A stretch of DNA of 64,000 bases from assembly GCF_019733395.1 (NCBI RefSeq), contig NZ_JAIHOO010000001.1:3410501-3474500 (forward strand). The letters run 5' to 3'. The translations under genes and the position numbers were made by a program. The notes beneath the pieces were generated by a model. The model ran no database searches. It was not told the DNA's origin and worked only from the letters and a program-made list of their open reading frames with translations. Within the stretch, counting starts at the first letter, position 1, and each line of letters starts with the position of its first letter. Below, piece after piece: positions 1 through 64,000 of the stretch. Source of the DNA: Lysobacter sp. BMK333-48F3 (GTDB taxonomy: Bacteria > Pseudomonadota > Gammaproteobacteria > Xanthomonadales > Xanthomonadaceae).

Positions 1-26
1 TGGGGCGGTCCCAGGTTGGCGAGGTC

Positions 27-1865
27 GTGGGTTTGCGCGCATTGGTGGGTTCGGGCATCGCGGTGTTGGCGCTGCTGGTCGGGTGCTCCGACCGGGACGG
101 CAAGACGTCCGCGCCGCCGGCCGCGACCCGCGCGCCGATCATCACCGTCAGCGCCGATCAGGCGGTCTCGCCGGTGCCGGCCTGGCGCGCGCCGGCGGTC
201 GCGGTCGATGCGGGCAATGCAGCTGCCCTGCGCAAGCGCGCCGACGCCGCGCTGGCCGCGCGCGACCTGTACGCCAGCGCCGATTCGGCGATTCCGATCT
301 ATCTGGCCCTGCGCGGCTTCGCGCCGACCGACCGAGCGGTCGCCGCCGGCCTGGACCGGGCGGTGGCGCTGTTGCTGCTGGAAGGCGAAGCCGCGCTCAA
401 GCGCATCGACGAGGAGCCGCTGGCGCTGCGCGAGGCGCACCAGGCCGCGGCGGTGGCGCGCGCGGTCGCGCCGGAGCACCGCAAGGTCGAGGCCTATCTG
501 GAACGGCTGGACCGCGCCGACCAGGCCCAGGAGGCCAACCGCCTCGGCGAGGAGGCGCTCAACGCCGGGCGCATCGGCGAGACCGGCCAGGGCGGCGCGC
601 TGACCCAGTTCCGCGAGGCCCTGGAACTGCGCCCCGGCGACGTGCGTGCGGCGCAGGGCATCGCCGCGGCCGAGAGCGCGCTGATCCGGCGCGCCGAGGT
701 CGCCGCCGATCGCGACGACTACGCGCAGGCCGAGCGTTGGCTGGCCGCGGCGGCGCAGGTCCGGCCGAAGCTGGACACCGCGGCCGACGCCCAGGGCCGG
801 ATCGCCGCGCAGCGCCTGGCCCGCATCGGCCACCTGCGCGACGCCGGCGTCGCCGCGCTGCCGCGTCCGGGCGGCATCGACGAGGCGCGCGGCCTGCTCG
901 CGACCCTGTTGCGCATCGCCCCGGCCGGCGACCCGGCGGCGATCGAGCTGCGCGAGCGGATCGAGCTGGCGACCCATTACGGCCTGTTCCGCCCCGGCCA
1001 GGTGTTCACCGATGCGATGAACTTCGGCGGCCGCGGCCCGGCGATGGTGGTGATCCCGCACGGCGCGTTCCGGATGGGCGCCGACGCGGTCGAGTCCGGT
1101 TCCAGCGATGCCGAGCGGCCGCTGCGCACGATCCGTTTCGACCGCGGCCTGGCGATGTCGCGCTACGAGATCACCGTCGGCGAGTTTCGTCGCTTCATGA
1201 ATTCCACCAAGCACCGCGCCCGCGCCACCCGCCGCGGCTATTCCACCGCCTACGACGAGCGCAGCGGCAACCTGGTCCGGCGCGGCGGGGTCGACTGGCG
1301 TTCGGACTACGCCGGCCGGCCGGCAGCCGACAACATGCCGGTGGTGCACGTCAGCGCCAAGGACGCGGTGGCCTACACCGAGTGGCTGTCGGCGATCACC
1401 GGTCAGCGTTACCGGCTGCCGAGCGAGGCCGAGTTCGAATACGCCTTGCGCGCCGGCACCCAGGGCCGCTTTCCATGGGGCGACGGCTCGCCGCCGGCGC
1501 GCGCCGGCAACCTGACCGGTAGCCTCGACGCCTCGCCCAGCGGCCGCCATTGGCGCAACGCTTTCGACCGCTACAGCGACGGCGCCTGGGGGCCGACCCC
1601 GGTCGGCCGCTACGCGCCGAATGCATTCGGCCTTCACGACATGGCCGGCAATGTCAGCGAGTGGGTAGCCGACTGCTGGCACGACAATTACCGGCGCGCG
1701 CCCCGCGACGGCGCGGCCTGGTTCAATCCGGGCTGCCGCACGCGGGTGTTGCGCGGGCCGTCGTGGTCGAGCTCGCCGGCGCAGTCGCGCGCGGCCTGGC
1801 GCCAGGGCACCAGCGCCGACACCACCAACGGCCGCCTAGGGTTCCGGGTGGTGCGGGAGATTTGA
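27..1865 (+). CDS. Lipoprotein with TPR-like middle and C-terminal SUMF/FGE-sulfatase domain
   Basis: The protein starts with a lipoprotein signal: a hydrophobic run ending in LLVGC puts the lipidated cysteine at about residue 20, so it is probably anchored in an envelope membrane facing the periplasm. Residues about 60-310 are Ala/Arg/Leu-rich helices resembling tetratricopeptide repeats. Residues about 335-612 match the formylglycine-generating-enzyme (SUMF1) fold, seen in MVVIPHGAFRMG, SRYEITVGEF, RLPSEAEFEYALR and a final GFRVVREI. The cysteine pair of true formylglycine-generating enzymes is not evident, so a structural or ligand-binding use of the fold (as in many bacterial family members) is more likely than sulfatase activation. 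The GTG start is chosen because it gives a clean signal peptide. The frame is open to the window edge, so an upstream start cannot be excluded. Confidence 0.85.
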   Translation: MGLRALVGSGIAVLALLVGCSDRDGKTSAPPAATRAPIITVSADQAVSPVPAWRAPAVAVDAGNAAALRKRADAALAARDLYASADSAIPIYLALRGFAPTDRAVAAGLDRAVALLLLEGEAALKRIDEEPLALREAHQAAAVARAVAPEHRKVEAYLERLDRADQAQEANRLGEEALNAGRIGETGQGGALTQFREALELRPGDVRAAQGIAAAESALIRRAEVAADRDDYAQAERWLAAAAQVRPKLDTAADAQGRIAAQRLARIGHLRDAGVAALPRPGGIDEARGLLATLLRIAPAGDPAAIELRERIELATHYGLFRPGQVFTDAMNFGGRGPAMVVIPHGAFRMGADAVESGSSDAERPLRTIRFDRGLAMSRYEITVGEFRRFMNSTKHRARATRRGYSTAYDERSGNLVRRGGVDWRSDYAGRPAADNMPVVHVSAKDAVAYTEWLSAITGQRYRLPSEAEFEYALRAGTQGRFPWGDGSPPARAGNLTGSLDASPSGRHWRNAFDRYSDGAWGPTPVGRYAPNAFGLHDMAGNVSEWVADCWHDNYRRAPRDGAAWFNPGCRTRVLRGPSWSSSPAQSRAAWRQGTSADTTNGRLGFRVVREI

Positions 1866-1993
1866 CCGGAGCGGGCCGCGCGGCATGATGGCGCGGCCAG
1901 CGTCGGCGATGGGGGCGGGCGGCGCGCGAGCGCGGCCCGGCCGGTCAGCAACGAAGCGGGCGAGGGCCCGCGCGCAGTTTCGGGAGTAGGCAG

Positions 1994-2914
1994 ATGCGGA
2001 TCGATCCTATGGGCGGCGCGAGCCGCGGGCAGCGGCGCGGTTTCGGCGGGTTCCGCTGGTGGATCCTGGTCCTGTTCGCGATCTACGCGGCCTGGCAGTG
2101 GTTCGGCAGCGCCAAGACCGACCCCTATACCGGCGAGACCGCGCATTACGGCACCACCGCCGACGAGGAGGTCCAGCTCGGCGCGCAGGCGTTCCAGCAG
2201 GTGCTCGGCGACGCCAACGCGCAGCGCGCGCTGCTGCCGGCCAACGCGCAGCAGAGCCAGGCGGTGCGCGAGATCGCCCAGCGCCTGATCGGCAAGGTGC
2301 CGCAGGTCGCCGAATCGCTGGCGAAGGCGAACCAGCAGCAGGCGCCGACCGATTACCGCAGCTTCCAGTGGGACGTGGCGGTGATCGATTCGCAGGAGGC
2401 CAACGCCTTCTGCCTGCCCGGCGGCAAGATGGCGGTCTACACCGGGCTGTTTCCGGTCACCCAGAACACCGACGCCTTGGCGGTGGTGATGGGTCACGAG
2501 ATCGCCCACGCCCTGCTGCGCCACGGTTCGCAGCGCATGGCCCAGCAGAAGCTGGTGCAGATGGGCCAGGTCGCCGCGGGCATGGCGGTGGGCGGGATGG
2601 ACCCGCAACAGCAGCAGATGGTGATGGCCGCGCTCGGCGCCGGCGCGCAGTACGGGCTGATCCTGCCGTACGGGCGCAACCACGAGACCCAGGCCGACCA
2701 GGTCGGGCTGATGCTGGCCGCGGCGGCCTGCTACGACCCGCGCCAGGCGGTGCCGTTGTGGGAGCGCATGTCCCAGCTCGGCGGCGGCCAGCGCCCACCG
2801 GAGTTCGCCTCGACCCACCCGGACCCGGCCAACCGGATCCAGACCCTGCAGTCGCTGATGCCGCGTGCGCTGCAGTTCTATCAGGCCAACTGCGCCAGCC
2901 GGCCGTTGCGGTGA
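1994..2914 (+). CDS. M48 family zinc metalloprotease, membrane-anchored
   Basis: The 306-residue protein has one N-terminal membrane segment (about residues 16-32) followed by a Peptidase_M48 domain. The zinc/catalytic motif HEIAH (in MGHEIAHALLRHGSQRMA) is present. A downstream NHETQADQVGLMLAA segment supplies the third zinc ligand Glu, and DPRQAVPLWERM and STHPDPANRI follow, as in the LoiP/YcaL type of envelope quality-control protease. Known relatives degrade misfolded outer-membrane proteins; the substrate here is unknown. It stands alone, 128 bp after the preceding lipoprotein gene, and its 3' side carries a repeat cluster and a strong bidirectional terminator shared with the convergent SDR gene. 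Confidence 0.9.
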   Translation: MRIDPMGGASRGQRRGFGGFRWWILVLFAIYAAWQWFGSAKTDPYTGETAHYGTTADEEVQLGAQAFQQVLGDANAQRALLPANAQQSQAVREIAQRLIGKVPQVAESLAKANQQQAPTDYRSFQWDVAVIDSQEANAFCLPGGKMAVYTGLFPVTQNTDALAVVMGHEIAHALLRHGSQRMAQQKLVQMGQVAAGMAVGGMDPQQQQMVMAALGAGAQYGLILPYGRNHETQADQVGLMLAAAACYDPRQAVPLWERMSQLGGGQRPPEFASTHPDPANRIQTLQSLMPRALQFYQANCASRPLR

Positions 2915-2926
2915 GGCGGGGCTAGG

Positions 2927-2998
<72 letters not shown>

Positions 2999-3023
2999 AA
3001 CAGCAAGGGCCGTTGCTGGAACG

Positions 3024-3052
3024 AAAAAGCCCGCCGGTTGGCGGGCTTTTTT
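3024..3052. terminator. Bidirectional intrinsic terminator
   Basis: An A-run, the stem AGCCCGCC/GGCGGGCT with a four-base loop, and a T-run form a symmetrical Rho-independent terminator. It sits between the convergent M48 protease and SDR genes and could serve both. Confidence 0.85.
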
Positions 3053-3126
3053 CATTGAGGATCGGTGCCGGCGTCCTTGGAGTCGAGACGACATCGCAAT
3101 AGATGGGGGTCCTGGCCCCGGCTTTT

Positions 3127-3165
3127 ACGATTCCCCATTCCCGATTCCCGATTCCCGACCCCCGG
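3127..3165 (+). repeat. Tandem 7-mer repeat of the GATTCCC family
   Basis: Imperfect tandem copies of GATTCCC/CATTCCC lie immediately before the 3' end of the SDR gene. Related tracts occur at 7678-7724 and, as an inverted pair, at 28852-28980. Copy number looks prone to slippage. Confidence 0.8.
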
Positions 3166-3169
3166 CCCC

Positions 3170-3910
3170 TCAGAAACTCATAAACAACCCGCCATTGACC
3201 GGAATATTGGCGCCGGTGATGAAGCCTGCGTCGTCGGCGGTTAGGAACTCGACGGTGCGGGCGATCTCGCTGGGCTGGCCGAGGCGGCCGACCGGGACGC
3301 TGTCGAGGATCCGGCTGCGGATGTCCTCGGGCACCGCCATCACCATCGCGGTTTCGCAGTAGCCCGGCGAGACCGAGTTGACGGTGACGCCCTTGCGCGC
3401 GACCTCGCGCGCCAGGGCCATGGTGAAGCCGTGCATGCCGGCCTTGGCCGCGGAGTAGTTGGTCTGGCCGAACTGGCCGGTCTGGCCGTTGACCGAGCTG
3501 ATGTTGACGACGCGGCCGAAGCCGCGCTCGGCCATGCCGTCGACCGCGTGCCGGCACAGGTTGAACACGCCGTCGAGGTTGACGTCCATGACCTCGTCCC
3601 AGGCGCGCTTGTCCATCTTGCGCAGGCTGCCGTCGCGGGTGATGCCGGCGGCGTTGACCAGGATGTCGACCGTGCCTTCGCGTTCGAGAATGCGGCCGAT
3701 CGCCGCGCCGCAGTCGTCGTAGTCGGCGACGTTGGCGGCCTCGAAGCGCACGTCCAGGCCCTCGGTCAGGCGTCCGAACTCGGCGATGCGCTCTGCGCGC
3801 GTGCCCAGGTCGAGCGCGATCACGCGCCGGCCGGCGCGGGCCAGGGACTTGCAGATCTCGCTGCCGAGACCGCCGATGCCGCCGCTGACGACGGCGATGC
3901 GCTTGTGCAT
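3170..3910 (-). CDS. SDR oxidoreductase, acetoacetyl-CoA reductase-like (PhbB/FabG family)
   Basis: This is a short-chain dehydrogenase of 246 residues. It has the nucleotide-binding glycine motif SGGIGGLG near the N-terminus, the NAAG motif, the catalytic Ser in NISSVNG and the YxxxK pair in NYSAAKAG. It is a paralogue of the PhbB-like gene at 4677-5417; both share VMAVPEDIR and VSPGY blocks typical of NADPH-dependent acetoacetyl-CoA reductases. It is the last gene of the minus-strand group gluQ, phbB, phaR, SDR, 114 bp after phaR. A role in (R)-3-hydroxyacyl-CoA formation is likely, but no phaC synthase is in the window to confirm polymer synthesis. Confidence 0.85.
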   Translation of the reverse strand: MHKRIAVVSGGIGGLGSEICKSLARAGRRVIALDLGTRAERIAEFGRLTEGLDVRFEAANVADYDDCGAAIGRILEREGTVDILVNAAGITRDGSLRKMDKRAWDEVMDVNLDGVFNLCRHAVDGMAERGFGRVVNISSVNGQTGQFGQTNYSAAKAGMHGFTMALAREVARKGVTVNSVSPGYCETAMVMAVPEDIRSRILDSVPVGRLGQPSEIARTVEFLTADDAGFITGANIPVNGGLFMSF

Positions 3911-4024
3911 GGATTACCCCAACTGGAAAGCCGGACGCGGCGGCGACACGCGCTCGGCAGCCGTCCGCGGACGGCTTCGGTCAACGACGGGGCGCGCCGG
4001 CGGCGCGCAAGAAAAAAGCGCGGC

Positions 4025-4510
4025 TCAACGCTCGCGCTTGTCGGTCTTGTTCCGCGGCGTGGTCGGTTGGCCTACGCTGCCGGAAAGGTTCTGCTGGAAC
4101 TCTTTCCACATGGTGAGGTTGCGCTCGGTGAGCTGGTTCATCATCGCCCAGGGGGTCTGGCCGAGCATGCCGCCCATCTGGTTGCGGAACTGCTGCTGCT
4201 GGTCCAGGAACAGCTGCATCGAGCGTTCCAGGTAGCTGCCCATGAAGCCCTGCAGCGAGTCGCCGTAGAAACGGATGATCTGGCTGAGCAACTGGGTCGA
4301 CAACACCGGTTCGCCGTCCTGCTCGTGCTCGGCGATGATCTGCAGCAGCACCTGGCGGGTCAGGTCCTCGCCAGAGCGCGCATCGCGCACCTCGAACTCC
4401 TCGCCGTCGACGATGAGCTGGCGCACGTCCTCGATGGTGATGTAGCTGGAGATCTCGGTGTCGTAGAGACGACGGTTGGGGTACTTCTTGATGACGCGGG
4501 TCGAGGCCAT
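4025..4510 (-). CDS. phaR: Polyhydroxyalkanoate synthesis repressor PhaR
   Basis: The protein opens with IKKYPNRRLYDTEISSYI, the PHB/PHA accumulation regulator DNA-binding domain, followed by a second PHB_acc repeat (FYGDSLQGFMGSYLERSM) and a short charged tail. At 161 residues it is close to the usual size. PhaR binds DNA and the polymer granule surface and represses phasin and PHA genes. It sits between two acetoacetyl-CoA-reductase-like genes on the same strand, which agrees with a PHA-related role. Confidence 0.93.
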   Translation of the reverse strand: MASTRVIKKYPNRRLYDTEISSYITIEDVRQLIVDGEEFEVRDARSGEDLTRQVLLQIIAEHEQDGEPVLSTQLLSQIIRFYGDSLQGFMGSYLERSMQLFLDQQQQFRNQMGGMLGQTPWAMMNQLTERNLTMWKEFQQNLSGSVGQPTTPRNKTDKRER

Positions 4511-4676
4511 GGAGCTTTGGCTCTAAAACGTGGTGCCTTGCAGCATGGCGCAGGCCGCGAGGGCTTGCAACAGGGTCGGCACAATGGCCGCGACGGGCGG
4601 TCGCCGCGGCCGCCGGTCGCGGCGCCGTCCGGCTGCGCGCCGGAGACCCTGAACAGGTCTCCGGCGTCGGACCGGT

Positions 4677-5417
<741 letters not shown>

Positions 5418-5459
5418 GCTGTGCTCTCCATGACCGCGCAGCGCGGTATCGGCCCGATT

Positions 5460-6446
5460 CTAGACAGCATTCGGGGCCGGCGTGTTGTGCACAGCAGCGA
5501 GGGTCTTAGCACATTTTGGAATCTGTGCCGGACTGAACGAAACCCGGGCCTGGTCGAGCAATTCGGTGACAGTCGCTACCTCGGCCAGCGGCGCGGGATC
5601 CTGGCCGAGCGTGTGCCAGGCGGCACGCAGCGCCGGCAGCGGGTCGGCCGGGTCGAGCGGGCGCGCGGCGTCGGACTTGGACAGCTTGCGCCCCTGCGCG
5701 TCGAGCAGCAGCGGCAGGTGCGCGTAAGCCGGGGTCGGCAGGCGCAGCGCGCGTTGCAGCAGGATCTGGCGCGCGGTCGAGTCGAGCAGGTCGGCGCCGC
5801 GGACCACGTCGGTGATGCCCTGTTCGGCGTCGTCGACCACCACCGCCAGTTGGTAGGCCCAGTAGCCGTCGGCGCGGCGCAGGACGAAGTCGCCGACCTC
5901 GGCGGCCACGTCCTGGCGTTGCGGGCCGAGCACGGCATCGTCGAACTCGACCGTCGCGTCGTCGGCCACGCGCAGGCGCACCGCCGGCTGCGGCGCGGCC
6001 TGCTCGGCGGCGCGCGCGGCGCCGACGCAGCGGCGGTGGATGCCGCCGGCGGCGGCCAGCTCGCTGCGGCTGCAGCGGCATTCGAAGGCCAGGCCGCGCT
6101 CGAGCAGCTCGGCCAGGGCGGCGCGGTAGAGCGCGCCGCGCTCGCTCTGGCGCCGCACCGGCTCGTCGCTTTCCAGGCCGAACGCGGCCAGGGTGCGCAA
6201 CTGGCGGTCGGCGGCGCCGGGAACTTCGCGCGGCGGATCGAGGTCTTCGATACGCACCAGCCAGGCGCCGCGGCGGTGGCGCGCCAGCAGCCAGCTGCCG
6301 AACGCCGCCAGCAGCGAGCCCGGATGCAGCTCGCCGGTGGGCGAGGGCGCGAAGCGCCCGCGGTACGGCGCCGGCCGGCCCGGTTCGGGCGCGGCCGCAG
6401 CCGGGACGCCGGGGTGTTCGGGCGGGGACGAAGGATGTCCGGACAA
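5460..6446 (-). CDS. gluQ: Glutamyl-Q tRNA(Asp) synthetase
   Basis: This is the catalytic half of a glutamyl-tRNA synthetase without an anticodon-binding domain (328 residues). The class I signatures are GRFAPSPTGELHPGSLLAAF (HIGH-like HPGS) and KLSKS near the end. Cys residues in the FECRCSRSEL segment and a later conserved Cys form the zinc site. GluQ attaches glutamate to queuosine at the wobble position of tRNA(Asp). In many proteobacteria it follows dksA; here it instead precedes phbB. Confidence 0.93.
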   Translation of the reverse strand: MSGHPSSPPEHPGVPAAAAPEPGRPAPYRGRFAPSPTGELHPGSLLAAFGSWLLARHRRGAWLVRIEDLDPPREVPGAADRQLRTLAAFGLESDEPVRRQSERGALYRAALAELLERGLAFECRCSRSELAAAGGIHRRCVGAARAAEQAAPQPAVRLRVADDATVEFDDAVLGPQRQDVAAEVGDFVLRRADGYWAYQLAVVVDDAEQGITDVVRGADLLDSTARQILLQRALRLPTPAYAHLPLLLDAQGRKLSKSDAARPLDPADPLPALRAAWHTLGQDPAPLAEVATVTELLDQARVSFSPAQIPKCAKTLAAVHNTPAPNAV

Positions 6447-6602
6447 TGAACGAGGCCCTTGGCGACGACGGGTGGCAGACGGATTCTCGTTGAATTAACG
6501 GCGGTTTCGCCACATTTGAGGACGAGCGGCGACGTCGCCGCATCGACAGGGAGGTCGCACGAAGCCGCGCATGGTGCGCGGCAACCCAAGCAAGTTACGA
6601 CC

Positions 6603-7517
6603 ATGTTCAAACGCATAGCGCTGTTCCTCGCCACCAACCTGGCCGTGCTGGTCCTGCTCGGCATCGTCATGTCGGTGTTGCAGAACGTATTCGGCATCCG
6701 CCTGGGCAATCAGGGCGCGATCCTGGTGATGGCCGCGGTGTTCGGTTTCGGCGGTTCGCTGATCTCGCTGCTGATGTCGAAGTGGATCGCCAAGCGGACC
6801 ACCGGCGCCTACGTGATCGAGCAGCCGCGCAACGCCGACGAGCGCTGGCTGGTCGAGACCGTGCGCCGCCAGGCCGAGGCGGCCGGCATCGGCATGCCCG
6901 AGGTCGCCATCTACGAGGCGCCGGAAATCAACGCCTTCGCCACCGGCGCCAACCGCAACGACGCCTTGGTCGCGGTCTCCACCGGCTTGCTGCGGGCGAT
7001 GACCCCGGACGAGGCCGAGGCGGTGCTCGCGCACGAGGTCAGCCACGTCGCCAATGGCGACATGGTGACGATGGCCCTGGTCCAGGGCGTGCTCAACACC
7101 TTCGTGCTGTTCGCCGCGCGCATCGTCGGCGGCTGGATCGACGCGATGCTCAACGGCGAGCGCGAGTCGCGCGGCCCGGGCGTGTTCTATTTCGTCGTGG
7201 TGATGGTGCTGGACGTGGTGTTCGGCATCCTGGCCAGCATGATCGCGATGGCGTTCTCGCGTTACCGCGAGTTCCGCGCCGACGCCGGCGGCGCCCGCCT
7301 GGCCGGGCGCGAGAAGATGATCGCCGCGCTCAAGCGGCTGTCGCTGACCTACGGCGAGAGCACGCTGCCGAACCAGGTCCAGGCCTTCGGCATCAGCGGC
7401 GCGGTCGGCCACGGCCTGTCCAAGCTGCTGCGCAGCCATCCGCCGCTGGAGGAGCGCATCCAGGCGCTGATCGACGCGCCGCAGGAGCGCTCCAGCGGGC
7501 GTGCGGTGGTGCGGTAA
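6603..7517 (+). CDS. htpX: Membrane zinc protease HtpX
   Basis: A protein of 304 residues with two N-terminal membrane helices (about 4-25 and 35-55), the zinc motif HEVSH (in [16 protein letters not shown]), two further membrane segments around residues 150-220, and the downstream Glu ligand in [11 protein letters not shown]. HtpX degrades damaged inner-membrane proteins together with FtsH. The ATG at 6603 is preferred over more distal in-frame starts because it begins at MFKRIALFL, the usual N-terminus of the family. The 3' end runs into a repeat cluster and a terminator. Confidence 0.95.
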
Positions 7518-7520
7518 GCG

Positions 7521-7587
<67 letters not shown>

Positions 7588-7618
7588 GCAAGGGCGGTTC
7601 GCCAGCGATGAGGCAACA

Positions 7619-7646
7619 AAAAACCCGCCGGATGGCGGGTTTTTTG
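7619..7646. terminator. Bidirectional intrinsic terminator
   Basis: An A-run, the stem ACCCGCC/GGCGGGT with loop GGAT and a T-run. It lies between the convergent htpX and fimX-like genes in the same relative position as the terminator at 3024-3052. Confidence 0.85.
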
Positions 7647-7677
7647 TTGACGGGAGGAACCCCGGTCTTAGCCTTTT

Positions 7678-7724
7678 CCCGAGTCCCGAGTCCCGAGTCC
7701 CGAGTCCCGAGTCCCGATTCCCGG
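7678..7724 (+). repeat. Tandem 7-mer repeat of the GAGTCCC family
   Basis: Five near-perfect tandem copies of CCGAGTC are followed by CCGATTC. The tract stops three bases before the stop codon of the fimX-like gene, exactly as the related tract at 3127-3165 does for the SDR gene. Confidence 0.85.
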
Positions 7725-7726
7725 CC

Positions 7727-9820
7727 TTACTGGAAGTCGTAATCCATCTCCGGGCCGGCCGCGGCCAGGAAGTGGCCCTGGGCGTAGTCGATGCCGGCGC
7801 CGAACAGCAGGCTCATGCTGGAGGCGTCCTGGACGAACTCGGCGATGGTCTGCTTGCCCAGCTCGCGCGCCTTGTCGGCGATCTCGCGCACGCGCAACTG
7901 GTGGTCGGGGTTGCCGGTCAGGTCCTCGATGTAGCCGCGGTCGATCTTGAGGAACGCGGCGTCGAAGTGGTTGAGCAACTGGAACGAGTTGAGGCCGGCG
8001 CCGAACTGCTCCAGGCCGATGCGCACGCCGTAGGGGGCGATGCGCGCCTGCAGCTCCTGCGCCGCGCGCAGGTTGGTGAAGACCTTGGACTCGGGCAGCT
8101 GCAGCACCAGCAGCTTGCCGTCGGCGCCGTACTTGGCCAGTTGTTCGACGATGTGCTGCTGCAGGCTTTCGTCCTGCAGCGAGGCCTGGGTGATCTTGAC
8201 CAGCAAGGTGGTGCGGCGGCCCTGGCGCATGCGCTCGCCGATGATCTGGATCGCCTTGCCGACCACCCAGCGGTCGATCTCCCACAGCAGGCCGTGTTCC
8301 TCGGCGATCTGCAGGAACGACAGCGGCTGCACCAGTTCGCCGCCGACCTCGCCCGGGGCCGCGCTCTGCATGCGCAGGTAGGCCTCGTACATCTCGATCG
8401 GCTCGCCGTGCAGGTTGATCAGCGGCTGGTAGTTCATCACGAAGCGATCGGCGTCGAGCGCGTCGCGGATGCGCGCGACCCAGGCGGCGATGCGTTCTTC
8501 CTCGGCGCGGTCGACCGCACCCGGATCGAACAGCTCGCTGCGGTTGCCGCCGACGTCGCTGGCCGACTGCAGGCACTGGCTGGCCTTGCCGAGCACGGCA
8601 GTGATGCTGGCGATCTTCTCGCCGATCTGCACGCCGCCGAGGCTGGCGGTGGCGCTCAGCGCCAGCGGACCGGCCTCGAGCACCTGGTCGGCGAAGGTGG
8701 CGCGGATGCGTTCGGCCAGCTCCGCGGTATGGCTGTGGTCGCTGTGCCGGGTCAGCACCGCGAACTGGTGCTCGGCGAAGCGCGCGACCACGTCGTCGGG
8801 GCCGACCGCGGCACGCAGGCGCTCGCCGCAGGCGGCGATCAGCTGGTCGGCCTGGTCCAGGCCGATTTCCTGCAGCAACTGGTTGTAATGGTCGGGCTCG
8901 ACCAGCAGCAGGCCGTGGTGGGCCGAGTTCTGCGCCGCGTCCGAGACCGCGTCTTCCAGCGCGCGCAGGAAGGTGGCGCGGTTGAACAGGCCGGTGACCT
9001 GGTCGCGCTGGCGCAGCGCTTCGACTTCGCGCGCCAGTTCCGGGTCGACTTCCTGCCGGCGCAGCACCACCTGCAGGCAGTGCTCGCCTTCGTAGGTGGC
9101 CGGGGTGAATTCCATCACCGCCGGGAAGGCGTTGCCGTCCAGGGTGCGGGCCTGGGTCTCGTAGCTCGGCGGCGGCGGTTCGCCCTTGCTGAGCTGCTTG
9201 AGCAATTGCTTGAAGCCGTCGACCTGGCCGGGCGCGACCATGTCCAGCAGCGACATGCCTTCGATTTCCTCGAAGGACTCGAAGCCGAACATGTCCAGAT
9301 ACGCCGCATTGGCGCGGATATGCATGCCTTCGTGGATGTAGGCGATCGGATCGCGCGAGGAGTCGATCAGCGCGTCGCAGCGGCGTTCGGTCTCGCGCAC
9401 CTGGGCCTCGAGCCGGCGCAGCGAACGGCGCGCTTCCAGGTCGGCCCATTCGGCGCGCACCGCGTTCTGCAGGTGGGCCAGGTTGGAGCGCAGCACCACG
9501 CCGCGCGCGCCGATCTCCAGCGCGCCGATCAGGATCGAATCGTCGACGGTCTCGGTCAGCACCAGCACCGGCAGGTCCTTGCCGCTGGCGTCGACGCTCT
9601 GCATCAGCTTGGACAGGGCGACGTTGCGCGAGTCGCGCGCCGCCAGGACCAGGTCCGGCGGGTGCTGCAGGATCAGCGCGGCTACTTCCTGCTCGTTTTC
9701 CGGCCGGGTCGGCCGCACCGCGATGCCGCTGTTGCGCAGGCCGCTGACGATGGCCTCGGCCGCCTCGACGCTGTCGTCGACGATCAACAGGCGCAATACC
9801 ATGTCTTTGCCGAATTGCAT
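7727..9820 (-). CDS. fimX: FimX-like REC-PAS-GGDEF-EAL protein (degenerate), type IV pilus regulator
   Basis: Domain order is receiver (1-120), PAS (about 140-260), GGDEF (about 270-430) and EAL (about 440-697). Each catalytic site is degenerate. The receiver aspartate is missing (DLVLAARDS), the GGDEF motif reads AEHQF, and the EAL motif reads EAY. This is the pattern of FimX, a c-di-GMP-binding scaffold that works with PilZ and PilB in type IV pilus assembly and twitching, rather than an enzyme. The start at 9820 (MQFGKDMVLRLL) is chosen over a longer reading because GGAGGTG stands just upstream. It is convergent with htpX. Confidence 0.85.
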   Translation of the reverse strand: MQFGKDMVLRLLIVDDSVEAAEAIVSGLRNSGIAVRPTRPENEQEVAALILQHPPDLVLAARDSRNVALSKLMQSVDASGKDLPVLVLTETVDDSILIGALEIGARGVVLRSNLAHLQNAVRAEWADLEARRSLRRLEAQVRETERRCDALIDSSRDPIAYIHEGMHIRANAAYLDMFGFESFEEIEGMSLLDMVAPGQVDGFKQLLKQLSKGEPPPPSYETQARTLDGNAFPAVMEFTPATYEGEHCLQVVLRRQEVDPELAREVEALRQRDQVTGLFNRATFLRALEDAVSDAAQNSAHHGLLLVEPDHYNQLLQEIGLDQADQLIAACGERLRAAVGPDDVVARFAEHQFAVLTRHSDHSHTAELAERIRATFADQVLEAGPLALSATASLGGVQIGEKIASITAVLGKASQCLQSASDVGGNRSELFDPGAVDRAEEERIAAWVARIRDALDADRFVMNYQPLINLHGEPIEMYEAYLRMQSAAPGEVGGELVQPLSFLQIAEEHGLLWEIDRWVVGKAIQIIGERMRQGRRTTLLVKITQASLQDESLQQHIVEQLAKYGADGKLLVLQLPESKVFTNLRAAQELQARIAPYGVRIGLEQFGAGLNSFQLLNHFDAAFLKIDRGYIEDLTGNPDHQLRVREIADKARELGKQTIAEFVQDASSMSLLFGAGIDYAQGHFLAAAGPEMDYDFQ

Positions 9821-9997
9821 TGACCACCTCCGTGGGCCGGGTTTATGACATGAAGGGCCGGCCTCGTCCATGCAAGGTCGAAAATCTGTGACCCGTTGTT
9901 GGGTTCGATCCGCCGCAGCCTCGCGCGGCCGGCGCATGGCGGCGCCGGTCGGCGGTTTCGCGTCGTTCCCCGATCAAACCCCGATCAGATTACAAGC

Positions 9998-11023
9998 TTA
10001 CAACGGTCGCTTGCCGGGATCGCCTGCCACTTCTCGCACCAGCTTGGGCACCAGGTAGCCGGAAATGCGCGCCGCCAGGGCGCGGTGCAGGGCCAGGGCG
10101 CGCTCGTCGGAGACCTCGAAATGGGCCGATCCCTGGACCCGGTCGAGCTGGTGCAGGTAGTAGGGCAGCACGCCGGCGGCGTAGCTGCGCTCGCTCAGCG
10201 CGGCCAGGGCGTCGACGTCGTCGTTGACCCCGCGCAGCAGGACCGCCTGATTGAGCAAAGTGGCGCCGGCGGCGCGCAAGCGGGCCATCGCCGCGTCGAC
10301 CGAGGCGTCGAATTCGGCGGCGTGGTTGGCGTGCAGGACCACCGCGACCGGCCAGGGCAGGCCGCGCAGCCAGGCGCTCAGCTCGGCGTCGACGCGCTCG
10401 GGCAGGACCACCGGCAGGCGGGTGTGCACGCGCAGGCGGCGGATGTGCGGCACCGCGGCCAGGGCCTGGGTCAGCTCGGCCAGCTTGGGCGTGGCCAGCG
10501 ACCAGGGGTCGCCGCCGGACAGGATCACTTCGTCGATGCCGGGGTCGGCGGCGATCGCCGCGACCGCCTCGCGCCAGCCGGCCGCGGCCGCGGTTTCCTC
10601 GGCATAGGGGAAATGGCGGCGGAAGCAGTAGCGGCAGTGGATCGCGCAACTGCCGGTGGCGATCAGCAGGGCGCGGCCGCGGTATTTGCGGATCACCCCG
10701 TGGCCGGCCTTGGCCGCGCCGTCGCCGACCGCGTCCAGGCTGAAACCGGGCATCGGCCGCAGTTCCTCGTCCAGCGGCAGGACCTGGCGCAGCAGCGGGT
10801 CGGCCGGATCGCCGTGGCGCATGCGGGCGACGAAGCCGCGCGGCACCCGCAGCGGGAACTGGGCCGCGGCCTGGTCGGATAGTCCCAGCGCGGCCTGCTC
10901 CAGGCCGAGCAGGGACAGCAGCTCGCGCGGGTCGCGCAGGGCCTCGCGCCAGGCCGCCTGCCAGCGTGCGCCGGGGCGGTCGGGGGCGGGCGGCTGCATC
11001 GGGGCCGGGGCTGCGGTTATCAT
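9998..11023 (-). CDS. epmB: EF-P beta-lysylation protein EpmB (lysine 2,3-aminomutase-like)
   Basis: A radical-SAM enzyme of 341 residues with the CxxxCxxC cluster motif in [15 protein letters not shown], followed by GWREAV and the ILSGGDPW segment. EpmB converts lysine to (R)-beta-lysine for attachment to elongation factor P by EpmA. It is divergent from efp with 234 bp between them, so the enzyme sits next to its target's gene. The start at 11023 (MITAAPAP) is the last plausible one; longer readings run through the shared promoter region. Confidence 0.93.
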
Positions 11024-11257
11024 GTCGGGCTGATTAGGGTGGCCGGATCTGCCGGCGCCGGCCCGGGCCGTAGGCCGGGGCGGCGCGCAGCCCGACATTC
11101 TAGCCTTACCCGTCCGATCGCGGTTTCTAGCGACGGATCCCAGCGGCGGATCCAAGCGGCAGCGGGCCCAGCGGCGGACCCGGGCGATGCGCCCGGGCGC
11201 CGGCCGCGGGCGCGGGGCGCCGCCTCATTACTTTCCAAATTCGCAGGAGCTTCAAGC

Positions 11258-11824
11258 ATGGCCAGCTTAGGCATGAACGACGTCAAGACCGGACAGAAGA
11301 TCCTGGTCAACAACGACCCGTGCATCATCACCGAGACCGAGTACGTCAAGCCGGGCAAGGGCCAGGCCTTCACCCGCGTCAAGTACCGCAGCATCAAGTC
11401 GGGCCGGGTGGTCGAAATGACCATGAAGGCCACCGACAACGTCGAGCAGGCGGACGTGGTCGATACCGACATGCAGTACCTGTACTCGGACGGCGAGTAC
11501 TGGCACTTCATGAACCAGGAGTCCTTCGAGCAGGTCCAGGCCGACAAGGCCGGCATGGGCGGCGCCGAGAAGTGGCTCAAGGGCGAGGAAGAGTGCGTGG
11601 TGACGCTGTGGAACGGCGTGCCGATCGCGGTCCAGCCGCCGAACTTCGTCGAGCTGAAGATCACCGAAACCGATCCGGGCGTGCGCGGCGACACCTCGGG
11701 CGGCGGCGGCAAGCCGGCGACCCTGGAAACCGGCGCGGTGGTGCGCGTGCCGCTGTTCGTCGGCCAGGAAGAAATGATCAAGGTCGACACCCGCTCGGGC
11801 GAGTACGTCAGCCGAGTGAAGTGA
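11258..11824 (+). CDS. efp: Elongation factor P
   Basis: A protein of 188 residues with the three beta-barrel domains of EF-P. The modified lysine is K34 in the loop VKPGKGQAF, which fits beta-lysylation by EpmA/EpmB. The C-terminal signature [20 protein letters not shown] is complete. EF-P relieves ribosome stalling at polyproline. The start at 11258 follows GCAGGAGC at suitable distance. epmA is not in this window. Confidence 0.97.
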
Positions 11825-12120
11825 TCGAGTGAAGTGATACGGTCCGGTCCGCGACCGCCGCCGGCGGTCGCGGGCGGCCGCGATCGCGCCGCGGCGTACG
11901 CTCGCGGCGCGGTTTGCCGGCATTGCCGCTTTCGCCGCCGCCCGCGCGGCGCGGGCGAGGGCGGCGCACAATGCGTTGCGGCGCCGGTCGCCGTTTTGCG
12001 GCGCTCGCGGGCGCCGCGCAGCAGTCAGCACGACCCGTACGCGGACGGCGACCCCGGCCGCGTTTTCGCAACACCCGGCCGACCCGGCCTCGGGCGGTCC
12101 GGCCATCCGAGCGAGCGCAG

Positions 12121-13455
12121 ATGACCAGCGAACCCCAAGCCATTGCCTGCGACCTGTTGATCGAAGCGGGCTGGGTGGTGCCGGTCGAGCCGCATGCGGT
12201 GGTGCTGGAAGCCCACGCCGTCGCGGTGCGCGGCAGCCAGATCCTCGACGTGCTGCCGATCGCCCAGGCGCGGGCGCGCTACGCGCCGGCCGAGACGGTC
12301 TCGCGCCCGGACGCGGCGCTGATCCCGGGCCTGGTCAACGCCCACACCCACAACCCGATGACCCTGCTGCGCGGCATCGCCGACGACCTGCCGCTGATGG
12401 AATGGCTGCAAGGCCATATCTGGCCGGTCGAGGCGGCGGTGATCGGGCCGCAGTTCGTCGAGGACGGCATCGCCCTGGCGATCGCCGAGATGCTGCGCGG
12501 CGGCACCACCTGCGCCAACGAGAACTATTTCTTCCCCGACGTGCAGGCCGCGGTGTACAAGCGCCACGGCTTCCGCGCCCGGGTCGGCCTGCCGGTGATC
12601 GATTTCCCGACCGCCTGGGCCAAGAGCTCGGACGAGTATTTCGATCGCGCCGGCGAAGTGCACGACCTGTGGCGCGACGATCCGCTGGTCGCGACCGCGT
12701 TCGCGCCGCATGCGCCGTACACGGTCAGCGATGCGAACTTCGAGCGCATCCGCATGCTCGCCGACCAGCTCGACCTGCCGGTCCACCTGCACACCCACGA
12801 GACCGCGCAGGAAGTCGCCGACTCGATCAAGCTGCACGGCCAGCGTCCGCTGGCGCGGCTGGACCGGCTCGGCCTGGTCAGCGACCGCCTGATCGCGGTG
12901 CACATGACCCAGCTCACCGACGCCGAGATCGAGCTGTGCGCGCAGCGCGGAGTCAGCGTGGTGCACTGCCCGGAATCCAACCTCAAGCTGGCCTCGGGCT
13001 TCTGCCCGGCCTGCAAGCTTGAGCGCGCCGGGGTCAACCTGGCGATCGGCACCGACGGCTGCGCCAGCAACAACGACCTGGACATGTTCGGCGAGACCCG
13101 CACCGCGGCGCTGCTGGCCAAGGCCGTGGCCGACGACGCCAAGGCGCTGGATGCGTTCCGCGCGCTGCGCGCGGCGACCCTCGGCGGCGCGCGCGCGCTC
13201 GGCTACGAAACCCGGATCGGTTCGATCGAGGCCGGCAAGCAGGCCGACCTGGTCTGCGTCGATCTGTCGCAGTTGGAGACCCAGCCGCTGCACCACGTGG
13301 TTTCGCAGCTGATCTACGCCACCGGCCGGCACCAGGTCAGCGACGTCTGGATCGCCGGCCGCGCCAAGCTGCGCGAGCGCGTGCTGGTCGACATCGACGT
13401 CGCCGGCCTGCTCGCCAACGCGCGCCAGTGGCGCGAGCGCATCGCCGCGATTTGA
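12121..13455 (+). CDS. mtaD: TRZ/ATZ family amidohydrolase, 5-methylthioadenosine/S-adenosylhomocysteine deaminase
   Basis: An amidohydrolase of 444 residues. The metal ligands are visible as HTH in NAHTHNPMTLLRG, His in LHTHET, and Asp in GTDGCASNNDLDMF. The GTDGxASNNDLDM and PVHLHTHE blocks are typical of MTA/SAH deaminases, which release ammonia to give the inosine derivatives in methylthioadenosine salvage. In-frame codons upstream of 12121 exist but are unlike the family. It precedes ubiG by 150 bp and may be transcribed with it. Confidence 0.85.
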   Translation: MTSEPQAIACDLLIEAGWVVPVEPHAVVLEAHAVAVRGSQILDVLPIAQARARYAPAETVSRPDAALIPGLVNAHTHNPMTLLRGIADDLPLMEWLQGHIWPVEAAVIGPQFVEDGIALAIAEMLRGGTTCANENYFFPDVQAAVYKRHGFRARVGLPVIDFPTAWAKSSDEYFDRAGEVHDLWRDDPLVATAFAPHAPYTVSDANFERIRMLADQLDLPVHLHTHETAQEVADSIKLHGQRPLARLDRLGLVSDRLIAVHMTQLTDAEIELCAQRGVSVVHCPESNLKLASGFCPACKLERAGVNLAIGTDGCASNNDLDMFGETRTAALLAKAVADDAKALDAFRALRAATLGGARALGYETRIGSIEAGKQADLVCVDLSQLETQPLHHVVSQLIYATGRHQVSDVWIAGRAKLRERVLVDIDVAGLLANARQWRERIAAI

Positions 13456-13605
13456 GCGGACGGGCGCTCGCGCGGCGTTAACACCGCGGCCCGGGCGCTT
13501 GGCCACACTAAGGCGGCGGCGGACCCGGTCCGGCGCCCGACAGGCGAGGGGCCGATCGCGCGCCCGCGCCGCCACCGACCGGCAACGGTCCGAACGGTAA
13601 CGAAC

Positions 13606-14385
13606 ATGAGCGCTCACAGCACCTCCCCCCATTCCGGCGACACGCACGACACCGGTGACACCGGGTCCGCGAGCGGCCGCGACAATTTCAGCCAGGCCGA
13701 ACTGGACAAATTCGGCGCCCTCGCCAATCGCTGGTGGGACCCGCAAGGCCCGCAGAAGCCGTTGCATGCGATGAACCCGGCGCGGTTGGGCTATGTCGCC
13801 CAGCGCGTGCCATTGCGCGAGGCGCAGGTGCTCGACGTCGGCTGCGGCGGCGGCCTGCTCAGCGAGGCGCTGGCCGCCTCCGGCGCGCAGGTGATCGCGA
13901 TCGACCTGGCGCCGGAACTGATCAAGGTCGCCAAGCTGCACCGGCTGGAAACCGGGGTCGCGGTCGATTACCGGCTGCAGTCGGTGGAAACCCTGGCCGA
14001 GGAAATGCCGGGCCGCTTCGATGCGGTCACCTGCATGGAAATGCTCGAGCACGTGCCCGACCCGGCGGCGATCGTGCGCGCCTGCGCCAGGCTGCTCAAG
14101 CCCGGCGGGCGGCTGTTCCTGTCCACCCTCAACCGCACCCCGGCGGCGTTCGCGCTGGCCATCGTCGGCGCCGAATACGTCGCCCGCGTGCTGCCCAAGG
14201 GCACCCACCAGTACCGCGATTTCATCAAGCCGTCCGAACTGGCGGCGTGGCTGCGCGAAGCCGAACTGCAGCTGGAAGACGTCAGCGGCCTGATGTACGA
14301 GCCCTGGCGCAACGCGGCGCGGGTGATCTCGCGCACCGACATCAACTACCTGGCCTGCGCGCGCAAGCCCGGGGACGCGGCATGA
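13606..14385 (+). CDS. ubiG: Ubiquinone biosynthesis O-methyltransferase UbiG
   Basis: A class I SAM methyltransferase of 259 residues. [20 protein letters not shown] is the family N-terminus. [13 protein letters not shown] is motif I, and [14 protein letters not shown] is the UbiG-specific C-terminal block. It catalyses the two O-methylations of ubiquinone synthesis. Its stop codon overlaps the gph start (ATGA), so the two are translationally coupled. Confidence 0.95.
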
Positions 14386-15077
14386 GCGCGGCCGCGCAGT
14401 CCGCCGCGACCGCCTTCCCGAAGGCGGCGCTGTTCGATCTCGACGGCACCCTGCTCGACAGCGCGCCGGACATGCTTGCGGTCGCCAACCGCATGCGCGC
14501 GGCGCGCGGGGTCGGCCCGATGCCGCTCGACGCGCTGCGCCCGCACGTGTCCAAGGGCGCGCGGGCGATGCTCGGCGCGGCGTTCCCGGAGCTGGACGCC
14601 GCAGGGCGCGACGGCCTGGTGGGCGAATTCCTGGATCTGTACGAGGCCGAACTCGGCCTGCACGGCGCGCCGTTCGCCGGAGTCGAGGCGATGCTGGCCA
14701 AGCTCGAGGCCGCCGGCTGCGCCTGGGGCATCGTCACCAACAAGCCCGAATACCTGGCGCGCAAGCTGATGCCGCTGCTGGGCTGGGAAACCCGTTGCGC
14801 GGTGCTGATCGGCGGCGACACCCTGGCCGCGCGCAAGCCCGATCCGCTGCCGTTGACCGTGGCGGCCGAGCGCATCGGCCTGGCCGCGGCGGACTGCGTC
14901 TACGTCGGCGACGACGAGCGCGACATCCTCGCCGCGCGCGCCGCCGGCATGGCCTCGGTGGCCGCGCTGTGGGGCTACCGCCTCGACCACGACGATCCGC
15001 TGTCCTGGCGGGCCGACGTCATGCTCGAGACGCCGACGCAATTGCTCGAGCCTGGCGCATGGCCGGCGACGCGATGA
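14382..15077 (+). CDS. gph: Phosphoglycolate phosphatase, HAD family
   Basis: A protein of 231 residues with HAD motif [10 protein letters not shown], motif II at IVTNK, the Lys at ARKPDPLP and motif [10 protein letters not shown]. Gph removes 2-phosphoglycolate made during DNA repair. The ubiG-gph arrangement with an ATGA overlap is common in Xanthomonadaceae. Its stop overlaps the next gene's start at 15074. Confidence 0.92.
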
Positions 15078-15814
15078 ACCTCGCCGCCGGCGAGGCCGAC
15101 GAGCAGGCGCTGCACGAATTCGCCGGCAAGTGGCGCGCGCGCTGGCCGGAGTGGGCGGTGGCCGAAGTGTTCGTGCCGCGCGCCGAGCGCGCCACCGCGC
15201 TGGCCTGGGCGGCGCTGCAGCAGGAATTGACCGACGCCGCCTGGGGCGGCAGCGACGCCGCGCCGGGCGAGGCCAAGCTCGGCTGGTGGATGGAGGAGCT
15301 GCAGGGTTGGACCCAGGGGCGGCGCCGCCACCCGCTCGGCCTGGCCCTGCAACGCCGGCCGGCGCCCTGGGCGGCGCTGGCGGCGGCCCTGCCGGGGCTG
15401 CGCGACAGCCGCGAGCGCCCCGGCGACCGCAACGAGGCCTACGACGGCCTGCGCCCGCTGGCCGAGGCGGTCGCCGCGGTCGATGCGGCCCTGTTCGAAC
15501 TGGTGCCCGGTCAGTTGCCGGTCGCTGCGGTGCCGGCGATCCAGGCCGCGCTGCTGGAAGCGCGGCTGCTGCTGCAGGGCGACGCGGCCGTGCCGTTGAG
15601 CCTGGTCGCACGGACCCTGGCCCGCCCGGGCGAGGGCGCGGCGGCCGAATGGGGCCGGGAACTGCTGGCCCAATGGCCGCACGGCGGCGGCGCGACCGTG
15701 CCGCGGCGGCTGTGGACGGCCCTGGCCCGGACCCGCCTGCAGCGCGGCGATGCGGCCCGGCCGTTGTCGCCGTGGGCGGCCTTGCTGGCGGCCTGGCGCG
15801 GGGCCCGCAACTGA
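15074..15814 (+). CDS. Squalene/phytoene synthase-like protein (degenerate)
   Basis: Overlaps the gph stop by ATGA. The segment GEAKLGWWMEELQGW followed by RRRHPLGLAL matches the xKLxWWREEL...HPLxxAL block of the squalene/phytoene synthase fold. The paired Asp-rich motifs (DxxxD) needed to bind prenyl diphosphates are not evident: the corresponding C-terminal stretch is an Ala/Leu-rich helix with RDSRERPGDRNEAYDGLR. It is probably a non-catalytic or assembly-factor relative rather than a carotenoid or hopanoid synthase. Function unknown. An alternative start at 15059 adds five residues. Confidence 0.65.
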   Translation: MNLAAGEADEQALHEFAGKWRARWPEWAVAEVFVPRAERATALAWAALQQELTDAAWGGSDAAPGEAKLGWWMEELQGWTQGRRRHPLGLALQRRPAPWAALAAALPGLRDSRERPGDRNEAYDGLRPLAEAVAAVDAALFELVPGQLPVAAVPAIQAALLEARLLLQGDAAVPLSLVARTLARPGEGAAAEWGRELLAQWPHGGGATVPRRLWTALARTRLQRGDAARPLSPWAALLAAWRGARN

Positions 15815-15903
15815 GCGTTGCAGGGCCGGGGCCGGGCCGGCGGCCCCCCAGCCGCTAGAATGGCGGCGTTGCGTTCCCCCCACGCGCCCCCATCTCAGCC
15901 GTC

Positions 15904-16842
15904 GTGAATCCTCCCAACGCTCCTGCGCTCAAGCCCGTCCTGCCCGATGTCGCCTTCGATGCCGCCGCCGCGGCGCGGCCGCTCGACTGGGTGGGCATGT
16001 CCAACATCGCCCTGCCGCTGCGCGTCGCCGCCGGCGACGGCAGCGTCATCCAGGTGCCGGCCTCGGTCGACGTCGCGGTCGACCTGCGCAATGCCGACGC
16101 GCGCGGCATCCACATGTCGCGCATGTACCTGCACCTGCAGCACGCGTTCGCCAGTGAGACGGTGACCCCGGCCGGCCTGCGCCGCGCCCTGCAGAGCCTG
16201 ATCGACGGCCAGGGCGGCCTGTCCGGCGCCGCGCGCCTGAGCCTGCGCTACGAACAACTGCTGCTGCGTCCGGCGCTGGCCAGCCACAACGCCGGCTGGA
16301 AGCGCTATCCGGTCGAGATCGATGCGCGCCTGATCGACGGTCACCTGCACCTGGGCCTGCGCTTCGCGGTCGAGTACTCCAGCACCTGTCCGGCGTCGGC
16401 GGCGCTGTCGCGCCAGCTCAACGCGGCGCGTTTCGCCGCCGATTTCGCCGCCGCGCATCCGCTGTCGACCGCGGTGGTCGGCGACTGGCTGGCCTCCGAG
16501 CGCGGCCTGGCGGCGACGCCGCACGCGCAGCGCAGCCGCGCCGACGTGCGGGTCGAACTGCGTCCGGCGTTCGACGAACTGCCGCTGGTGGCGTTGATCG
16601 ACGCGATCGAGCAGGCGCTGGGCACGCCGGTGCAGACCGCGGTCAAGCGCGAAGACGAGCAGGCTTTCGCCAAGCTCAACGCCGAGAACCTGATGTTCTG
16701 CGAAGACGCCGCGCGCCGGGTCGCCGCGGCGCTGTCGCGCGACGCGCGGATCGAGCGCTTCGACGCCGAGGTCGCGCATTTCGAAAGCCTGCACGCGCAC
16801 GATGCGGTGGCGCGGGTGACCGGGCAGGGCGCGCGCGACTGA
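15904..16842 (+). CDS. folE2: GTP cyclohydrolase FolE2 (type IB)
   Basis: A protein of 312 residues with DVAVDLRNADARGIHMSRMY, the FolE2 N-terminal signature, and the metal-ligand cysteine in YSSTCPASAALSRQL. FolE2 makes 7,8-dihydroneopterin triphosphate for folate and queuosine synthesis and can use metals other than zinc, so it is often expressed under zinc limitation; no Zur box was identified here. The start is GTG at 15904, 89 bp after the preceding gene. Confidence 0.93.
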   Translation: MNPPNAPALKPVLPDVAFDAAAAARPLDWVGMSNIALPLRVAAGDGSVIQVPASVDVAVDLRNADARGIHMSRMYLHLQHAFASETVTPAGLRRALQSLIDGQGGLSGAARLSLRYEQLLLRPALASHNAGWKRYPVEIDARLIDGHLHLGLRFAVEYSSTCPASAALSRQLNAARFAADFAAAHPLSTAVVGDWLASERGLAATPHAQRSRADVRVELRPAFDELPLVALIDAIEQALGTPVQTAVKREDEQAFAKLNAENLMFCEDAARRVAAALSRDARIERFDAEVAHFESLHAHDAVARVTGQGARD

Positions 16843-17039
16843 ACCCGCGCGTCGCCGCCGGCGCGCGTCGCCGGTAACGATCTGCATAATTGCGGCGGGC
16901 GCCGCGCTTCCTCGCTCGGCAATGTGTCGAGGCGTGTGCCAGCGCACAGATTGGTGCGCCAAATCGTGACGCTACCCACCCCCGGCCGGCGCACCGCATC
17001 GGCTATGCTCGGATCATTGGATCAGTGACCGGATGGGGC

Positions 17040-18758
17040 ATGGGGAAACCCTGGCGTCGGAGCTGGCAGACCCTGTTGGCTCTGCTGGCCATGTGGGTGG
17101 CGGCGATCGCGTCGGCGCAATCCCCGGGGCTGTCCTCGTCCGACCCTCCGGCCTTTCGCGCGCCCGCTTTCGGCCTGGCCCGGCTCGGCCAGGACCCGGT
17201 GCCGGCGCGCGTGCTCGCCGGCGAATTCGACCATGCCTTCGAAGCCGTGTCCGGCAACGAGATCGCCGCGCCGCCGCGGCAGCCGACCTGGTGGCGGCTC
17301 AGCCTGCTCGGCGAGCTCAGCGCCGCGGCCGCGCCGCAACTGGTGGTCGGCCAGCCGAACCGGCGCGTGATCGAGCTATGGCGCCCCGGCGACGCGGTGC
17401 CGCTGCGCCGTTCGATCTACGGCCCCGACACCGACTTCGACCATTCGACCCGGTTCGTGGTGTTTCCCTTGCACGAAATGCGCCGGGGCGAGGTCTTGTA
17501 CCTGCGCCTGCAGACCGTCGATTCGACCAAGTCCAAGCTGGCGTTCGCGCCGCTGGCCCAGGTGCATCGCCAGGACATGCTGCACGTCGGCCTGCGCAGC
17601 GTGGTGCTGACCGCGCTGGGGGTGGCAGCGGTGCTGGCGTTCGGCTTCTGGGCCGGATTGCGCGAGCGCGGGTACGCCTACCTGGGCCTGACCCTGGTGC
17701 TGCAGATCCTGACCCTGACCGCCGACGGCGGCGAGATGCGCGCGGTGCCGTGGCTGAGCCAGATCGCCCCGGACGGACGCACCAACGTCGTGCTCAACAC
17801 CGCCGCGGTGCTGGCCAGCATCCGCTTTCTGATCTTCTTCCTCGGCCTGCGCACCAGTCAGCCGCGGATCGCGCGGATCCTGGATTACTGCAGCATTTCG
17901 CTCGGCGCGCTGCTGGTGGTGTCGGTGTTCCGGACCTGGAAGCACAGCGCGCTGTACGGCAACCTCAACCTGCTGCTGGTGATCGCGCTGGTGCTGTACT
18001 GCACCGCGGTGGCCACCCGCCGCCGCCAGCGCGAGGCCTACTTCCTGCTGCTGGTCTGGACCCCGCTGATGGCGGTGCTGGTGGTGCGGGTCGGCGCTAT
18101 CCACCAATGGTGGCCGGAATACGCCTGGCTCGAATACGCCTTCCCGGTCGGCCTGGCGTTCGGCGGGCTCGGCCTGCTGCTCGGCCTGACCTCGAAGCTG
18201 CAACAGCTGCGCCGCGACCGCGACACCGCCAACCGGCTCGCCACCTACGACAGCCTGACCGGGGCGATGACCCGCGCGGCGATCTCGCAGAGCCTGCGCG
18301 GCGCGGTCGAAAGCGCGCACCGTTCGCACCGGCCGATGTCGGTGGTGTTCTTCGATATCGATCACTTCAAGCGCATCAACGACGAGCACGGCCACCGGGT
18401 CGGCGACGAAACCCTGCGCATCGTCTCGCTGCGCACCCGCAACCGCCTGCGCGCCTACGACCTGTTCGGCCGTTACGGCGGCGACGAAGTGCTGGTGGTG
18501 CTGGCCGACACCCAGTTGCGCGACGCGGTGCGGGTGGCCGAGCACTTGCGCGAATCGGTCAGCGGCAGCCCGCTGTCGATCGACGGCCGATTGTTGCCGG
18601 TCAGCCTGAGCCTGGGCGTGGCCGAACTGCTGCCGGGCGAGACCCCGGAGCAATTGCTCGAGCGCGCCGACGCCGCGCTGTACGCGAGCAAGTCGGCCGG
18701 CCGCGACCGGGTCACCGGACACACCAACGAGCCGGCCGAAACCGAGGCGGTGTCGTGA
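17040..18758 (+). CDS. Membrane diguanylate cyclase with 7TM sensor (7TMR-DISM type)
   Basis: A signal peptide (about residues 1-27, ending ASAQ) is followed by a periplasmic beta-rich domain (about 30-190), seven membrane helices (about 190-400) and a C-terminal GGDEF domain (about 420-560). The active site reads RYGGDEVLV, so the final Phe of GGDEF is Val but the catalytic residues remain. An RxxD product-inhibition site (RAYD) lies five residues upstream. It is expected to make cyclic di-GMP in response to a periplasmic ligand. The next gene starts inside its stop codon. Confidence 0.88.
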   Translation: MGKPWRRSWQTLLALLAMWVAAIASAQSPGLSSSDPPAFRAPAFGLARLGQDPVPARVLAGEFDHAFEAVSGNEIAAPPRQPTWWRLSLLGELSAAAAPQLVVGQPNRRVIELWRPGDAVPLRRSIYGPDTDFDHSTRFVVFPLHEMRRGEVLYLRLQTVDSTKSKLAFAPLAQVHRQDMLHVGLRSVVLTALGVAAVLAFGFWAGLRERGYAYLGLTLVLQILTLTADGGEMRAVPWLSQIAPDGRTNVVLNTAAVLASIRFLIFFLGLRTSQPRIARILDYCSISLGALLVVSVFRTWKHSALYGNLNLLLVIALVLYCTAVATRRRQREAYFLLLVWTPLMAVLVVRVGAIHQWWPEYAWLEYAFPVGLAFGGLGLLLGLTSKLQQLRRDRDTANRLATYDSLTGAMTRAAISQSLRGAVESAHRSHRPMSVVFFDIDHFKRINDEHGHRVGDETLRIVSLRTRNRLRAYDLFGRYGGDEVLVVLADTQLRDAVRVAEHLRESVSGSPLSIDGRLLPVSLSLGVAELLPGETPEQLLERADAALYASKSAGRDRVTGHTNEPAETEAVS

Positions 18759-19600
18759 ACTTCGAGCGCAGCCGGCCGGCTTTGTGCGCGCCGGCGCAAC
18801 TGCGCACCGGCGACGTGCTGCTGCTGCGCCATCGCAACGAGCTGGCGCGGCTGTACGCCTGGCTCGGCGACAGCGACTACGACCACATCACCCTGGTCGG
18901 CCGCGCCGGCTGCCTGATCGAGCTGGGCGCGGACGGGGTGAGCGAACCGGCGCTGGCCGAGCGCCTGGCCGATCCCGACCTGAGCGCCGCCGAAGTGCGC
19001 CGGCCGCAGGCCGGCGGCGAGGCGGCGCAGGACACCGACCGCATCGCCGTGCTCGCCCATGCGCTGTCGCTGCGCAAGCCGGTCCATGCCGGCGACCCCC
19101 TGCGCGCGCTCGGCGTGCTGGCCGCGCTGCGCGAGCGCGACTGGCCGGCCCGGCCCAGCCTGCGCCGGGTCTTGCACGAGGCCTTGCGCCGCGTCGCCGA
19201 GGCCGACGCGCAGGCGATGACCGCGAGCGAATTCGTCTACCGCTGCCTGGCCGAGAATCCGGTCCACGGGCGCGGCGGGCCGGGATGGCGCCTGCCGCCG
19301 GTGCCGGCGCGGAGCCTGCCGTGCCCGGAGTTGGACGAAGCGGCGCTGTGGGCCCGGGTCGAGCCCTGGTTGCCGGCGTCGCGGCGCTGCGACTGGGCGA
19401 CGGCGAGCGCCGAGGCGCCGATCGGCGAGGCCGGGTTCGCGGTGGCGCTGGCCCAGGCCCGCGCGCGGCTGGGCCTGATCGCGACCGGCGCCGGCCTGCT
19501 CGCGGCCGGGCCGCGGGTCGCCAATCCGAAATGGCTGCGGTTGCGCGAGCTGGAGCTGTCGCCCTCGCTGCCGGCGCTGGGCGCGCTGCTGGCGAACTGA
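18755..19600 (+). CDS. Unknown protein, possible permuted papain-like (YiiX/NlpC-type) fold
   Basis: The GTG start overlaps the cyclase stop codon (GTGA), so the two genes are coupled. The N-terminal TGDVLLLRHRNELARL...YDHITLVGRAG resembles the first strand and catalytic-His region of YiiX-like permuted NlpC/P60 proteins. The later MTASEFVYRCLAEN resembles their second motif (normally CSEFV), but the nucleophile position carries Ala. If the fold is right, the protein is catalytically dead or uses the nearby Cys. The rest is Ala/Leu/Arg-rich and unrecognised. Confidence 0.65.
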   Translation: MNFERSRPALCAPAQLRTGDVLLLRHRNELARLYAWLGDSDYDHITLVGRAGCLIELGADGVSEPALAERLADPDLSAAEVRRPQAGGEAAQDTDRIAVLAHALSLRKPVHAGDPLRALGVLAALRERDWPARPSLRRVLHEALRRVAEADAQAMTASEFVYRCLAENPVHGRGGPGWRLPPVPARSLPCPELDEAALWARVEPWLPASRRCDWATASAEAPIGEAGFAVALAQARARLGLIATGAGLLAAGPRVANPKWLRLRELELSPSLPALGALLAN

Positions 19601-19622
19601 GCTGCGCCTCCTGAGCTGCGCC

Positions 19623-20522
19623 TCAGGGCGCGGCCGGCGCCTTGCTGGCGCGCACCGCATCGCCGCGTTCCAGCACCAGCAAGGGATCGATGCGCACGTC
19701 GAACCAGTTCATGCCCCAGTGCAGGTGCGGCCCGGTCGCGCGTCCGGTCGCGCCGACCGCGCCGACGGTCTGGCCCTGGGCGATGCGGTCGCCGACCTGG
19801 ACGTCGATGCGCGAGAGGTGGAGGAAGTTCGAACTGATGCCGTGGCCATGGTCGAGCACCACGGTGCCGCCGGTCAGGTACAGGCCGGGCTTGGCGAAGC
19901 TGACCACGCCCGCGGCCGGGGCCAGGATCGGCGTGCCCGTAGGCGCGGCGATGTCCATGCCGGAATGGCCCGAGCCTTTCTGGCCGTTGTAGACCCGCTG
20001 GTTGCCGAAGCGGCCGCTGATCCGCCCGCGCACCGGCCAAACGAAGGCCTGGGCGAAGTCGGCGCGGTCGTCGTCGCGCAGCCGCGCGGCCACCACCTCG
20101 GCCTGCTCGCGTTCGATCCGCGCGGCGATTTCCGGTGGCGGGTTGACCGTCTTCGGCGGCACGCCCTGGATGTATTCGGTGGGGAAGTCGCGCGCAGTCA
20201 CCGCGATGCGCGCGCGCTCGACCCGGCCCGGCGCGGTTTCGACCTCGACCTCGAGCGGGCCGGCCGCATCGCGGCCGACCCCGAACACCACCGAGCCGTA
20301 GCCGGTGCTGCGCAGGCTGCGGCCGGCATAGCGCACGGTGCTGCCGGGCGGCACCCGGCCGATCACCATCGCGCCCTGCTGCACCGTTTCGGGGAAGACG
20401 ATGCGCGCATCGGCGCGCGCCGGCGCGCCGGCCGCGGCCGGCGCCTGGGCCGATGCCGGGGCGGCGCTCAGGCCTGCCGTCGCCAGGCACGCCGCCAGCG
20501 CGGCGGCGAGGCCGCGGTTCAT
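19623..20522 (-). CDS. Secreted M23 family peptidase (LytM domain)
   Basis: A signal peptide (about 1-26, ending ASAQA) and a beta-rich middle region are followed by a Peptidase_M23 domain (about 165-285). The zinc-binding motifs are GHSGMDIAAPTG and GPHLHWGM, both complete. Members cleave peptidoglycan cross-links or regulate amidases. The start codon overlaps the pyrC stop (ATGA), so it is the last gene of a yidD-pyrC-M23 operon. Confidence 0.92.
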   Translation of the reverse strand: MNRGLAAALAACLATAGLSAAPASAQAPAAAGAPARADARIVFPETVQQGAMVIGRVPPGSTVRYAGRSLRSTGYGSVVFGVGRDAAGPLEVEVETAPGRVERARIAVTARDFPTEYIQGVPPKTVNPPPEIAARIEREQAEVVAARLRDDDRADFAQAFVWPVRGRISGRFGNQRVYNGQKGSGHSGMDIAAPTGTPILAPAAGVVSFAKPGLYLTGGTVVLDHGHGISSNFLHLSRIDVQVGDRIAQGQTVGAVGATGRATGPHLHWGMNWFDVRIDPLLVLERGDAVRASKAPAAP

Positions 20523-21850
20523 CGGGCGAAGGCCAGGCGCTGCCCGTTCGGAGCGCCGACCAGCGCCGTGCCGTCCCAGGCCAGCACGCCGTTGACCCAG
20601 GTCGAGGCGATCGAGCTATGGAAGGTGCGGCCTTCGAACGGCGACCAGCCGCACTTGGACAGCACGTCCTCGCGCCGCACCGTGTACGGCGCGTCGTCGA
20701 TCAGCACCAGGTCGGCGAAATAGCCTTCGCGCAGGAAGCCGCGATGCTCGACGTCGAACAGCTTGGCCGGGGCGTGGGCGAATTTGTCGACCACCTGGGC
20801 GGTGCTCAGGCGGCCTTCGTGGACCAGTTCCAGCGCCGCGTTGAGGGCGAACTGGACCAGCGGCAGGCCGCTCGGCGCGCCGGTGTAGGGGCGCGCCTTT
20901 TCTTCCAGCGTATGCGGGGCGTGGTCGGTGGCGAGCACGTCGATCACGTCCTCGGCGACGGCGCGGATCAGCGCTTCGCGGTCGGCCGGGTCCTTGATCG
21001 CCGGGTTGCACTTGATCAGGTGGCCGAGCTTTTCGTAGTCGTCGCGGTCGAAGCGCAGGAAGTGGATGCAGGTCTCGGCGGTGATGCGCTTGCCTTCGAT
21101 CGGGCCGGCCTGGAACAGAGCCAGCTCGTCGGCGGTGCTGATGTGCAGCACGTGCAGGCGGGTGCCGTGCTTGCGCGCCAGCGAGATCGCCAGCTCGGTC
21201 GACTTCTTGCAGGCTTCGCGCGAGCGGATGTCGGGATGGAACCGGGCCGGGATGTCGTCGCCGTACTGCGCCTTGTAGCGCGCCAGCTCGGCGTCGATCA
21301 TCGGCGTGTCTTCGCAGTGGGTGATGATCGGCGTCGGCACGTCGCGGAAGATCGCGTCGAGGGTGACCGGATCGTCGACCAGCATGTTGCCGGTCGAGGC
21401 GCCCATGAACACCTTCACCCCCGGCGCGGTGCGCGGGTCCAGCGACTGGATCGCGGCCAGGTTGTCGTTGCTGGCGCCGAGGTAGAAGCCGTAGTTGCCC
21501 CAGGCGCGGCCGGCGGCGCGGCGGTACTTGTCCTCCAGCGCGGCCGAATCCAGGGTCGGCGGGTTGGTGTTGGGCATGTCCATGAACGTGGTCAGCCCGC
21601 CGGCGACCGCGGCCGCCGATTCGGTGGCCATGTCGGCCTTGTATTCCAGACCGGGTTCGCGGAAATGCACCTGGTCGTCGATCATCCCCGGCAGCAGCCG
21701 GCGGCCGGCCGCGTCGACCACGGTTTCGTTGCCGCGCGCGTCCAGGCCGCTGCCGATCTGGGCGATGCGGCCGTTCTCGATGCGCAGGTCGCCGTCGTAC
21801 TCGCGGCCTTCGTTGACCAGCCGGGCGTTGACGATCAGTGTCGATGACAT
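20519..21850 (-). CDS. pyrC: Dihydroorotase, class I
   Basis: A protein of 443 residues with the metal-binding [10 protein letters not shown] (HxR type) near residue 60, HCED, HVLHIST and the catalytic [12 protein letters not shown] block. It closes carbamoyl aspartate to dihydroorotate in pyrimidine synthesis. The lysine expected to be carboxylated in the class is replaced by a [10 protein letters not shown] segment, as in related KxFMG-type enzymes. The 5' end overlaps yidD by 16 bp and the 3' end overlaps the M23 gene. Confidence 0.93.
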
Positions 21851-22083
21851 GTGTGTTTTCCGGAGTCCAGGGGCGGTACGGGGTCGTGGCCGCCGGGGTG
21901 CAGGGGGTGGCAGCGTGCCAGGCGTCGCAGTGTCAGCCAGCTGCCCCTGAACGCGCCGAAGCGGTCGATCGCCTCCATCGAGTAGGCCGAGCAACTGGGG
22001 TAGAAACGGCAACGCTGGCCCAGCATCGGGCTGATCCAACGCTTATAGCCACGAAGCAGGGCGATGAGGAGACGGTCGATCAC
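21835..22083 (-). CDS. yidD: Membrane protein insertion efficiency factor YidD
   Basis: 82 residues with [25 protein letters not shown] and a final [14 protein letters not shown], the complete YidD signature with its three conserved cysteines. It assists YidC in membrane protein insertion. It is often found with rnpA and yidC; here it overlaps pyrC instead, so it is expressed with pyrimidine synthesis. Confidence 0.93.
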
Positions 22084-22434
22084 GTTTTCTTAATGCCGGC
22101 AACGGTAGGGACTGGCGCAGGAAACGCGCGTCGCGAAAGCCCTCGGGTGCTGCGTCTGGCCGGTGATTTGGCGCGGTTGCCGCAGGTGCCGCAGCAGGGT
22201 ATAACAGCGCGCTTTCCCCAAACAAGGCAAGTGCGAGACGAAGGTCCGCCGCGGCGCGGAAGCGATGCTACCGTGTCTGCCCGGGCCGGGCGAAAACCGG
22301 CCGTACGCCGGATTTCACTTGCGGTCAGCGAACGCATGTGCATTTGATGACCGGGTGGGTCATGCTTGGCCCGCGAAGCCCTTTCGGACGGCGCGTCCGG
22401 GGGCGCCCTCAGGGAATAGAAGGACAAGCCGCTC
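22084..22434. other. Intergenic region between divergent yidD and dksA
   Basis: 351 bp without a credible gene. It must carry the divergent promoters for the yidD-pyrC-M23 operon and for dksA, but no clear sigma-70 pair could be chosen. The open frames crossing it have no family features. Confidence 0.5.
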
Positions 22435-23544
22435 GTGGCAGTGAAAAAACCTGCGAAGAAGGCCGCCCAGGCCGCCAAGAAGACCGTCAAGCCGGCTGCG
22501 AAGAAGGCGGCCAAGCCTGCGTCCAAACCGGCGCCGCAAAAAACGCCGGCCAAGCCGCCGGCCAAGCCGGCGGCCAAAGCGGTGACCAAGGCGGCCAAAC
22601 CGGCGGCGAAGAAGGCGGCGGTCAAGAAGGCCGCAGCGCAGAAACCCGCAGCGAGCAAGCCGGCGGCCAAGAAGGCCGCAGTCGTAAAGAAGGCGGCGCC
22701 CGCCAAGGCGCCCGCAGCGAAGAAGCCGGCCGCCAAGCCGGCGCCCGCGGCGAAGAAGGCGCCTCCCGCGGCGGCGAAAAAACCCGCACCCGGCAAGGAC
22801 AGCGCAGCGAAGAAGCCCGAGCTTAAAAAAGTTGAAGTGAAAAAGCCCGAAGCTGTGAAGCCCGCAGTCAAGCCGGCTGCCCCACCGCCCGCGCCGCAGG
22901 CCGCCCGCAAGGCCCCTCCTGCAGCGCAGGTCGACAGCACCTCCGACCGAATCAAGAACACAGTGACCCAGACAGCATCCAGCAAACCATCCGCGGGCAA
23001 GCCCGCGACTCCGGCCGCTCCGGCGCCGCGTCCGGCCGGCAAGGTCGCCGTCGCCGTGACCGCCAAGCAGGCGGCGCCGGCTCCGAAGACCAAGGTCAAG
23101 GTCGTGGCTTACCAGAACGACCCGGCCACCGGCCGGCCGATCGTGCCGAACGGCTACAAGCCGGGCTCCGACGAGGAGTACATGAGCCCGCTGCAGCTGG
23201 AGTACTTCCGCCAGCGCCTGCTGCAGTGGCGTACCGACCTGGTCGAGGAGTCCAAGCAGACCATCGAGAACCTCAAGGACGAAGTGCGCGACGTCGGCGA
23301 CGAAGCCGAACGCGCCACCCGCGAGACCGAGAACTCGCTCGAACTGCGTACCCGCGACCGCTATCGCAAGCTGATCAGCAAGATCGACAGCACCCTCAAG
23401 CGGGTCGATTCCGGCGACTACGGCTTCTGCGTCGATACCGGCGAAGAAATCGGCCTGGAGCGCCTGGAGGCGCGCCTGACCGCCGAGCGCACCATCGACG
23501 CCCAGGAGCGCTGGGAGCATCTGCAGAAGCAGATGGGCGACTGA
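22435..23544 (+). CDS. dksA: DksA-type RNA polymerase-binding protein with long Lys/Ala/Pro-rich N-terminal arm
   Basis: Residues about 1-215 are a low-complexity Lys/Ala/Pro arm built of AAKK/PAAK repeats, like histone H1 or AlgP tails. Residues about 235-369 are the DksA coiled coil (YFRQRLLQWRTDLVEESKQT, with the conserved Asp pair in DEVRDVGDEAERA) and the globular head. The zinc finger retains one cysteine (FCVDTGEEIGL); the others are Thr/Ala (TIDAQERWE), as in Cys-poor DksA forms. DksA with ppGpp redirects RNA polymerase in the stringent response. The start is GTG at 22435. A strong terminator follows. Confidence 0.9.
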   Translation: MAVKKPAKKAAQAAKKTVKPAAKKAAKPASKPAPQKTPAKPPAKPAAKAVTKAAKPAAKKAAVKKAAAQKPAASKPAAKKAAVVKKAAPAKAPAAKKPAAKPAPAAKKAPPAAAKKPAPGKDSAAKKPELKKVEVKKPEAVKPAVKPAAPPPAPQAARKAPPAAQVDSTSDRIKNTVTQTASSKPSAGKPATPAAPAPRPAGKVAVAVTAKQAAPAPKTKVKVVAYQNDPATGRPIVPNGYKPGSDEEYMSPLQLEYFRQRLLQWRTDLVEESKQTIENLKDEVRDVGDEAERATRETENSLELRTRDRYRKLISKIDSTLKRVDSGDYGFCVDTGEEIGLERLEARLTAERTIDAQERWEHLQKQMGD

Positions 23545-23570
23545 ACCGTCGCTCCGGCCCGGCCTGATCA

Positions 23571-23594
23571 AAGCCCCGCGAAAGCGGGGCTTTT
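23571..23594 (+). terminator. Intrinsic terminator after dksA
   Basis: The stem AAGCCCCGC/GCGGGGCTT with a GAAA loop and a T-run, 26 bp after the dksA stop codon. Confidence 0.9.
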
Positions 23595-23659
23595 CGTTGG
23601 CGGCCGAGGCGGTGCGCTGCCAGCCGCGCCGGGTCGGCCTGGGCGCGAGGCACCCGCCA

Positions 23660-24058
23660 CGAGTCGGCGGCTTGATCGCCGAGGCTTTTCGCGCCGAGGA
23701 CGAGGCCTCGATCCCGCTCGTGCTAGGCCTGCTGGACGACGATAGCCAGCTCCATGAGGCGATCTTCGGCGTGGGCCACGCCGTCGAGAGCTTTGCGCCG
23801 GAGCGGTATTCGCCGCGCTGGCGCACAGTCTGACGACGCTGCGCCAGCGGGCGCCGGAGTGGTTCGGCCCTGCTGGATGCCCGGATACTCGATTCGCCGC
23901 CGCACCATGGCGGATTTCTCGATGCGTTCGCACCGCCGCAGGAGGCGGTGGGTGCGCCGGAGATCGCGATTCCCGATGAGATCGCCGCCGAGCCCGGCTA
24001 CGCCGCCTGCAGCGACGGGCTAGCCGCCGGCGGCTGCCGGCGCCCGGACGCGGTGCTA
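23660..24058 (+). pseudogene. Frameshifted remnant of an immunity-type protein (Imm30-like)
   Basis: Three reading frames in succession give one plausible protein. Frame 1 (to about 23807) reads LIAEAFRAEDEASIPLVLGL, then LHEAIFGVGHAVESFAPERY. Frame 2 (about 23809-23868) reads AVFAALAHSLTTLRQRAPEW. Frame 3 (from about 23866) reads LLDARILDSPPHHGGFLDAF. Joined, they resemble polymorphic-toxin immunity proteins of the Imm30 kind, which have HxIESF and a later RILNSP. The 5' end also appears lost. No toxin gene adjoins it. The Imm30 match is from memory of the family pattern. Confidence 0.5.
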
Positions 24059-24092
24059 TGGTGTCCGCACTCGCGCAACCCGGCCGCCGTGC

Positions 24093-24437
24093 ATGGACGA
24101 TCTGCTGTTACTGGCCGCACCTGCGCTGATCGTCGGCCTCAACCTCGTGCTGTGGCGGCTGTCCTATCGCTTCGACCGCATCGCCGGCCCGGCCTTGTTC
24201 GCGCTCAACCTGCTGGCCGGTTCGCCCTTGATCGGCGTGGGCGTCTGGCAGTGGGCCAGCCTCGATGCCGAGCCCAGCGTCGCCGGCAGCTATGGCGACG
24301 TGCTGGCGGCGGTCGCGGCGGCGGGGTTGAACGCCCTGATCGCCCTGATCGGCGCGGTCGCGGCGGCCGTGCGCAAACCGGCGCCTGCACCGCGTTCCGA
24401 GGCGGACCGCCGGCGGGTCAGACTGCGCAGCGATTGA
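24093..24437 (+). CDS. Small membrane protein, unknown function
   Basis: 114 residues with three predicted membrane helices (about 3-20, 30-52 and 68-90) and a short Arg-rich cytoplasmic tail. No family recognised. It is convergent with the MFS gene, which ends 19 bp away. G+C is in line with the host genes. Confidence 0.6.
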   Translation: MDDLLLLAAPALIVGLNLVLWRLSYRFDRIAGPALFALNLLAGSPLIGVGVWQWASLDAEPSVAGSYGDVLAAVAAAGLNALIALIGAVAAAVRKPAPAPRSEADRRRVRLRSD

Positions 24438-24455
24438 TCCGGCCGCGGTGCGGCC

Positions 24456-25805
24456 TCATTGCAGCTCGCGCAGGTCCAGCCGGCGCAGCTTCGGCGCCAG
24501 TTGCGCGGTCGCGGCGACCACCACCAGGGTCATGCAGCCGCCGAAGATCACCGACGGCACCAGGCCGAGCAGGCGCGCGGCGAGACCGGACTCGAACGCG
24601 CCGAGCTCGTTCGAGGAACCGATGAAGATGCCGTTGATCGACGACACCCGGCCGCGCATCTCGTCCGGGGTCGACAACTGCAGGATGGTCGAGCGCAGCA
24701 CCACCGACACGCCGTCGCACATGCCCGACAGCATCAGCATCAGCGCCGACAGCCAGAACTCGCGCGACAGGGCGAAGCCGATGATGCACAGGCCGAAGCC
24801 GGCCACCGCGTACAGCAGCAGGCGCCCGGCGTGCTTCTGCGGCGGATGCCGGGCCAGCCACAGGCCGACCAGCACCGCGCCCGCGGCCGGCGCGGCGCGC
24901 AACACGCCCAGCGCTTCCGGGCCGTAATGCAGCACGTCGTGGATGAAGGCCGGCAGCAGCGCGACCGCGCCGCCGAACAGCACCGAGAACATGTCCAGCG
25001 CCTGCGCGCCGAGCACGACCTGGTGATTGAACACGAAGCGCAGGCCTTCGCCGATGCTCTTGAACACCGGCGCGCGCTCGCTCGGCGCCGGCGGTTCGGT
25101 CACCCGCAGGGTGCTGATCGCGATCGCCGCGGCGACGGCGAAGCCGGTCGCGACCAGGTAGGCCGAGGTCTTGCCGCCCCAGGCCACCAGCACGCCGCCC
25201 AGCGCCGGCCCCAGCACCAGCCCGGTCTGCATGACCACGCTGCTGACCCCGGCGCCGCGCGCGTAGTGCTTGCGCTTGAGCACGCGCGCGAACAACGACA
25301 TGTACACCGGGCCGAGGAAGGCGCGGACCACGCCGTTGAGCGCGATCGCCGCATAGATGGTCGCGGTGGCGAAGCCGAACCCGCCGGCCGGCAGCGTGCC
25401 CCAGGCGACCGAGGCCAACAGCGCGGTGGTCGCGACCAGGCCCAGGCAGGCGAACAGGCCGAGCTTGCGCCGTGGCAGGTGATCGACCGCGTAGCCGGCG
25501 AACAGGGCGAAGCAGAAGTAGGGCACCACCTCGGCCAGGCCGATCAGGCCCAGGGCGAAGGGATCGCGGGTCAGTTCGTAGACGTGCCAGCCGACCGTGA
25601 CCGCGACGATCTGGTACGACAGCATGCCCAGCAGCCGGTACACCAGCAGGCCGACGAAACCGGGGTTGCGCAGCAACGGGCGCAGACCTTCGGAATCCGG
25701 GCCCTCGGAATCGGAACCCTTGAAATCGGAGCCCTTGAAATCCGGGCCTTCTGACGCCGGATCGGATGTGTCGGTTTGGCCGGCGCTGGACGGGCCGGCG
25801 CTCAC
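24456..25805 (-). CDS. MFS transporter (MFS_3, EntS-like)
   Basis: 449 residues. A hydrophilic N-terminal tail of about 40 residues (repeated FKGSD/SEGPD units encoded by 15-bp tandem repeats) is followed by 12 predicted membrane helices, with the loop 2-3 motif GYAVDHLPRRKLG of the major facilitator family. The region after helix 6 (FKSIGEGLRFVFNHQ) resembles the enterobactin-exporter group. The substrate is unknown. The GTG start overlaps the sufE stop (GTGA), so it is the second gene of a sufE-MFS pair. Confidence 0.88.
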   Translation of the reverse strand: MSAGPSSAGQTDTSDPASEGPDFKGSDFKGSDSEGPDSEGLRPLLRNPGFVGLLVYRLLGMLSYQIVAVTVGWHVYELTRDPFALGLIGLAEVVPYFCFALFAGYAVDHLPRRKLGLFACLGLVATTALLASVAWGTLPAGGFGFATATIYAAIALNGVVRAFLGPVYMSLFARVLKRKHYARGAGVSSVVMQTGLVLGPALGGVLVAWGGKTSAYLVATGFAVAAAIAISTLRVTEPPAPSERAPVFKSIGEGLRFVFNHQVVLGAQALDMFSVLFGGAVALLPAFIHDVLHYGPEALGVLRAAPAAGAVLVGLWLARHPPQKHAGRLLLYAVAGFGLCIIGFALSREFWLSALMLMLSGMCDGVSVVLRSTILQLSTPDEMRGRVSSINGIFIGSSNELGAFESGLAARLLGLVPSVIFGGCMTLVVVAATAQLAPKLRRLDLRELQ

Positions 25806-26254
25806 AGGCGCCGTTGCGCCTGCTCGCGGATGAAGGCCAGCAGCGCGGCCAGGCCGTTGCTGCGGGTCGGCGAGAGGTGCTTGGCCAGGCCGATGTCGGC
25901 GATGTAGTCGGCCGAGGTGGCGACGATCTCGCTCGCGCTGCGTCCGGAGTACACGCGCAAGGCCAGGTAGATCAGCCCGGAGACGATCGCCGAATCGCTG
26001 ATCGCGTGGAAATCCAGGCGCTGCGCATCGCCCTCGACCGCGATCCAGACCATCGACTGGCAGCCGAGCAGGCGATGCTCTTCGGTCTTGTAGGCCTGCG
26101 GCAGGTCCGGCAGCTTGCGGCCGAGGTCGATCAGATACTGGTAGCGCTCGGACCAGTCGCCGAAGAAGGCGAACTCGTCGCGGATCGCGGCCTGAGCCTG
26201 GACGGCGCTGGGTTCGAGCGGAAACGGGGAAGCGGGGAGGGCGACGGCGTTCAT
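25802..26254 (-). CDS. sufE: SufE family cysteine desulfuration protein
   Basis: 150 residues. The FAFFGDWSERYQYLIDLG segment and the sulfur-accepting Cys in HRLLGCQSMVW identify SufE, which takes persulfide sulfur from the SufS desulfurase and passes it to Fe-S cluster assembly. The start at 26254 (MNAVALPA) is chosen because upstream codons overlap cysS. It lies 22 bp after cysS on the same strand, a sulfur-themed pairing; no suf operon is near. Confidence 0.9.
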   Translation of the reverse strand: MNAVALPASPFPLEPSAVQAQAAIRDEFAFFGDWSERYQYLIDLGRKLPDLPQAYKTEEHRLLGCQSMVWIAVEGDAQRLDFHAISDSAIVSGLIYLALRVYSGRSASEIVATSADYIADIGLAKHLSPTRSNGLAALLAFIREQAQRRL

Positions 26255-26276
26255 CGAATCTGGGGTCCTGCGCGTG

Positions 26277-27680
26277 TCAGGACCCGGTTTCCTCGGTATT
26301 GAGTTCCGGGCGCTTGCGCACCCAGCGCACGCCCTGCGGCGTGTCTTCGAGCAGGATGTTCTCATCGGCCAACTGCTGGCGGATCGCGTCGGCACGGGCG
26401 AAATCGCGCGCCTTCTTGGCCGCGCTGCGCTCCTCGACCAGGGCCTGGATGCGCTCGTCGTCCTGGTCGCCGGCAGCGCCGGCGAACCACACCGCCGGAT
26501 CCTGCTGCAGCAAGCCCAGGGCCAGGCCGGCGCCGAGCAGCTCGCGCTTGAGCCGGGCCTGTTCGGCCGGATCGGCGGCCTTGCGCGCCTCGGCGGCGAT
26601 GCGGGCGATCTCGGCCAGGGCCTGCGGCGTGCCCAGGTCGTCGTCGAGGATGCGCTCGATCTCGTCCGGGATCCGCACCGGGCCGGCGTCGACCGCGGCC
26701 AGGTCGCGCAGGGTGCCGTACAGCCGGTCGAGGGTGCGCGCGCACTGCTCGATCAGCTTGTTCGACCAGTCCAGCGGCTGGCGGTAGTGGGCGGTCAGCA
26801 AGGCGTAACGCAGCGCCTCGGCCGGATGCTTCTCCAGCAGCTCGTGCACGGTCTCGATATTGCCGCGCGACTTGGCCATCTTCTCGCCGTCGAAGTTCAG
26901 CATGCCGTTGTGCAGCCAGAACCGGGCGAACACCTTGCCGCCGTGCGCGCATTCGCTCTGCGCGATCTCGTTCTCGTGGTGCGGGAACATCAGGTCGTTG
27001 CCGCCGGCATGGATGTCGATGGTCTCGCCCAGGTGGGCGGCGGCCATCGCCGAGCATTCGATATGCCAGCCCGGACGGCCGCGACCCCAGGGCGAGTCCC
27101 AGCCGGGCAGGTCGCCGCTGGAGGGCTTCCACAGGACGAAATCGCCGGCATCGCGCTTATAGGGAGCGACCTCGATGCGCGCGCCGGCGCGCATGTCGTC
27201 GATGTCGCGGCGCGACAGCTTGCCGTAGTCGGGATAGCTCTGGATCGCGAACAACACGTGGCCTTCGGCCTCGTAGGCGTGGCCGGCCTCGATCAGGCGT
27301 TCGATCATCGCCACGATCTGGCCGATGTGCGCGGTCGCGGCCGGTTCCAGGTCGGGCAGGCGCACGCCCAGCGCGCCCATGTCCTGGCGGTAGATCGCGG
27401 CGTAGTGCTCGGTGATGGCCGAGATCGGCACGCCCTGTTCGGCCGCGGCGGCGTTGATCTTGTCGTCGACATCGGTGATGTTGCGGGCGAAGGCCAGCGC
27501 GCCGTAACGGCGGCGCAGCAGGTCGGCCAACACGCCGAACACCACCGGGCCGCGGGCGTTGCCGATGTGGGCGTAGTTGTAGACCGTGGGGCCGCACAGA
27601 TACATGGTCGGGCGGGCCTGATCCAGGGGAACGAAGGCTTCGACCTGTCGCGACAGGCTGTTGTAGAGATGCAGGCTCAT
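26277..27680 (-). CDS. cysS: Cysteinyl-tRNA synthetase
   Basis: 467 residues. The zinc/HIGH region is [19 protein letters not shown]. The other zinc ligands are Cys in [10 protein letters not shown] and HxxE in [12 protein letters not shown]. The KMSKS motif reads KMAKS. The length is usual for CysS. The start [12 protein letters not shown] at 27680 matches the family N-terminus, though the frame is open further upstream. Confidence 0.96.
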
Positions 27681-28130
27681 GGCGGCACGGATGGGAGTCG
27701 GGTTCATTCTAGCGAAGGCACGCTCGCCGCGCCCGGACGCGATCGCGCCGGAGCGGCCGCGGCGCTGCGGCGATCGCCGGCTGCGACGGGATGGAGCGGG
27801 GCGGCGCCGGCCCGAGCCTCGCGGCATCGCCCGGGGTGCTGGGTGCGAGCGGCGGCCGGCGCCAGGTGCTGCGCGGCCGTCGTGGCTGCGCAGGCGGGCC
27901 TCCGGAGACTTCAGAGTCTGGTCGCGGTGAAGCCCTGGATCCCCGCTTTCGCGGGGATGACGGTAGGCAGGGATGACGGTGGGCAGGTTTGCCGGCGCTG
28001 GGCCGCGATCCTGGAGAGAGCCCGACAGGCCGCGTCCGGCCCGCCGCCGGGACCGGCCTAAAGGTGGGATTCAGGCCGTGCCGGCACACTGCTCTTACAA
28101 TTTATTCACGAATCCGTCTCCGCGAGCCCG
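27681..28130. other. Intergenic region with a REP-like palindrome
   Basis: 450 bp between the divergent cysS and the small exported protein gene. It contains the palindrome ATCCCCGC/GCGGGGAT with tandem GGATGACGGT units at 27934-27987, a type of dispersed repeat common in Xanthomonadaceae. The rest is G+C-rich with no gene; the short AT-rich stretch at about 28098-28112 is the likely promoter area of the next gene. Confidence 0.6.
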
Positions 28131-28598
28131 ATGAACCGAACCGCCTTGCAGGCTTCGATCCTGGTGCTGGCCAGCGCCCTGGCTGCGGCGTCGTCGCTGC
28201 CGGCCGCAGCCCAGCACACCGTGATCCAGGCCGAAAACGTGCGTTTCGACTATGCCCAGGTGCTGCGGGTGACCCCGGTCTACCAGACCCTGCGCGCGAC
28301 CACGGTCGAGCAGCAATGCGACCCCGAGCCCGCCAAGGACGAGAACTCGCGCCTGTCGCGGGTGGTCGGGGCGGTGCGCGAGGCCTTGGGCCGGGAGCGC
28401 AATCCCAAGCCGAGCACCGGCGACAACTGCCGCCCGGTGCCGGTCGACCGCGAGTTCCGCCGGCCGATCGCCTACGACGTCGACTACGTCTACAAGGGCG
28501 CCCGGTTCCGCTCGCGCCTGCCCGAGGACCCGGGCAACAAGCTGCGGATCCGGGTCGCGGTGACCCCGGTCATCACCCCGATCAGCACCTCGCGCTGA
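28131..28598 (+). CDS. Small exported protein, unknown function
   Basis: 155 residues with a signal peptide (about 1-27, ending PAAAQ). The mature part contains VTPVYQTLRATTVEQQC, REFRRPIAYDVDYVYKG and RLPEDPGNKLRIRVAV. These recall the flanks of glycine-zipper outer-membrane proteins of the 17-kDa/SlyB type, but the glycine zipper is replaced by a short charged region. Two cysteines may form a disulfide in the periplasm. Function unknown. Confidence 0.78.
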   Translation: MNRTALQASILVLASALAAASSLPAAAQHTVIQAENVRFDYAQVLRVTPVYQTLRATTVEQQCDPEPAKDENSRLSRVVGAVREALGRERNPKPSTGDNCRPVPVDREFRRPIAYDVDYVYKGARFRSRLPEDPGNKLRIRVAVTPVITPISTSR

Positions 28599-28725
28599 GC
28601 CCGGCGGCGTCCCGACCCGACCGTACGGCTTGCGCCCGGCCCCCGCGCATGCGAGCATTCGCGACCTCATGAACCCGAACTACGCCGACGCCGACGTTCT
28701 GACCTCCGCCTACATGGCGGCGGGC

Positions 28726-28773
28726 ATGACCTCGCGCGCGCGTCGACCGTTGCCCTGCCAATCCGCTGGGTGA
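28726..28773 (+). promoter_or_regulatory. Candidate Arg-containing leader peptide upstream of argF'
   Basis: A 15-codon frame (MTSRARRPLPCQSAG) contains three arginine codons within four residues. The hairpin GACGGCG/CGCCGTC follows at its stop, then an intrinsic terminator at 28816-28842, and then argF'. This is the layout of a transcription attenuator. The ribosome-binding site is weak (GGCGGG) and arginine attenuation is not an established mechanism, so this is a hypothesis. Confidence 0.3.
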
Positions 28774-28815
28774 CGGCGCTCGCCGTCGTTCGTGTAACAA
28801 GCACCACACACGAAA

Positions 28816-28842
28816 AGCCCAGCCTAGCGCTGGGCTTTTTTG
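28816..28842 (+). terminator. Intrinsic terminator upstream of argF'
   Basis: The stem AGCCCAGC/GCTGGGCT with a short loop and a run of six T. It is 218 bp after the preceding gene and 145 bp before argF', so it could be a late terminator for the former or an attenuator for the latter. Confidence 0.85.
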
Positions 28843-28851
28843 CTTTTCGGC

Positions 28852-28980
28852 TCGGGAATCGGGAATGGGGAGTCGGGAATCGGCAGAGCAGTACGCCGTT
28901 GCCCGTTTCCCCTCGCGACTGCCGGCCACAGCGCCACCGCTCTAACCGATTCCCCCATTCCCGATTCCCCATTCCCGAGC
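28852..28980. repeat. Inverted pair of GATTCCC-type tandem tracts
   Basis: GGGAATC-type units at 28852-28882 and the reverse-complement GATTCCC-type units at 28945-28980 face each other across about 60 bp just before argF'. They could form a long hairpin. The second tract ends seven bases before the argF' start and leaves no clear Shine-Dalgarno sequence there. Confidence 0.75.
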
Positions 28981-28986
28981 CAACCG

Positions 28987-29991
28987 ATGAAGCATTTCCT
29001 CAACACCCAGGACTGGTCGCGCAGCGACCTCGACGCGCTGCTGGCCCAGGCGGCGGCGTTCAAGCGCAACAAGCTCGGCGACCAGCTGCGCGGCAAGTCG
29101 ATCGCGCTGGTGTTCTTCAATCCGTCGATGCGCACCCGCACCAGCTTCGAGCTGGGCGCGTTCCAGCTCGGCGCCCATGCCGTGGTGCTGCAGCCGGGCA
29201 AGGACGCGTGGCCGATCGAGTTCGACCTGGGCACGGTGATGGACGGCGACACCGAGGAGCACATCGCCGAAGTGGCGCGGGTGCTGGGCCGCTACGTCGA
29301 CCTGATCGGCGTGCGCGCGTTCCCGAAGTTCGTCGACTGGGCCTACGACCGCGAAGACATCGTGCTGAAGTCCTTCGCCAAGTACTCGCCGGTGCCGGTG
29401 ATCAACATGGAGACCATCACCCACCCCTGCCAGGAGCTGGCGCATGCGCTGGCCCTGCAGGAGCGTTTCGGCACCACCGACCTGCGCGGCAAGAAGTACG
29501 TGCTGACCTGGACCTACCACCCCAAGCCGCTCAACACCGCGGTCGCCAACTCGGCCCTGACCATCGCCACCCGCTTAGGGATGGACGTGACCCTGTTGTG
29601 CCCGACCCCGGAGTACGTGCTCGACCAACGCTACATGGGCTGGGCCGAGCAGAACGTCGCCGAGAGCGGCGGCTCGCTGACCGTCAGCCACGACATCGAC
29701 AGCGCCTACGCCGGCGCCGACGTGGTCTACGCCAAGAGCTGGGGCGCGCTGCCGTACTTCGGCAACTGGGGCCCGGAGAAGCCCATTCGCGAGCAGTACA
29801 AGCACTTCATCGTCGACGAAGCCAAGATGGCGTTGACCAACGATGGCGTGTTCAGCCACTGCCTGCCGCTGCGCCGCAACGTCAAGGCCACCGACGCGGT
29901 GATGGACTCGCCCAACTGCATCGCGATCGAGGAAGCCGAGAACCGTCTGCACGTGCAGAAGGCGGTGATGGCCGCTTTGATCGGCCAGTAA
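28987..29991 (+). CDS. argF': N-acetylornithine carbamoyltransferase
   Basis: 334 residues. The carbamoyl-phosphate loop FNPSMRTRTSFE differs from the STRT of ordinary ornithine transcarbamylases. HPCQELAH and FSHCLPLRRNVK are the other ligand blocks; the HCLPLRRN form is that of the N-acetylornithine enzyme described in Xanthomonas. It makes N-acetylcitrulline, the first committed step of this variant arginine route. The matching deacetylase is at 31508-32602. Family assignment is confident; the acetyl specificity follows from the motif and the neighbours. Confidence 0.93.
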   Translation: MKHFLNTQDWSRSDLDALLAQAAAFKRNKLGDQLRGKSIALVFFNPSMRTRTSFELGAFQLGAHAVVLQPGKDAWPIEFDLGTVMDGDTEEHIAEVARVLGRYVDLIGVRAFPKFVDWAYDREDIVLKSFAKYSPVPVINMETITHPCQELAHALALQERFGTTDLRGKKYVLTWTYHPKPLNTAVANSALTIATRLGMDVTLLCPTPEYVLDQRYMGWAEQNVAESGGSLTVSHDIDSAYAGADVVYAKSWGALPYFGNWGPEKPIREQYKHFIVDEAKMALTNDGVFSHCLPLRRNVKATDAVMDSPNCIAIEEAENRLHVQKAVMAALIGQ

Positions 29992-30002
29992 TCCGCTTCG
30001 CT

Positions 30003-30118
30003 CCCTCTCCCGCTTGCGGGAGAGGGCCGGGGTGAGGGCGTCGTTCGCCTTGGCTCCGCAACATCCACCCCATCCGTTTGCCCCCACCCCGACCCTCCCC
30101 CGCAAGCGGGGGAGGGAG
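30003..30118. repeat. Inverted pair of CTCCCGCTTGCGGGAG palindromes
   Basis: CTCTCCCGCTTGCGGGAGAG with a GGGTGAGGG tail, and its inverted relative CTCCCCCGCAAGCGGGGGAG, lie between argF' and argG. They are REP-like extragenic palindromes with the potential to form a cruciform and affect mRNA stability within the operon. Confidence 0.8.
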
Positions 30119-30144
30119 CCAAACAGAGCAGAGACTTTCCGAAC

Positions 30145-31341
30145 ATGAGCAAAGACATCGTCCTCGCCTTCTCCGGCGGCCTCGACACCAGCTTCTGCGT
30201 GCCCTACCTGCAGGAGCGCGGCTGGGCCGTGCACACCGTGTTCGCCGACACCGGCGGCGTCGACGACGAGGAGCGCGCCTTCATCGAGCAGCGTGCCGCC
30301 GAGCTCGGCGTGGCCAGCCACGTCACCGTCGACGGCGGGCCGGCGATCTGGTCGGGCTTCGTCAAGCCGTTCGTGTGGGCCGGCGAGGGCTACCAGGGCC
30401 AGTACCCGCTGCTGGTGTCGGATCGTTACCTGATCGTCGAAGCCGCGCTCAAGCGCGCCGCCGAGTTGGGCACCAAGGCGATCGCCCACGGCTGCACCGG
30501 CATGGGCAACGACCAGGTGCGTTTCGACCTGGCGGTCAAGGCGCTGGGCGATTACGAGATCGTCGCGCCGATCCGCGAAATCCAGAAGGAGCACACCGAG
30601 GTCCGCGCCTACGAGCAGAAGTACCTGGAAGAGCGCGGCTTCGGCGTGCGCGCCAAGCAGAAGGCCTACACCATCAACGAGAACCTGCTCGGCCTGACCA
30701 TGTCCGGCGGCGAGATCGACCGCTGGCAGGCGCCGGGCGAGGGCGCGGTGGGCTGGTGCAAGCCGCGCGCGCAGTGGCCGAGCGAAACCCTGTCGGTGAA
30801 GCTGAGCTTCGAGAACGGCGAAGCGGTCGCGCTGAACGGCGAGAAGATCGAAGGCCACCAGCTGCTGGCCAAGCTCAACGGCCTGTTCGCCCAGTACGGC
30901 GTGGGTCGTGGCCTGTACACCGGCGACACCACCATCGGCCTCAAGGGCCGGATCATCTTCGAAGCGCCGGGCCTGATCGCCCTGCTGACCGCGCACCGCG
31001 CGCTGGAAGAGGCGGTGCTGAGCAAGCAGCAGAACCGCTTCAAGCCCGACGTGGCGCGCAAGTGGGTGGAACTGGTCTACGAAGGCTTCTTCCACGACCC
31101 GCTCAAGGCCGACCTGGAAGCCTTCCTGGCCAGCTCGCAGTCCACCGTGAACGGCGAAGTGACCCTGGAAACCAACGGCGGCACCGTCAACGCGGTGGCG
31201 ATCGAGTCCAGGCACATCCTCAACGCCAAGGGCGCGACCTACGCCCAGGCCGCCGACTGGGGCGTGGCCGAGGCCGAAGGCTTCATCAAGCTGTTCGGCA
31301 TGAGCAGCACGCTGTGGGCGGAGATCAACCGCAAGGGCTGA
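30145..31341 (+). CDS. argG: Argininosuccinate synthase
   Basis: 398 residues. The N-type ATP pyrophosphatase P-loop FSGGLDTSF is at residues about 8-16, followed by [13 protein letters not shown]. It would ligate citrulline and aspartate; in this N-acetyl route it acts after the deacetylase, or as known for Xanthomonas. Palindromic repeats flank it on both sides. Length and motifs are complete. Confidence 0.95.
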
Positions 31342-31352
31342 CGCCGCTCCAA

Positions 31353-31455
31353 GCCCCTCTCCCGCTTGCGGGAGAGGGGGTGGGGTGAGGGGCGGAACGC
31401 GGCGATCCCGCACACCCTCACCCTAACCCTCTCCCGCAAGCGGGAGAGGGGATGA
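31353..31455. repeat. Inverted pair of CTCCCGCTTGCGGGAG palindromes
   Basis: Same family as 30003-30118. Two facing copies (CTCTCCCGCTTGCGGGAGAG and its inverse) lie in the gap between argG and argE', so argG is bracketed by two matching pairs. Confidence 0.8.
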
Positions 31456-31507
31456 AAGCGGCGCCGCTGCGGCGACGCATCTCACCGAACTCAACTACCA
31501 GCCGACC

Positions 31508-32602
31508 ATGCTCCCCGAAGTCCTAAACCATCTGCAGGCCCTGGTCTCCTACGACACCCGCAATCCGCCGCGGGACATCGGCACCGACGGCATCTTCGAT
31601 TACCTGCGCAGCCAGTTGCCGGGGTTCCGGATCGAAGTCACCGATCACGGCGCCGGCGCGGTGTCGATGCTGGCCGTGCGCGGCAATCCGCGCCGGCTGT
31701 TCAACGTCCACCTCGATACGGTGCCGTCGTCCGAAGCCTGGAGCGCGGATCCGCATGTGCTGCGGGTGACCGAAGACCGCGCGATCGGCCTGGGCGCCTG
31801 CGACATCAAGGGCGCGGCGGCCGGCCTGCTGGCCGCCGCGGCGGCGGCCGACGGCGACGCCGCGTTCCTGTTCTCGACCGACGAGGAAGCCAACGACGCG
31901 CGCTGCATCGCCGGTTTCCTCGGCACCGCGCACGGCTTCACCGAAGTGCTGGTGGCCGAGCCGACCATGAACGAAGCGGTGCTCGCGCATCGCGGCATCA
32001 GCTCGGTGCTGCTGAAGTTCCGCGGCGTCGCCGGGCACGCCTCCGGCGCCAACGCGATGCAGGCCAGCGCCCTGCACCAGGCGATCCGCTGGGGCGGCAA
32101 GGCGCTGGACTACGTCGAGGCGCAGGCGCACCAGCGCTTCGGCGGCCTGACCGGGCTGCGCTTCAACATCGGCCGGGTCGAGGGCGGGATCAAGGCCAAC
32201 ATGATCGCGCCCAGCGCCGAGCTGCGCTTCGGCTTCCGGCCGCTGCCCTCGCAGCCGATCGACGGCCTGCACGAAACCTTCGGCACCCTGGTCGACGCCG
32301 GCGCGATCGAGCGCTACGAGGAAACTTTCCGCGGCCCGCCGTTGCCGGCCGGCGGCGTCGCCGACGCCGAGCATCGCCGGCTGGAAGCGCGCGACCTGGC
32401 CGACGCGCTGGAGCTGCCGATCGGCAACGCGGTCGATTTCTGGACCGAAGCCTCGCTGTTCTCGGCCGCCGGCCTGACCGCGATCGTCTACGGCCCGGGC
32501 CACATCGCCCAGGCCCACACCGCCGACGAATGGGTCGCGCTGGAACAACTGCAAGGCTACGCCCAGAGCGTGGCGCGCATCATCGGGAGCAAGGCGCAAT
32601 GA
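31508..32602 (+). CDS. argE': N-acetylcitrulline deacetylase (M20 family)
   Basis: 364 residues of the M20 zinc peptidase fold: HLDT ([11 protein letters not shown]), LGACDIKGA, the catalytic Glu in STDEEAND and the late metal ligand His in [17 protein letters not shown]. In Xanthomonas this gene next to argF' deacetylates N-acetylcitrulline to citrulline. Its stop codon overlaps the start of the kinase/synthase gene (ATGA). Confidence 0.92.
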
Positions 32603-33927
32603 GCGTTTCCATGGACAACCACCTGCAGACCCGCCAGACCATCGTGCGGCTGCTGTCGAGCATGGCCAGCGCCAAGGAGATCTCGCAATACCTCAAGCGT
32701 TTTTCCCAGCTCGACTCCAAGCGCTTCGCGGTGGTCAAGGTCGGCGGCGCGGTGCTGCGCGACGACCTGGCCGCGCTGACCTCGTCGCTGGCCTTCCTAC
32801 AGGATGTCGGCCTGACCCCGATCGTGATCCACGGCGCCGGCCCGCAGCTCGACGAAGAGCTGTCCGCCGCCGGCATCGTCAAGCAGACCGTCAACGGCCT
32901 GAGGGTGACTTCGCCCGAGGCGCTGGCGATCGTGCGCCGGGTGTTCCAGTCGCAGAACCTGAAGCTGGTCGAAGCGCTGCAGGCCGGCGACGGCCGCGCC
33001 ACCTCGATCATCTCCGGCGTGTTCGAGGCCGAGTACCTGGACCGCGACACCTACGGCCTGGTCGGCGAGGTCAGGAAGGTCAACCTGGCGCCGATCGAGG
33101 CCAGCCTGCAGGCCGGCTCGATCCCGGTCATCGCCAGCCTCGGCGAGACCGCCGGCGGGCAGATCCTCAACGTCAACGCCGACTTCGCCGCCAACGAGCT
33201 GGTGCAGGTGCTGCAGCCGTACAAGATCGTGTTCCTGACCGGCACCGGCGGCCTGCTCGACGACAACGGCAAGGTGATCGACTCGATCAACCTGTCGACC
33301 GAGTACGAGCACCTGATCGAACAGCCGTGGATCAACGGCGGCATGAAGGTCAAGATCGAGCAGATCAAGGACCTGCTGGACAAGCTGCCGCTGACCTCGT
33401 CGGTGTCGATCACCAAGCCCTCCGAGCTGGCCAAGGAACTGTTCACCCACAAGGGCTCGGGCACCCTGGTCCGGCGCGGCGAGCGCGTGCTGCAGGCTTC
33501 GCGCTGGGAAGACCTCGACCTGGTCCGCCTGCGCGGCCTGATCGACTCGGCCTTCGGCCGCAAGCTGGTCGACGGCTATTTCGACGACACCAAGCTGAAA
33601 CGGGCCTACGTCAGCGAGAACTACCGCGCCGCGATCGTGCTGATCGAGGCCGACGGCCGCACCTACCTGGACAAGTTCGCGGTGCTCGACGACGCCCAGG
33701 GCGAGGGCCTGGGGCGGGCGGTGTGGCAGATCATGCGCGAGCAGAACCCGAGCGTGTTCTGGCGTTCGCGCCACGGCAACCCGGTCAATCCGTTCTATTA
33801 CTCCGAATCCGACGGCTGCCTGAAGCAGGAGAAGTGGAAGGTGTTCTGGTACGGCATGCACGGCTTCGACGAAATCGCCGCCTGCGTCGAGTACGCCGGC
33901 CGGCGCACGCCGACCCTGGAGGACTGA
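32599..33927 (+). CDS. argB: Bifunctional N-acetylglutamate kinase/synthase (NAGK-S)
   Basis: 442 residues. Residues about 40-290 are an amino-acid kinase domain ([46 protein letters not shown]). Residues about 300-442 are a GNAT acetyltransferase domain of the vertebrate-like NAGS type ([36 protein letters not shown]). One protein thus supplies both the first and second steps of arginine synthesis and is the usual target of arginine feedback. Coupled to argE' upstream (ATGA) and the GNAT gene downstream (TGATG). Confidence 0.93.
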
Positions 33928-34553
33928 TGGACGCGCAGAGCGATGCGTGGACGCGGCAACCTCGGCTGAGCGGCGAGCACGTCGCCCTGGAACCGCTGCG
34001 CCGCGAGCATGGCGACGGCTTGCGCGCGGCCCTGGCCGGCGGCGAGCTGGCCCAGGCCTGGTACACCAACGTGCCGGCGCCGGCAGGCGTGGACGGCTAC
34101 ATCGACGCGGCCCTGGCGATGCGCGACCGCGGCCAGGCCTGGCCGTTCGCGGTGCTGGACGCGCGCGGCGAGGTGGTCGGCAGCACCCGTTACTACGATA
34201 TGGACGCGACCGTGCCGCGGCTGCAGATCGGCTATACCTTCTACGCGCCGCGGGTGCAGCGCACCGGCCTGAACACCCAGGCCAAGCGGCTGTTGCTCGG
34301 CCATGCCTTCGAAACCCTGGGCTGCATCGCGGTAGGCTTCGAGACGAGCTGGTTCAATCAGGCCTCGCGCACCGCGATCGCGCGCCTGGGCGCCAAGCAG
34401 GACGGCGTGCTGCGCAACCACCGCCGGCACGCCGACGGCAGCCCCCGCGATACGGTCGCCTTCTCGATCATCGACACGGAGTGGCCGGCGGTGAAGCGCA
34501 ATCTGCAGTACAAGTTGGACCGACACGCAAGCGGAGCGGCAAGCCATGACTAA
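33927..34553 (+). CDS. GNAT family N-acetyltransferase (RimJ/RimL-like)
   Basis: 208 residues with the Acetyltransf_3 pattern [28 protein letters not shown], the acetyl-CoA-binding [17 protein letters not shown] and the [20 protein letters not shown] block of RimJ/RimL-like enzymes. The substrate is unknown. It overlaps both neighbours (1 bp with the kinase/synthase, 8 bp with argC), so it is made together with the arginine enzymes. Confidence 0.88.
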
Positions 34554-35511
34554 GACCCTGGGCATCGTCGGCGCGCGCGGCCACGTCGGCGCCGACCTGA
34601 TCCGGCTGATCGCCGGCCACCCCGAGTTCGAGCTGGCCTTCGTGTCCTCGCGCGAACTCGATGGCCAGCGCCTGGCCGACCACATTCCCGAATACGCGGC
34701 CAAGGGCCCGCAGCTGCGCTACAGCTCGCCGAGCCACGACGAGCTGGCGGCGCTGGGCGCCGACGCGGTGGTGCTGGCCCTGCCCAACGGCAAGGCCGCC
34801 GCCTGCGTGGCCGCGTTCGACGCCGCCGGCGCCGAGCCGGTGATCGTCGACCTGTCGGCCGATTACCGCTTCGACGATCACTGGTACTACGGCCTGCCCG
34901 AGCTGACCCGCGGCCAGTACCACGGCCAGCGCCGGATCAGCAATCCGGGTTGCTACGCCAGCGCGATGCAGCTGGCGATCGCGCCGCTGCTGAACGTGCT
35001 GGAGGGCGCGGTGCAGTGCTTCGGCGTGTCCGGTTACTCCGGCGCCGGCACCACGCCGTCGGACAAGAACGACCCCGACAAGCTGCGCGACAATCTGATG
35101 CCGTACGCGCTGACCGGACACCTGCACGAGCGCGAGGTCACCCGCCACCTCGGCCACCCGGTCGAGTTCATGCCGCACGTGGCGGCGCATTTCCGCGGCC
35201 TGACCGTGACCTCGAACCTGCACCTGTCGCGCCGCTTCGAGCGCGAGGAACTGGTCGAGCACTATCACCGCCATTACGACGGCGAACCGATGGTGCGGGT
35301 GCTGGATGAGGCGCCTTGGGTGAGCCGCATCGCCGGCCGCCACCATGTCGAGATCGGCGGTTTTTCGATGTCCGAGGACGGCCGCCGGGTGGTGGTGGTG
35401 TCGACCCTGGACAACCTGCTCAAGGGCGCGGCGACGCAGGCGCTGCAGAACCTCAACCTGGCCTTCGGCCTGGACGAACTGACCGGCATCGACGCGCACC
35501 CGCGACCGTGA
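34546..35511 (+). CDS. argC: N-acetyl-gamma-glutamyl-phosphate reductase
   Basis: 321 residues. NAD(P)-binding [13 protein letters not shown] is at the N-terminus, with the catalytic Cys in [13 protein letters not shown] and the conserved His in the [12 protein letters not shown] region. It carries out the third step of the acetylated route. It overlaps the GNAT gene by 8 bp. Its 3' side is separated from the prolyl-tRNA synthetase by inverted composite repeats. Confidence 0.94.
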
Positions 35512-35514
35512 CGC

Positions 35515-35655
35515 TCCCACTCTCCCTCCTTTGTAGAGGGGGGCAGGGGGATTTGCTGTTGCTGTTGCTTCTGGATCGAAGCGAAGGACAAAAGCAACGG
35601 CCGAAGCCAATCCCCCCTGGCCCCCCTTTTCCAAAGGGGGGAATCCGATAGGAGG
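35515..35655. repeat. Inverted pair of composite (CAACAG)n/C-rich hairpin repeats
   Basis: The first half is the reverse complement (TTTGTAGAGGGGGGCAGGGG, then GCTGTTGCTGTTGC) and the second half is the direct form (AATCCCCCCTGG then CCCCCCTTTTCCAAAGGGG). They face each other across about 45 bp between argC and the prolyl-tRNA synthetase gene. Same family as 2928-2998 and 7521-7587. Confidence 0.8.
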
Positions 35656-35699
35656 GATTCGTTGGTTGGGTTGGTTGCAGCGTTCGGAGTGAAGCCGCC

Positions 35700-37031
35700 A
35701 TGCGTCTGTCGCGTTATTTCTTGCCCGCGTTGAAGGAAAACCCCGCCGAGGCGCAGATCGCCTCGCACCGGCTGATGCTGCGCGCCGGGCTGATCCGGCA
35801 GGAAGCGGCCGGCATCTACACCTGGCTGCCGGCCGGCCTGCGCGTGCTGCGCAAGATCGAGGCCGTCGTCCGCGACGAACTCGATCGCGCCGGCGCGCTG
35901 GAGCTGCTGATGCCGACCCTGCAGCTGGCCGACCTGTGGCGCGAGAGCGGGCGCTACGAGGCCTACGGCCCGGAAATGCTGCGCATCCGCGACCGCCACG
36001 AGCGCGAGCTGCTGTACGGGCCGACCAACGAGGACATGGTCACCGCGATCTTCCGCGCCCATGTGAAGTCCTACCGCGCGCTGCCGATGAACCTGTACCA
36101 GGTGCAGTGGAAGTTCCGCGACGAGCAGCGGCCGCGCTTCGGCGTGCTGCGCGGGCGCGAGTTCCTGATGAAGGACGGGTACTCCTTCGACCTCGACGAG
36201 GCCGCGGCGCGGCGCAGCTACCGGCGCATGTTCGTCGCCTATCTGCGCATCTTCGCCCGGCTCGGCATCCGCGCCATCCCGATGCGCGCCGAAACCGGGC
36301 CGATAGGCGGCGACCTGTCGCACGAGTTCCTGGTCCTGGCCTCGTCCGGCGAGTCGGCGGTGTATTGCGACCGCGGCGTGCTGGAGCTGCCGATTCCCGG
36401 CGACGACATCGACTACGACGGCGACCTGGAACCGGTCGTGCGCCAGTGGAGCACGCTCTACGCCGCCACCGAGGACGTGCACGACATCGAGCGCTTCGAG
36501 CGCGAAGTGCCGGCGGAGCGGCGGGTGCAGACGCGCGGGATCGAAGTCGGCCAGGTGTTCTACTTCGGCACCAAGTACTCGCAACCGATGAAGGCCGCGG
36601 TGACCGGCGCCGACGGCGCCGAGCACGCCATCCACGGCGGTTCCTACGGCATCGGCGTGTCGCGCCTGGTCGGCGCGATCGTCGAGGCCGGTCATGACGA
36701 AGCCGGCATCGTCTGGCCCGAGCCGGTGGCGCCGTTCCGGGTCGGCCTGATCGATCTCGACCCGGCCGATGCGGCGGTGTCGGCTACCTGCGACGACCTG
36801 TACGCGCAATTGCAGACGCGCGGCCTGGACGTGTTGCACGACGACACGCCCGAGCGCGCCGGCGTGAAGTTCGCACACATGGACCTGCTCGGCCTGCCCT
36901 GGCAGATTGTGGTCGGCCGGCGCGGACTGGAGCGCGGCATCGTCGAACTCAAGCGCCGCGCGACCGGCGAGCGTATCGAACTGGCGCCGGCCGATGCGGT
37001 GGCGCGCTTGTCCATGAAAAGCAACGAGTGA
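35700..37031 (+). CDS. Short prolyl-tRNA synthetase lacking the editing domain
   Basis: 443 residues. Class II motifs are present: motif 2 [20 protein letters not shown] with [10 protein letters not shown], the TNE proline site in YGPTNEDMV, and motif 3 [14 protein letters not shown]. The usual gammaproteobacterial ProS is about 570 residues with a YbaK-like editing insertion after motif 2. Here that insertion is replaced by a short loop ([20 protein letters not shown]), as in alphaproteobacterial or mitochondrial-type enzymes. It lies in the middle of the arginine/proline cluster (argC before, argH-proB-proA after). A second, full-length proS elsewhere is expected but cannot be seen. Confidence 0.88.
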
Positions 37032-37118
37032 AGAGAAAACAGGAACGAGTAAAGGTCGCCCCGGCTCGTTCCTCTCCACCCGTTCCTCCCGAATCCAGAT
37101 TTCAGCGAGCCCCTCCCC

Positions 37119-38408
37119 ATGTCCGATCTGCTTTGGCAAAAACCCGGCGTCAAGGTCGACGCGCGGATCCAGAACTTCCTCGCCGGCGAAGACGTGATTC
37201 TCGACCGCGAATTCTTCCTGTTCGACATCCAGGCCAGCCGCGCGCACGCGCAGGGTCTGCAGCAGATCGGCATCCTCAGCGCCGAGGAACTCGACGGCCT
37301 GTCGCGCGAACTGGAGGCGCTGGCCGAGGACTTCCGCGTCGGCCGCTTCGTCCTCGACGAGCGCTACGAAGACGGCCACTCGGCGATCGAAGGCCGGCTG
37401 ATCGAACGCCTCGGCGACGCCGGGCGCAAGATCCACACCGGCCGCAGCCGCAACGACCAGATCCTGGTCGCGACCCGGCTGTGGCTGAAAGACCGGTTGA
37501 GCCGCGTCTACGCGCTGTGCCGCGAAACCGCCGAAGTCGCCCTGGCGCGGGCCGAAGCCGAGGCCGGCTTGCCGCTGCCGGGTTACACCCACCTGCAGCG
37601 AGCGATGGTGTCCAGCGCCGGCATGTGGTGGGGCGCCTGGGCCGAAGGCTTCATCGACAACGCCGTGCGCGCGCGCCAGACCCTGGACTGGGTCGACGCC
37701 AATCCGCTCGGCAGCGCCGCCGGCTACGGCATCAACCTGCCGCTGGCGCGCGAACACACCACCCAGGCGCTGGGCTTCGGCCGCCTGCAGCTGATCGCGA
37801 CCTACGCCCAGCTCTCGCGCGGCAAATTCGAACTCGCCGCGATCGACGCGCTGTCGACCGCGCTGCTCGACCTGCGCCGCCTGGCCTGGGATCTGAGCCT
37901 GTTCACCAGCGCCGAGTTCGGCTTCGTCGCTCTGCCGGCCGAGTACACCACCGGCAGCTCGATCATGCCGAACAAGCGCAACCCCGACGTGATCGAGCTG
38001 ATGCGCGCCAGCTATTCCGCCGCCGCCGCCGCGCGCGCCGAGATCGAGCATTTGCTGTCGCTGCCTTCGGGCTACCACCGCGACCTGCAATTCTCCAAGG
38101 GCGCGATCTTCCACGCCTTCGGCCGCGGCCTGGGCGCGCTGGAGCTGCTGCCCGACCTGCTGCGCAACCTGGAATGGAAGCCCGAGCGCTTGCGCGCGGC
38201 GCTGGAGCCGTCGATGTACGCCACCGACCTCGCGGTCGACCTGGCCCGCCAGGGCCTGCCGTTCCGCGACGCCTACAAGCAGGCCGCCGACCCTGCGCGC
38301 TGGGCCGAAGGCGACCCGGAGGCCAGCCTGGGCGCGCGAGTGTCGCCGGGCGCGGCGGGCGACCTGCGCCTGGACGCCTTGCAGGCGCGCCTGAAGGAAC
38401 TGACATGA
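37119..38408 (+). CDS. argH: Argininosuccinate lyase
   Basis: 429 residues. The fumarase/aspartase signature is [40 protein letters not shown] and [14 protein letters not shown] are the other conserved blocks. It splits argininosuccinate into arginine and fumarate. Its stop overlaps proB (ATGA). Confidence 0.95.
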
Positions 38409-39616
38409 GCGCCGCGGCAAAGGATTTCGCTGCGCAGCCTTTGCCGCCCTGGCGCCGCGCCGTGCTCAAGGTCGGCAGCAGCCTGCTCGCCGGCTTCGAG
38501 GGCGGCGGGCTCGACCCGCGCTACGCCGCCGGGCTGGCGCGTTTCATCGAAAGCGCGCGCGAACAGCAGCGCGAAGTGGTGCTGGTGTCTTCCGGCGCGG
38601 TCGCGGCCGGGCGCAGCCGCATCCACACCGGCGGCGACGGACTGGTGCTGCGGCAGGCGCTGGCCTCGTTGGGCCAGGCCTCGCTGATCGCGTTCTGGCA
38701 GCAACTGTCGAGCGTGCCGGTGGCGCAGGTGCTGCTGACCCACGACGACCTGCGCAACCGCCGCCGCTATCTCAACGCGCGCGCTTCGCTGCGCGAGCTG
38801 CTGCGCCTGGGCGCGCTGCCGGTGATCAACGAGAACGACACGGTCGCGGTCGACGAGCTCAAGCTCGGCGACAACGACAACCTGGCCGCGGCGGTGGCCT
38901 CGCTGGTCGACGCCGACCTGCTGCTGATCGCCACCGACATCGGCGGCCTGTACAGCGGCCACCCGCAGCGCGATCCGAGCGCGCGGCCGATCGGCCATGT
39001 CGCGGCGGTGACCCCGGAACTGCTGGTCGCCGCCAGCGGCGGCGCCGGCGCGCTGGGCACCGGCGGCATGCGCACCAAGCTCGAAGCCGCGGCCAAGGCC
39101 GCCACCGCCGGCATCGCCACCGCGCTGTTCTGCGGCCGCGACGCCGAGGTGGTGCAGGCGCTGGCCCAAGACCGCTTGCACGGCACCCTGGTCGCCGCGC
39201 ACAGCGACCGCCTGCGCGCGCGCAAGCAATGGCTGCGCCACGCGCCGGCCAGCGGCAGCCTGCATATCGACGCCGGCGCGGCGAATGCCTTGCGCGTGCG
39301 CGGCGCCTCGCTGCTGCCGGGTGGAGTGGTCGCGGTCGAAGGCGAGTTCCGCCGCGGCGACGTGGTCGAGCTGCGCGTGGCCGCGGACGGCGAGGCGGTC
39401 GGGCGCGGGCTGGTGCAGTACAACTCGGTCGAGTTGGGTCGAATCAAGGGCCGCCACAGCCGCGATATCGAGGCGGTGCTCGGCTTCCGCTACGGCGAGT
39501 CGGTGGTGCACCGGGACGATCTGGTGATGCTGGGCGGACGCACGCCGGCGGAGGTCGCCGCGATCGCGGCCGACCCCAACGATGCGGCCGCCGCGAACGA
39601 GGGGAGCAAGGCATGA
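38405..39616 (+). CDS. proB: Glutamate 5-kinase
   Basis: 403 residues. An amino-acid kinase domain ([51 protein letters not shown]) is followed by a PUA domain (about 310-390). First step of proline synthesis, feedback-inhibited by proline. Overlaps argH upstream and proA downstream by ATGA. Confidence 0.95.
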
Positions 39617-40881
39617 GCGGTTACGTACGTACCTTGGCCGAGCGCGCCCGCGCGGCCTCGCTGACCCTGGCCGCGCTCGACGGCGGCGAACGCGCGGCGC
39701 TGATCGCGGCGATGGCGGGGCAACTGGACGCGCAGAGCGCCGCCATCCTGGCTTCCAACGCCGAGGACGTCAGCCACGGCGAAGCCGCCGGCCTCAGCGC
39801 GGCGATGCTCGACCGCCTGCGCCTGGACCCGCAGCGCCTGGGCGCCATCGCCGACGCGCTGCGCGAAGTGGCCGCGCAAGCCGATCCGCTCGACGGCGTC
39901 ACCCGCAGCGAACCCCGTCCGAACGGGCTGGTGATCGAGCGCAAGCGCGTGCCGCTGGGCCTGATCGCGATGATCTACGAATCGCGCCCCAACGTGACCG
40001 CCGACGCTGCGGCGCTGTGCCTGAAGGCCGGCAACGCGGTGCTGCTGCGCGGCGGCTCGGAAGCGCGCGCCAGCAACGCCGCCATCGCCGCCGCCTTGCA
40101 CGCGGCGCTGCGCGAACGCAGCCTGCCCGAGGCGGCGGTGTCGCTGATCGAGGACACCGCGCGCGAGCACGTGCTGGAACTGCTGCAACTGTCCGACCTG
40201 GTCGACCTGGCGATCCCGCGCGGCGGCGAAAGCCTGATCCGTTTCGTCGCCGAACACGCGCGAGTGCCGGTGATCAAGCACTACAAGGGCGTCTGCCACC
40301 TCTACGTCGACCGCGCCGCCGATCCCGCGCTGGCACTGGACCTGCTGGTCGACGGCAAGGCCTCGCGCCCCGGCGTGTGCAACGCCCTGGAAACCCTGCT
40401 GGTGCATCGCGACATCGCCGACGCCTTCCTGCCGCCCGCGCTGGCCGCCCTGGCCGCGCGCGGCGTGCAGGTGCGCGGCTGCGAGCGCGTGCGCGCCTAT
40501 GCGCCGGAGCTGGCCGCCGCGGACGAAGCCGATTACGCCGCCGAGTACCTCGACCTGATCATCGCCGCCCGCGTCGTCGACGACCTCGACCAAGCCCTGG
40601 CGCACATCGCCCAGTACGGTTCCGACCACACCGAAGTGATCGCCACCGCCGACCCCGCCGCCGCCGACGCCTTCGTCCGCCGCACCCGCAGCTCCGCGGT
40701 GATGGTCAACGCCTCCTCGCGCTTCAACGACGGCGGCCAACTCGGCCTCGGCGCCGAGATCGGCATCTCGACCACCCGCCTGCACGCCTACGGCCCGATG
40801 GGCGTCGAATCGCTGACCATCGAACGCTTCGTCGTGCGCGGGGCAGGGCAGGTCCGCCACCCCGAGTCGCAGACCCGCTGA
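39613..40881 (+). CDS. proA: Gamma-glutamyl phosphate reductase
   Basis: 422 residues of the aldehyde dehydrogenase fold. [20 protein letters not shown] is the family block, the catalytic Cys is in [16 protein letters not shown], and the nucleotide region is [11 protein letters not shown]. It gives glutamate semialdehyde after ProB. It is the last gene of the overlapping argH-proB-proA run and is followed by tandem REP units. Confidence 0.95.
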
Positions 40882-40894
40882 CTACCGGGCTTCT

Positions 40895-41252
40895 TGTAGG
40901 AGCGGCGTAAGCCGCGACCGCAGGGTATCCAGCTTGCGCCGCACGCCAGGTTTCGCAGTCGCGGCTCGCGCCGCTCCTACACGCAGCAATGCAAAAACGC
41001 GTAGCCACCTGGGCCTCCTGTAGGAGCGGCGTAAGCCGCGACCGCAGGGCATCCAGCTTGCGCCGCACATCAGATTTCGCGGTCGCGGCTCACGCCGCTC
41101 CTACAGACAGCGATCCAAAACGCGCAGCCACCTGGACCCCATGTAGGAGCGGCGCAAGCCGCGACCGCAGGGTTTCCAGCTTGCGTCGTACGCCAGATTT
41201 CGCAGTCGCGGCTTGTGACCGAAGGAAATCCCCGTGGGACGCCGCTCCTACA
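40895..41252. repeat. Three tandem REP units, about 123 bp each
   Basis: Units start at about 40895, 41019 and 41142. Each begins TGTAGGAGCGGCGTAAGCCG, holds a central CAGGGTATCCAGCTTGCG block, and ends with the inverted arm GCGGCTCGCGCCGCTCC. The third unit is partly diverged at its end. No gene lies in the 410-bp gap between proA and the serine protease. These are dispersed extragenic palindromes amplified in tandem, not a CRISPR array. Confidence 0.88.
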
Positions 41253-41291
41253 AGGGAGCGGTCGGCCTGAACTCCAGTTCGTGCGGCCGCT

Positions 41292-42131
41292 TCAACGCCC
41301 GGCGGTTTCCCCGGAATCCCTGCCAGACGCCATCGTCTCTTCGATCCAACCTGCGTAGCTCCCCAGCCGCACGCCGTAACAGGTCTCGCCGTACCGGCCC
41401 GGGCGCAGTTCGGTGCCCTCGACCTGGCCGCGCTTCCACGCCGTCAGGCCGGCGACGCGCCACTGTTTGCCCACGGCGACCAGGATCGGCCCGCCGCTGT
41501 CCCCGCTACCGATCGATGCCTCCAGCGGCAGCGCCTTCGGCGGTGCGTCGAAGCGATAGCCGATCCAGCGGGCGTCCTCGCTGTCGATCCGGTTATAGCC
41601 CTGGCGCAGTTCGGTCCGGTTCGGCCCGTGCAGGGAATGCCCCTTCGTGCCCGTCCCGGTGGCGCCGCGTCCGATGATCCGGACTACCTTGCCCAAGGCC
41701 CGGCCGTCGTAGATGCGCGCCGGCGCGACATCGGCGACCGGCTCGGCCAGTTCGATCAAGGCGATATCGTCGGACGCCGCGGCGAAGGCGAAGAAGGCCT
41801 CCCAATCGCCGGATTTCAGCGCCGCGTCGATCATCGCCTGCGGCGGTGGCTTGTAGCCCGGATGAACCACGATGCGCCGTACCGCACGGGGCGCGCCGCC
41901 GACGACCACCGAATCCACGGCGTGCTGCCAACCGACGGCATGGGCGGCGGTGACCACCCAGCCCGGCGCGATCAGCACCCCATGGCCCTCGCCGGGCATG
42001 TCCGCCAGCGCCGGGAACTCGGCGGCCGCCAGCCGATAGCGCGAATCGGGAACGTCGTCGCGAATGACGATGGCATCGGCACCGAACGAGGCCAGCAGGA
42101 GCAGCAGGGCGGCAGCGCGCATGCGCGACAT
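41292..42131 (-). CDS. Secreted trypsin-like serine protease (S1 family)
   Basis: 279 residues with a signal peptide (1-20, ending GADA). The catalytic triad is visible: H64 in TAAHAVG, Asp in DDIALIEL and Ser in GSGDSGGPI. The middle contains an unusual acidic helix (ALKSGDWEAFFAFAAAS). Lysobacter-type bacteria secrete many such proteases. No pro-region is obvious. It is monocistronic and convergent with the proA repeat block. Confidence 0.88.
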   Translation of the reverse strand: MSRMRAAALLLLLASFGADAIVIRDDVPDSRYRLAAAEFPALADMPGEGHGVLIAPGWVVTAAHAVGWQHAVDSVVVGGAPRAVRRIVVHPGYKPPPQAMIDAALKSGDWEAFFAFAAASDDIALIELAEPVADVAPARIYDGRALGKVVRIIGRGATGTGTKGHSLHGPNRTELRQGYNRIDSEDARWIGYRFDAPPKALPLEASIGSGDSGGPILVAVGKQWRVAGLTAWKRGQVEGTELRPGRYGETCYGVRLGSYAGWIEETMASGRDSGETAGR

Positions 42132-42334
42132 CCAGGGTCGGAAACCGCCATTGTCGGGCCCGGAGCGTCGCCTTGGCTACAGATCGGGAAACCTTGCATC
42201 GGATGCCGCCGGCGCGCTTCCAGCGCGCGCCGCCAGGCGGGTGGAACCGCCGTGCGAGCCGGCGTTGAACCGAGACCCGCCCGGGAGGCTGCGATCTCGC
42301 ACCGACTGCGTCCGAACCGCCCGCGTGCTCTCGT

Positions 42335-42727
42335 TCAGACCGATTGCTCGGCCACGAACACCTTCTGCACGATCTGCCAGCGTCCGTCGAGGTAGAAGCA
42401 CGACAGCAGGTCGGTCACCTCGCGCGGCGCGATCCGCAGGCGCAACTGGAGCAGGGCCATGTCGCGGGCCACGGCGATGGACAGGATCCGGTCGTCGCGC
42501 GCGTCGCCTGCGTCCTGCGGCGAGGTCAGTTTGCGCACCGCATCGAGCCAGGCGGCGACGGGCGTCACCACCACGCCGTCGTCGCCGCGTCGGGTGATCG
42601 AGGCCGTGGGGGCGAACAGGGGCGCGAATCGGTCGGCGTCCATGGCATAGGCGGCGTCGAAGTAGGTCTTCGCCAAGGCGATCAGCGCCTCTGTTTTTCC
42701 GGCTGTATGCGAGTCTTGCGGCGTCAT
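42335..42727 (-). CDS. NTF2-like / SnoaL-type small protein
   Basis: 130 residues of the nuclear-transport-factor-2 fold: an N-terminal helix pair (LIALAKTYFDAAYAMDADRF), then a strand-rich half ending FYLDGRWQIVQKVFVAEQ. It resembles the putative lumazine-binding subfamily. The start at 42727 has GAAAGGAA just upstream and is preferred over one 30 bases earlier. It could be an enzyme or a binding protein; the substrate is unknown. Confidence 0.82.
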   Translation of the reverse strand: MTPQDSHTAGKTEALIALAKTYFDAAYAMDADRFAPLFAPTASITRRGDDGVVVTPVAAWLDAVRKLTSPQDAGDARDDRILSIAVARDMALLQLRLRIAPREVTDLLSCFYLDGRWQIVQKVFVAEQSV

Positions 42728-42930
42728 CGCGGTTCCTTTCGGCGGGTCGGTGCGCACGATATATCGATGCGGTTGACGGGATTAATCCCCGCGCGCTAAC
42801 CGGCCTTGTTAGCTGGGCTAAGCAATCCAGGGCTGTCGTGAATACTCGGTTACTCTCGGCTGGCGACTTGTGCGACGATTCGGCCGACGACGACATCTCC
42901 TTGGGGAATCCGTCGCGCCTGGGAGGGCGA

Positions 42931-45231
42931 ATGCTGCGATCCATCCTGTTGCCGGCGCTGGTCGCCGGTGGTTTGTCGTGCGCCGCCCATGCATCGACGG
43001 CGACGCTCGCCGCGGTATCTGCGCCTTATGTCCTGCCCGCGGCGGTCGCCGACGACAACGCGCGCCTGGACGCGGCCATGCCGGCGCTGGCGCGACAATT
43101 GCTCGCCGGCCATCGCGACGACGACCGCAGCCGCGACCTCAACCAGCGCTTCCGCCTGCAACTGGTGGCCGGCGACTACGCCGCCGCCGAGCGCAGCCTG
43201 GACGCGCTCGCCGCCACCGCCACCCAGGGCCCGGTGCCGGTGCGGCCCAACTTCGCCCAGTACCGGCTGTACGCCCGCGCCAAGGCGCTGCAGGCGGGGC
43301 AGGGGCTGCGCTTCGACCAGGCCCTGTCGCGCGCCTTCGCCGAAACCGTCGCGACCCTGGACGACCGCAGCGCCGCCCTGGCCATGCGCGTGCTCAACTT
43401 CGAGGCCACCGAACTGCCGCGGCAGCGGCGCGCGCTGGCCGAGGCGCTGGCGCCGCTGCGCGAACGGCCCAGGCTGGACCGCAACGCCGCGCTGGCGCTG
43501 GTCCGCAGCTACCAGATCGAACGCAGCTACGCCGCCCTGGCGCCGCGCCTGCCCGCGCTGATCGCCGAAGACGACGCGCGCCGTTACGCGATCCAACGCG
43601 ACGTCGCGGTGGCCACGCCCGACGGCGCCACCGTCTGCGCGCTGATCTTGCGCCAGCGCAACGCGCCCGCGCGCCAACCGACCCTGCTCAACTTCACCAT
43701 CTACGCCGACCCGGTCCCTACCTTCAACGAAGCGCGGCGCACCGCCTCGCACGGCTACGCCGGCGTGGTCGGCACCAGCCGCGGCAAAGGCTGCAGCCGC
43801 GACCGCCCGGTGCCCTACGAACACGACGGCGACGACGCCGCGGCGCTGATCGACTGGATCGCCGCGCAGCCCTGGAGCGACGGCCGGGTCGGCATGTACG
43901 GCGGCAGCTACGAGGGCTTCACCCAATGGGCCGCGGCCAAGCGCCGGCCCAAGGCGCTGAAGGCGCTGATGCCTTCGGTGACCGGCGCGCCCGGCATCGA
44001 CGTGCCGATGGAAGGCGGCATCTTCTACGGCTTCCAGTACTACTGGCCGTTCTACGTCACCAACAACCGCCAGGTGGACAACGCCCCGCTGCAGGACTAT
44101 CCGCGCTGGAACCGCATGCACCGCCAGTGGTACCTCAGCGGCCGCCCCTACCGCGAACTGCCGCAGATCGACCGTACCCCCAATCCGTTCTACCTGCGCT
44201 GGCTGTCGCACCCGGACTACGACGCCTACTGGCAGTCGATGATCCCGTACCGCGACGAATTCGCCGCGCTGGACTTGAAGGTGCTGACCACCACCGGCTA
44301 CTACGACGGCGCCCAGATCGGCGCCCTGTACTACCTGCGCCAGCACTACCGCTACCGCCCGCAGGCCGAGCACTACCTGGTGATCGGCCCCTACAACCAC
44401 GTCAGCGGCCAGCGCGGCACCGTTGCCACCGGCGCCGAACTGCGCGGCTACACCCTGGATGCGCAAGCGCAGATCGACCTGGGCGAACTGCGCTACCAAT
44501 GGTTCGACTACGTGTTCAAGGACGCGCCCAAGCCGGCGTTGCTGGCCGACCGCATCAACTACCAGGTGATGGGCGCCGACCGTTGGAAGCACGCCCCCTC
44601 GCTGGCGGCGATGGCGCAACGGCGCCAGCGTTTCTATTTCGGCGCCGCCGCCGGCGACGGCCGCCACGCCTTCGCCGCCGAGCCGGCCGCGGCCGACGGC
44701 TACGTCGAACAGACCATCGACCTGCGCGACCGCAGCGACGCCGACCGCATCGTCCCCGGCGGCGCCATCCTCGACCGCGAACTCGACACCGCCGACAGCC
44801 TGGTCTTCGTCAGCGACCCGGTCGGCATCGCCGAATTCAGCGGCCTGTTCTCCGGCCGCCTGGAAGTCGAAACCAACAAGCGCGACTTCGACTTCAACAT
44901 CTCCCTGTACGAGCAACTGCCCGACCAGCGCTATTTCGAACTCTCGCGCTATCAGTCCCGCGCCAGCTACGTCGGCGACCTCAGCCGCCGGAAACTGCTG
45001 CAACCCGGCCAGCGCACCGTGCTGGAGTTCGAAGCCGGCCGCGCGATCAGCAAGCGCCTGCAACCCGGCAGCCGGCTGGTGGCGGTGGTGAGCCTGTTGC
45101 GCAATCCGCAGCAGCAGATCAACTACGGCAGCGGCAAGGCGGTGGCGGGGGAGAGCATGGCGGATGCCGGCGAGCCGGTGCGGGTGCGCTGGTACGAAGA
45201 AAGCTATCTGGAGATTCCGTTGAGCCTTTGA
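42931..45231 (+). CDS. Exported CocE/NonD family hydrolase (X-Pro dipeptidyl-peptidase S15 type)
   Basis: 766 residues. A signal peptide (about 1-22, ending AAHA) is followed by a helical N-terminal region (about 25-200), an alpha/beta-hydrolase core with nucleophile Ser in MYGGSYEGFTQW (about residue 326), Asp in TTGYYDGAQIG and His in GPYNHVSGQRG, and a C-terminal jelly-roll (about 560-766). Family members are acyl peptidases or ester hydrolases such as cocaine esterase. The start at 42931 follows GGGAGG and gives the signal peptide. Confidence 0.88.
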   Translation: MLRSILLPALVAGGLSCAAHASTATLAAVSAPYVLPAAVADDNARLDAAMPALARQLLAGHRDDDRSRDLNQRFRLQLVAGDYAAAERSLDALAATATQGPVPVRPNFAQYRLYARAKALQAGQGLRFDQALSRAFAETVATLDDRSAALAMRVLNFEATELPRQRRALAEALAPLRERPRLDRNAALALVRSYQIERSYAALAPRLPALIAEDDARRYAIQRDVAVATPDGATVCALILRQRNAPARQPTLLNFTIYADPVPTFNEARRTASHGYAGVVGTSRGKGCSRDRPVPYEHDGDDAAALIDWIAAQPWSDGRVGMYGGSYEGFTQWAAAKRRPKALKALMPSVTGAPGIDVPMEGGIFYGFQYYWPFYVTNNRQVDNAPLQDYPRWNRMHRQWYLSGRPYRELPQIDRTPNPFYLRWLSHPDYDAYWQSMIPYRDEFAALDLKVLTTTGYYDGAQIGALYYLRQHYRYRPQAEHYLVIGPYNHVSGQRGTVATGAELRGYTLDAQAQIDLGELRYQWFDYVFKDAPKPALLADRINYQVMGADRWKHAPSLAAMAQRRQRFYFGAAAGDGRHAFAAEPAAADGYVEQTIDLRDRSDADRIVPGGAILDRELDTADSLVFVSDPVGIAEFSGLFSGRLEVETNKRDFDFNISLYEQLPDQRYFELSRYQSRASYVGDLSRRKLLQPGQRTVLEFEAGRAISKRLQPGSRLVAVVSLLRNPQQQINYGSGKAVAGESMADAGEPVRVRWYEESYLEIPLSL

Positions 45232-45424
45232 GCCCTTGCGCCGGCAAGCGTGGTGCAAGATCGCGTCATCACATCAGGGAATCGGGGGCATCGGCTATGC
45301 GAACAGCTTCGGCATCGGCTTGGTTTCGAAGCGGGCTGCCTGCAGAACGAGGGGTAGGGCGGAGCGATCCGATGCGCCGCGGTCGATCGCGCGGCGGCCC
45401 GGGCCGGAAAACGGCGTCTGCGAA

Positions 45425-46348
45425 ATGTCGCTTTTCTACCGGCCGCCAGCCATGAGCGCGATCGATCGCTTTGCCGCGTTGCGGGGCTGGCGGGAGGCCG
45501 GCGAGTTCATCACTGTCGGCGGCCGGCGCATCTACTGCCGTCGCGGCGGCGCGGGGCCGCGGCTGCTGCTGATCCACGGTTTCCCGACCAGCAGCCTGGA
45601 TTGGGCGCCGATCTGGCCGATGCTGGCCGCGCGTTTCGAGGTGCTGGCCTTCGATCTGCTGGGCCTGGGCTTTTCCGACAAACCCCGCGGCCACCGCTAC
45701 CGCGTGCATGAGCAGGCGGATCTGGCCGTAGCGGTCGCGCACCATTACGGCTGGAACGCCGCGTTGGTACTCGCCCACGATTACGGCGATACGGTCGCGC
45801 AGGAACTGCTTGCCCGAAACGAACGCAACTCCGCGCTGCGCATCCTTCGTCTGTGCTTGCTCAACGGCGGACTGTTCCCGGAAACCCATCGTGCGCGGCT
45901 CATCCAGCGACTGCTCGCTTCGCCGCTCGGCCCTGGCCTGGTCGGGCTGATGAGCCGGCGCGGCTTCGCGCGCAGTCTCAATGCCTTGTTTTCGCCGGCG
46001 CGGCCGCTCAGCGAGGCGCAGATCGACGAGTACTGGGCCTTGCTGCAGCACGAACGGGGCCTGCAGGCGGTGCCGTCGCTGCTCGGCTACGTGGCCGAGC
46101 GCCGGCGCGAACGCGCGCGCTGGGTCGGTGCGCTGCAAACGGCCGAGGTGCCTGTGCGCTTGATCTGCGGTGCGCTCGATCCCGTCAGCGGACTGCATAT
46201 GGCCGAACGCTATCGGCAACTCGTGCCGCGTGCGGATATCGTCGTGCTGGACGATGTCGGCCATTTTCCGCAGTTGGAAGACCCGCAGCGCGTGTTCGCC
46301 GCCGCCGCCGAATTTTTTCTCGGCGGCGACGCGCAGTCGAGCGTGTGA
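45425..46348 (+). CDS. Alpha/beta hydrolase, epoxide hydrolase/dehalogenase-like
   Basis: 307 residues. The oxyanion HGFPTSSLDW, the nucleophile Asp in LAHDYGDTVAQ, a cap region (about 150-220) and the terminal His in DDVGHFPQLEDP are present. An Asp nucleophile fits haloalkane dehalogenases and epoxide hydrolases; the halide-binding Asn of the HGNPTSS motif is Phe here, which argues against dehalogenation. The alternative start MSAIDRF at 45452 is also plausible. The 193 bp upstream hold no gene. Confidence 0.83.
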   Translation: MSLFYRPPAMSAIDRFAALRGWREAGEFITVGGRRIYCRRGGAGPRLLLIHGFPTSSLDWAPIWPMLAARFEVLAFDLLGLGFSDKPRGHRYRVHEQADLAVAVAHHYGWNAALVLAHDYGDTVAQELLARNERNSALRILRLCLLNGGLFPETHRARLIQRLLASPLGPGLVGLMSRRGFARSLNALFSPARPLSEAQIDEYWALLQHERGLQAVPSLLGYVAERRRERARWVGALQTAEVPVRLICGALDPVSGLHMAERYRQLVPRADIVVLDDVGHFPQLEDPQRVFAAAAEFFLGGDAQSSV

Positions 46349-46717
46349 GACGGTTCGGAATTCCGGGTCAGGGCGACGCCGATCCGCCGCATCCGATCGA
46401 TCCGAACCCATCAAGAACGCGACAGGGTAGAACCCGACAATCGCGCACGCCGGATCGCGCCGTCCGGGCGACATACGCCGCTGCGTTTTTCGGTATGCGG
46501 GCTACCGGATCGACGCTGCATCGAGCGCAAGAGATGAACGCGGATCGTCGTCGCCGGCATGCCGTCATTCGATGCATCGCTGGCCGGTCGCGGACGGTTT
46601 GCCCGTCTGCTCCAGGGCGGTCGGTGCGTATCGCCGAACGCGCAAGGCGAAACAGCACGACTAACCCATATTTTTGTCGGGAACAGTGAAAGGGTTTCCG
46701 AAAACCAAAAACGGCCG

Positions 46718-46782
46718 TTGACGCTTCCAGGGGTGGGATGTAGTGTCCGGCCGCAGGACGAACCGGTGTAGAGCAAAGGAGA
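46718..46782 (+). promoter_or_regulatory. Candidate promoter and ribosome-binding site of the NRPS gene
   Basis: TTGACG at 46718-46723 and TAGTGT at 46741-46746 are 17 bp apart, a fair sigma-70 pair. AAAGGAG at 46775-46781 serves the NRPS gene. The rest of the 435-bp gap (46349-46717) shows no gene. Confidence 0.45.
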
Positions 46783-46783
46783 A

Positions 46784-49700
46784 ATGCTCGTGAGCGCGCC
46801 CTCGAACGACGGGACCATGGCCGTGCCGGACGCCAGTCCCGGCCGTGCCGACTTCCCGCTGACCGACATGCAACGCCTGCTGGTCGTCAGCGCCGCCGAC
46901 GGCATGGAATATGCGCTGCATCCGCACCTCTATTTCGAGGTGGAGCGTCCCGGTCTCGACATCGACCGCTTCGTTGCCGCGATCGGCCGCGTGATCGAAC
47001 GCCACCGGCGCAATATCGTCGCCGTGACCCCGGATCTGCGGCTGCGCCAGGTCGACGAGGTGGAGCCGCCTCGCGTATCCGTCTGGGACCTGCGCGGATT
47101 GTCCGAACTGGCGACGACGCTGGGACTCGCCCAGATCCGACACCGGATGGCGAATCAGCCGCTGCCCATGGACCGTTGGCCCTGGCTCGATTTCCAGCTG
47201 ACCCGCTACGGCGACAGCGACGTGCGGCTGCACGTCAACTTCAGCAACCTGTTTCTCGATCAGTCCTCGGGCCTGCGCCTGCTGTCCGAGATCGAGCAGT
47301 ACTACGCGAATCCGGATACCGAATTGCCCGCCGACCCGGTCGGCATCGCGGAGGTTTCGCTGGCGTTGGCGCAGCGCCACGACGCCGCCGACCGCGCGCG
47401 CGCCTACTGGGACGAGCGCATCGCCGCGCTGCCCGCTCCGCCCGACCTGCCGCTGCTGCGCCTGCACGGAAACCCCGGTTTGAACCGGCGCCGGCTGGTG
47501 GTCGACGCAGCGACGTGGAGCGCCTTCACCGCCGGCGTCGCCGCGCACGGCATGAGCCCGGTGACGGCCTTGCTGGCGGTGTACGGCGAAATCGTCGCCC
47601 GTTTCAGCGGATCGCGCCATTTCATTCTCAATCAGATGATCACGCGCCGCCTGCTCAGGCGGATCCCGGGCGCCGAGTCGGTGCTGGGCAACCTCGGCGC
47701 GATCTATCCGCTCGAATTCGATTGGCGCGGCACCGCCTCCCTGCAGGAACGGGCCGGCCGTCTGCAGGCGACGATCATCGGCGATCTCGGGCGCACCGAT
47801 TGGTCGGGCGTCGATGTGCTCGGCGCCTTGAATTCCCGCCACCATTCGCAAGGCCGCGCCGCGTGTCCGTTCGTGGTGTCGTCCGGCTTGGCCGGCGGCG
47901 AGCAGGAGGCGTTCGTCTACAGCAAGCTGGCGACGCCGCAGGTGTTGCTGGACCACCAGTTCTTCGCGCTGCGCGGCGGCCGCATCGAAATCGTCTGGGA
48001 CGTCGTGGAAGCGGCGTTCCCCGCCGGGTTCATCGATGCGTTCTGCAGCGCGCACGAAGCGCTGATACGCCGCTTGGCCGCCGACCCGCAAGCCTGGACC
48101 GCGACGGCCACGTTGGTGTCGTCCGACCGTCCGGCGCCGCCGGCGCAAACCGGTCCCACCCGGCCGCAGCACGCGGGCCGCCTGTCGGACGGGCTGAAGG
48201 TAAGCGCCTGCCTCGCGCCCGAGCGTCCGGCGGTGGTCTGCGGCGACGACGCGCTGAGCTACGGCGAACTGGCCGCGGCCGCCGAATCCTTGGCGAAGGT
48301 CTTGTGCGCCCGGGGCGTTCGCCCCGGCGACCGCGTCGCCATCGTGCTGGCCAAGGGCGTCCCGCAGATGATCGCGGTGTATGCGGCGCTGCTCGCCGGC
48401 GCCGCGTACGTGCCGATCGATCCGGCTTGGCCGCAGAAGCGGATCGACCAACTGGTGACCGACATCGGCGCGGCGGCGATCGTCTGCGTCGACGGCAGCG
48501 ACGGCGGCGAACGCGAAGGCGTGCCCGTCGTCGCGGTCCGCGGCGATGCGGCGGCCTCCGCCGGCGCCGCCTGCGCCGGCACGGTGCTGCCCGCCGAGCT
48601 CGATCCGTCCGGTCTGGCCTACGTCATCTACACCTCGGGCTCGACCGGCCAGCCCAAGGGCGTCGCGCTCGATCACCGTGGGCCGATCAACACCATTCTC
48701 GACGTCAACGGCGAGTTCGGCATCGTCGCCGAGGACGTGCTGTTCGGGGTGTCGTCGCTGTCGTTCGACCTGTCGGTCTACGACATCTTCGGTGCGGCGA
48801 TGGCGGGCGCGACCCTGGTGCTGCCCGATCCGGCCGACCACAGCCCGCACGCCTGGCTGGCGGCGATGCTCGAACGCGGGGTCACGGTGTGGAACTCGGC
48901 GCCGCCGCTGATGCAGTTGCTGGTCGACGTCGCCCGCGCCGAGGGCGTGCAACTGCCCGAGCTGCGCCTGGTGATGCTGTCCGGCGACTGGATCGCGCTG
49001 TCCCTGCCCGACGACATCAAGGCGATCGCGCCGAACGCGAAGGTGGTCAGCCTGGGCGGCGCGACCGAGGCGTCGATTTGGTCGATCTGGCACCCCATCG
49101 ATGCGGTCGATCCGAGGTGGCGCAGCATTCCCTACGGACGGCCGATGGCGAACCAGCCCTGGTACGTTCTCGACGAGCAGGGCAATGAGACGCCGACCTG
49201 GACGACGGGGCAGCTGCATATCGGCGGCGTCGGCCTGGCCCAAGGCTATTGGGGCGACCCCGACAAGACCGCGAGGGCGTTCACGACGCACCCCGCCACC
49301 GGCGAGCGCATCTATCGCACCGGCGATCTCGGCCGCTTGTTGCCCGACGGCAATATCGAGCTGATCGGGCGCATCGACGCGCAATGCAAGATCCAGGGGC
49401 ATCGGGTCGAGCCCGGCGAAGTCGAACACGTGCTGGCCGCCGATCCGCGGGTCAAGGACGCTGTCGTCCTGGTCGCCGGCGAGGCCAGGCAGAAGCAACT
49501 GCGCGCGTTCGTCGTGCCCCACGAGGGGGCGGGCCCCAGCGACGGCGAGTCGATCCGCGCCAGCCTGGTCGACCGGCTGCCGAGTTACCTGGTCCCGGCG
49601 CAGGTCACGGTGCTCGCGAGCCTGCCGGTCACCTCCAACGGCAAGCTCGACCGTAGCGCGCTGATCGCGCTCGCCGAACCGGTCGTCGTCGCCGGCGCTG

Positions 49701-50629
49701 CTTACGTCGCGCCGCGCACCGAGCTGGAGCAGACCATCGTCGCCGTGTGGAAGGACGTGCTGGGCGTCGAAACCATCGGCGTCGACGACGACTTCTTCAA
49801 TCTCGGCGGGCAATCGTTCGCCGCGCTGCGTGCGGTCGCCGCGCTGCGTTCGCGGACCAAGCTCACGCTGTCCCTCGGCGGGCTGATCGAGTCGCGCACC
49901 GTCGCGCGCCTGGCCAGCCTGATGACCGGGCAGCGGCGGTCCAACGCCCTGGTGCCGCTGCACCCCGGCGCCGGGCCGGCGATGTTCATGGTCCACCCGG
50001 CCGGCGGATCGGTCGCGGCCTATCGCGACCTGGCGCGCGACCTCGACCGCGCCAGTTTCGGGCTCGCGGCCAGCGAGCCGCTGCCCGGCACCGTGGAAGC
50101 GCTGGCGCAGGGCTATGTGGCCGCGGTGCGCGACGCAGCGCCGGGCCCGTACACGATCCTGGGCTGGTCGTCGGGCGCGGTGATCGCGCTGGAGATGACC
50201 GCGCAACTCGAAGCGGCCGGGGAAAAGGTCGCGCAGTTGATCGTGCTCGACGCTCCGGCGCCGACCGACCCGCCGCCCGGCCCGGTCGACGACGGCACCT
50301 TGCAGGACTGGTTCCGCGAGGACACCGCCGGCGCCGACCTGCTCGACACGGAACTGCATCATGTCTATCCGGTGTTCGCGCAGATCGTGAACGCCTGCCG
50401 CAGCTACCAGCCGCCGGTCGTGGCCGCGGACGTCGCCCTGATCCGGGCCCGCGACGGGCGGGTCAGCGAATACGCGGAACATCCGCACGAGGCCATGGGC
50501 GATTGGGGCTGGTCTCCGCGCACCCGCGGCACGGTGGCCACGCGCGTGGTCGCCGGCACGCACCACAGTCTGTTCAGTTCGCAGCACCTCGCCGACGTCG
50601 TGTCCGCAGTCCAGGAGCTCAGCCGATGA
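46784..50629 (+). CDS. Single-module NRPS: Cy - A (Cys) - T - TE
   Basis: 1281 residues. Residues about 25-450 are a cyclization-type condensation domain (FPLTDMQRLL, MDRWPWLDFQL, TPQVLLDHQFF); its DxxxxD motif reads SNLFLD, so the first Asp is Ser. Residues about 465-960 are an adenylation domain (YVIYTSGSTGQPKGV). Its ten specificity positions read DLYNLSLIWK, the established cysteine code. A carrier domain (FFNLGGQSFAALRA, Ser near 1010) and a type I thioesterase (ILGWSSGAVIAL) follow. The module should join an acyl group to Cys, possibly as a thiazoline, and release it. The spacing of AAAGGAG also allows a GTG start at 46790. It is followed by the monooxygenase and faced by the FAAL operon. 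Confidence 0.92.
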   Translation: MLVSAPSNDGTMAVPDASPGRADFPLTDMQRLLVVSAADGMEYALHPHLYFEVERPGLDIDRFVAAIGRVIERHRRNIVAVTPDLRLRQVDEVEPPRVSVWDLRGLSELATTLGLAQIRHRMANQPLPMDRWPWLDFQLTRYGDSDVRLHVNFSNLFLDQSSGLRLLSEIEQYYANPDTELPADPVGIAEVSLALAQRHDAADRARAYWDERIAALPAPPDLPLLRLHGNPGLNRRRLVVDAATWSAFTAGVAAHGMSPVTALLAVYGEIVARFSGSRHFILNQMITRRLLRRIPGAESVLGNLGAIYPLEFDWRGTASLQERAGRLQATIIGDLGRTDWSGVDVLGALNSRHHSQGRAACPFVVSSGLAGGEQEAFVYSKLATPQVLLDHQFFALRGGRIEIVWDVVEAAFPAGFIDAFCSAHEALIRRLAADPQAWTATATLVSSDRPAPPAQTGPTRPQHAGRLSDGLKVSACLAPERPAVVCGDDALSYGELAAAAESLAKVLCARGVRPGDRVAIVLAKGVPQMIAVYAALLAGAAYVPIDPAWPQKRIDQLVTDIGAAAIVCVDGSDGGEREGVPVVAVRGDAAASAGAACAGTVLPAELDPSGLAYVIYTSGSTGQPKGVALDHRGPINTILDVNGEFGIVAEDVLFGVSSLSFDLSVYDIFGAAMAGATLVLPDPADHSPHAWLAAMLERGVTVWNSAPPLMQLLVDVARAEGVQLPELRLVMLSGDWIALSLPDDIKAIAPNAKVVSLGGATEASIWSIWHPIDAVDPRWRSIPYGRPMANQPWYVLDEQGNETPTWTTGQLHIGGVGLAQGYWGDPDKTARAFTTHPATGERIYRTGDLGRLLPDGNIELIGRIDAQCKIQGHRVEPGEVEHVLAADPRVKDAVVLVAGEARQKQLRAFVVPHEGAGPSDGESIRASLVDRLPSYLVPAQVTVLASLPVTSNGKLDRSALIALAEPVVVAGAAYVAPRTELEQTIVAVWKDVLGVETIGVDDDFFNLGGQSFAALRAVAALRSRTKLTLSLGGLIESRTVARLASLMTGQRRSNALVPLHPGAGPAMFMVHPAGGSVAAYRDLARDLDRASFGLAASEPLPGTVEALAQGYVAAVRDAAPGPYTILGWSSGAVIALEMTAQLEAAGEKVAQLIVLDAPAPTDPPPGPVDDGTLQDWFREDTAGADLLDTELHHVYPVFAQIVNACRSYQPPVVAADVALIRARDGRVSEYAEHPHEAMGDWGWSPRTRGTVATRVVAGTHHSLFSSQHLADVVSAVQELSR

Positions 50630-50726
50630 CCCACGCACGCCCTTGCGGCTCGCCCTCGCGCCTTTGCGCGTCCGCATCTGTACTGCCCGCGCCGGCGCCG
50701 GTTCGCGCCGGGGTGGTGGAGTGAGC

Positions 50727-51803
50727 ATGTCCGGCACCAACGCATCGGCCGGCAACGGCGGGCTGCCCAGCGACGTCGACGTCGTGGTGATCGGCGCGGG
50801 CCAGGCCGGCCTCGCCGTCGGCCAGACGCTGAAGCAAGCGGGCGTGAACTTCGTCATCCTCGACGCCGCGAACGAACTCGGCGTTTCCTGGACCCATCGC
50901 TGGGATTCGCTGCGGCTGTTCACCTCCGCGCGGTACTGCGGTCTGCCCGGCCTGCCGTTCCCCGGCGACCCGGACCGATACCCGGCCAAGGACGAAGTGC
51001 CGCATTACTTCCGCAGCTACGCGGCGAGGTTCGAGCTGCCGGTGCATCTGGGCCACCGGGTGACTTCGGTCGGCCGGTCCGACGGGGGCTTCATGGTGAC
51101 CACGCCGACCGCACGCATCGCCGCGCGCCAGGTCGTCGCCGCGGTCGGGGCGTTCCAGACTCCGGTCGTTCCCGAGTTTTCCAAGCGGCTGGCACCGTCG
51201 GTCACCCAGCTGCATTCGCACGCTTACCGCAATCCCGATCAGATTCCCGCCGGCAAGGTCGCGGTCGTCGGCTCGGCGAACTCGGGCCTGCAGATCGCGA
51301 CCGAGCTGGCCGGCAGCCGTGAGGTGGTGGTCTGCAAAGGCCGCAAGCAACCCCGATTGCCGCAGCGGATACTGGGGCGCGATGCGTTCTGGTGGCTGTC
51401 CAAGTGCGGCATTCTGCGCCTGCCGACCAACACGCCGTTGGCGCGGCGACTGGCCATGCCCGACCCGGTGGTCGGCGCCAAAATCGGCGAACTGGCTCGC
51501 AGCATGAGCTTCGTCGAGCGGGTGGTCGACGCCGACGGCACGCAACTGGTCACCGCCGACGGCAAGCGGATCGAAGCATCGACCGTGCTGTGGGCGACCG
51601 GCTACCGCAACGACTGGTCCTGGCTGAGCCCGGAACTGCGCGGCTCGGACGGGCAGCCCCAGCACGACGCGGGCATCGGCGCGTCCGGCTTGCACTTCGT
51701 CGGCCTATACCGGATGCGCAACCGCGGTTCGGCGCTGCTCGGTTTCGTCGGCCGCGACGCGCAACGCGTCGGCGCAGCCGTCGCGCGCCGCAGCCGGCGC
51801 TGA
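50727..51803 (+). CDS. FAD/NAD(P)-dependent monooxygenase (CzcO/FMO-like)
   Basis: 358 residues. The FAD fingerprint VVIGAGQAGLAVGQ is at the N-terminus, with WTHRWDSLRLFTSARY, the second dinucleotide fold VAVVGSANSGLQIA, and the ATGYRND motif near the end. It is close to CzcO-like flavoprotein monooxygenases, which hydroxylate or oxidise N or S, and is shorter than Baeyer-Villiger enzymes (about 500 residues). It lies 97 bp after the NRPS on the same strand, so oxidation of the Cys-derived ring or chain is its likely job. ATG at 50727 is preferred with GGTGGAG upstream. Confidence 0.85.
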   Translation: MSGTNASAGNGGLPSDVDVVVIGAGQAGLAVGQTLKQAGVNFVILDAANELGVSWTHRWDSLRLFTSARYCGLPGLPFPGDPDRYPAKDEVPHYFRSYAARFELPVHLGHRVTSVGRSDGGFMVTTPTARIAARQVVAAVGAFQTPVVPEFSKRLAPSVTQLHSHAYRNPDQIPAGKVAVVGSANSGLQIATELAGSREVVVCKGRKQPRLPQRILGRDAFWWLSKCGILRLPTNTPLARRLAMPDPVVGAKIGELARSMSFVERVVDADGTQLVTADGKRIEASTVLWATGYRNDWSWLSPELRGSDGQPQHDAGIGASGLHFVGLYRMRNRGSALLGFVGRDAQRVGAAVARRSRR

Positions 51804-51811
51804 GCCTAGGC

Positions 51812-53062
51812 TCAGCCGGCCTGCCGTTCGGCGGCCTGCGGTTCGGTCGCCTGCGGTTCGGTGGGCTGCAGCCCGAAAGCCTGCTCCGGCTGCCACTCGT
51901 CGATCAGCCGGTCGTAGTTGGCGTAGTCCGGCTCCAGGCCGGCGGCGACGATCTCCCACAGCATCTCGTCGGTGCCGCCGCCGATGCGCGCCATCTTCAC
52001 GTCGCGCCACCAGCGGCCCAGCGGCGACTCCGACTCCAGCACGCCGGCGCTGCCGAAAATGTGCATGCACTCGGACATCACTTCGCCGCCGAGGCGGACC
52101 ACGCTGACCTTGGCCGCCGAGGCCGAGCGCACGTTGAACCCGGCGCCCTCCGCGATCAGCCCGTTCAAGGCCAGGCGCATCATGTCGACCCGCGCCTGCA
52201 GGTCGGCGACCCGCAGCCGCAGCGCCTGATGGTCGAACAGGGTGGCGCCGAAGGACTTGCGCCGCTTCATCCGCGCGACGGTCACGCCCAACGCCAACTG
52301 GCAGGCGCCGACGATCTGCGCCGCCATGGCGAAGCGCTCCTGGGCCAGGGCCATGCTGAGCACGGCCAGGCCGGTGCCGGGGCGGGCGATCATCATCTCC
52401 GCGGGCACCCAGGTGTCGAAGAACACCGGCGCGGTGCTGATGCTGCGGGCGCCGACCGTGGCGAATTGCTTGCCGACCCGCAACTGCGAGGTCGGCACCA
52501 GGAACAGCGCCAGATCGTCGCGGCCGGCGTGGCTTTCGTCGGTGCCGCGCAGCGCCAGCACGATGTAGTCGGCTATCGGCGAAGGCGAGGCCATCTTCTT
52601 GTGCCCGCGCAGGCGGTAGCCGCCGTTCTCGCGCACCGCGGTCGAGGCCAGCCCGAGCATGTCCGAGCCCGCGCCGGCTTCGGTCGCGGAGATGCACAGC
52701 ACGGCCCGGCCGGCGATCGCCTGGTCGGCGACTTCGCGCAGCCGGTCGGAACGGCCGAACCGGCGCAGCATCGCGATCGCCGAGTCGTGCAGGGTCACGC
52801 CGGAGGCGATGCCGCCGGCGCCGAGCCGGCCGAAGCGCTCGGACAAGGCCAGGGTGTGCTCCAAGGCGGGCACCGGGCGGTCCTGCCACTTGGCGGCGAA
52901 GATGCCTTCGCGGCCCAGCAATTCGACGATGCTGCGCGGGAACACGCCCGCGGCTTCGGCCTCGTCGACGATCCGGCGGGTCGACTCCAGCGCCAGGATC
53001 TTGTCCAGATGCTGCTTGAACGAGGCGGTATCGGACATCGCGGTTTCGATCTGCAGACTCAT
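51812..53062 (-). CDS. Acyl-CoA dehydrogenase-like protein, probably acting on acyl-ACP
   Basis: 416 residues with the three ACAD segments: an N-terminal helical domain, ISATEAGAGSDMLGLAS (flavin-binding strand region), and a C-terminal helical domain ending RDVKMARIGGGTDEMLW. The Glu of the YEGT motif, catalytic base in MCAD-type enzymes, is Gly here, so the base must come from another position as in some subfamilies. The tail (PTEPQATEPQAAE) is encoded by 15-bp tandem repeats. It overlaps the ligase stop codon (TAATG). In mycobactin synthesis the homologous set (MbtN with MbtM and MbtL) desaturates the ACP-bound chain. Confidence 0.87.
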   Translation of the reverse strand: MSLQIETAMSDTASFKQHLDKILALESTRRIVDEAEAAGVFPRSIVELLGREGIFAAKWQDRPVPALEHTLALSERFGRLGAGGIASGVTLHDSAIAMLRRFGRSDRLREVADQAIAGRAVLCISATEAGAGSDMLGLASTAVRENGGYRLRGHKKMASPSPIADYIVLALRGTDESHAGRDDLALFLVPTSQLRVGKQFATVGARSISTAPVFFDTWVPAEMMIARPGTGLAVLSMALAQERFAMAAQIVGACQLALGVTVARMKRRKSFGATLFDHQALRLRVADLQARVDMMRLALNGLIAEGAGFNVRSASAAKVSVVRLGGEVMSECMHIFGSAGVLESESPLGRWWRDVKMARIGGGTDEMLWEIVAAGLEPDYANYDRLIDEWQPEQAFGLQPTEPQATEPQAAERQAG

Positions 53063-54765
53063 TAGCCGACCTGTTCCTGTTGTCGTTGACGGTTCATGCC
53101 ATGCGACATGGCCAGCTCGGTTTCGACGATGCTGATGGTGGCGGAGCGCCGCGGCTTGCCCGACGGCGTCTTCGGCAGCGTGCGCGGCGGCACCACCGAC
53201 ACCAGCCGCGGGCTGACGCCGAACGCCGCATAGACCGCGTCCGACACTTCGTTTTTGATCCGGGCGCTGGATTCGAGGTCGGCGCTGTCGGCCGCTTCGA
53301 CCACCACCGCGAATTCCTCGCGTATGCCCGCCGCGGCCAGGGCGACGGCGATGGCGTTGCCCGGGCGCACGCCGTCGACGCGGCAGGCCGCGCGCTCGAT
53401 GTCGGTGGGGAAGATGTTGCGTCCGGCGACGATGATCATGTCCTTCAAGCGGCCGCAGACGACCACTTCGCCGGTTTCGGTGACGTAACCCATGTCGCCG
53501 GTGCTGAACCAGCCGCCGTCGCCGAGCAGCGACTGCTTGCCGTTCTGGGTGAGGTAGTAGCGCGAGACGGCATCGCCGCGGATCTTGAGCTCGCCGACCA
53601 CCCGCGCCTGAGTACCGGCGTCCGGCCCGTCGCCGACCATGATCTCGCCGACCATGATCTCGATGCCTGGCAGGGGCTTGCCCAGCCGGGCCAGGTGGCG
53701 CGCGGCCTCGTCCGTGCGCGGCGACGCATACGACTTGAGTTCGATCGCCGCCTGATCGACCGCATCGAACTGCATGCCGGCGCCGGTCTCGGAGAACGAG
53801 ATCGCCAGGGTGGCTTCCGCCATTCCGTACGCGGCGATGAAGGCCTTGCCGTCCAGCCCGAAGCGGGCGCCGGATTCGATCACCGCGGCGACGGTGGCGT
53901 GGTCGATGGGTTCGGCACCGCTGAGCACGAAGCGCAGCGAAGACAGGTCGAACGCGCCGTCGGGCGCCGCGCGCAGATAGCGGGCGAGCAGGGCATAGGC
54001 GAAGTTCGGCCCCGCGGTCATCGTCCCGCGGTACTTGGAGATCAGCGCCGGCCACAGCCGCGGCGAGCGCAGGAAGTCCCCGGGCGCCGCGCAAACCGCT
54101 TCCGCGCCGACCTGCATCGGCAGCACCATGAAACCGATCATGCCCATGTCGTGGTACAGCGGAAGCCAGCTGACCAGCACGTCGCTGCGCGGGTCGAGCC
54201 GCGACGCGCTCACCATCGCCGCTGCGTTTTCGTACAGGTTGCGGTGCGAGATCGCCACCGCCTTCGGCAGCCCGGTCGAGCCCGAGGTGAGCTGCAGGAA
54301 GGCGATATCGTCCTCGCCGCAATCCACCGGCGCCAGCGCCGCGCCTTCGGCCAGCGTCTCCGCGGCCAGCACCGTGGTGCCCTGCGCGCCGAACAGCGGC
54401 GTGGTGCGCGCGAACGCGTCGCCGACCACCACCACCTGGGCGCCGATCATTTCGAGCACCGCGAAGCTGTCTTCCGCCCAGGCCGCGAGGTCCGAGCGCG
54501 GGCCGGGCTGATGCAGCATCGTCACCGACGCCCCGCGCATCCATATGGCCTGGATCACCGGCGCGATGCTGGCCGGTTCGCCGACCAGCACGCCGACCGT
54601 GTCGCCGGGCTTCACCCCGGCCGAGGCCAGCGAGCCGGCCATGCGGCGGGCGATCTCATGAATCTGCTGCCAGGTGCGCCGCACCGGCTGCTGCGGTTCG
54701 CCGGTCACCAGGCCTTGGCCGGACGCGGGCGCAGAGACGAATACCTGCTGGGTAAACCTGCTCAT
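53062..54765 (-). CDS. Fatty-acyl-AMP ligase (FAAL)
   Basis: 567 residues of the ANL superfamily. The ATP loop is LTSGSTGLPKAVAISH. WLPLYHDMGMIGF, SKYRGTMTAGPNFAYALLA and FVLSGAEPID are the blocks that separate FAALs from acyl-CoA ligases. AYGMAEATLAISF and the hinge GRLKDMIIVAGRNIFP follow. FAALs make an acyl-adenylate and transfer the chain to an ACP rather than CoA. It stands between the ACP and ACAD genes in one minus-strand operon. Confidence 0.92.
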   Translation of the reverse strand: MSRFTQQVFVSAPASGQGLVTGEPQQPVRRTWQQIHEIARRMAGSLASAGVKPGDTVGVLVGEPASIAPVIQAIWMRGASVTMLHQPGPRSDLAAWAEDSFAVLEMIGAQVVVVGDAFARTTPLFGAQGTTVLAAETLAEGAALAPVDCGEDDIAFLQLTSGSTGLPKAVAISHRNLYENAAAMVSASRLDPRSDVLVSWLPLYHDMGMIGFMVLPMQVGAEAVCAAPGDFLRSPRLWPALISKYRGTMTAGPNFAYALLARYLRAAPDGAFDLSSLRFVLSGAEPIDHATVAAVIESGARFGLDGKAFIAAYGMAEATLAISFSETGAGMQFDAVDQAAIELKSYASPRTDEAARHLARLGKPLPGIEIMVGEIMVGDGPDAGTQARVVGELKIRGDAVSRYYLTQNGKQSLLGDGGWFSTGDMGYVTETGEVVVCGRLKDMIIVAGRNIFPTDIERAACRVDGVRPGNAIAVALAAAGIREEFAVVVEAADSADLESSARIKNEVSDAVYAAFGVSPRLVSVVPPRTLPKTPSGKPRRSATISIVETELAMSHGMNRQRQQEQVG

Positions 54766-54837
54766 GATGCGATCGATCCTTGATCTTCCGGTATCGCGCG
54801 CCGGCGACGGAGCGTACCGTCGCGGCGACCGGGGGCT

Positions 54838-55134
54838 TTAGGCGGGAACTGCGGATTCGTCGGGAATCCCGGCGTCGCAAGCGACAGTGCGATGGCGCGT
54901 CTGTTCGATCAGCCGGGTCACATCGCCGACGGTCTTGCAGCGGATCAGTTCCTCCTGCTGCAGCGTCACCCCCAAGCGCTCCTCGATCGACACCAGGCCG
55001 ATCGCGAACGCGATGGAGTCGAAGCCCAACTCGCCGACCAACAAGGCATTCGGATGCACCCGCGCCGGCTCGATCGCAAGTTCGTCCCGGAAAACTGCAA
55101 CGAGCGTCTCATAGGCGGTCGAATTTTCAGACAT
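54838..55134 (-). CDS. Acyl carrier protein
   Basis: 98 residues. The phosphopantetheine site is LGFDSIAFAIGLVSIEERLG, flanked by the usual four-helix pattern. AAAGGAG lies nine bases before the ATG. The C-terminal TVACDAGIPDESAVPA tail is extra. First gene of the operon ACP-FAAL-ACAD, so it is the likely carrier for the FAAL product and for the ACAD reaction. Confidence 0.93.
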   Translation of the reverse strand: MSENSTAYETLVAVFRDELAIEPARVHPNALLVGELGFDSIAFAIGLVSIEERLGVTLQQEELIRCKTVGDVTRLIEQTRHRTVACDAGIPDESAVPA

Positions 55135-55583
55135 AAATCACTCCTTTGATTTCCAACGAGCGTAGCACGGCGGCTATCGCGTCCTGGATCCCCGTAGCGT
55201 GTGAATCGGGCGTTCTGCTGCAGGAATACGCGGTTTGGGGATGGCGTAGGACAAGGCCGGTTGACGCACGTTTGGCGTCATATGTGATGGAGTCCGCGTA
55301 GTGAAGATCCGAAGCTCTTGGCAGTATCGGCCTTCATCGGCGGCCAGTTCTGATGGTCGCCGTCAATACGAGAGCGGAAAAGAGTTCGCAGCCGCGCTGC
55401 GTTAGTTGGAGGACGGTTATGCTAAATCCGATCAGTTCGGCTGGAAGCAGCCCTAAGCCCGATTAGTAGCAGACAATTTGTCACGCCTGTGCATTGAGGT
55501 TTACTCAGTGTTGAAGGGAAACCGCTCTCGCGAACAGAAAGTCGGTAGGATTTCCGCAAAGCAGACCAGGGGGCGGGTTGTCG
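55135..55583. other. Intergenic region, start of the low-G+C island
   Basis: About 450 bp between the divergent ACP and STAND genes. G+C falls visibly here compared with the left side. TTGTCA at about 55478 with TTACTC 17 bp on is a weak promoter candidate for the STAND gene. No gene, tRNA or attachment repeat was found. Confidence 0.5.
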
Positions 55584-58376
55584 ATGCTATTCGAATCCAT
55601 CAAGAAGCGGATTATCAGTCGATTGATCGACGAGATCTCGGCCATGGATCCGACACATTTAGAATTGGCGGGGCATGGACTGATCGAGCTATTGGAGAAC
55701 AAGAAACTTGTGCATCATGGCATCAACAAGGACTACAAGTTTGTCGGGTATACCGTCGACTCGTTCTCCGAAGATTCGACGGTCATTGCCCAATACAGTA
55801 CTGAGGGCGGCTATTTCAAGAACACGGGCAAGGAGGACGCGCCCGTCTACGAAAAGATTGAGAAGGATGTGCAAAGCGCCGAGAAGCACCGACCTCGCAC
55901 CGGTGCGACCAAAATCTATTTGATGTCAACGGAGGAAGAAATTCCTTCCTTCCGGTCAAAGTTCAATGGCACCGCTATGGCGCAAGAGTTGGGGGATGCG
56001 CTGATCATCCTCGACGCGCGGGAACTCGCCAAGCGCATCTACGACCTTGCCGTCGAGAGGCCGGACGCGGCGGCCTTTTTCAGAGAGTTCTTTCCCGAGT
56101 TTGGCCAAGCTCTCGACAACTTCGAGTATTTCGGTCGCCTGCCGGCCCAATGTGCAAATCATCAATCAAACGAAGCCGTCATCGCTGCTCTGCGCGATCA
56201 TTTCGCGGGAGGCCGCTCCGTAGCAGTCCTGCATGGCTTGAGTGGTACGGGCAAGACACAAGCCGCCATCGATTTCGTCCACCAGGAAGAAGGGAACTTC
56301 GATAACTACATCTGGCTAGCCAGTGGCGACTGGCATCCCGACATCCCGCTCTCTGCCGTAACGCGACAGCGCGGCGGAAAGCCCTTGAACGTAGTGGGCA
56401 GCTTCAATTCGGCCAAGACCATCCTGGTGGTCGACCGGCTTGATCAGGCTGTGGATCCCGCTGTGTTCGCGGAACTCCAGTCCGGGTTCGATAAAGGCGG
56501 TGTCGTGATCGTCACGTCCCAAGTCGCTGTTCCCGGTGCACCATCGCATGTGCCAATCCCGCGAGTGTCCAGGGAAATAGCCATGCGCATTCTCGGTGAA
56601 GACCCCGCGCAGGCAAGGGAGATCAGTGAGCGTTTCGTGGACGCGTGTGGATTTTTGCCCCTGGTGCTGGCTACTGCCAAAACCGTTATTGACTCTCAGA
56701 GCGTCCCACGCGATGCGTTCTATGGGGACGTGCTGGCGTCTCCGGACGCGCTGAGTGGAGACGACGGCGTCTCCATCCTAAGGAGCATTCTGCGTCGACT
56801 CGATGGCGCGCCGCTTGCTGCTTTGGAGAGGATTGCGAATACTGGCCTGGCGATGCATGACGGCGGATTCCTTACCCACTTCATCCGCCACGTGCCAAAG
56901 TTCGAACTCCAGAAGCTGGCGTTCCTGTCGCCAGCGAGCGCGACTGGCGTCCTGCTCGTCCATGACTTGGTGTGTCGAGCCGTTCGAACGGCCGACGGCA
57001 CGAGCGACCTGATCACAGAGGTCGAGCACTATATCGAACAGCTGCAAGGAGAGATGACCCCATCCGCGCTGCGTCAGATTCATCTGTCTCGAACACAGCT
57101 GCTGGCAGAGCACCATCGACGCGGAGAGCGTGGTCCAGATTGGTTACTGTATGCCTTGCTGCAGATCGAAGAGGCTAAGCAAGAGGTCTTTGCTGTCTAC
57201 GCAGGCCGACCGATAATTCCTGACGGCAGCCTCGCTGCGCTCATATCCACGATCGATGCGCGCGAGCAATACGCATATACCCTGGATCACCTGGATCGTG
57301 CCGGCTACTACGCGGCCTGCGCTCAGGAGTACGAAAAAGCCTTGGGTGGTGCTCAGGGTAGAAACAGGGCGGAGCTTTTGCATCACCTTGGCAAGGCCTA
57401 TCGCCGCTGTGGTGAGATAGACAAGGCACTGACGACGTTCCGGCAGTTGCTGGAATTGGAGCCCATGTGGCACGCGACACATGGTCAGATTGCACACTTG
57501 GGCGCGCAGCACGACGCCACCGAGCAGGCAAAGCAGGCCGGCGAACAGTCATTGCGCTATCTGATCACGCAGATCGTGAGCGATCCGACCAGCGTTCCTC
57601 TGCGCGTGGCCATGGCAGCGTTAAGCAATCTGCGTTCCTACGCTGAGGTGGCTGAACAGCTAAATGGAGACGAGAGAAGCATAGAGGCACTTGGGGAAGT
57701 GATAAGCCAATCAGCACTCGAAGGGCTCGATCAATTTTATGACGCCTTCGTTGCTTTTACGTCGAAGTTCAGCTACAGGCATCCGCACATCAGCTTCGAG
57801 TTGGTTAGCGCCGTTGGAGACATGTTCGAAGTCTCACCTGTATCGATTGGAAGGAGGCACTTGCTGAGCGTCAGCGAATCGCTAGCCAATGTCGCGCAGA
57901 GTGCGCAGCGCTCTGGAGATGCGACGCTGGCAAGGAGGTTGTCGGGTTTGAGCCTCATTTACGCTGAAGCGCTGCTCGCGGCGGGAGCGCCGGACTCATT
58001 TTCCGCTCGCGGCATTGCGAAAGCTTATACAATTGCTGGCGACCCTGCCCGTGCGCTGCAGGTAATTGCCGCGGTTCCGGCTGGACAGGTCAACCACTGG
58101 CTACTCTACCGCCGGGCCGAGGCTGAGTTAGCACTTGAACTGCCGCAGTCGCTTCAAACGGCTCGGGAAGCCCTCGCCGAGGCACAACGCGATCCGCGCG
58201 CAGCAAAGAATCTGGCGTCGTACTTCGACATGTTTAGTCGCTGCTTAAAGCACGCAGGCGACATTCCTGGCGCTACGGAACAAGCGAGACTTGCCGTAGC
58301 GCATAGCGAGGAGGGTCAGTTCCATCAGGAGCTGACCGAACGACTCGCTGCACTGGAGGAGCTAAGTTGCCGCTAG
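55584..58376 (+). CDS. STAND-type NTPase with nuclease-like N-terminus and TPR repeats, candidate phage defence protein
   Basis: 930 residues. Residues about 1-165 form an alpha/beta domain (GYTVDSFSEDSTVIAQYSTE, KIEKDVQSAEKH, TKIYLMSTEEE) that looks like a restriction-endonuclease fold, though the usual ExK is not evident. Residues about 195-450 are a P-loop NTPase: Walker A GLSGTGKTQ (about 217), Walker B KTILVVDRLDQ, then an NB-ARC-like helical part. Residues about 580-930 contain TPR-like helices (HHLGKAYRRCGEIDKALTTF). This is the effector-NTPase-sensor plan of Avs/STAND antiviral ATPases. G+C and codon use differ from the housekeeping genes. The ATG at 55584 is preferred over TTG at 55578. 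Confidence 0.82.
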   Translation: MLFESIKKRIISRLIDEISAMDPTHLELAGHGLIELLENKKLVHHGINKDYKFVGYTVDSFSEDSTVIAQYSTEGGYFKNTGKEDAPVYEKIEKDVQSAEKHRPRTGATKIYLMSTEEEIPSFRSKFNGTAMAQELGDALIILDARELAKRIYDLAVERPDAAAFFREFFPEFGQALDNFEYFGRLPAQCANHQSNEAVIAALRDHFAGGRSVAVLHGLSGTGKTQAAIDFVHQEEGNFDNYIWLASGDWHPDIPLSAVTRQRGGKPLNVVGSFNSAKTILVVDRLDQAVDPAVFAELQSGFDKGGVVIVTSQVAVPGAPSHVPIPRVSREIAMRILGEDPAQAREISERFVDACGFLPLVLATAKTVIDSQSVPRDAFYGDVLASPDALSGDDGVSILRSILRRLDGAPLAALERIANTGLAMHDGGFLTHFIRHVPKFELQKLAFLSPASATGVLLVHDLVCRAVRTADGTSDLITEVEHYIEQLQGEMTPSALRQIHLSRTQLLAEHHRRGERGPDWLLYALLQIEEAKQEVFAVYAGRPIIPDGSLAALISTIDAREQYAYTLDHLDRAGYYAACAQEYEKALGGAQGRNRAELLHHLGKAYRRCGEIDKALTTFRQLLELEPMWHATHGQIAHLGAQHDATEQAKQAGEQSLRYLITQIVSDPTSVPLRVAMAALSNLRSYAEVAEQLNGDERSIEALGEVISQSALEGLDQFYDAFVAFTSKFSYRHPHISFELVSAVGDMFEVSPVSIGRRHLLSVSESLANVAQSAQRSGDATLARRLSGLSLIYAEALLAAGAPDSFSARGIAKAYTIAGDPARALQVIAAVPAGQVNHWLLYRRAEAELALELPQSLQTAREALAEAQRDPRAAKNLASYFDMFSRCLKHAGDIPGATEQARLAVAHSEEGQFHQELTERLAALEELSCR

Positions 58377-58947
58377 CCGCACTCGGCAGTCGCGGAGTGC
58401 CGCGGAGCCAGCCGAAAGCTACGAGGCGCTCAAGGCCGATTTACGCGAACTAGTGACACTACGAAATACACTCGTACACCATTTCATCGAGCCTCATGAT
58501 CTCTGGACAGTCGATGGATGCCTGCATGCACAAGATGCACTTACCCGTTCATGCGCAGAGATCGACCGACACTTCGAACAACTGGGTACCTTCGCCGGCC
58601 ACATGGATGCTGCAAGGGAGGCAGCTGCCGAAGTGATGCAATCGCCCCAGTTCCTCGGCATGGTGGTCAACGGCATCGGGCCCAGCGGCCAGATTCACTG
58701 GCCCGTAGCGGGCATCGTCGGAGCGTTGAGGAAAGCCTTCTGGAAACTGTCCATCGGTGGCTGGGTGAACCTGGACGCGGCCGCGCGTTGGGTGTCCGAA
58801 CATCAGCCGGAACAAATCCCGAAGAAGTATGGGTGTTCCCGCTGGCGGCAGGTCATCCACGAATCCGAACAATTCGAATTGCATCGCTTCACGCACAACG
58901 GACAATTCGGGGCGTGGTTTCGAGAACGGTCTAACGCGACTGGTTGA
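58366..58947 (+). pseudogene. 5'-truncated HEPN-like / OST-HTH (LOTUS) protein
   Basis: The first start codon in frame is GTG at 58453, but coding character continues upstream to 58366 (ESYEALKADLRELVTLRNTL) with no start codon before a stop, so the N-terminus is probably lost. The N-terminal part has RNTLVH, an Rx4H motif as in HEPN ribonucleases. The C-terminal part (GGWVNLDAAARWVSEHQ, KKYGCSRWRQVIHESEQFEL) matches the OST-HTH/LOTUS RNA-binding domain. It overlaps the end of the STAND gene and may have been fused there by recombination. Its stop codon lies inside an attC-like site. Confidence 0.6.
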
Positions 58948-58995
58948 GAATTGTGCGGGTCGTCCATCGCTCTACGGCACACCGGGTCGTTAGCG
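58929..58995. other. attC-like integron recombination site (67 bp)
   Basis: GTCTAAC at 58929-58935 and GTTAGCG at 58989-58995 are paired core sites. Read on the minus strand it ends in GTTAGAC, a full match to GTTRRRY. The arms pair only partly. It marks the left end of the cassette array. Confidence 0.55.
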
Positions 58996-59026
58996 CCTAC
59001 CGGCCAGAAGTGGACATTGAGCGCCT

Positions 59027-59062
59027 GGATCAAGCCGTAGCGCGAAGCGGCTTAAGTCACCG
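59027..59062. other. attC-like stem relic without core sites
   Basis: TCAAGCCG and CGGCTTAA pair around TAGCGCGAAG, exactly the central stem of attC sites such as 60794-60853, but no GTTRRRY core is found next to it. Probably the remains of a deleted cassette. The rest of 58996-59168 holds no gene. Confidence 0.4.
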
Positions 59063-59168
59063 TCCAAAGAACCTCAGGTCGTATAGCTCGTCAGCTGATG
59101 CCGGAAATAATGACACTGTTTCACCGACTATCTGGGAGTAATTGGCGATCCAGGTGGCCCGAAGCCGT

Positions 59169-59790
59169 TCAATGAGATCCTGGGGAACAGCGGGCCGAAT
59201 ATTTTTTACGTTCCAGTCGCGCCAAAAACAAAATATGCTTGTCTATACGTTCCAGATCTCCTGGCATATTTGCGGTGAAATGGATGATGCTGTTAATGCC
59301 AAAGAATTTGTTTGGTAGCGATCGTGCAACGATGTTCCTGGCCATCTCGGGAGGCAAAGCAACGTTGCCGTTATTGACGAGAATAAGAAGACCTAGGGCC
59401 GACTCAGCTCCAAGTTCAAGTCGTGACTGCTTAATCTGGGTGTTTGCTTGTTTCAAGCTTCCATCGAGCCTCTTGCGGAGGAATGAAGTGACCTCATGTG
59501 CGCAAGTTGAAGGCAGCCGCGCAAGGTTGACGATGGTGCGGCCGACTATCGGCGGAGCCAAGTTGCGGTAGACCCAGTCCTGGTACTGACGATTCAGCCA
59601 CTCACTAAAGCTGCAGTCATCAAAGTAGTTGTCAGAGAGGCACTTGAGCTCACCGACGACATTGTCCTCAGGAAACCAGTAGTCGGCCTTGGTCGGATTT
59701 CTTAGTCCGTGGGTGTCATCAAGGAGTAAGCCCCCCAATCGCCCTGACGCAGGCATTCAGCTCTTTCGGGACGTCGACGTGAATTCGCAC
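59169..59790 (-). pseudogene. Cassette gene with frameshift; possible PD-(D/E)XK protein
   Basis: From GTG at 59790 the frame reads VRIHVDVPKELNACVRAIGG and then meets a stop just after a run of six G (plus-strand 59731-59736). One base fewer in the run would continue as LLLDDTHGLRNPTKADYWFP and the rest of the protein. The intact product would be about 206 residues. ADYWFPEDNVVGELKCL has the D...ELK pattern of PD-(D/E)XK nucleases. The C-terminal half (QIKQSRLELGAESALGLLIL) is unrecognised. It may be a true mutation, a phase-variable run or a sequencing error. An ATG at 59756 could give a shorter 195-residue product. Confidence 0.6.
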
Positions 59791-59794
59791 GATG

Positions 59795-59853
59795 ATCTAA
59801 CGCAGAACGTGAGCCGCGCCCCGAAGCGACATCGGCTTGAATGAGTTTTTAGA
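59795..59853 (-). other. attC site of the AbiTii cassette (59 bp)
   Basis: On the minus strand it starts TTCTAAAAACTCATTCAAGC and ends CTGCGTTAGAT. The right core GTTAGAT matches the consensus; the left core is degenerate. The stem TTCAAGCCGATGTCGCTTCG / GCGCGGCT is standard. It begins two bases after the AbiTii stop codon, as expected for a cassette. Confidence 0.8.
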
Positions 59854-59855
59854 AG

Positions 59856-60776
59856 TCATTTTAGGCCGTAGTACCTCAAGAGCGCTTCCTTGATTACGTC
59901 CGTGGCCACTGACAAGCCGATCTTCCAGGTGCCACCAGCGGCCTTCTTGAGGTTATTGAGAAGCCAATCTTTGACCTTGGGCCCCATCGGCTCGGCCGCA
60001 CTCTCTGGCTTCTCAGAAGAGGCCAAATCTGCGAGAGCACCTGCATCGTCTGCAGGAATGCCGGCCTGAACTAGATATTGAGACAGTGCCTCTTTGTTGC
60101 CCGTGTCGATCGAGATGGAGACGAAGGCGCCGCTTTGGGCCGACACAGAAGTGTAGTTGCCGTAAATGATCTGTTGCGCGATTTGAGTGGTAACTCCTGC
60201 TGCACTCCCGGGCAGATCGGCGGTATTTGCTAGTGAGACGTTTGCCGCCTGTGGGACGGACTTTTCAATCTCAAGTGTCAACTCAAGGATTCGATTCAGA
60301 ACAGCGTGTCTAATGGCGGCCAAGGACGCGCGCGAGATCGTACCAGTGACTGAGTTGCAGGCGTAGTCCTCATAGACCTTTCCCTGCAAGAGGAGAATGA
60401 GATTCGAAGCTTCAATTTGCAGTGAGCTACCCTTCTCTGAGGTGGAGAGCAGTTCATCTGCCGCGGCGATGCTTTGCCGCATTTCATAGCGAGTCCAGTG
60501 TTTGCCAGCGAACTTCTCGATCAGATAGGGTGAAATCGGCGCGTTGTTGATTCGTGAACCGAACGGGCCAAAGAAGGTGGCTCTGTAGCTAACTCCTAGG
60601 ATGCGATAGTCGGGAACCTCGACTTCTTGTGGGTACCCCTCCGACTCATGTTTTACCCATTCCGCAAGCGACTGACTGCCAAGTCGCGCGGCTAGCATTC
60701 TTAGCTTGAGTAGAATGGGCGCGATGTCGGACTGGTCTTGAAGAACGGCGCTTTGGATGTCTGCAAGAAGTCCCAC
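59856..60776 (-). CDS. AbiTii-type abortive infection protein
   Basis: 306 residues from GTG at 60776. The N-terminal VGLLADIQSAVLQDQSDIAP with KLRMLAARLGSQSLAEWVKH and ESEGYPQEVEVPDYRIL is the AbiTii domain pattern, found in proteins linked to abortive phage infection. The C-terminal part ends in a Gly/Val-rich helix (GTWKIGLSVATDVIKEALL) and YYGLK, also typical. Longer starts would begin inside the neighbouring attC and are rejected. It is a single-gene integron cassette bounded by attC sites on both sides. Confidence 0.8.
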   Translation of the reverse strand: MGLLADIQSAVLQDQSDIAPILLKLRMLAARLGSQSLAEWVKHESEGYPQEVEVPDYRILGVSYRATFFGPFGSRINNAPISPYLIEKFAGKHWTRYEMRQSIAAADELLSTSEKGSSLQIEASNLILLLQGKVYEDYACNSVTGTISRASLAAIRHAVLNRILELTLEIEKSVPQAANVSLANTADLPGSAAGVTTQIAQQIIYGNYTSVSAQSGAFVSISIDTGNKEALSQYLVQAGIPADDAGALADLASSEKPESAAEPMGPKVKDWLLNNLKKAAGGTWKIGLSVATDVIKEALLRYYGLK

Positions 60777-60793
60777 GGACTCGCCCCAATGAC

Positions 60794-60853
60794 GTCTGAC
60801 ACTTGAGTTAAGCCGCACCGCGCAGCGGCCCCGGCTTGAACGAATTGTTAGGC
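60794..60853 (-). other. attC site, canonical type (60 bp)
   Basis: On the minus strand: left core GCCTAAC, then AATTCGTTCAAGCCG, the loop region, GCGGCTTAACTCAAG and right core GTCAGAC (one mismatch to GTTRRRY). This is nearly the textbook 60-bp attC of mobile and Xanthomonas integrons. It begins two bases after the stop codon of the membrane-protein cassette. Confidence 0.92.
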
Positions 60854-60854
60854 A

Positions 60855-61796
60855 TCAGCTGAATTGAATGAGGTAGGAGATGTACATGGATCTCCCCTTG
60901 AGGTTCTCCACAGTCACCCGGTTCAAGACAAACTTTGTCTGAAGCTTCTCGGGGAGGTAAGCCTTCTGCTCGACCGTGCGGCTTTCGCCTGGCCCTAGGG
61001 CGACGTTCTCAAAACGACCATCAGAGAAATCAACTGGTCCGTCCTTTCCGGCGGAGGTCTTAAGAAAACCCTCCACCACAAGCGGCTCTTTCATGTTGTT
61101 CTTGATTTGAGTCGTGATGGTGAGGATGTCGCCTTGCCGAATAACCTCCGTTGCCTCAATTGCGATGTTGCCTTTCTTTACTGCCCCATCAAGCGCCTCA
61201 TGCGCCGCGGACTCCTGAACGGTGACCTTGTATCCCGCAAGCTGTTTTCGCTCGCGGAACACATCAAGTTTTGCATTCACGTAATCAAGGGCTGATGTCT
61301 CTGCTTCAGCACCGACGACTGTACCGAAAAGGAAGGGCACGATTAGGACGGCGAGGACTATCGGTATCGCCACAAAGTTCTGCCAGATGGCGGTCGCCTT
61401 CTCCTTGCTTTCAACGACCTTGCCTTTCGCCGACTTGGACTCAATGCTTTCGATGTCGATTGGATCGAACGCCTTGCCCTCGATCAGCAAAACGACTGTG
61501 ATTGACTCGAGCCTCGAGAGCTTAGGTATAGAGAGTGTGTTGCCAACCACGGTGAGTGTGCTTTTCGATGTGCCGATAAGCTCGAACTTGCACGCCTTTC
61601 TAAACGTGACCGCGATGTCCTCTTCGTGGGTGAGGCCAGCGTTGTAGATCTGTATTGAGATGATCTGACCATCGCTGCTCGGTGTGTTTAGGTAGAGCTT
61701 TGGCGCGATGACGTATAGCCAACGGCTTTTTATTGACGCCAGAATCGCCGAAATTAGCAGGGCCCCAATGACTGTCGTAGCGATTGCTGTGAACAT
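60855..61796 (-). CDS. Cassette-encoded membrane protein, unknown function
   Basis: 313 residues with membrane helices at about 3-20 and 135-160. The segment between them (LNTPSSDGQIISIQIYNAGL) and the C-terminal half (LTITTQIKNNMKEPLVVEG, GPGESRTVEQKAYLPEKL) look like immunoglobulin-like beta-sandwich domains, the second lying on the opposite side of the membrane. No family recognised. It is a single-gene cassette with its attC directly downstream; the G+C content is low. Confidence 0.78.
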   Translation of the reverse strand: MFTAIATTVIGALLISAILASIKSRWLYVIAPKLYLNTPSSDGQIISIQIYNAGLTHEEDIAVTFRKACKFELIGTSKSTLTVVGNTLSIPKLSRLESITVVLLIEGKAFDPIDIESIESKSAKGKVVESKEKATAIWQNFVAIPIVLAVLIVPFLFGTVVGAEAETSALDYVNAKLDVFRERKQLAGYKVTVQESAAHEALDGAVKKGNIAIEATEVIRQGDILTITTQIKNNMKEPLVVEGFLKTSAGKDGPVDFSDGRFENVALGPGESRTVEQKAYLPEKLQTKFVLNRVTVENLKGRSMYISYLIQFS

Positions 61797-61933
61797 GATC
61801 TCCCCTGAAAGGTGCGTCCGATGCCCAACTATCTAATAGCCGGATCCTTGGGTCCGGTTGTACGATTTATCCACAGCGCACCGTGTAGTGGGCTATCCCC
61901 TTGATACGACTCGATCTTAGGGCGACTGGGTTC

Positions 61934-62059
61934 GGCTAACAAGCCGATGTGTAACCAGACCCAGCAGGATGCAGAGCCTACGCACCGGCGGATGTCTGCT
62001 TCGGGCCGAAAGCGGACATCGGTGTAGCCCGTCAATCACCAGGACGTGATTTGTTAGGT
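61934..62059 (-). other. Long attC-like site (126 bp)
   Basis: On the minus strand the left core ACCTAAC (62053-62059) matches RYYYAAC, and the right core is GTTAGCC (one mismatch). The middle has the strong hairpin GATGTCCGCTTTCGG / CGAAGCAGACATC. It would belong to a cassette to its right, but no gene is found there. The 137 bp from here to the membrane-protein gene hold nothing else. Confidence 0.6.
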
Positions 62060-62360
62060 ATACGCAGTCCGGCTATGGAATCGGACATGCCCGTTTGACA
62101 GGCGTCCACAGACCCTGCAATGTAGTCTCCATGGAGCGTCGAAACTCCTCGTATAGCGGTACCCACCTTCGTCAACGGTGGGTTTTTCATGCCCGATGTT
62201 TGGGCATGCCGACGCGTCTTCCTGCGTCGGGAGGGCGGCTAATACAAAACCCGCAAGGGGAATACGCCCGCCGTCTATGCGCGGTTTCGAACCTCCCGAC
62301 ATCCCGCCGGTCGCACAATGTGCCGCGCGGGCTTTCCGCCTAAGGACAGGAGTGCCGCGT
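62060..62360 (+). other. Structured non-coding leader with terminator-like hairpin
   Basis: The hairpin ACCCACC/GGTGGGT with a T5 tail (62161-62187) is followed by a second palindrome around ATGCCCGATGTTTGGGCAT and by G+C-rich short stems up to the ribosome-binding site of the next small gene. I recall similar hairpin leaders before short genes in Pseudomonas and Xanthomonadaceae but cannot name a family. No credible gene on either strand. Confidence 0.4.
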
Positions 62361-62636
62361 ATGCCCCGCAAGCCCGAGTTCGCGCCCCCGCAGGAGGGGG
62401 TGGTCATGTCTGTCGATGCGTTCGAAGCGCTTTCCGCTTTCCAGAGGGAGCTGCACGGGATCGTGCGGACTCTGTAGCCGGAGGTATTGATCGAGATCGG
62501 GTTTCCGGCGGGGCAGGATCATCGCGTGTTGAGGGAGGTGTTTCAGGCCTTGGCGCGGCGGTTGGATCCGGTGTTGGCGGCTTGTGCTTGGACGCTGGTG
62601 GGGGATGGGGCTGCCGGGGCGGGGCGGATGCACTGA
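62361..62636 (+). pseudogene. Small gene interrupted by an in-frame amber codon
   Basis: ATG at 62361 follows AGGACAGGAG and gives 38 codons (MPRKPEFAPPQEGVVMSVDA, then FEALSAFQRELHGIVRTL) up to TAG at 62475-62477. The same frame continues with amphipathic, coding-like sequence (PEVLIEIGFPAGQDHRVLRE, then VFQALARRLDPVLAACAW) to TGA at 62634-62636. Either a single nonsense mutation split a 91-residue protein or the TAG is read through. Function unknown. Confidence 0.5.
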
Positions 62637-62815
62637 GTGTCGGATCGGTCTCGATGCGGGCCGATGTGCTTGGCCGTTGAGCCTCGATTGCCTCCCGTCG
62701 AGGCTTGATGTCCGTTGATCGTGAGCCGTCGGCCTGGTTTTAGCGGTGCGGCATGGCCGGCGCTGAGGCCGGGATGGCATAAGGTGCGACTTGGCGCCGA
62801 TGCGACGAGGACGGT

Positions 62816-63037
62816 ATGACGACTGGGGTTTTAGCCCTGCTGATTGGGCTTGTGGGTTTCGCCTCGGTGGGAGGCTCCTGGCACGTTCCGGCAGGGGCGC
62901 TCGCGCTGGCCGCTGTCCTGGCCGCGTTGACGTTCGTTGGGCGCAGCCCGCAGTCGCCGGGGTGGAACTGGGCTAACACCCTGGCCGTTGCCGGCGTGGT
63001 GCTGGCCGGGGTGTCCGTCGCCCGTGTGGTGATTTAG
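62816..63037 (+). CDS. Small membrane protein, unknown function
   Basis: 73 residues with three hydrophobic stretches (about 3-20, 25-42 and 53-72) and GAGGACGGT upstream of the ATG. No family recognised. It could be a chance frame in G+C-rich DNA, but composition and start context are reasonable. The 179 bp before it hold nothing recognisable. Confidence 0.45.
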   Translation: MTTGVLALLIGLVGFASVGGSWHVPAGALALAAVLAALTFVGRSPQSPGWNWANTLAVAGVVLAGVSVARVVI

Positions 63038-63051
63038 AGACAGATGCACGA

Positions 63052-63094
63052 ACGGTGTCAGGGACAGTTTTGAGTGTCTCTGACACCGTTCTCA
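63052..63094. repeat. REP-like inverted repeat
   Basis: GAACGGTGTCAGGGACA and TGTCTCTGACACCGTTC face each other across TTTTGAG-type spacer DNA. This GTGTCAGGGACA palindrome is a familiar extragenic element, often near REP-associated tyrosine transposases; none is in the window. Confidence 0.8.
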
Positions 63095-63142
63095 AGTGGC
63101 TAGCTCGCGGGCGGTGAACTCAGGCCCTTATCCCGCCATCGC

Positions 63143-64000
63143 TTACTTCGCCGGGCTCAAGGTCGGGAACAAAGTACCGAGCACGGTTTTGGTTGCCTTG
63201 TCGCCGCCCATGTCCTCGGTGGCGTTGGCCACCACCAGGGCGCCGGTGTTCGTGTTCGGGAACAGCACCGCCCAGGCGAGCCAGTTGCCGTCGGAACCGC
63301 CGTGCACCAGCACGGGGCCCTGGCGTCCTGCAATCGAATCCTGGACGCCCCAGTCCAGGCCCGAGCCGCTGCCGGGTTGCGCCGTTTGCATCAACCGATA
63401 CGAGGCGGGGGTCAGCAACTTGCCGCGGCCTTGGCTGCCGGCCAGTTGGTCGAGGCAAAAGCGCGCCCAGTCGGCCAGGCTCATGTGCATGTTTCCGGCC
63501 GCGGTGTACATCATCGGCACGCCGTCGTCGGACACTTTCGGTGCCGTCGTCACCGGCTTGCCGCCGCGGTGGCCGAGCGGCTGGCCGGCCGGGGTGGGGC
63601 CGAAGCCGGCGCTCGCCATGGCCAACGGCTGGAAGACTTCGCGGCGCATCAGTTCTTCGAAGTCCTGCCCGGTGGTGCGCTCGGCGATGACGGCCGCGAT
63701 GAGGAAGCCGGTGTTGCAGTAGTTGAATTCGGTACCGGGTGCGGCCGCCGGCGCGTCCTTCAAGGCCTGGGCGATGAAGGCCAGGCGTTGTTGCGGCAAG
63801 GGCCGGGTGTCGGCGAAGAAGGTGTCGAGGAACTTCAGGTCGCGGATGTTCTCCGGCAGGCCCGATCGGTGCGAGAGCAGCTGGACCAGGGTGACCGACC
63901 GGTATTCCGGGCGCATCGTGTCGGCCAGGTCGGGCAGCAGCGTCGCCAAGGGCGCGTCCCAGGACAGCACGCCGCGATCGACGAGTTTGGCGATCAGCGC
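63143..64000 (-). CDS. Serine hydrolase, class C beta-lactamase family (partial)
   Basis: The 5' part lies beyond the window; 286 codons are visible and the frame is open to the edge. The second catalytic motif YCN (in EFNYCNTGFLIAAV) and the third motif HGG (in VLVHGGSDGNWLAW) are present, with LLSHRSGLPENIRDL upstream; the SxxK motif must be outside. Such proteins include esterases, peptidases and penicillin-binding proteins; resistance to beta-lactams should not be assumed. Confidence 0.88.
   Translation of the reverse strand, partial: ALIAKLVDRGVLSWDAPLATLLPDLADTMRPEYRSVTLVQLLSHRSGLPENIRDLKFLDTFFADTRPLPQQRLAFIAQALKDAPAAAPGTEFNYCNTGFLIAAVIAERTTGQDFEELMRREVFQPLAMASAGFGPTPAGQPLGHRGGKPVTTAPKVSDDGVPMMYTAAGNMHMSLADWARFCLDQLAGSQGRGKLLTPASYRLMQTAQPGSGSGLDWGVQDSIAGRQGPVLVHGGSDGNWLAWAVLFPNTNTGALVVANATEDMGGDKATKTVLGTLFPTLSPAK

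Follow-up and report, generated by a model that had tools for sequence, protein, structure and literature searches.

The question raised by this locus is what a single cysteine-type nonribosomal peptide synthetase (NRPS) module might make when it faces a set of fatty acid-activating genes, and whether the two gene groups belong to one pathway at all. The window, that is the whole 64,000-nucleotide stretch of DNA that was analysed, comes from a genome of 5.23 Mb in three contigs, and the nearest named relatives for the cluster are Lysobacter. We consider it rather probable that the locus is a six-gene orphan cluster whose product is a 2-enoyl-cysteine lipid, probably in the form of a 2-alkenyl thiazoline. 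The features on which this reading is based are as follows:

45236..46348, plus strand: alpha/beta hydrolase ORF (370 aa; Pfam Abhydrolase_1), with the true start probably further in
46718..46746, plus strand: probable NRPS promoter, TTGACG-17-TAGTGT with an extended -10
46784..50629, plus strand: single-module NRPS, Cy-A(Cys)-T-TE (1281 aa; alternative start at the in-frame GTG at 46793)
46823..48091, plus strand: Cy-family domain of the NRPS (aa 14-436; S154, S366, D390, Q392)
48215..49669, plus strand: adenylation domain of the NRPS (aa 478-962; code DLYNMSLIW, L-Cys predicted)
49730..49918, plus strand: thiolation domain of the NRPS (aa 983-1045; Ser1011)
49982..50611, plus strand: type I thioesterase of the NRPS (aa 1067-1276; Ser1129/Asp1156/His1260)
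50643..51803, plus strand: flavin monooxygenase (FMO) ORF (386 aa; alternative starts ATG 50727 and GTG 50721)
51812..53062, minus strand: MbtN-like acyl-ACP dehydrogenase (ACAD; 416 aa; Glu242)
53062..54765, minus strand: fatty acyl-AMP ligase (FAAL; 567 aa; PRK07768 subfamily)
54838..55134, minus strand: stand-alone acyl carrier protein (ACP; 98 aa; GFDSIAF)
55159..55167, minus strand: conserved TGCTACGCT upstream of the ACP, a probable -10, followed by the AAGGAGTG ribosome site

The five biosynthetic ORFs (NRPS, FMO, ACAD, FAAL, and ACP) are intact and free of internal stops, and their Pfam content matches the families assigned to them: Condensation, AMP-binding, PP-binding, and Thioesterase in the NRPS, Pyr_redox_3 and FMO-like in the FMO, Acyl-CoA_dh domains in the ACAD, AMP-binding in the FAAL, and PP-binding in the ACP. 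Since orthologues with 72-93% identity are present in eight other loci compared (the FMO in seven of them), the five-gene set described in an earlier note on this DNA is real and not an artefact. The genes form two convergent groups, with NRPS and FMO on the plus strand facing ACP, FAAL, and ACAD on the minus strand. The NRPS stop lies 13 bases before the start of the FMO ORF, and the ACAD start overlaps the FAAL stop by one base. Conserved upstream signals precede each group: the TGTAGTGT of the NRPS promoter is exact in six of nine aligned upstream regions, and TACG with AAGGAGTG is found upstream of the ACP in all nine. The previously proposed span, 46718 to 55134, contains the genes, but its first position is the -35 box of the conserved promoter and not a gene start. 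A minus-strand ORF of 1442 aa (46661-50989) was also considered as the NRPS and rejected, as the domains sit on the plus-strand ORF.

The same note had seen a "closed logic" in these five genes, which leaves out a sixth that co-occurs and is co-localised with them. An alpha/beta hydrolase gene adjoins the NRPS gene in seven of the eight orthologous loci. The NRPS (E<=1e-200), FMO (E<=1e-60), FAAL (E<=1e-100), and hydrolase (E<=1e-60) are found in the same six of 20 genus genomes, own genome included, and none of the four has a match in the other 14 at those thresholds; the species are related, so this pattern is not usable as a probability. Across the family, the NRPS is found at E<=1e-190 in 9 of 395 genomes (own included), in two of 54 genera. 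Judged by its gene content and neighbourhood, the conserved unit is one of six genes, the hydrolase included. The nucleophile elbow HDYGD and the His motif of the hydrolase are identical in 7/7 orthologues and its oxyanion and acid motifs nearly so; the elbow, LAHDYGDTVAQ, is presumably of the Asp-nucleophile type. Among solved structures its nearest relatives score roughly 50-60 bits and are variously alpha/beta hydrolases, epoxide hydrolases, and dehalogenases.

Window synteny, convergent orientation included, is kept in seven of the eight other loci. This orientation would suit a reading in which ACP, FAAL, and ACAD are a separate lipid pathway that merely faces the NRPS, as would the presence of FAAL and ACAD relatives in Mycobacteriales, an order not named among the NRPS relatives listed with more than 40% identity. 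Such a separation is nevertheless highly improbable, given that the FAAL is found in the same six of 20 genomes as the NRPS and that the eighth locus, L047 (same contig as L013; genome G250), carries NRPS-ACP-FAAL-ACAD all on one strand. Because of this single-strand arrangement, known from one metagenome-assembled genome, the two convergent halves are, in terms of gene organisation, one pathway, and together with the co-occurrence it bears out the earlier claim to that effect.

Both the FMO and the hydrolase are missing from the L047/L013 locus; a hydrolase search of the G250 genome at E<=1e-30 finds nothing, and its only FMO relative (39%) is on another contig. Their joint absence separates a four-gene core from two genes that look like a tailoring pair. 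The assignment of the FMO to the pathway, as first made, is thus only partly supported, the gene being present at seven of the eight loci. The nearest solved FMO relatives are 4usq, 4usr, and 4a9w. The FMO gene of L012 (Lysobacter antibioticus HS124; apparently G009) is divided between two frames, and the hydrolase match of G155 contains one TGA; these are candidates for either decay or assembly error.

Beyond the six genes, the comparison covers a few kb on either side of the cluster in the eight loci. Of the other genes that neighbour the cluster in the window, those for the S15 peptidase, a lumazine-binding-like protein, and a 932-aa protein are found in none of these loci, the trypsin-like gene in two, and the ProA-like gene in three (L042, L043, and L044), where it lies upstream of the cluster as in the window. 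No exporter, regulator, or receptor gene was found within the conserved unit in the eight loci compared, in agreement, for that unit, with the previous statement that no dedicated exporter or regulator is visible.

For the acyl supply, the mycobactin enzymes MbtM, MbtN, and MbtL, which are a FAAL, an acyl-ACP dehydrogenase, and an ACP, offer the closest comparison, with the same three-enzyme logic. The three families proposed for the minus-strand genes are supported, and the ACAD is a clear MbtN relative: its best solved relative is MbtN itself (4xvx, 384 bits, the next solved relative reaching 122). Glu242, at the helix-G position, is invariant in 11/11 aligned sequences and is presumably the catalytic Glu of MbtN-like dehydrogenases; GGGTDE is invariant as well, and the C-terminal position that usually holds Glu is, as in MbtN, occupied by Gly. 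Against NCBIfam NF037942, the MbtN equivalog, the ACAD scores 446.6 bits, below the cut-off of 700; by this measure it is a relative of MbtN and not MbtN itself. The likeness to MbtM/N/L asserted previously holds for the ACAD only, as the FAAL and the ACP fall in other NCBIfam subfamilies: the FAAL reaches 743.1 bits against PRK07768 (cut-off 572) but 332.3 bits against the MbtM model PRK05851 (cut-off 621), and the ACP scores 82.5 bits against PRK05883 (cut-off 72). The destination would differ too, since the acyl chain here would reach a cysteine module whereas that of mycobactin goes to a lysine side chain. The insertion region of the FAAL (residues 338-377) aligns continuously to the solved FAALs 3pbk and 7r7f; most CoA ligases align to it in two stretches, and so does the FadD32 entry 5ey9. 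For the rejection of CoA by FAALs, a plugged pocket is reported to count more than the insertion (PMC8460268).

On the NRPS side, the adenylation code is DLYNMSLIW in 43 of 44 orthologue-type sequences and DLYNLSLIW in the remaining one, the latter also being the code in 18/24 of the comparison group. We take DLYNLSLIW to be a cysteine specificity code, from which DLYNMSLIW departs at one of nine positions by a conservative change. The prediction that the A domain selects cysteine is supported by this code, in line with the specificity first proposed. The T-domain Ser is present in all 44 sequences; the TE Ser, Asp, and His are each present in 42 of them, and the catalytic triad of the TE in the window is intact.

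Read from gene content, orthology, synteny, co-occurrence, and catalytic residues, the reactions, ring closure, and tailoring order would be as follows. The FAAL would activate a free fatty acid and load it on the stand-alone ACP, and the MbtN-like dehydrogenase would desaturate the acyl-ACP at C2-C3. The NRPS would load L-cysteine onto its T domain, and the Cy-type domain would join the 2-enoyl chain to the cysteine, probably closing a 2-(1-alkenyl)thiazoline, after which the TE would release the acid. The FMO and the alpha/beta hydrolase could then modify the product jointly, for example by oxygenation followed by hydrolysis.

The least secure step is ring closure. The isolated N-terminal domain matches seven distinct PDB sequences at E<=0.001, all of them Cy domains or Cy-containing NRPSs, and its placement in the Cy family is thereby upheld. 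The DxxxxDxxS motif, however, reads SxxxxDxxS in 43 of the 44 orthologue-type sequences, the other being gapped there. We aligned 96 Cy-like stretches taken from the NRPS matches, comprising 42 Lysobacter-type (the 42 of the 44 sequences that yielded an alignable Cy stretch), 24 sister, and 30 other stretches, the "sister" grouping having first been set by rank in the NRPS match list. In all 42 Lysobacter-type domains the alpha1 Arg is replaced by Ala, and both the first Asp (S154) and the dyad Thr (S366) are replaced by Ser; all keep the second Asp and the Ser of DxxxxDxxS, the dyad Asp390, the helper Gln392, and Asn283; the last was matched by eye to what is presumably its counterpart, EpoB N335. 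The alpha1 Arg, first Asp, and dyad Thr are absent throughout the 24 sister domains, and the Thr is replaced by Gly in 19 of them, by Ser in four, and by Ala in one. Arg and Asp are kept in 22 of the 30 other stretches, 21 of these also keeping Thr. The eight without Arg and Asp are P0094_1, P0095_0, P0107_0, P0115_0 (perhaps misplaced in the alignment), P0124_1, P0103_0, P0112_0, and P0124_0; P0094_1 has Gly at the dyad Thr, and the last three have Arg at the place of the first Asp, while in two of these the Arg place is taken by Glu.

A tree of 95 stretches (the short P0124_1 was dropped) reveals a clade of 67 with a support of 0.998, made up of the 42 Lysobacter-type domains, the 24 sisters, and P0094_1, which all lack the alpha1 Arg, the first DxxxxDxxS Asp, and the dyad Thr. 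The 22 domains with Arg and Asp fall in another split (0.976). Within the clade, P0058 stands beside the Lysobacter group and the remaining sisters group with P0094_1 (supports 0.996 and 0.982). On this tree, the losses in the clade probably go back to one ancestral event and not to repeated covariation.

What these losses mean for catalysis can be weighed against a study of Cy domains in which the motif aspartates are described as structural, with the first Asp bridging the alpha1 Arg in EpoB and PchE and not in every solved Cy domain, and in which mutations of the Asp-Thr dyad or of the nearby Gln severely affected cyclodehydration (PMC9547227). By its residues the Cy domain is non-canonical, and the replacement of the first Asp by Ser, of the alpha1 Arg by Ala, and of the dyad Thr by Ser leaves cyclodehydration not assured. 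For Lysobacter, ring formation is predicted to be likely without being certain; where Gly replaces the dyad Thr, it is doubtful. The thiazoline of the earlier note thus keeps the support of the Cy family and of the retained Asp390 and Gln392, but is made less safe by SxxxxDxxS and the Thr to Ser change.

An alternative is that the Cy-like domain condenses only, leaving an open N-(2-enoyl)-cysteine, or closes another ring in which the thiol has added to the enoyl double bond, giving a seven-membered 1,4-thiazepanone (a chemical suggestion of this analysis), before the FMO and the hydrolase act. The clade-wide absence of all three residues, their retention in most of the other stretches, the Gly at the dyad Thr in most sisters and in P0094_1, and the mutational results on dyad and Gln all point this way, as does the apparent supply of a 2-enoyl donor in both lineages (see below). 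We hold this outcome to be possible but unlikely: the Lysobacter Ser keeps the hydroxyl of the dyad Thr, and Asp390, Gln392, and Asn283 are in place. Loss of the first Asp need not matter, as this residue is described as structural and not all solved Cy domains show its bridge to the Arg. The three losses probably count as one event. The thiazoline remains our preferred ring.

The nearest relatives of the NRPS, with 42-48% identity over 98-100% of its length, are mostly actinobacterial synthetases with a single TubC_N-Cy-A-T-TE module (P0059-P0081 except P0078; L036), which have lost the same Arg, first Asp, and Thr; nearly all of these sisters carry an N-terminal docking domain, unlike the Lysobacter NRPS. 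Eight sisters have an organism name, seven being actinobacteria and one a Pseudomonadota MAG. The one sister locus whose context was examined, L036 (54% identity to P0061), is on a plasmid of Streptomyces sp. NBC_01435. Its TubC_N-Cy-A-T-TE protein has the same altered Cy motifs, and the gene immediately upstream encodes a FAAL-ACP-KS-AT-DH-KR-ACP protein of 2462 aa; the locus also holds a second NRPS and a GMC oxidoreductase. As the FAAL-PKS protein has a KR and an intact DH motif, with no ER found in it, its acyl donor also appears to be 2-enoyl. Two different supply routes would then feed the same unusual type of synthetase, which suggests, from this one sister locus, that the 2-enoyl group matters to the altered enzyme. 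It can be speculated that these single-module synthetases are a distinct Cy-derived class for alpha,beta-unsaturated donors, in which the dyad Thr and the Arg-Asp pair are missing and a different ring, or none, is closed, with the Lysobacter ACAD and the actinobacterial KR-DH as unrelated routes to the 2-enoyl group; as a whole this proposal is doubtful.

A Cy-A(Cys)-T architecture is shared with the pyochelin and yersiniabactin modules, and several NRPS orthologues are named "pyochelin synthetase" in one source. Cys-Cy modules and MbtN-like desaturation are both known in siderophore pathways, so the product could be a thiazoline lipid binding iron or copper. This metallophore function is improbable and not favoured here. 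In contrast to pyochelin and yersiniabactin, the cluster has one module, a fatty acyl donor, a degenerate Cy signature, and no aryl acid genes, the conserved unit containing no gene for a phenolate or catechol starter. The aryl starter, multiple Cy modules, and Fur or TonB elements of thiazoline siderophore pathways were not found within the scope of the scans: there is no Fur-box match at <=3 mismatches in the window for a generic E. coli-type box, and no TonB receptor among the 38 window proteins, part of the window's genes, that were scanned with Pfam.

Other pathways with a Cy-A(Cys) module were compared as well. In the thiotetronate (thiolactomycin) pathway, as set out in PMC5518548, TlmB ends with Cy, A(Cys), PCP, and TE domains, which are fused to an iterative PKS; P450s accompany it, and a sulfur-donor locus lies apart. 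Another member of this family, TueB, is reported to have DxxxxDxxS, unlike the Lysobacter Cy domain. The thiotetronate pathway was rejected on gene content, as neither a PKS nor a P450 is present in the conserved unit, and the caerulomycin pathway was likewise rejected on gene content. Several unknown NRPS clusters in Lysobacter are listed in PMC9410377, and no paper on this cluster was found by full-text searching of an open-access collection.

The pathway is compact, small enough to be cloned whole, and kept in several Lysobacter, including species studied for biocontrol. Its NRPS represents a Cy-type clade without residues thought important for heterocyclisation, and making the product would test which residues are truly required for cyclodehydration. 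It could also bring to light a new class of sulfur-containing lipid.

The origin of the genes may be mixed. The named FAAL and ACAD relatives outside Lysobacteraceae are all Mycobacteriales or unspecified actinobacteria among the 120 matches listed for each, and at E<=1e-80 the ACAD has a match in its own genome only, of 369 class genomes; this is suggestive of transfer from actinobacteria for these two genes. Among the matches listed for the NRPS, the named relatives are mostly actinobacteria other than Mycobacteriales. As they differ from those of the FAAL and ACAD, the parts of the cluster may have come from different sources.

Directly past the probable ACP promoter, the GC content falls to about 54-62% across window positions 55400-62100, compared with about 66-75% elsewhere. 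This stretch includes a gene for a TPR protein and a gene of AbiTii, a known phage-defence family, the latter flanked by two attC-like sites lying 999 bases apart. The features are as follows:

55578-58376, plus strand, 932-aa TPR protein
about 59034-59059, further attC-like candidate, found by eye
59812-59856, attC-like site 1, on one side of the AbiTii gene
59856-60818, minus strand, AbiTii gene
60811-60855, attC-like site 2, on the other side of the AbiTii gene
61935-62062 (approximate), further attC-like candidate, found by eye

A pattern search returned three matches, one of them at three mismatches, against 0.02 expected, a test that is circular given that the pattern was built from both sites. 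The AbiTii region is possibly the remnant of an integron cassette with a gene for defence as its cargo. An integrase was not recognised; the stretch 61.8-63.1 kb lay outside the profile scans.

Upstream of the cluster, window positions 28840-40881 hold genes for arginine biosynthesis along with one that is ProA-like, and the ProA-like gene is also found upstream of the orthologous cluster at three other loci (L042, L043 and L044). In Lysobacter antibioticus HS124 (L012, 9428-10593), two frames make up a broken flavin monooxygenase gene, a split reflecting either decay or an assembly error.

In three other synthetases of 1318-1395 aa (P0103, P0112 and P0124), Arg replaces the first Asp of DxxxxDxxS in the Cy domain, and in two of them Glu occupies the Arg place, an exchange that appears to be a charge swap of the Cy salt bridge. 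Near the sister cluster on the plasmid of Streptomyces sp. NBC_01435 (L036, 4827-6832), there are PAPS-reductase-like and APS-kinase-like ORFs, which perhaps serve in sulfur supply.
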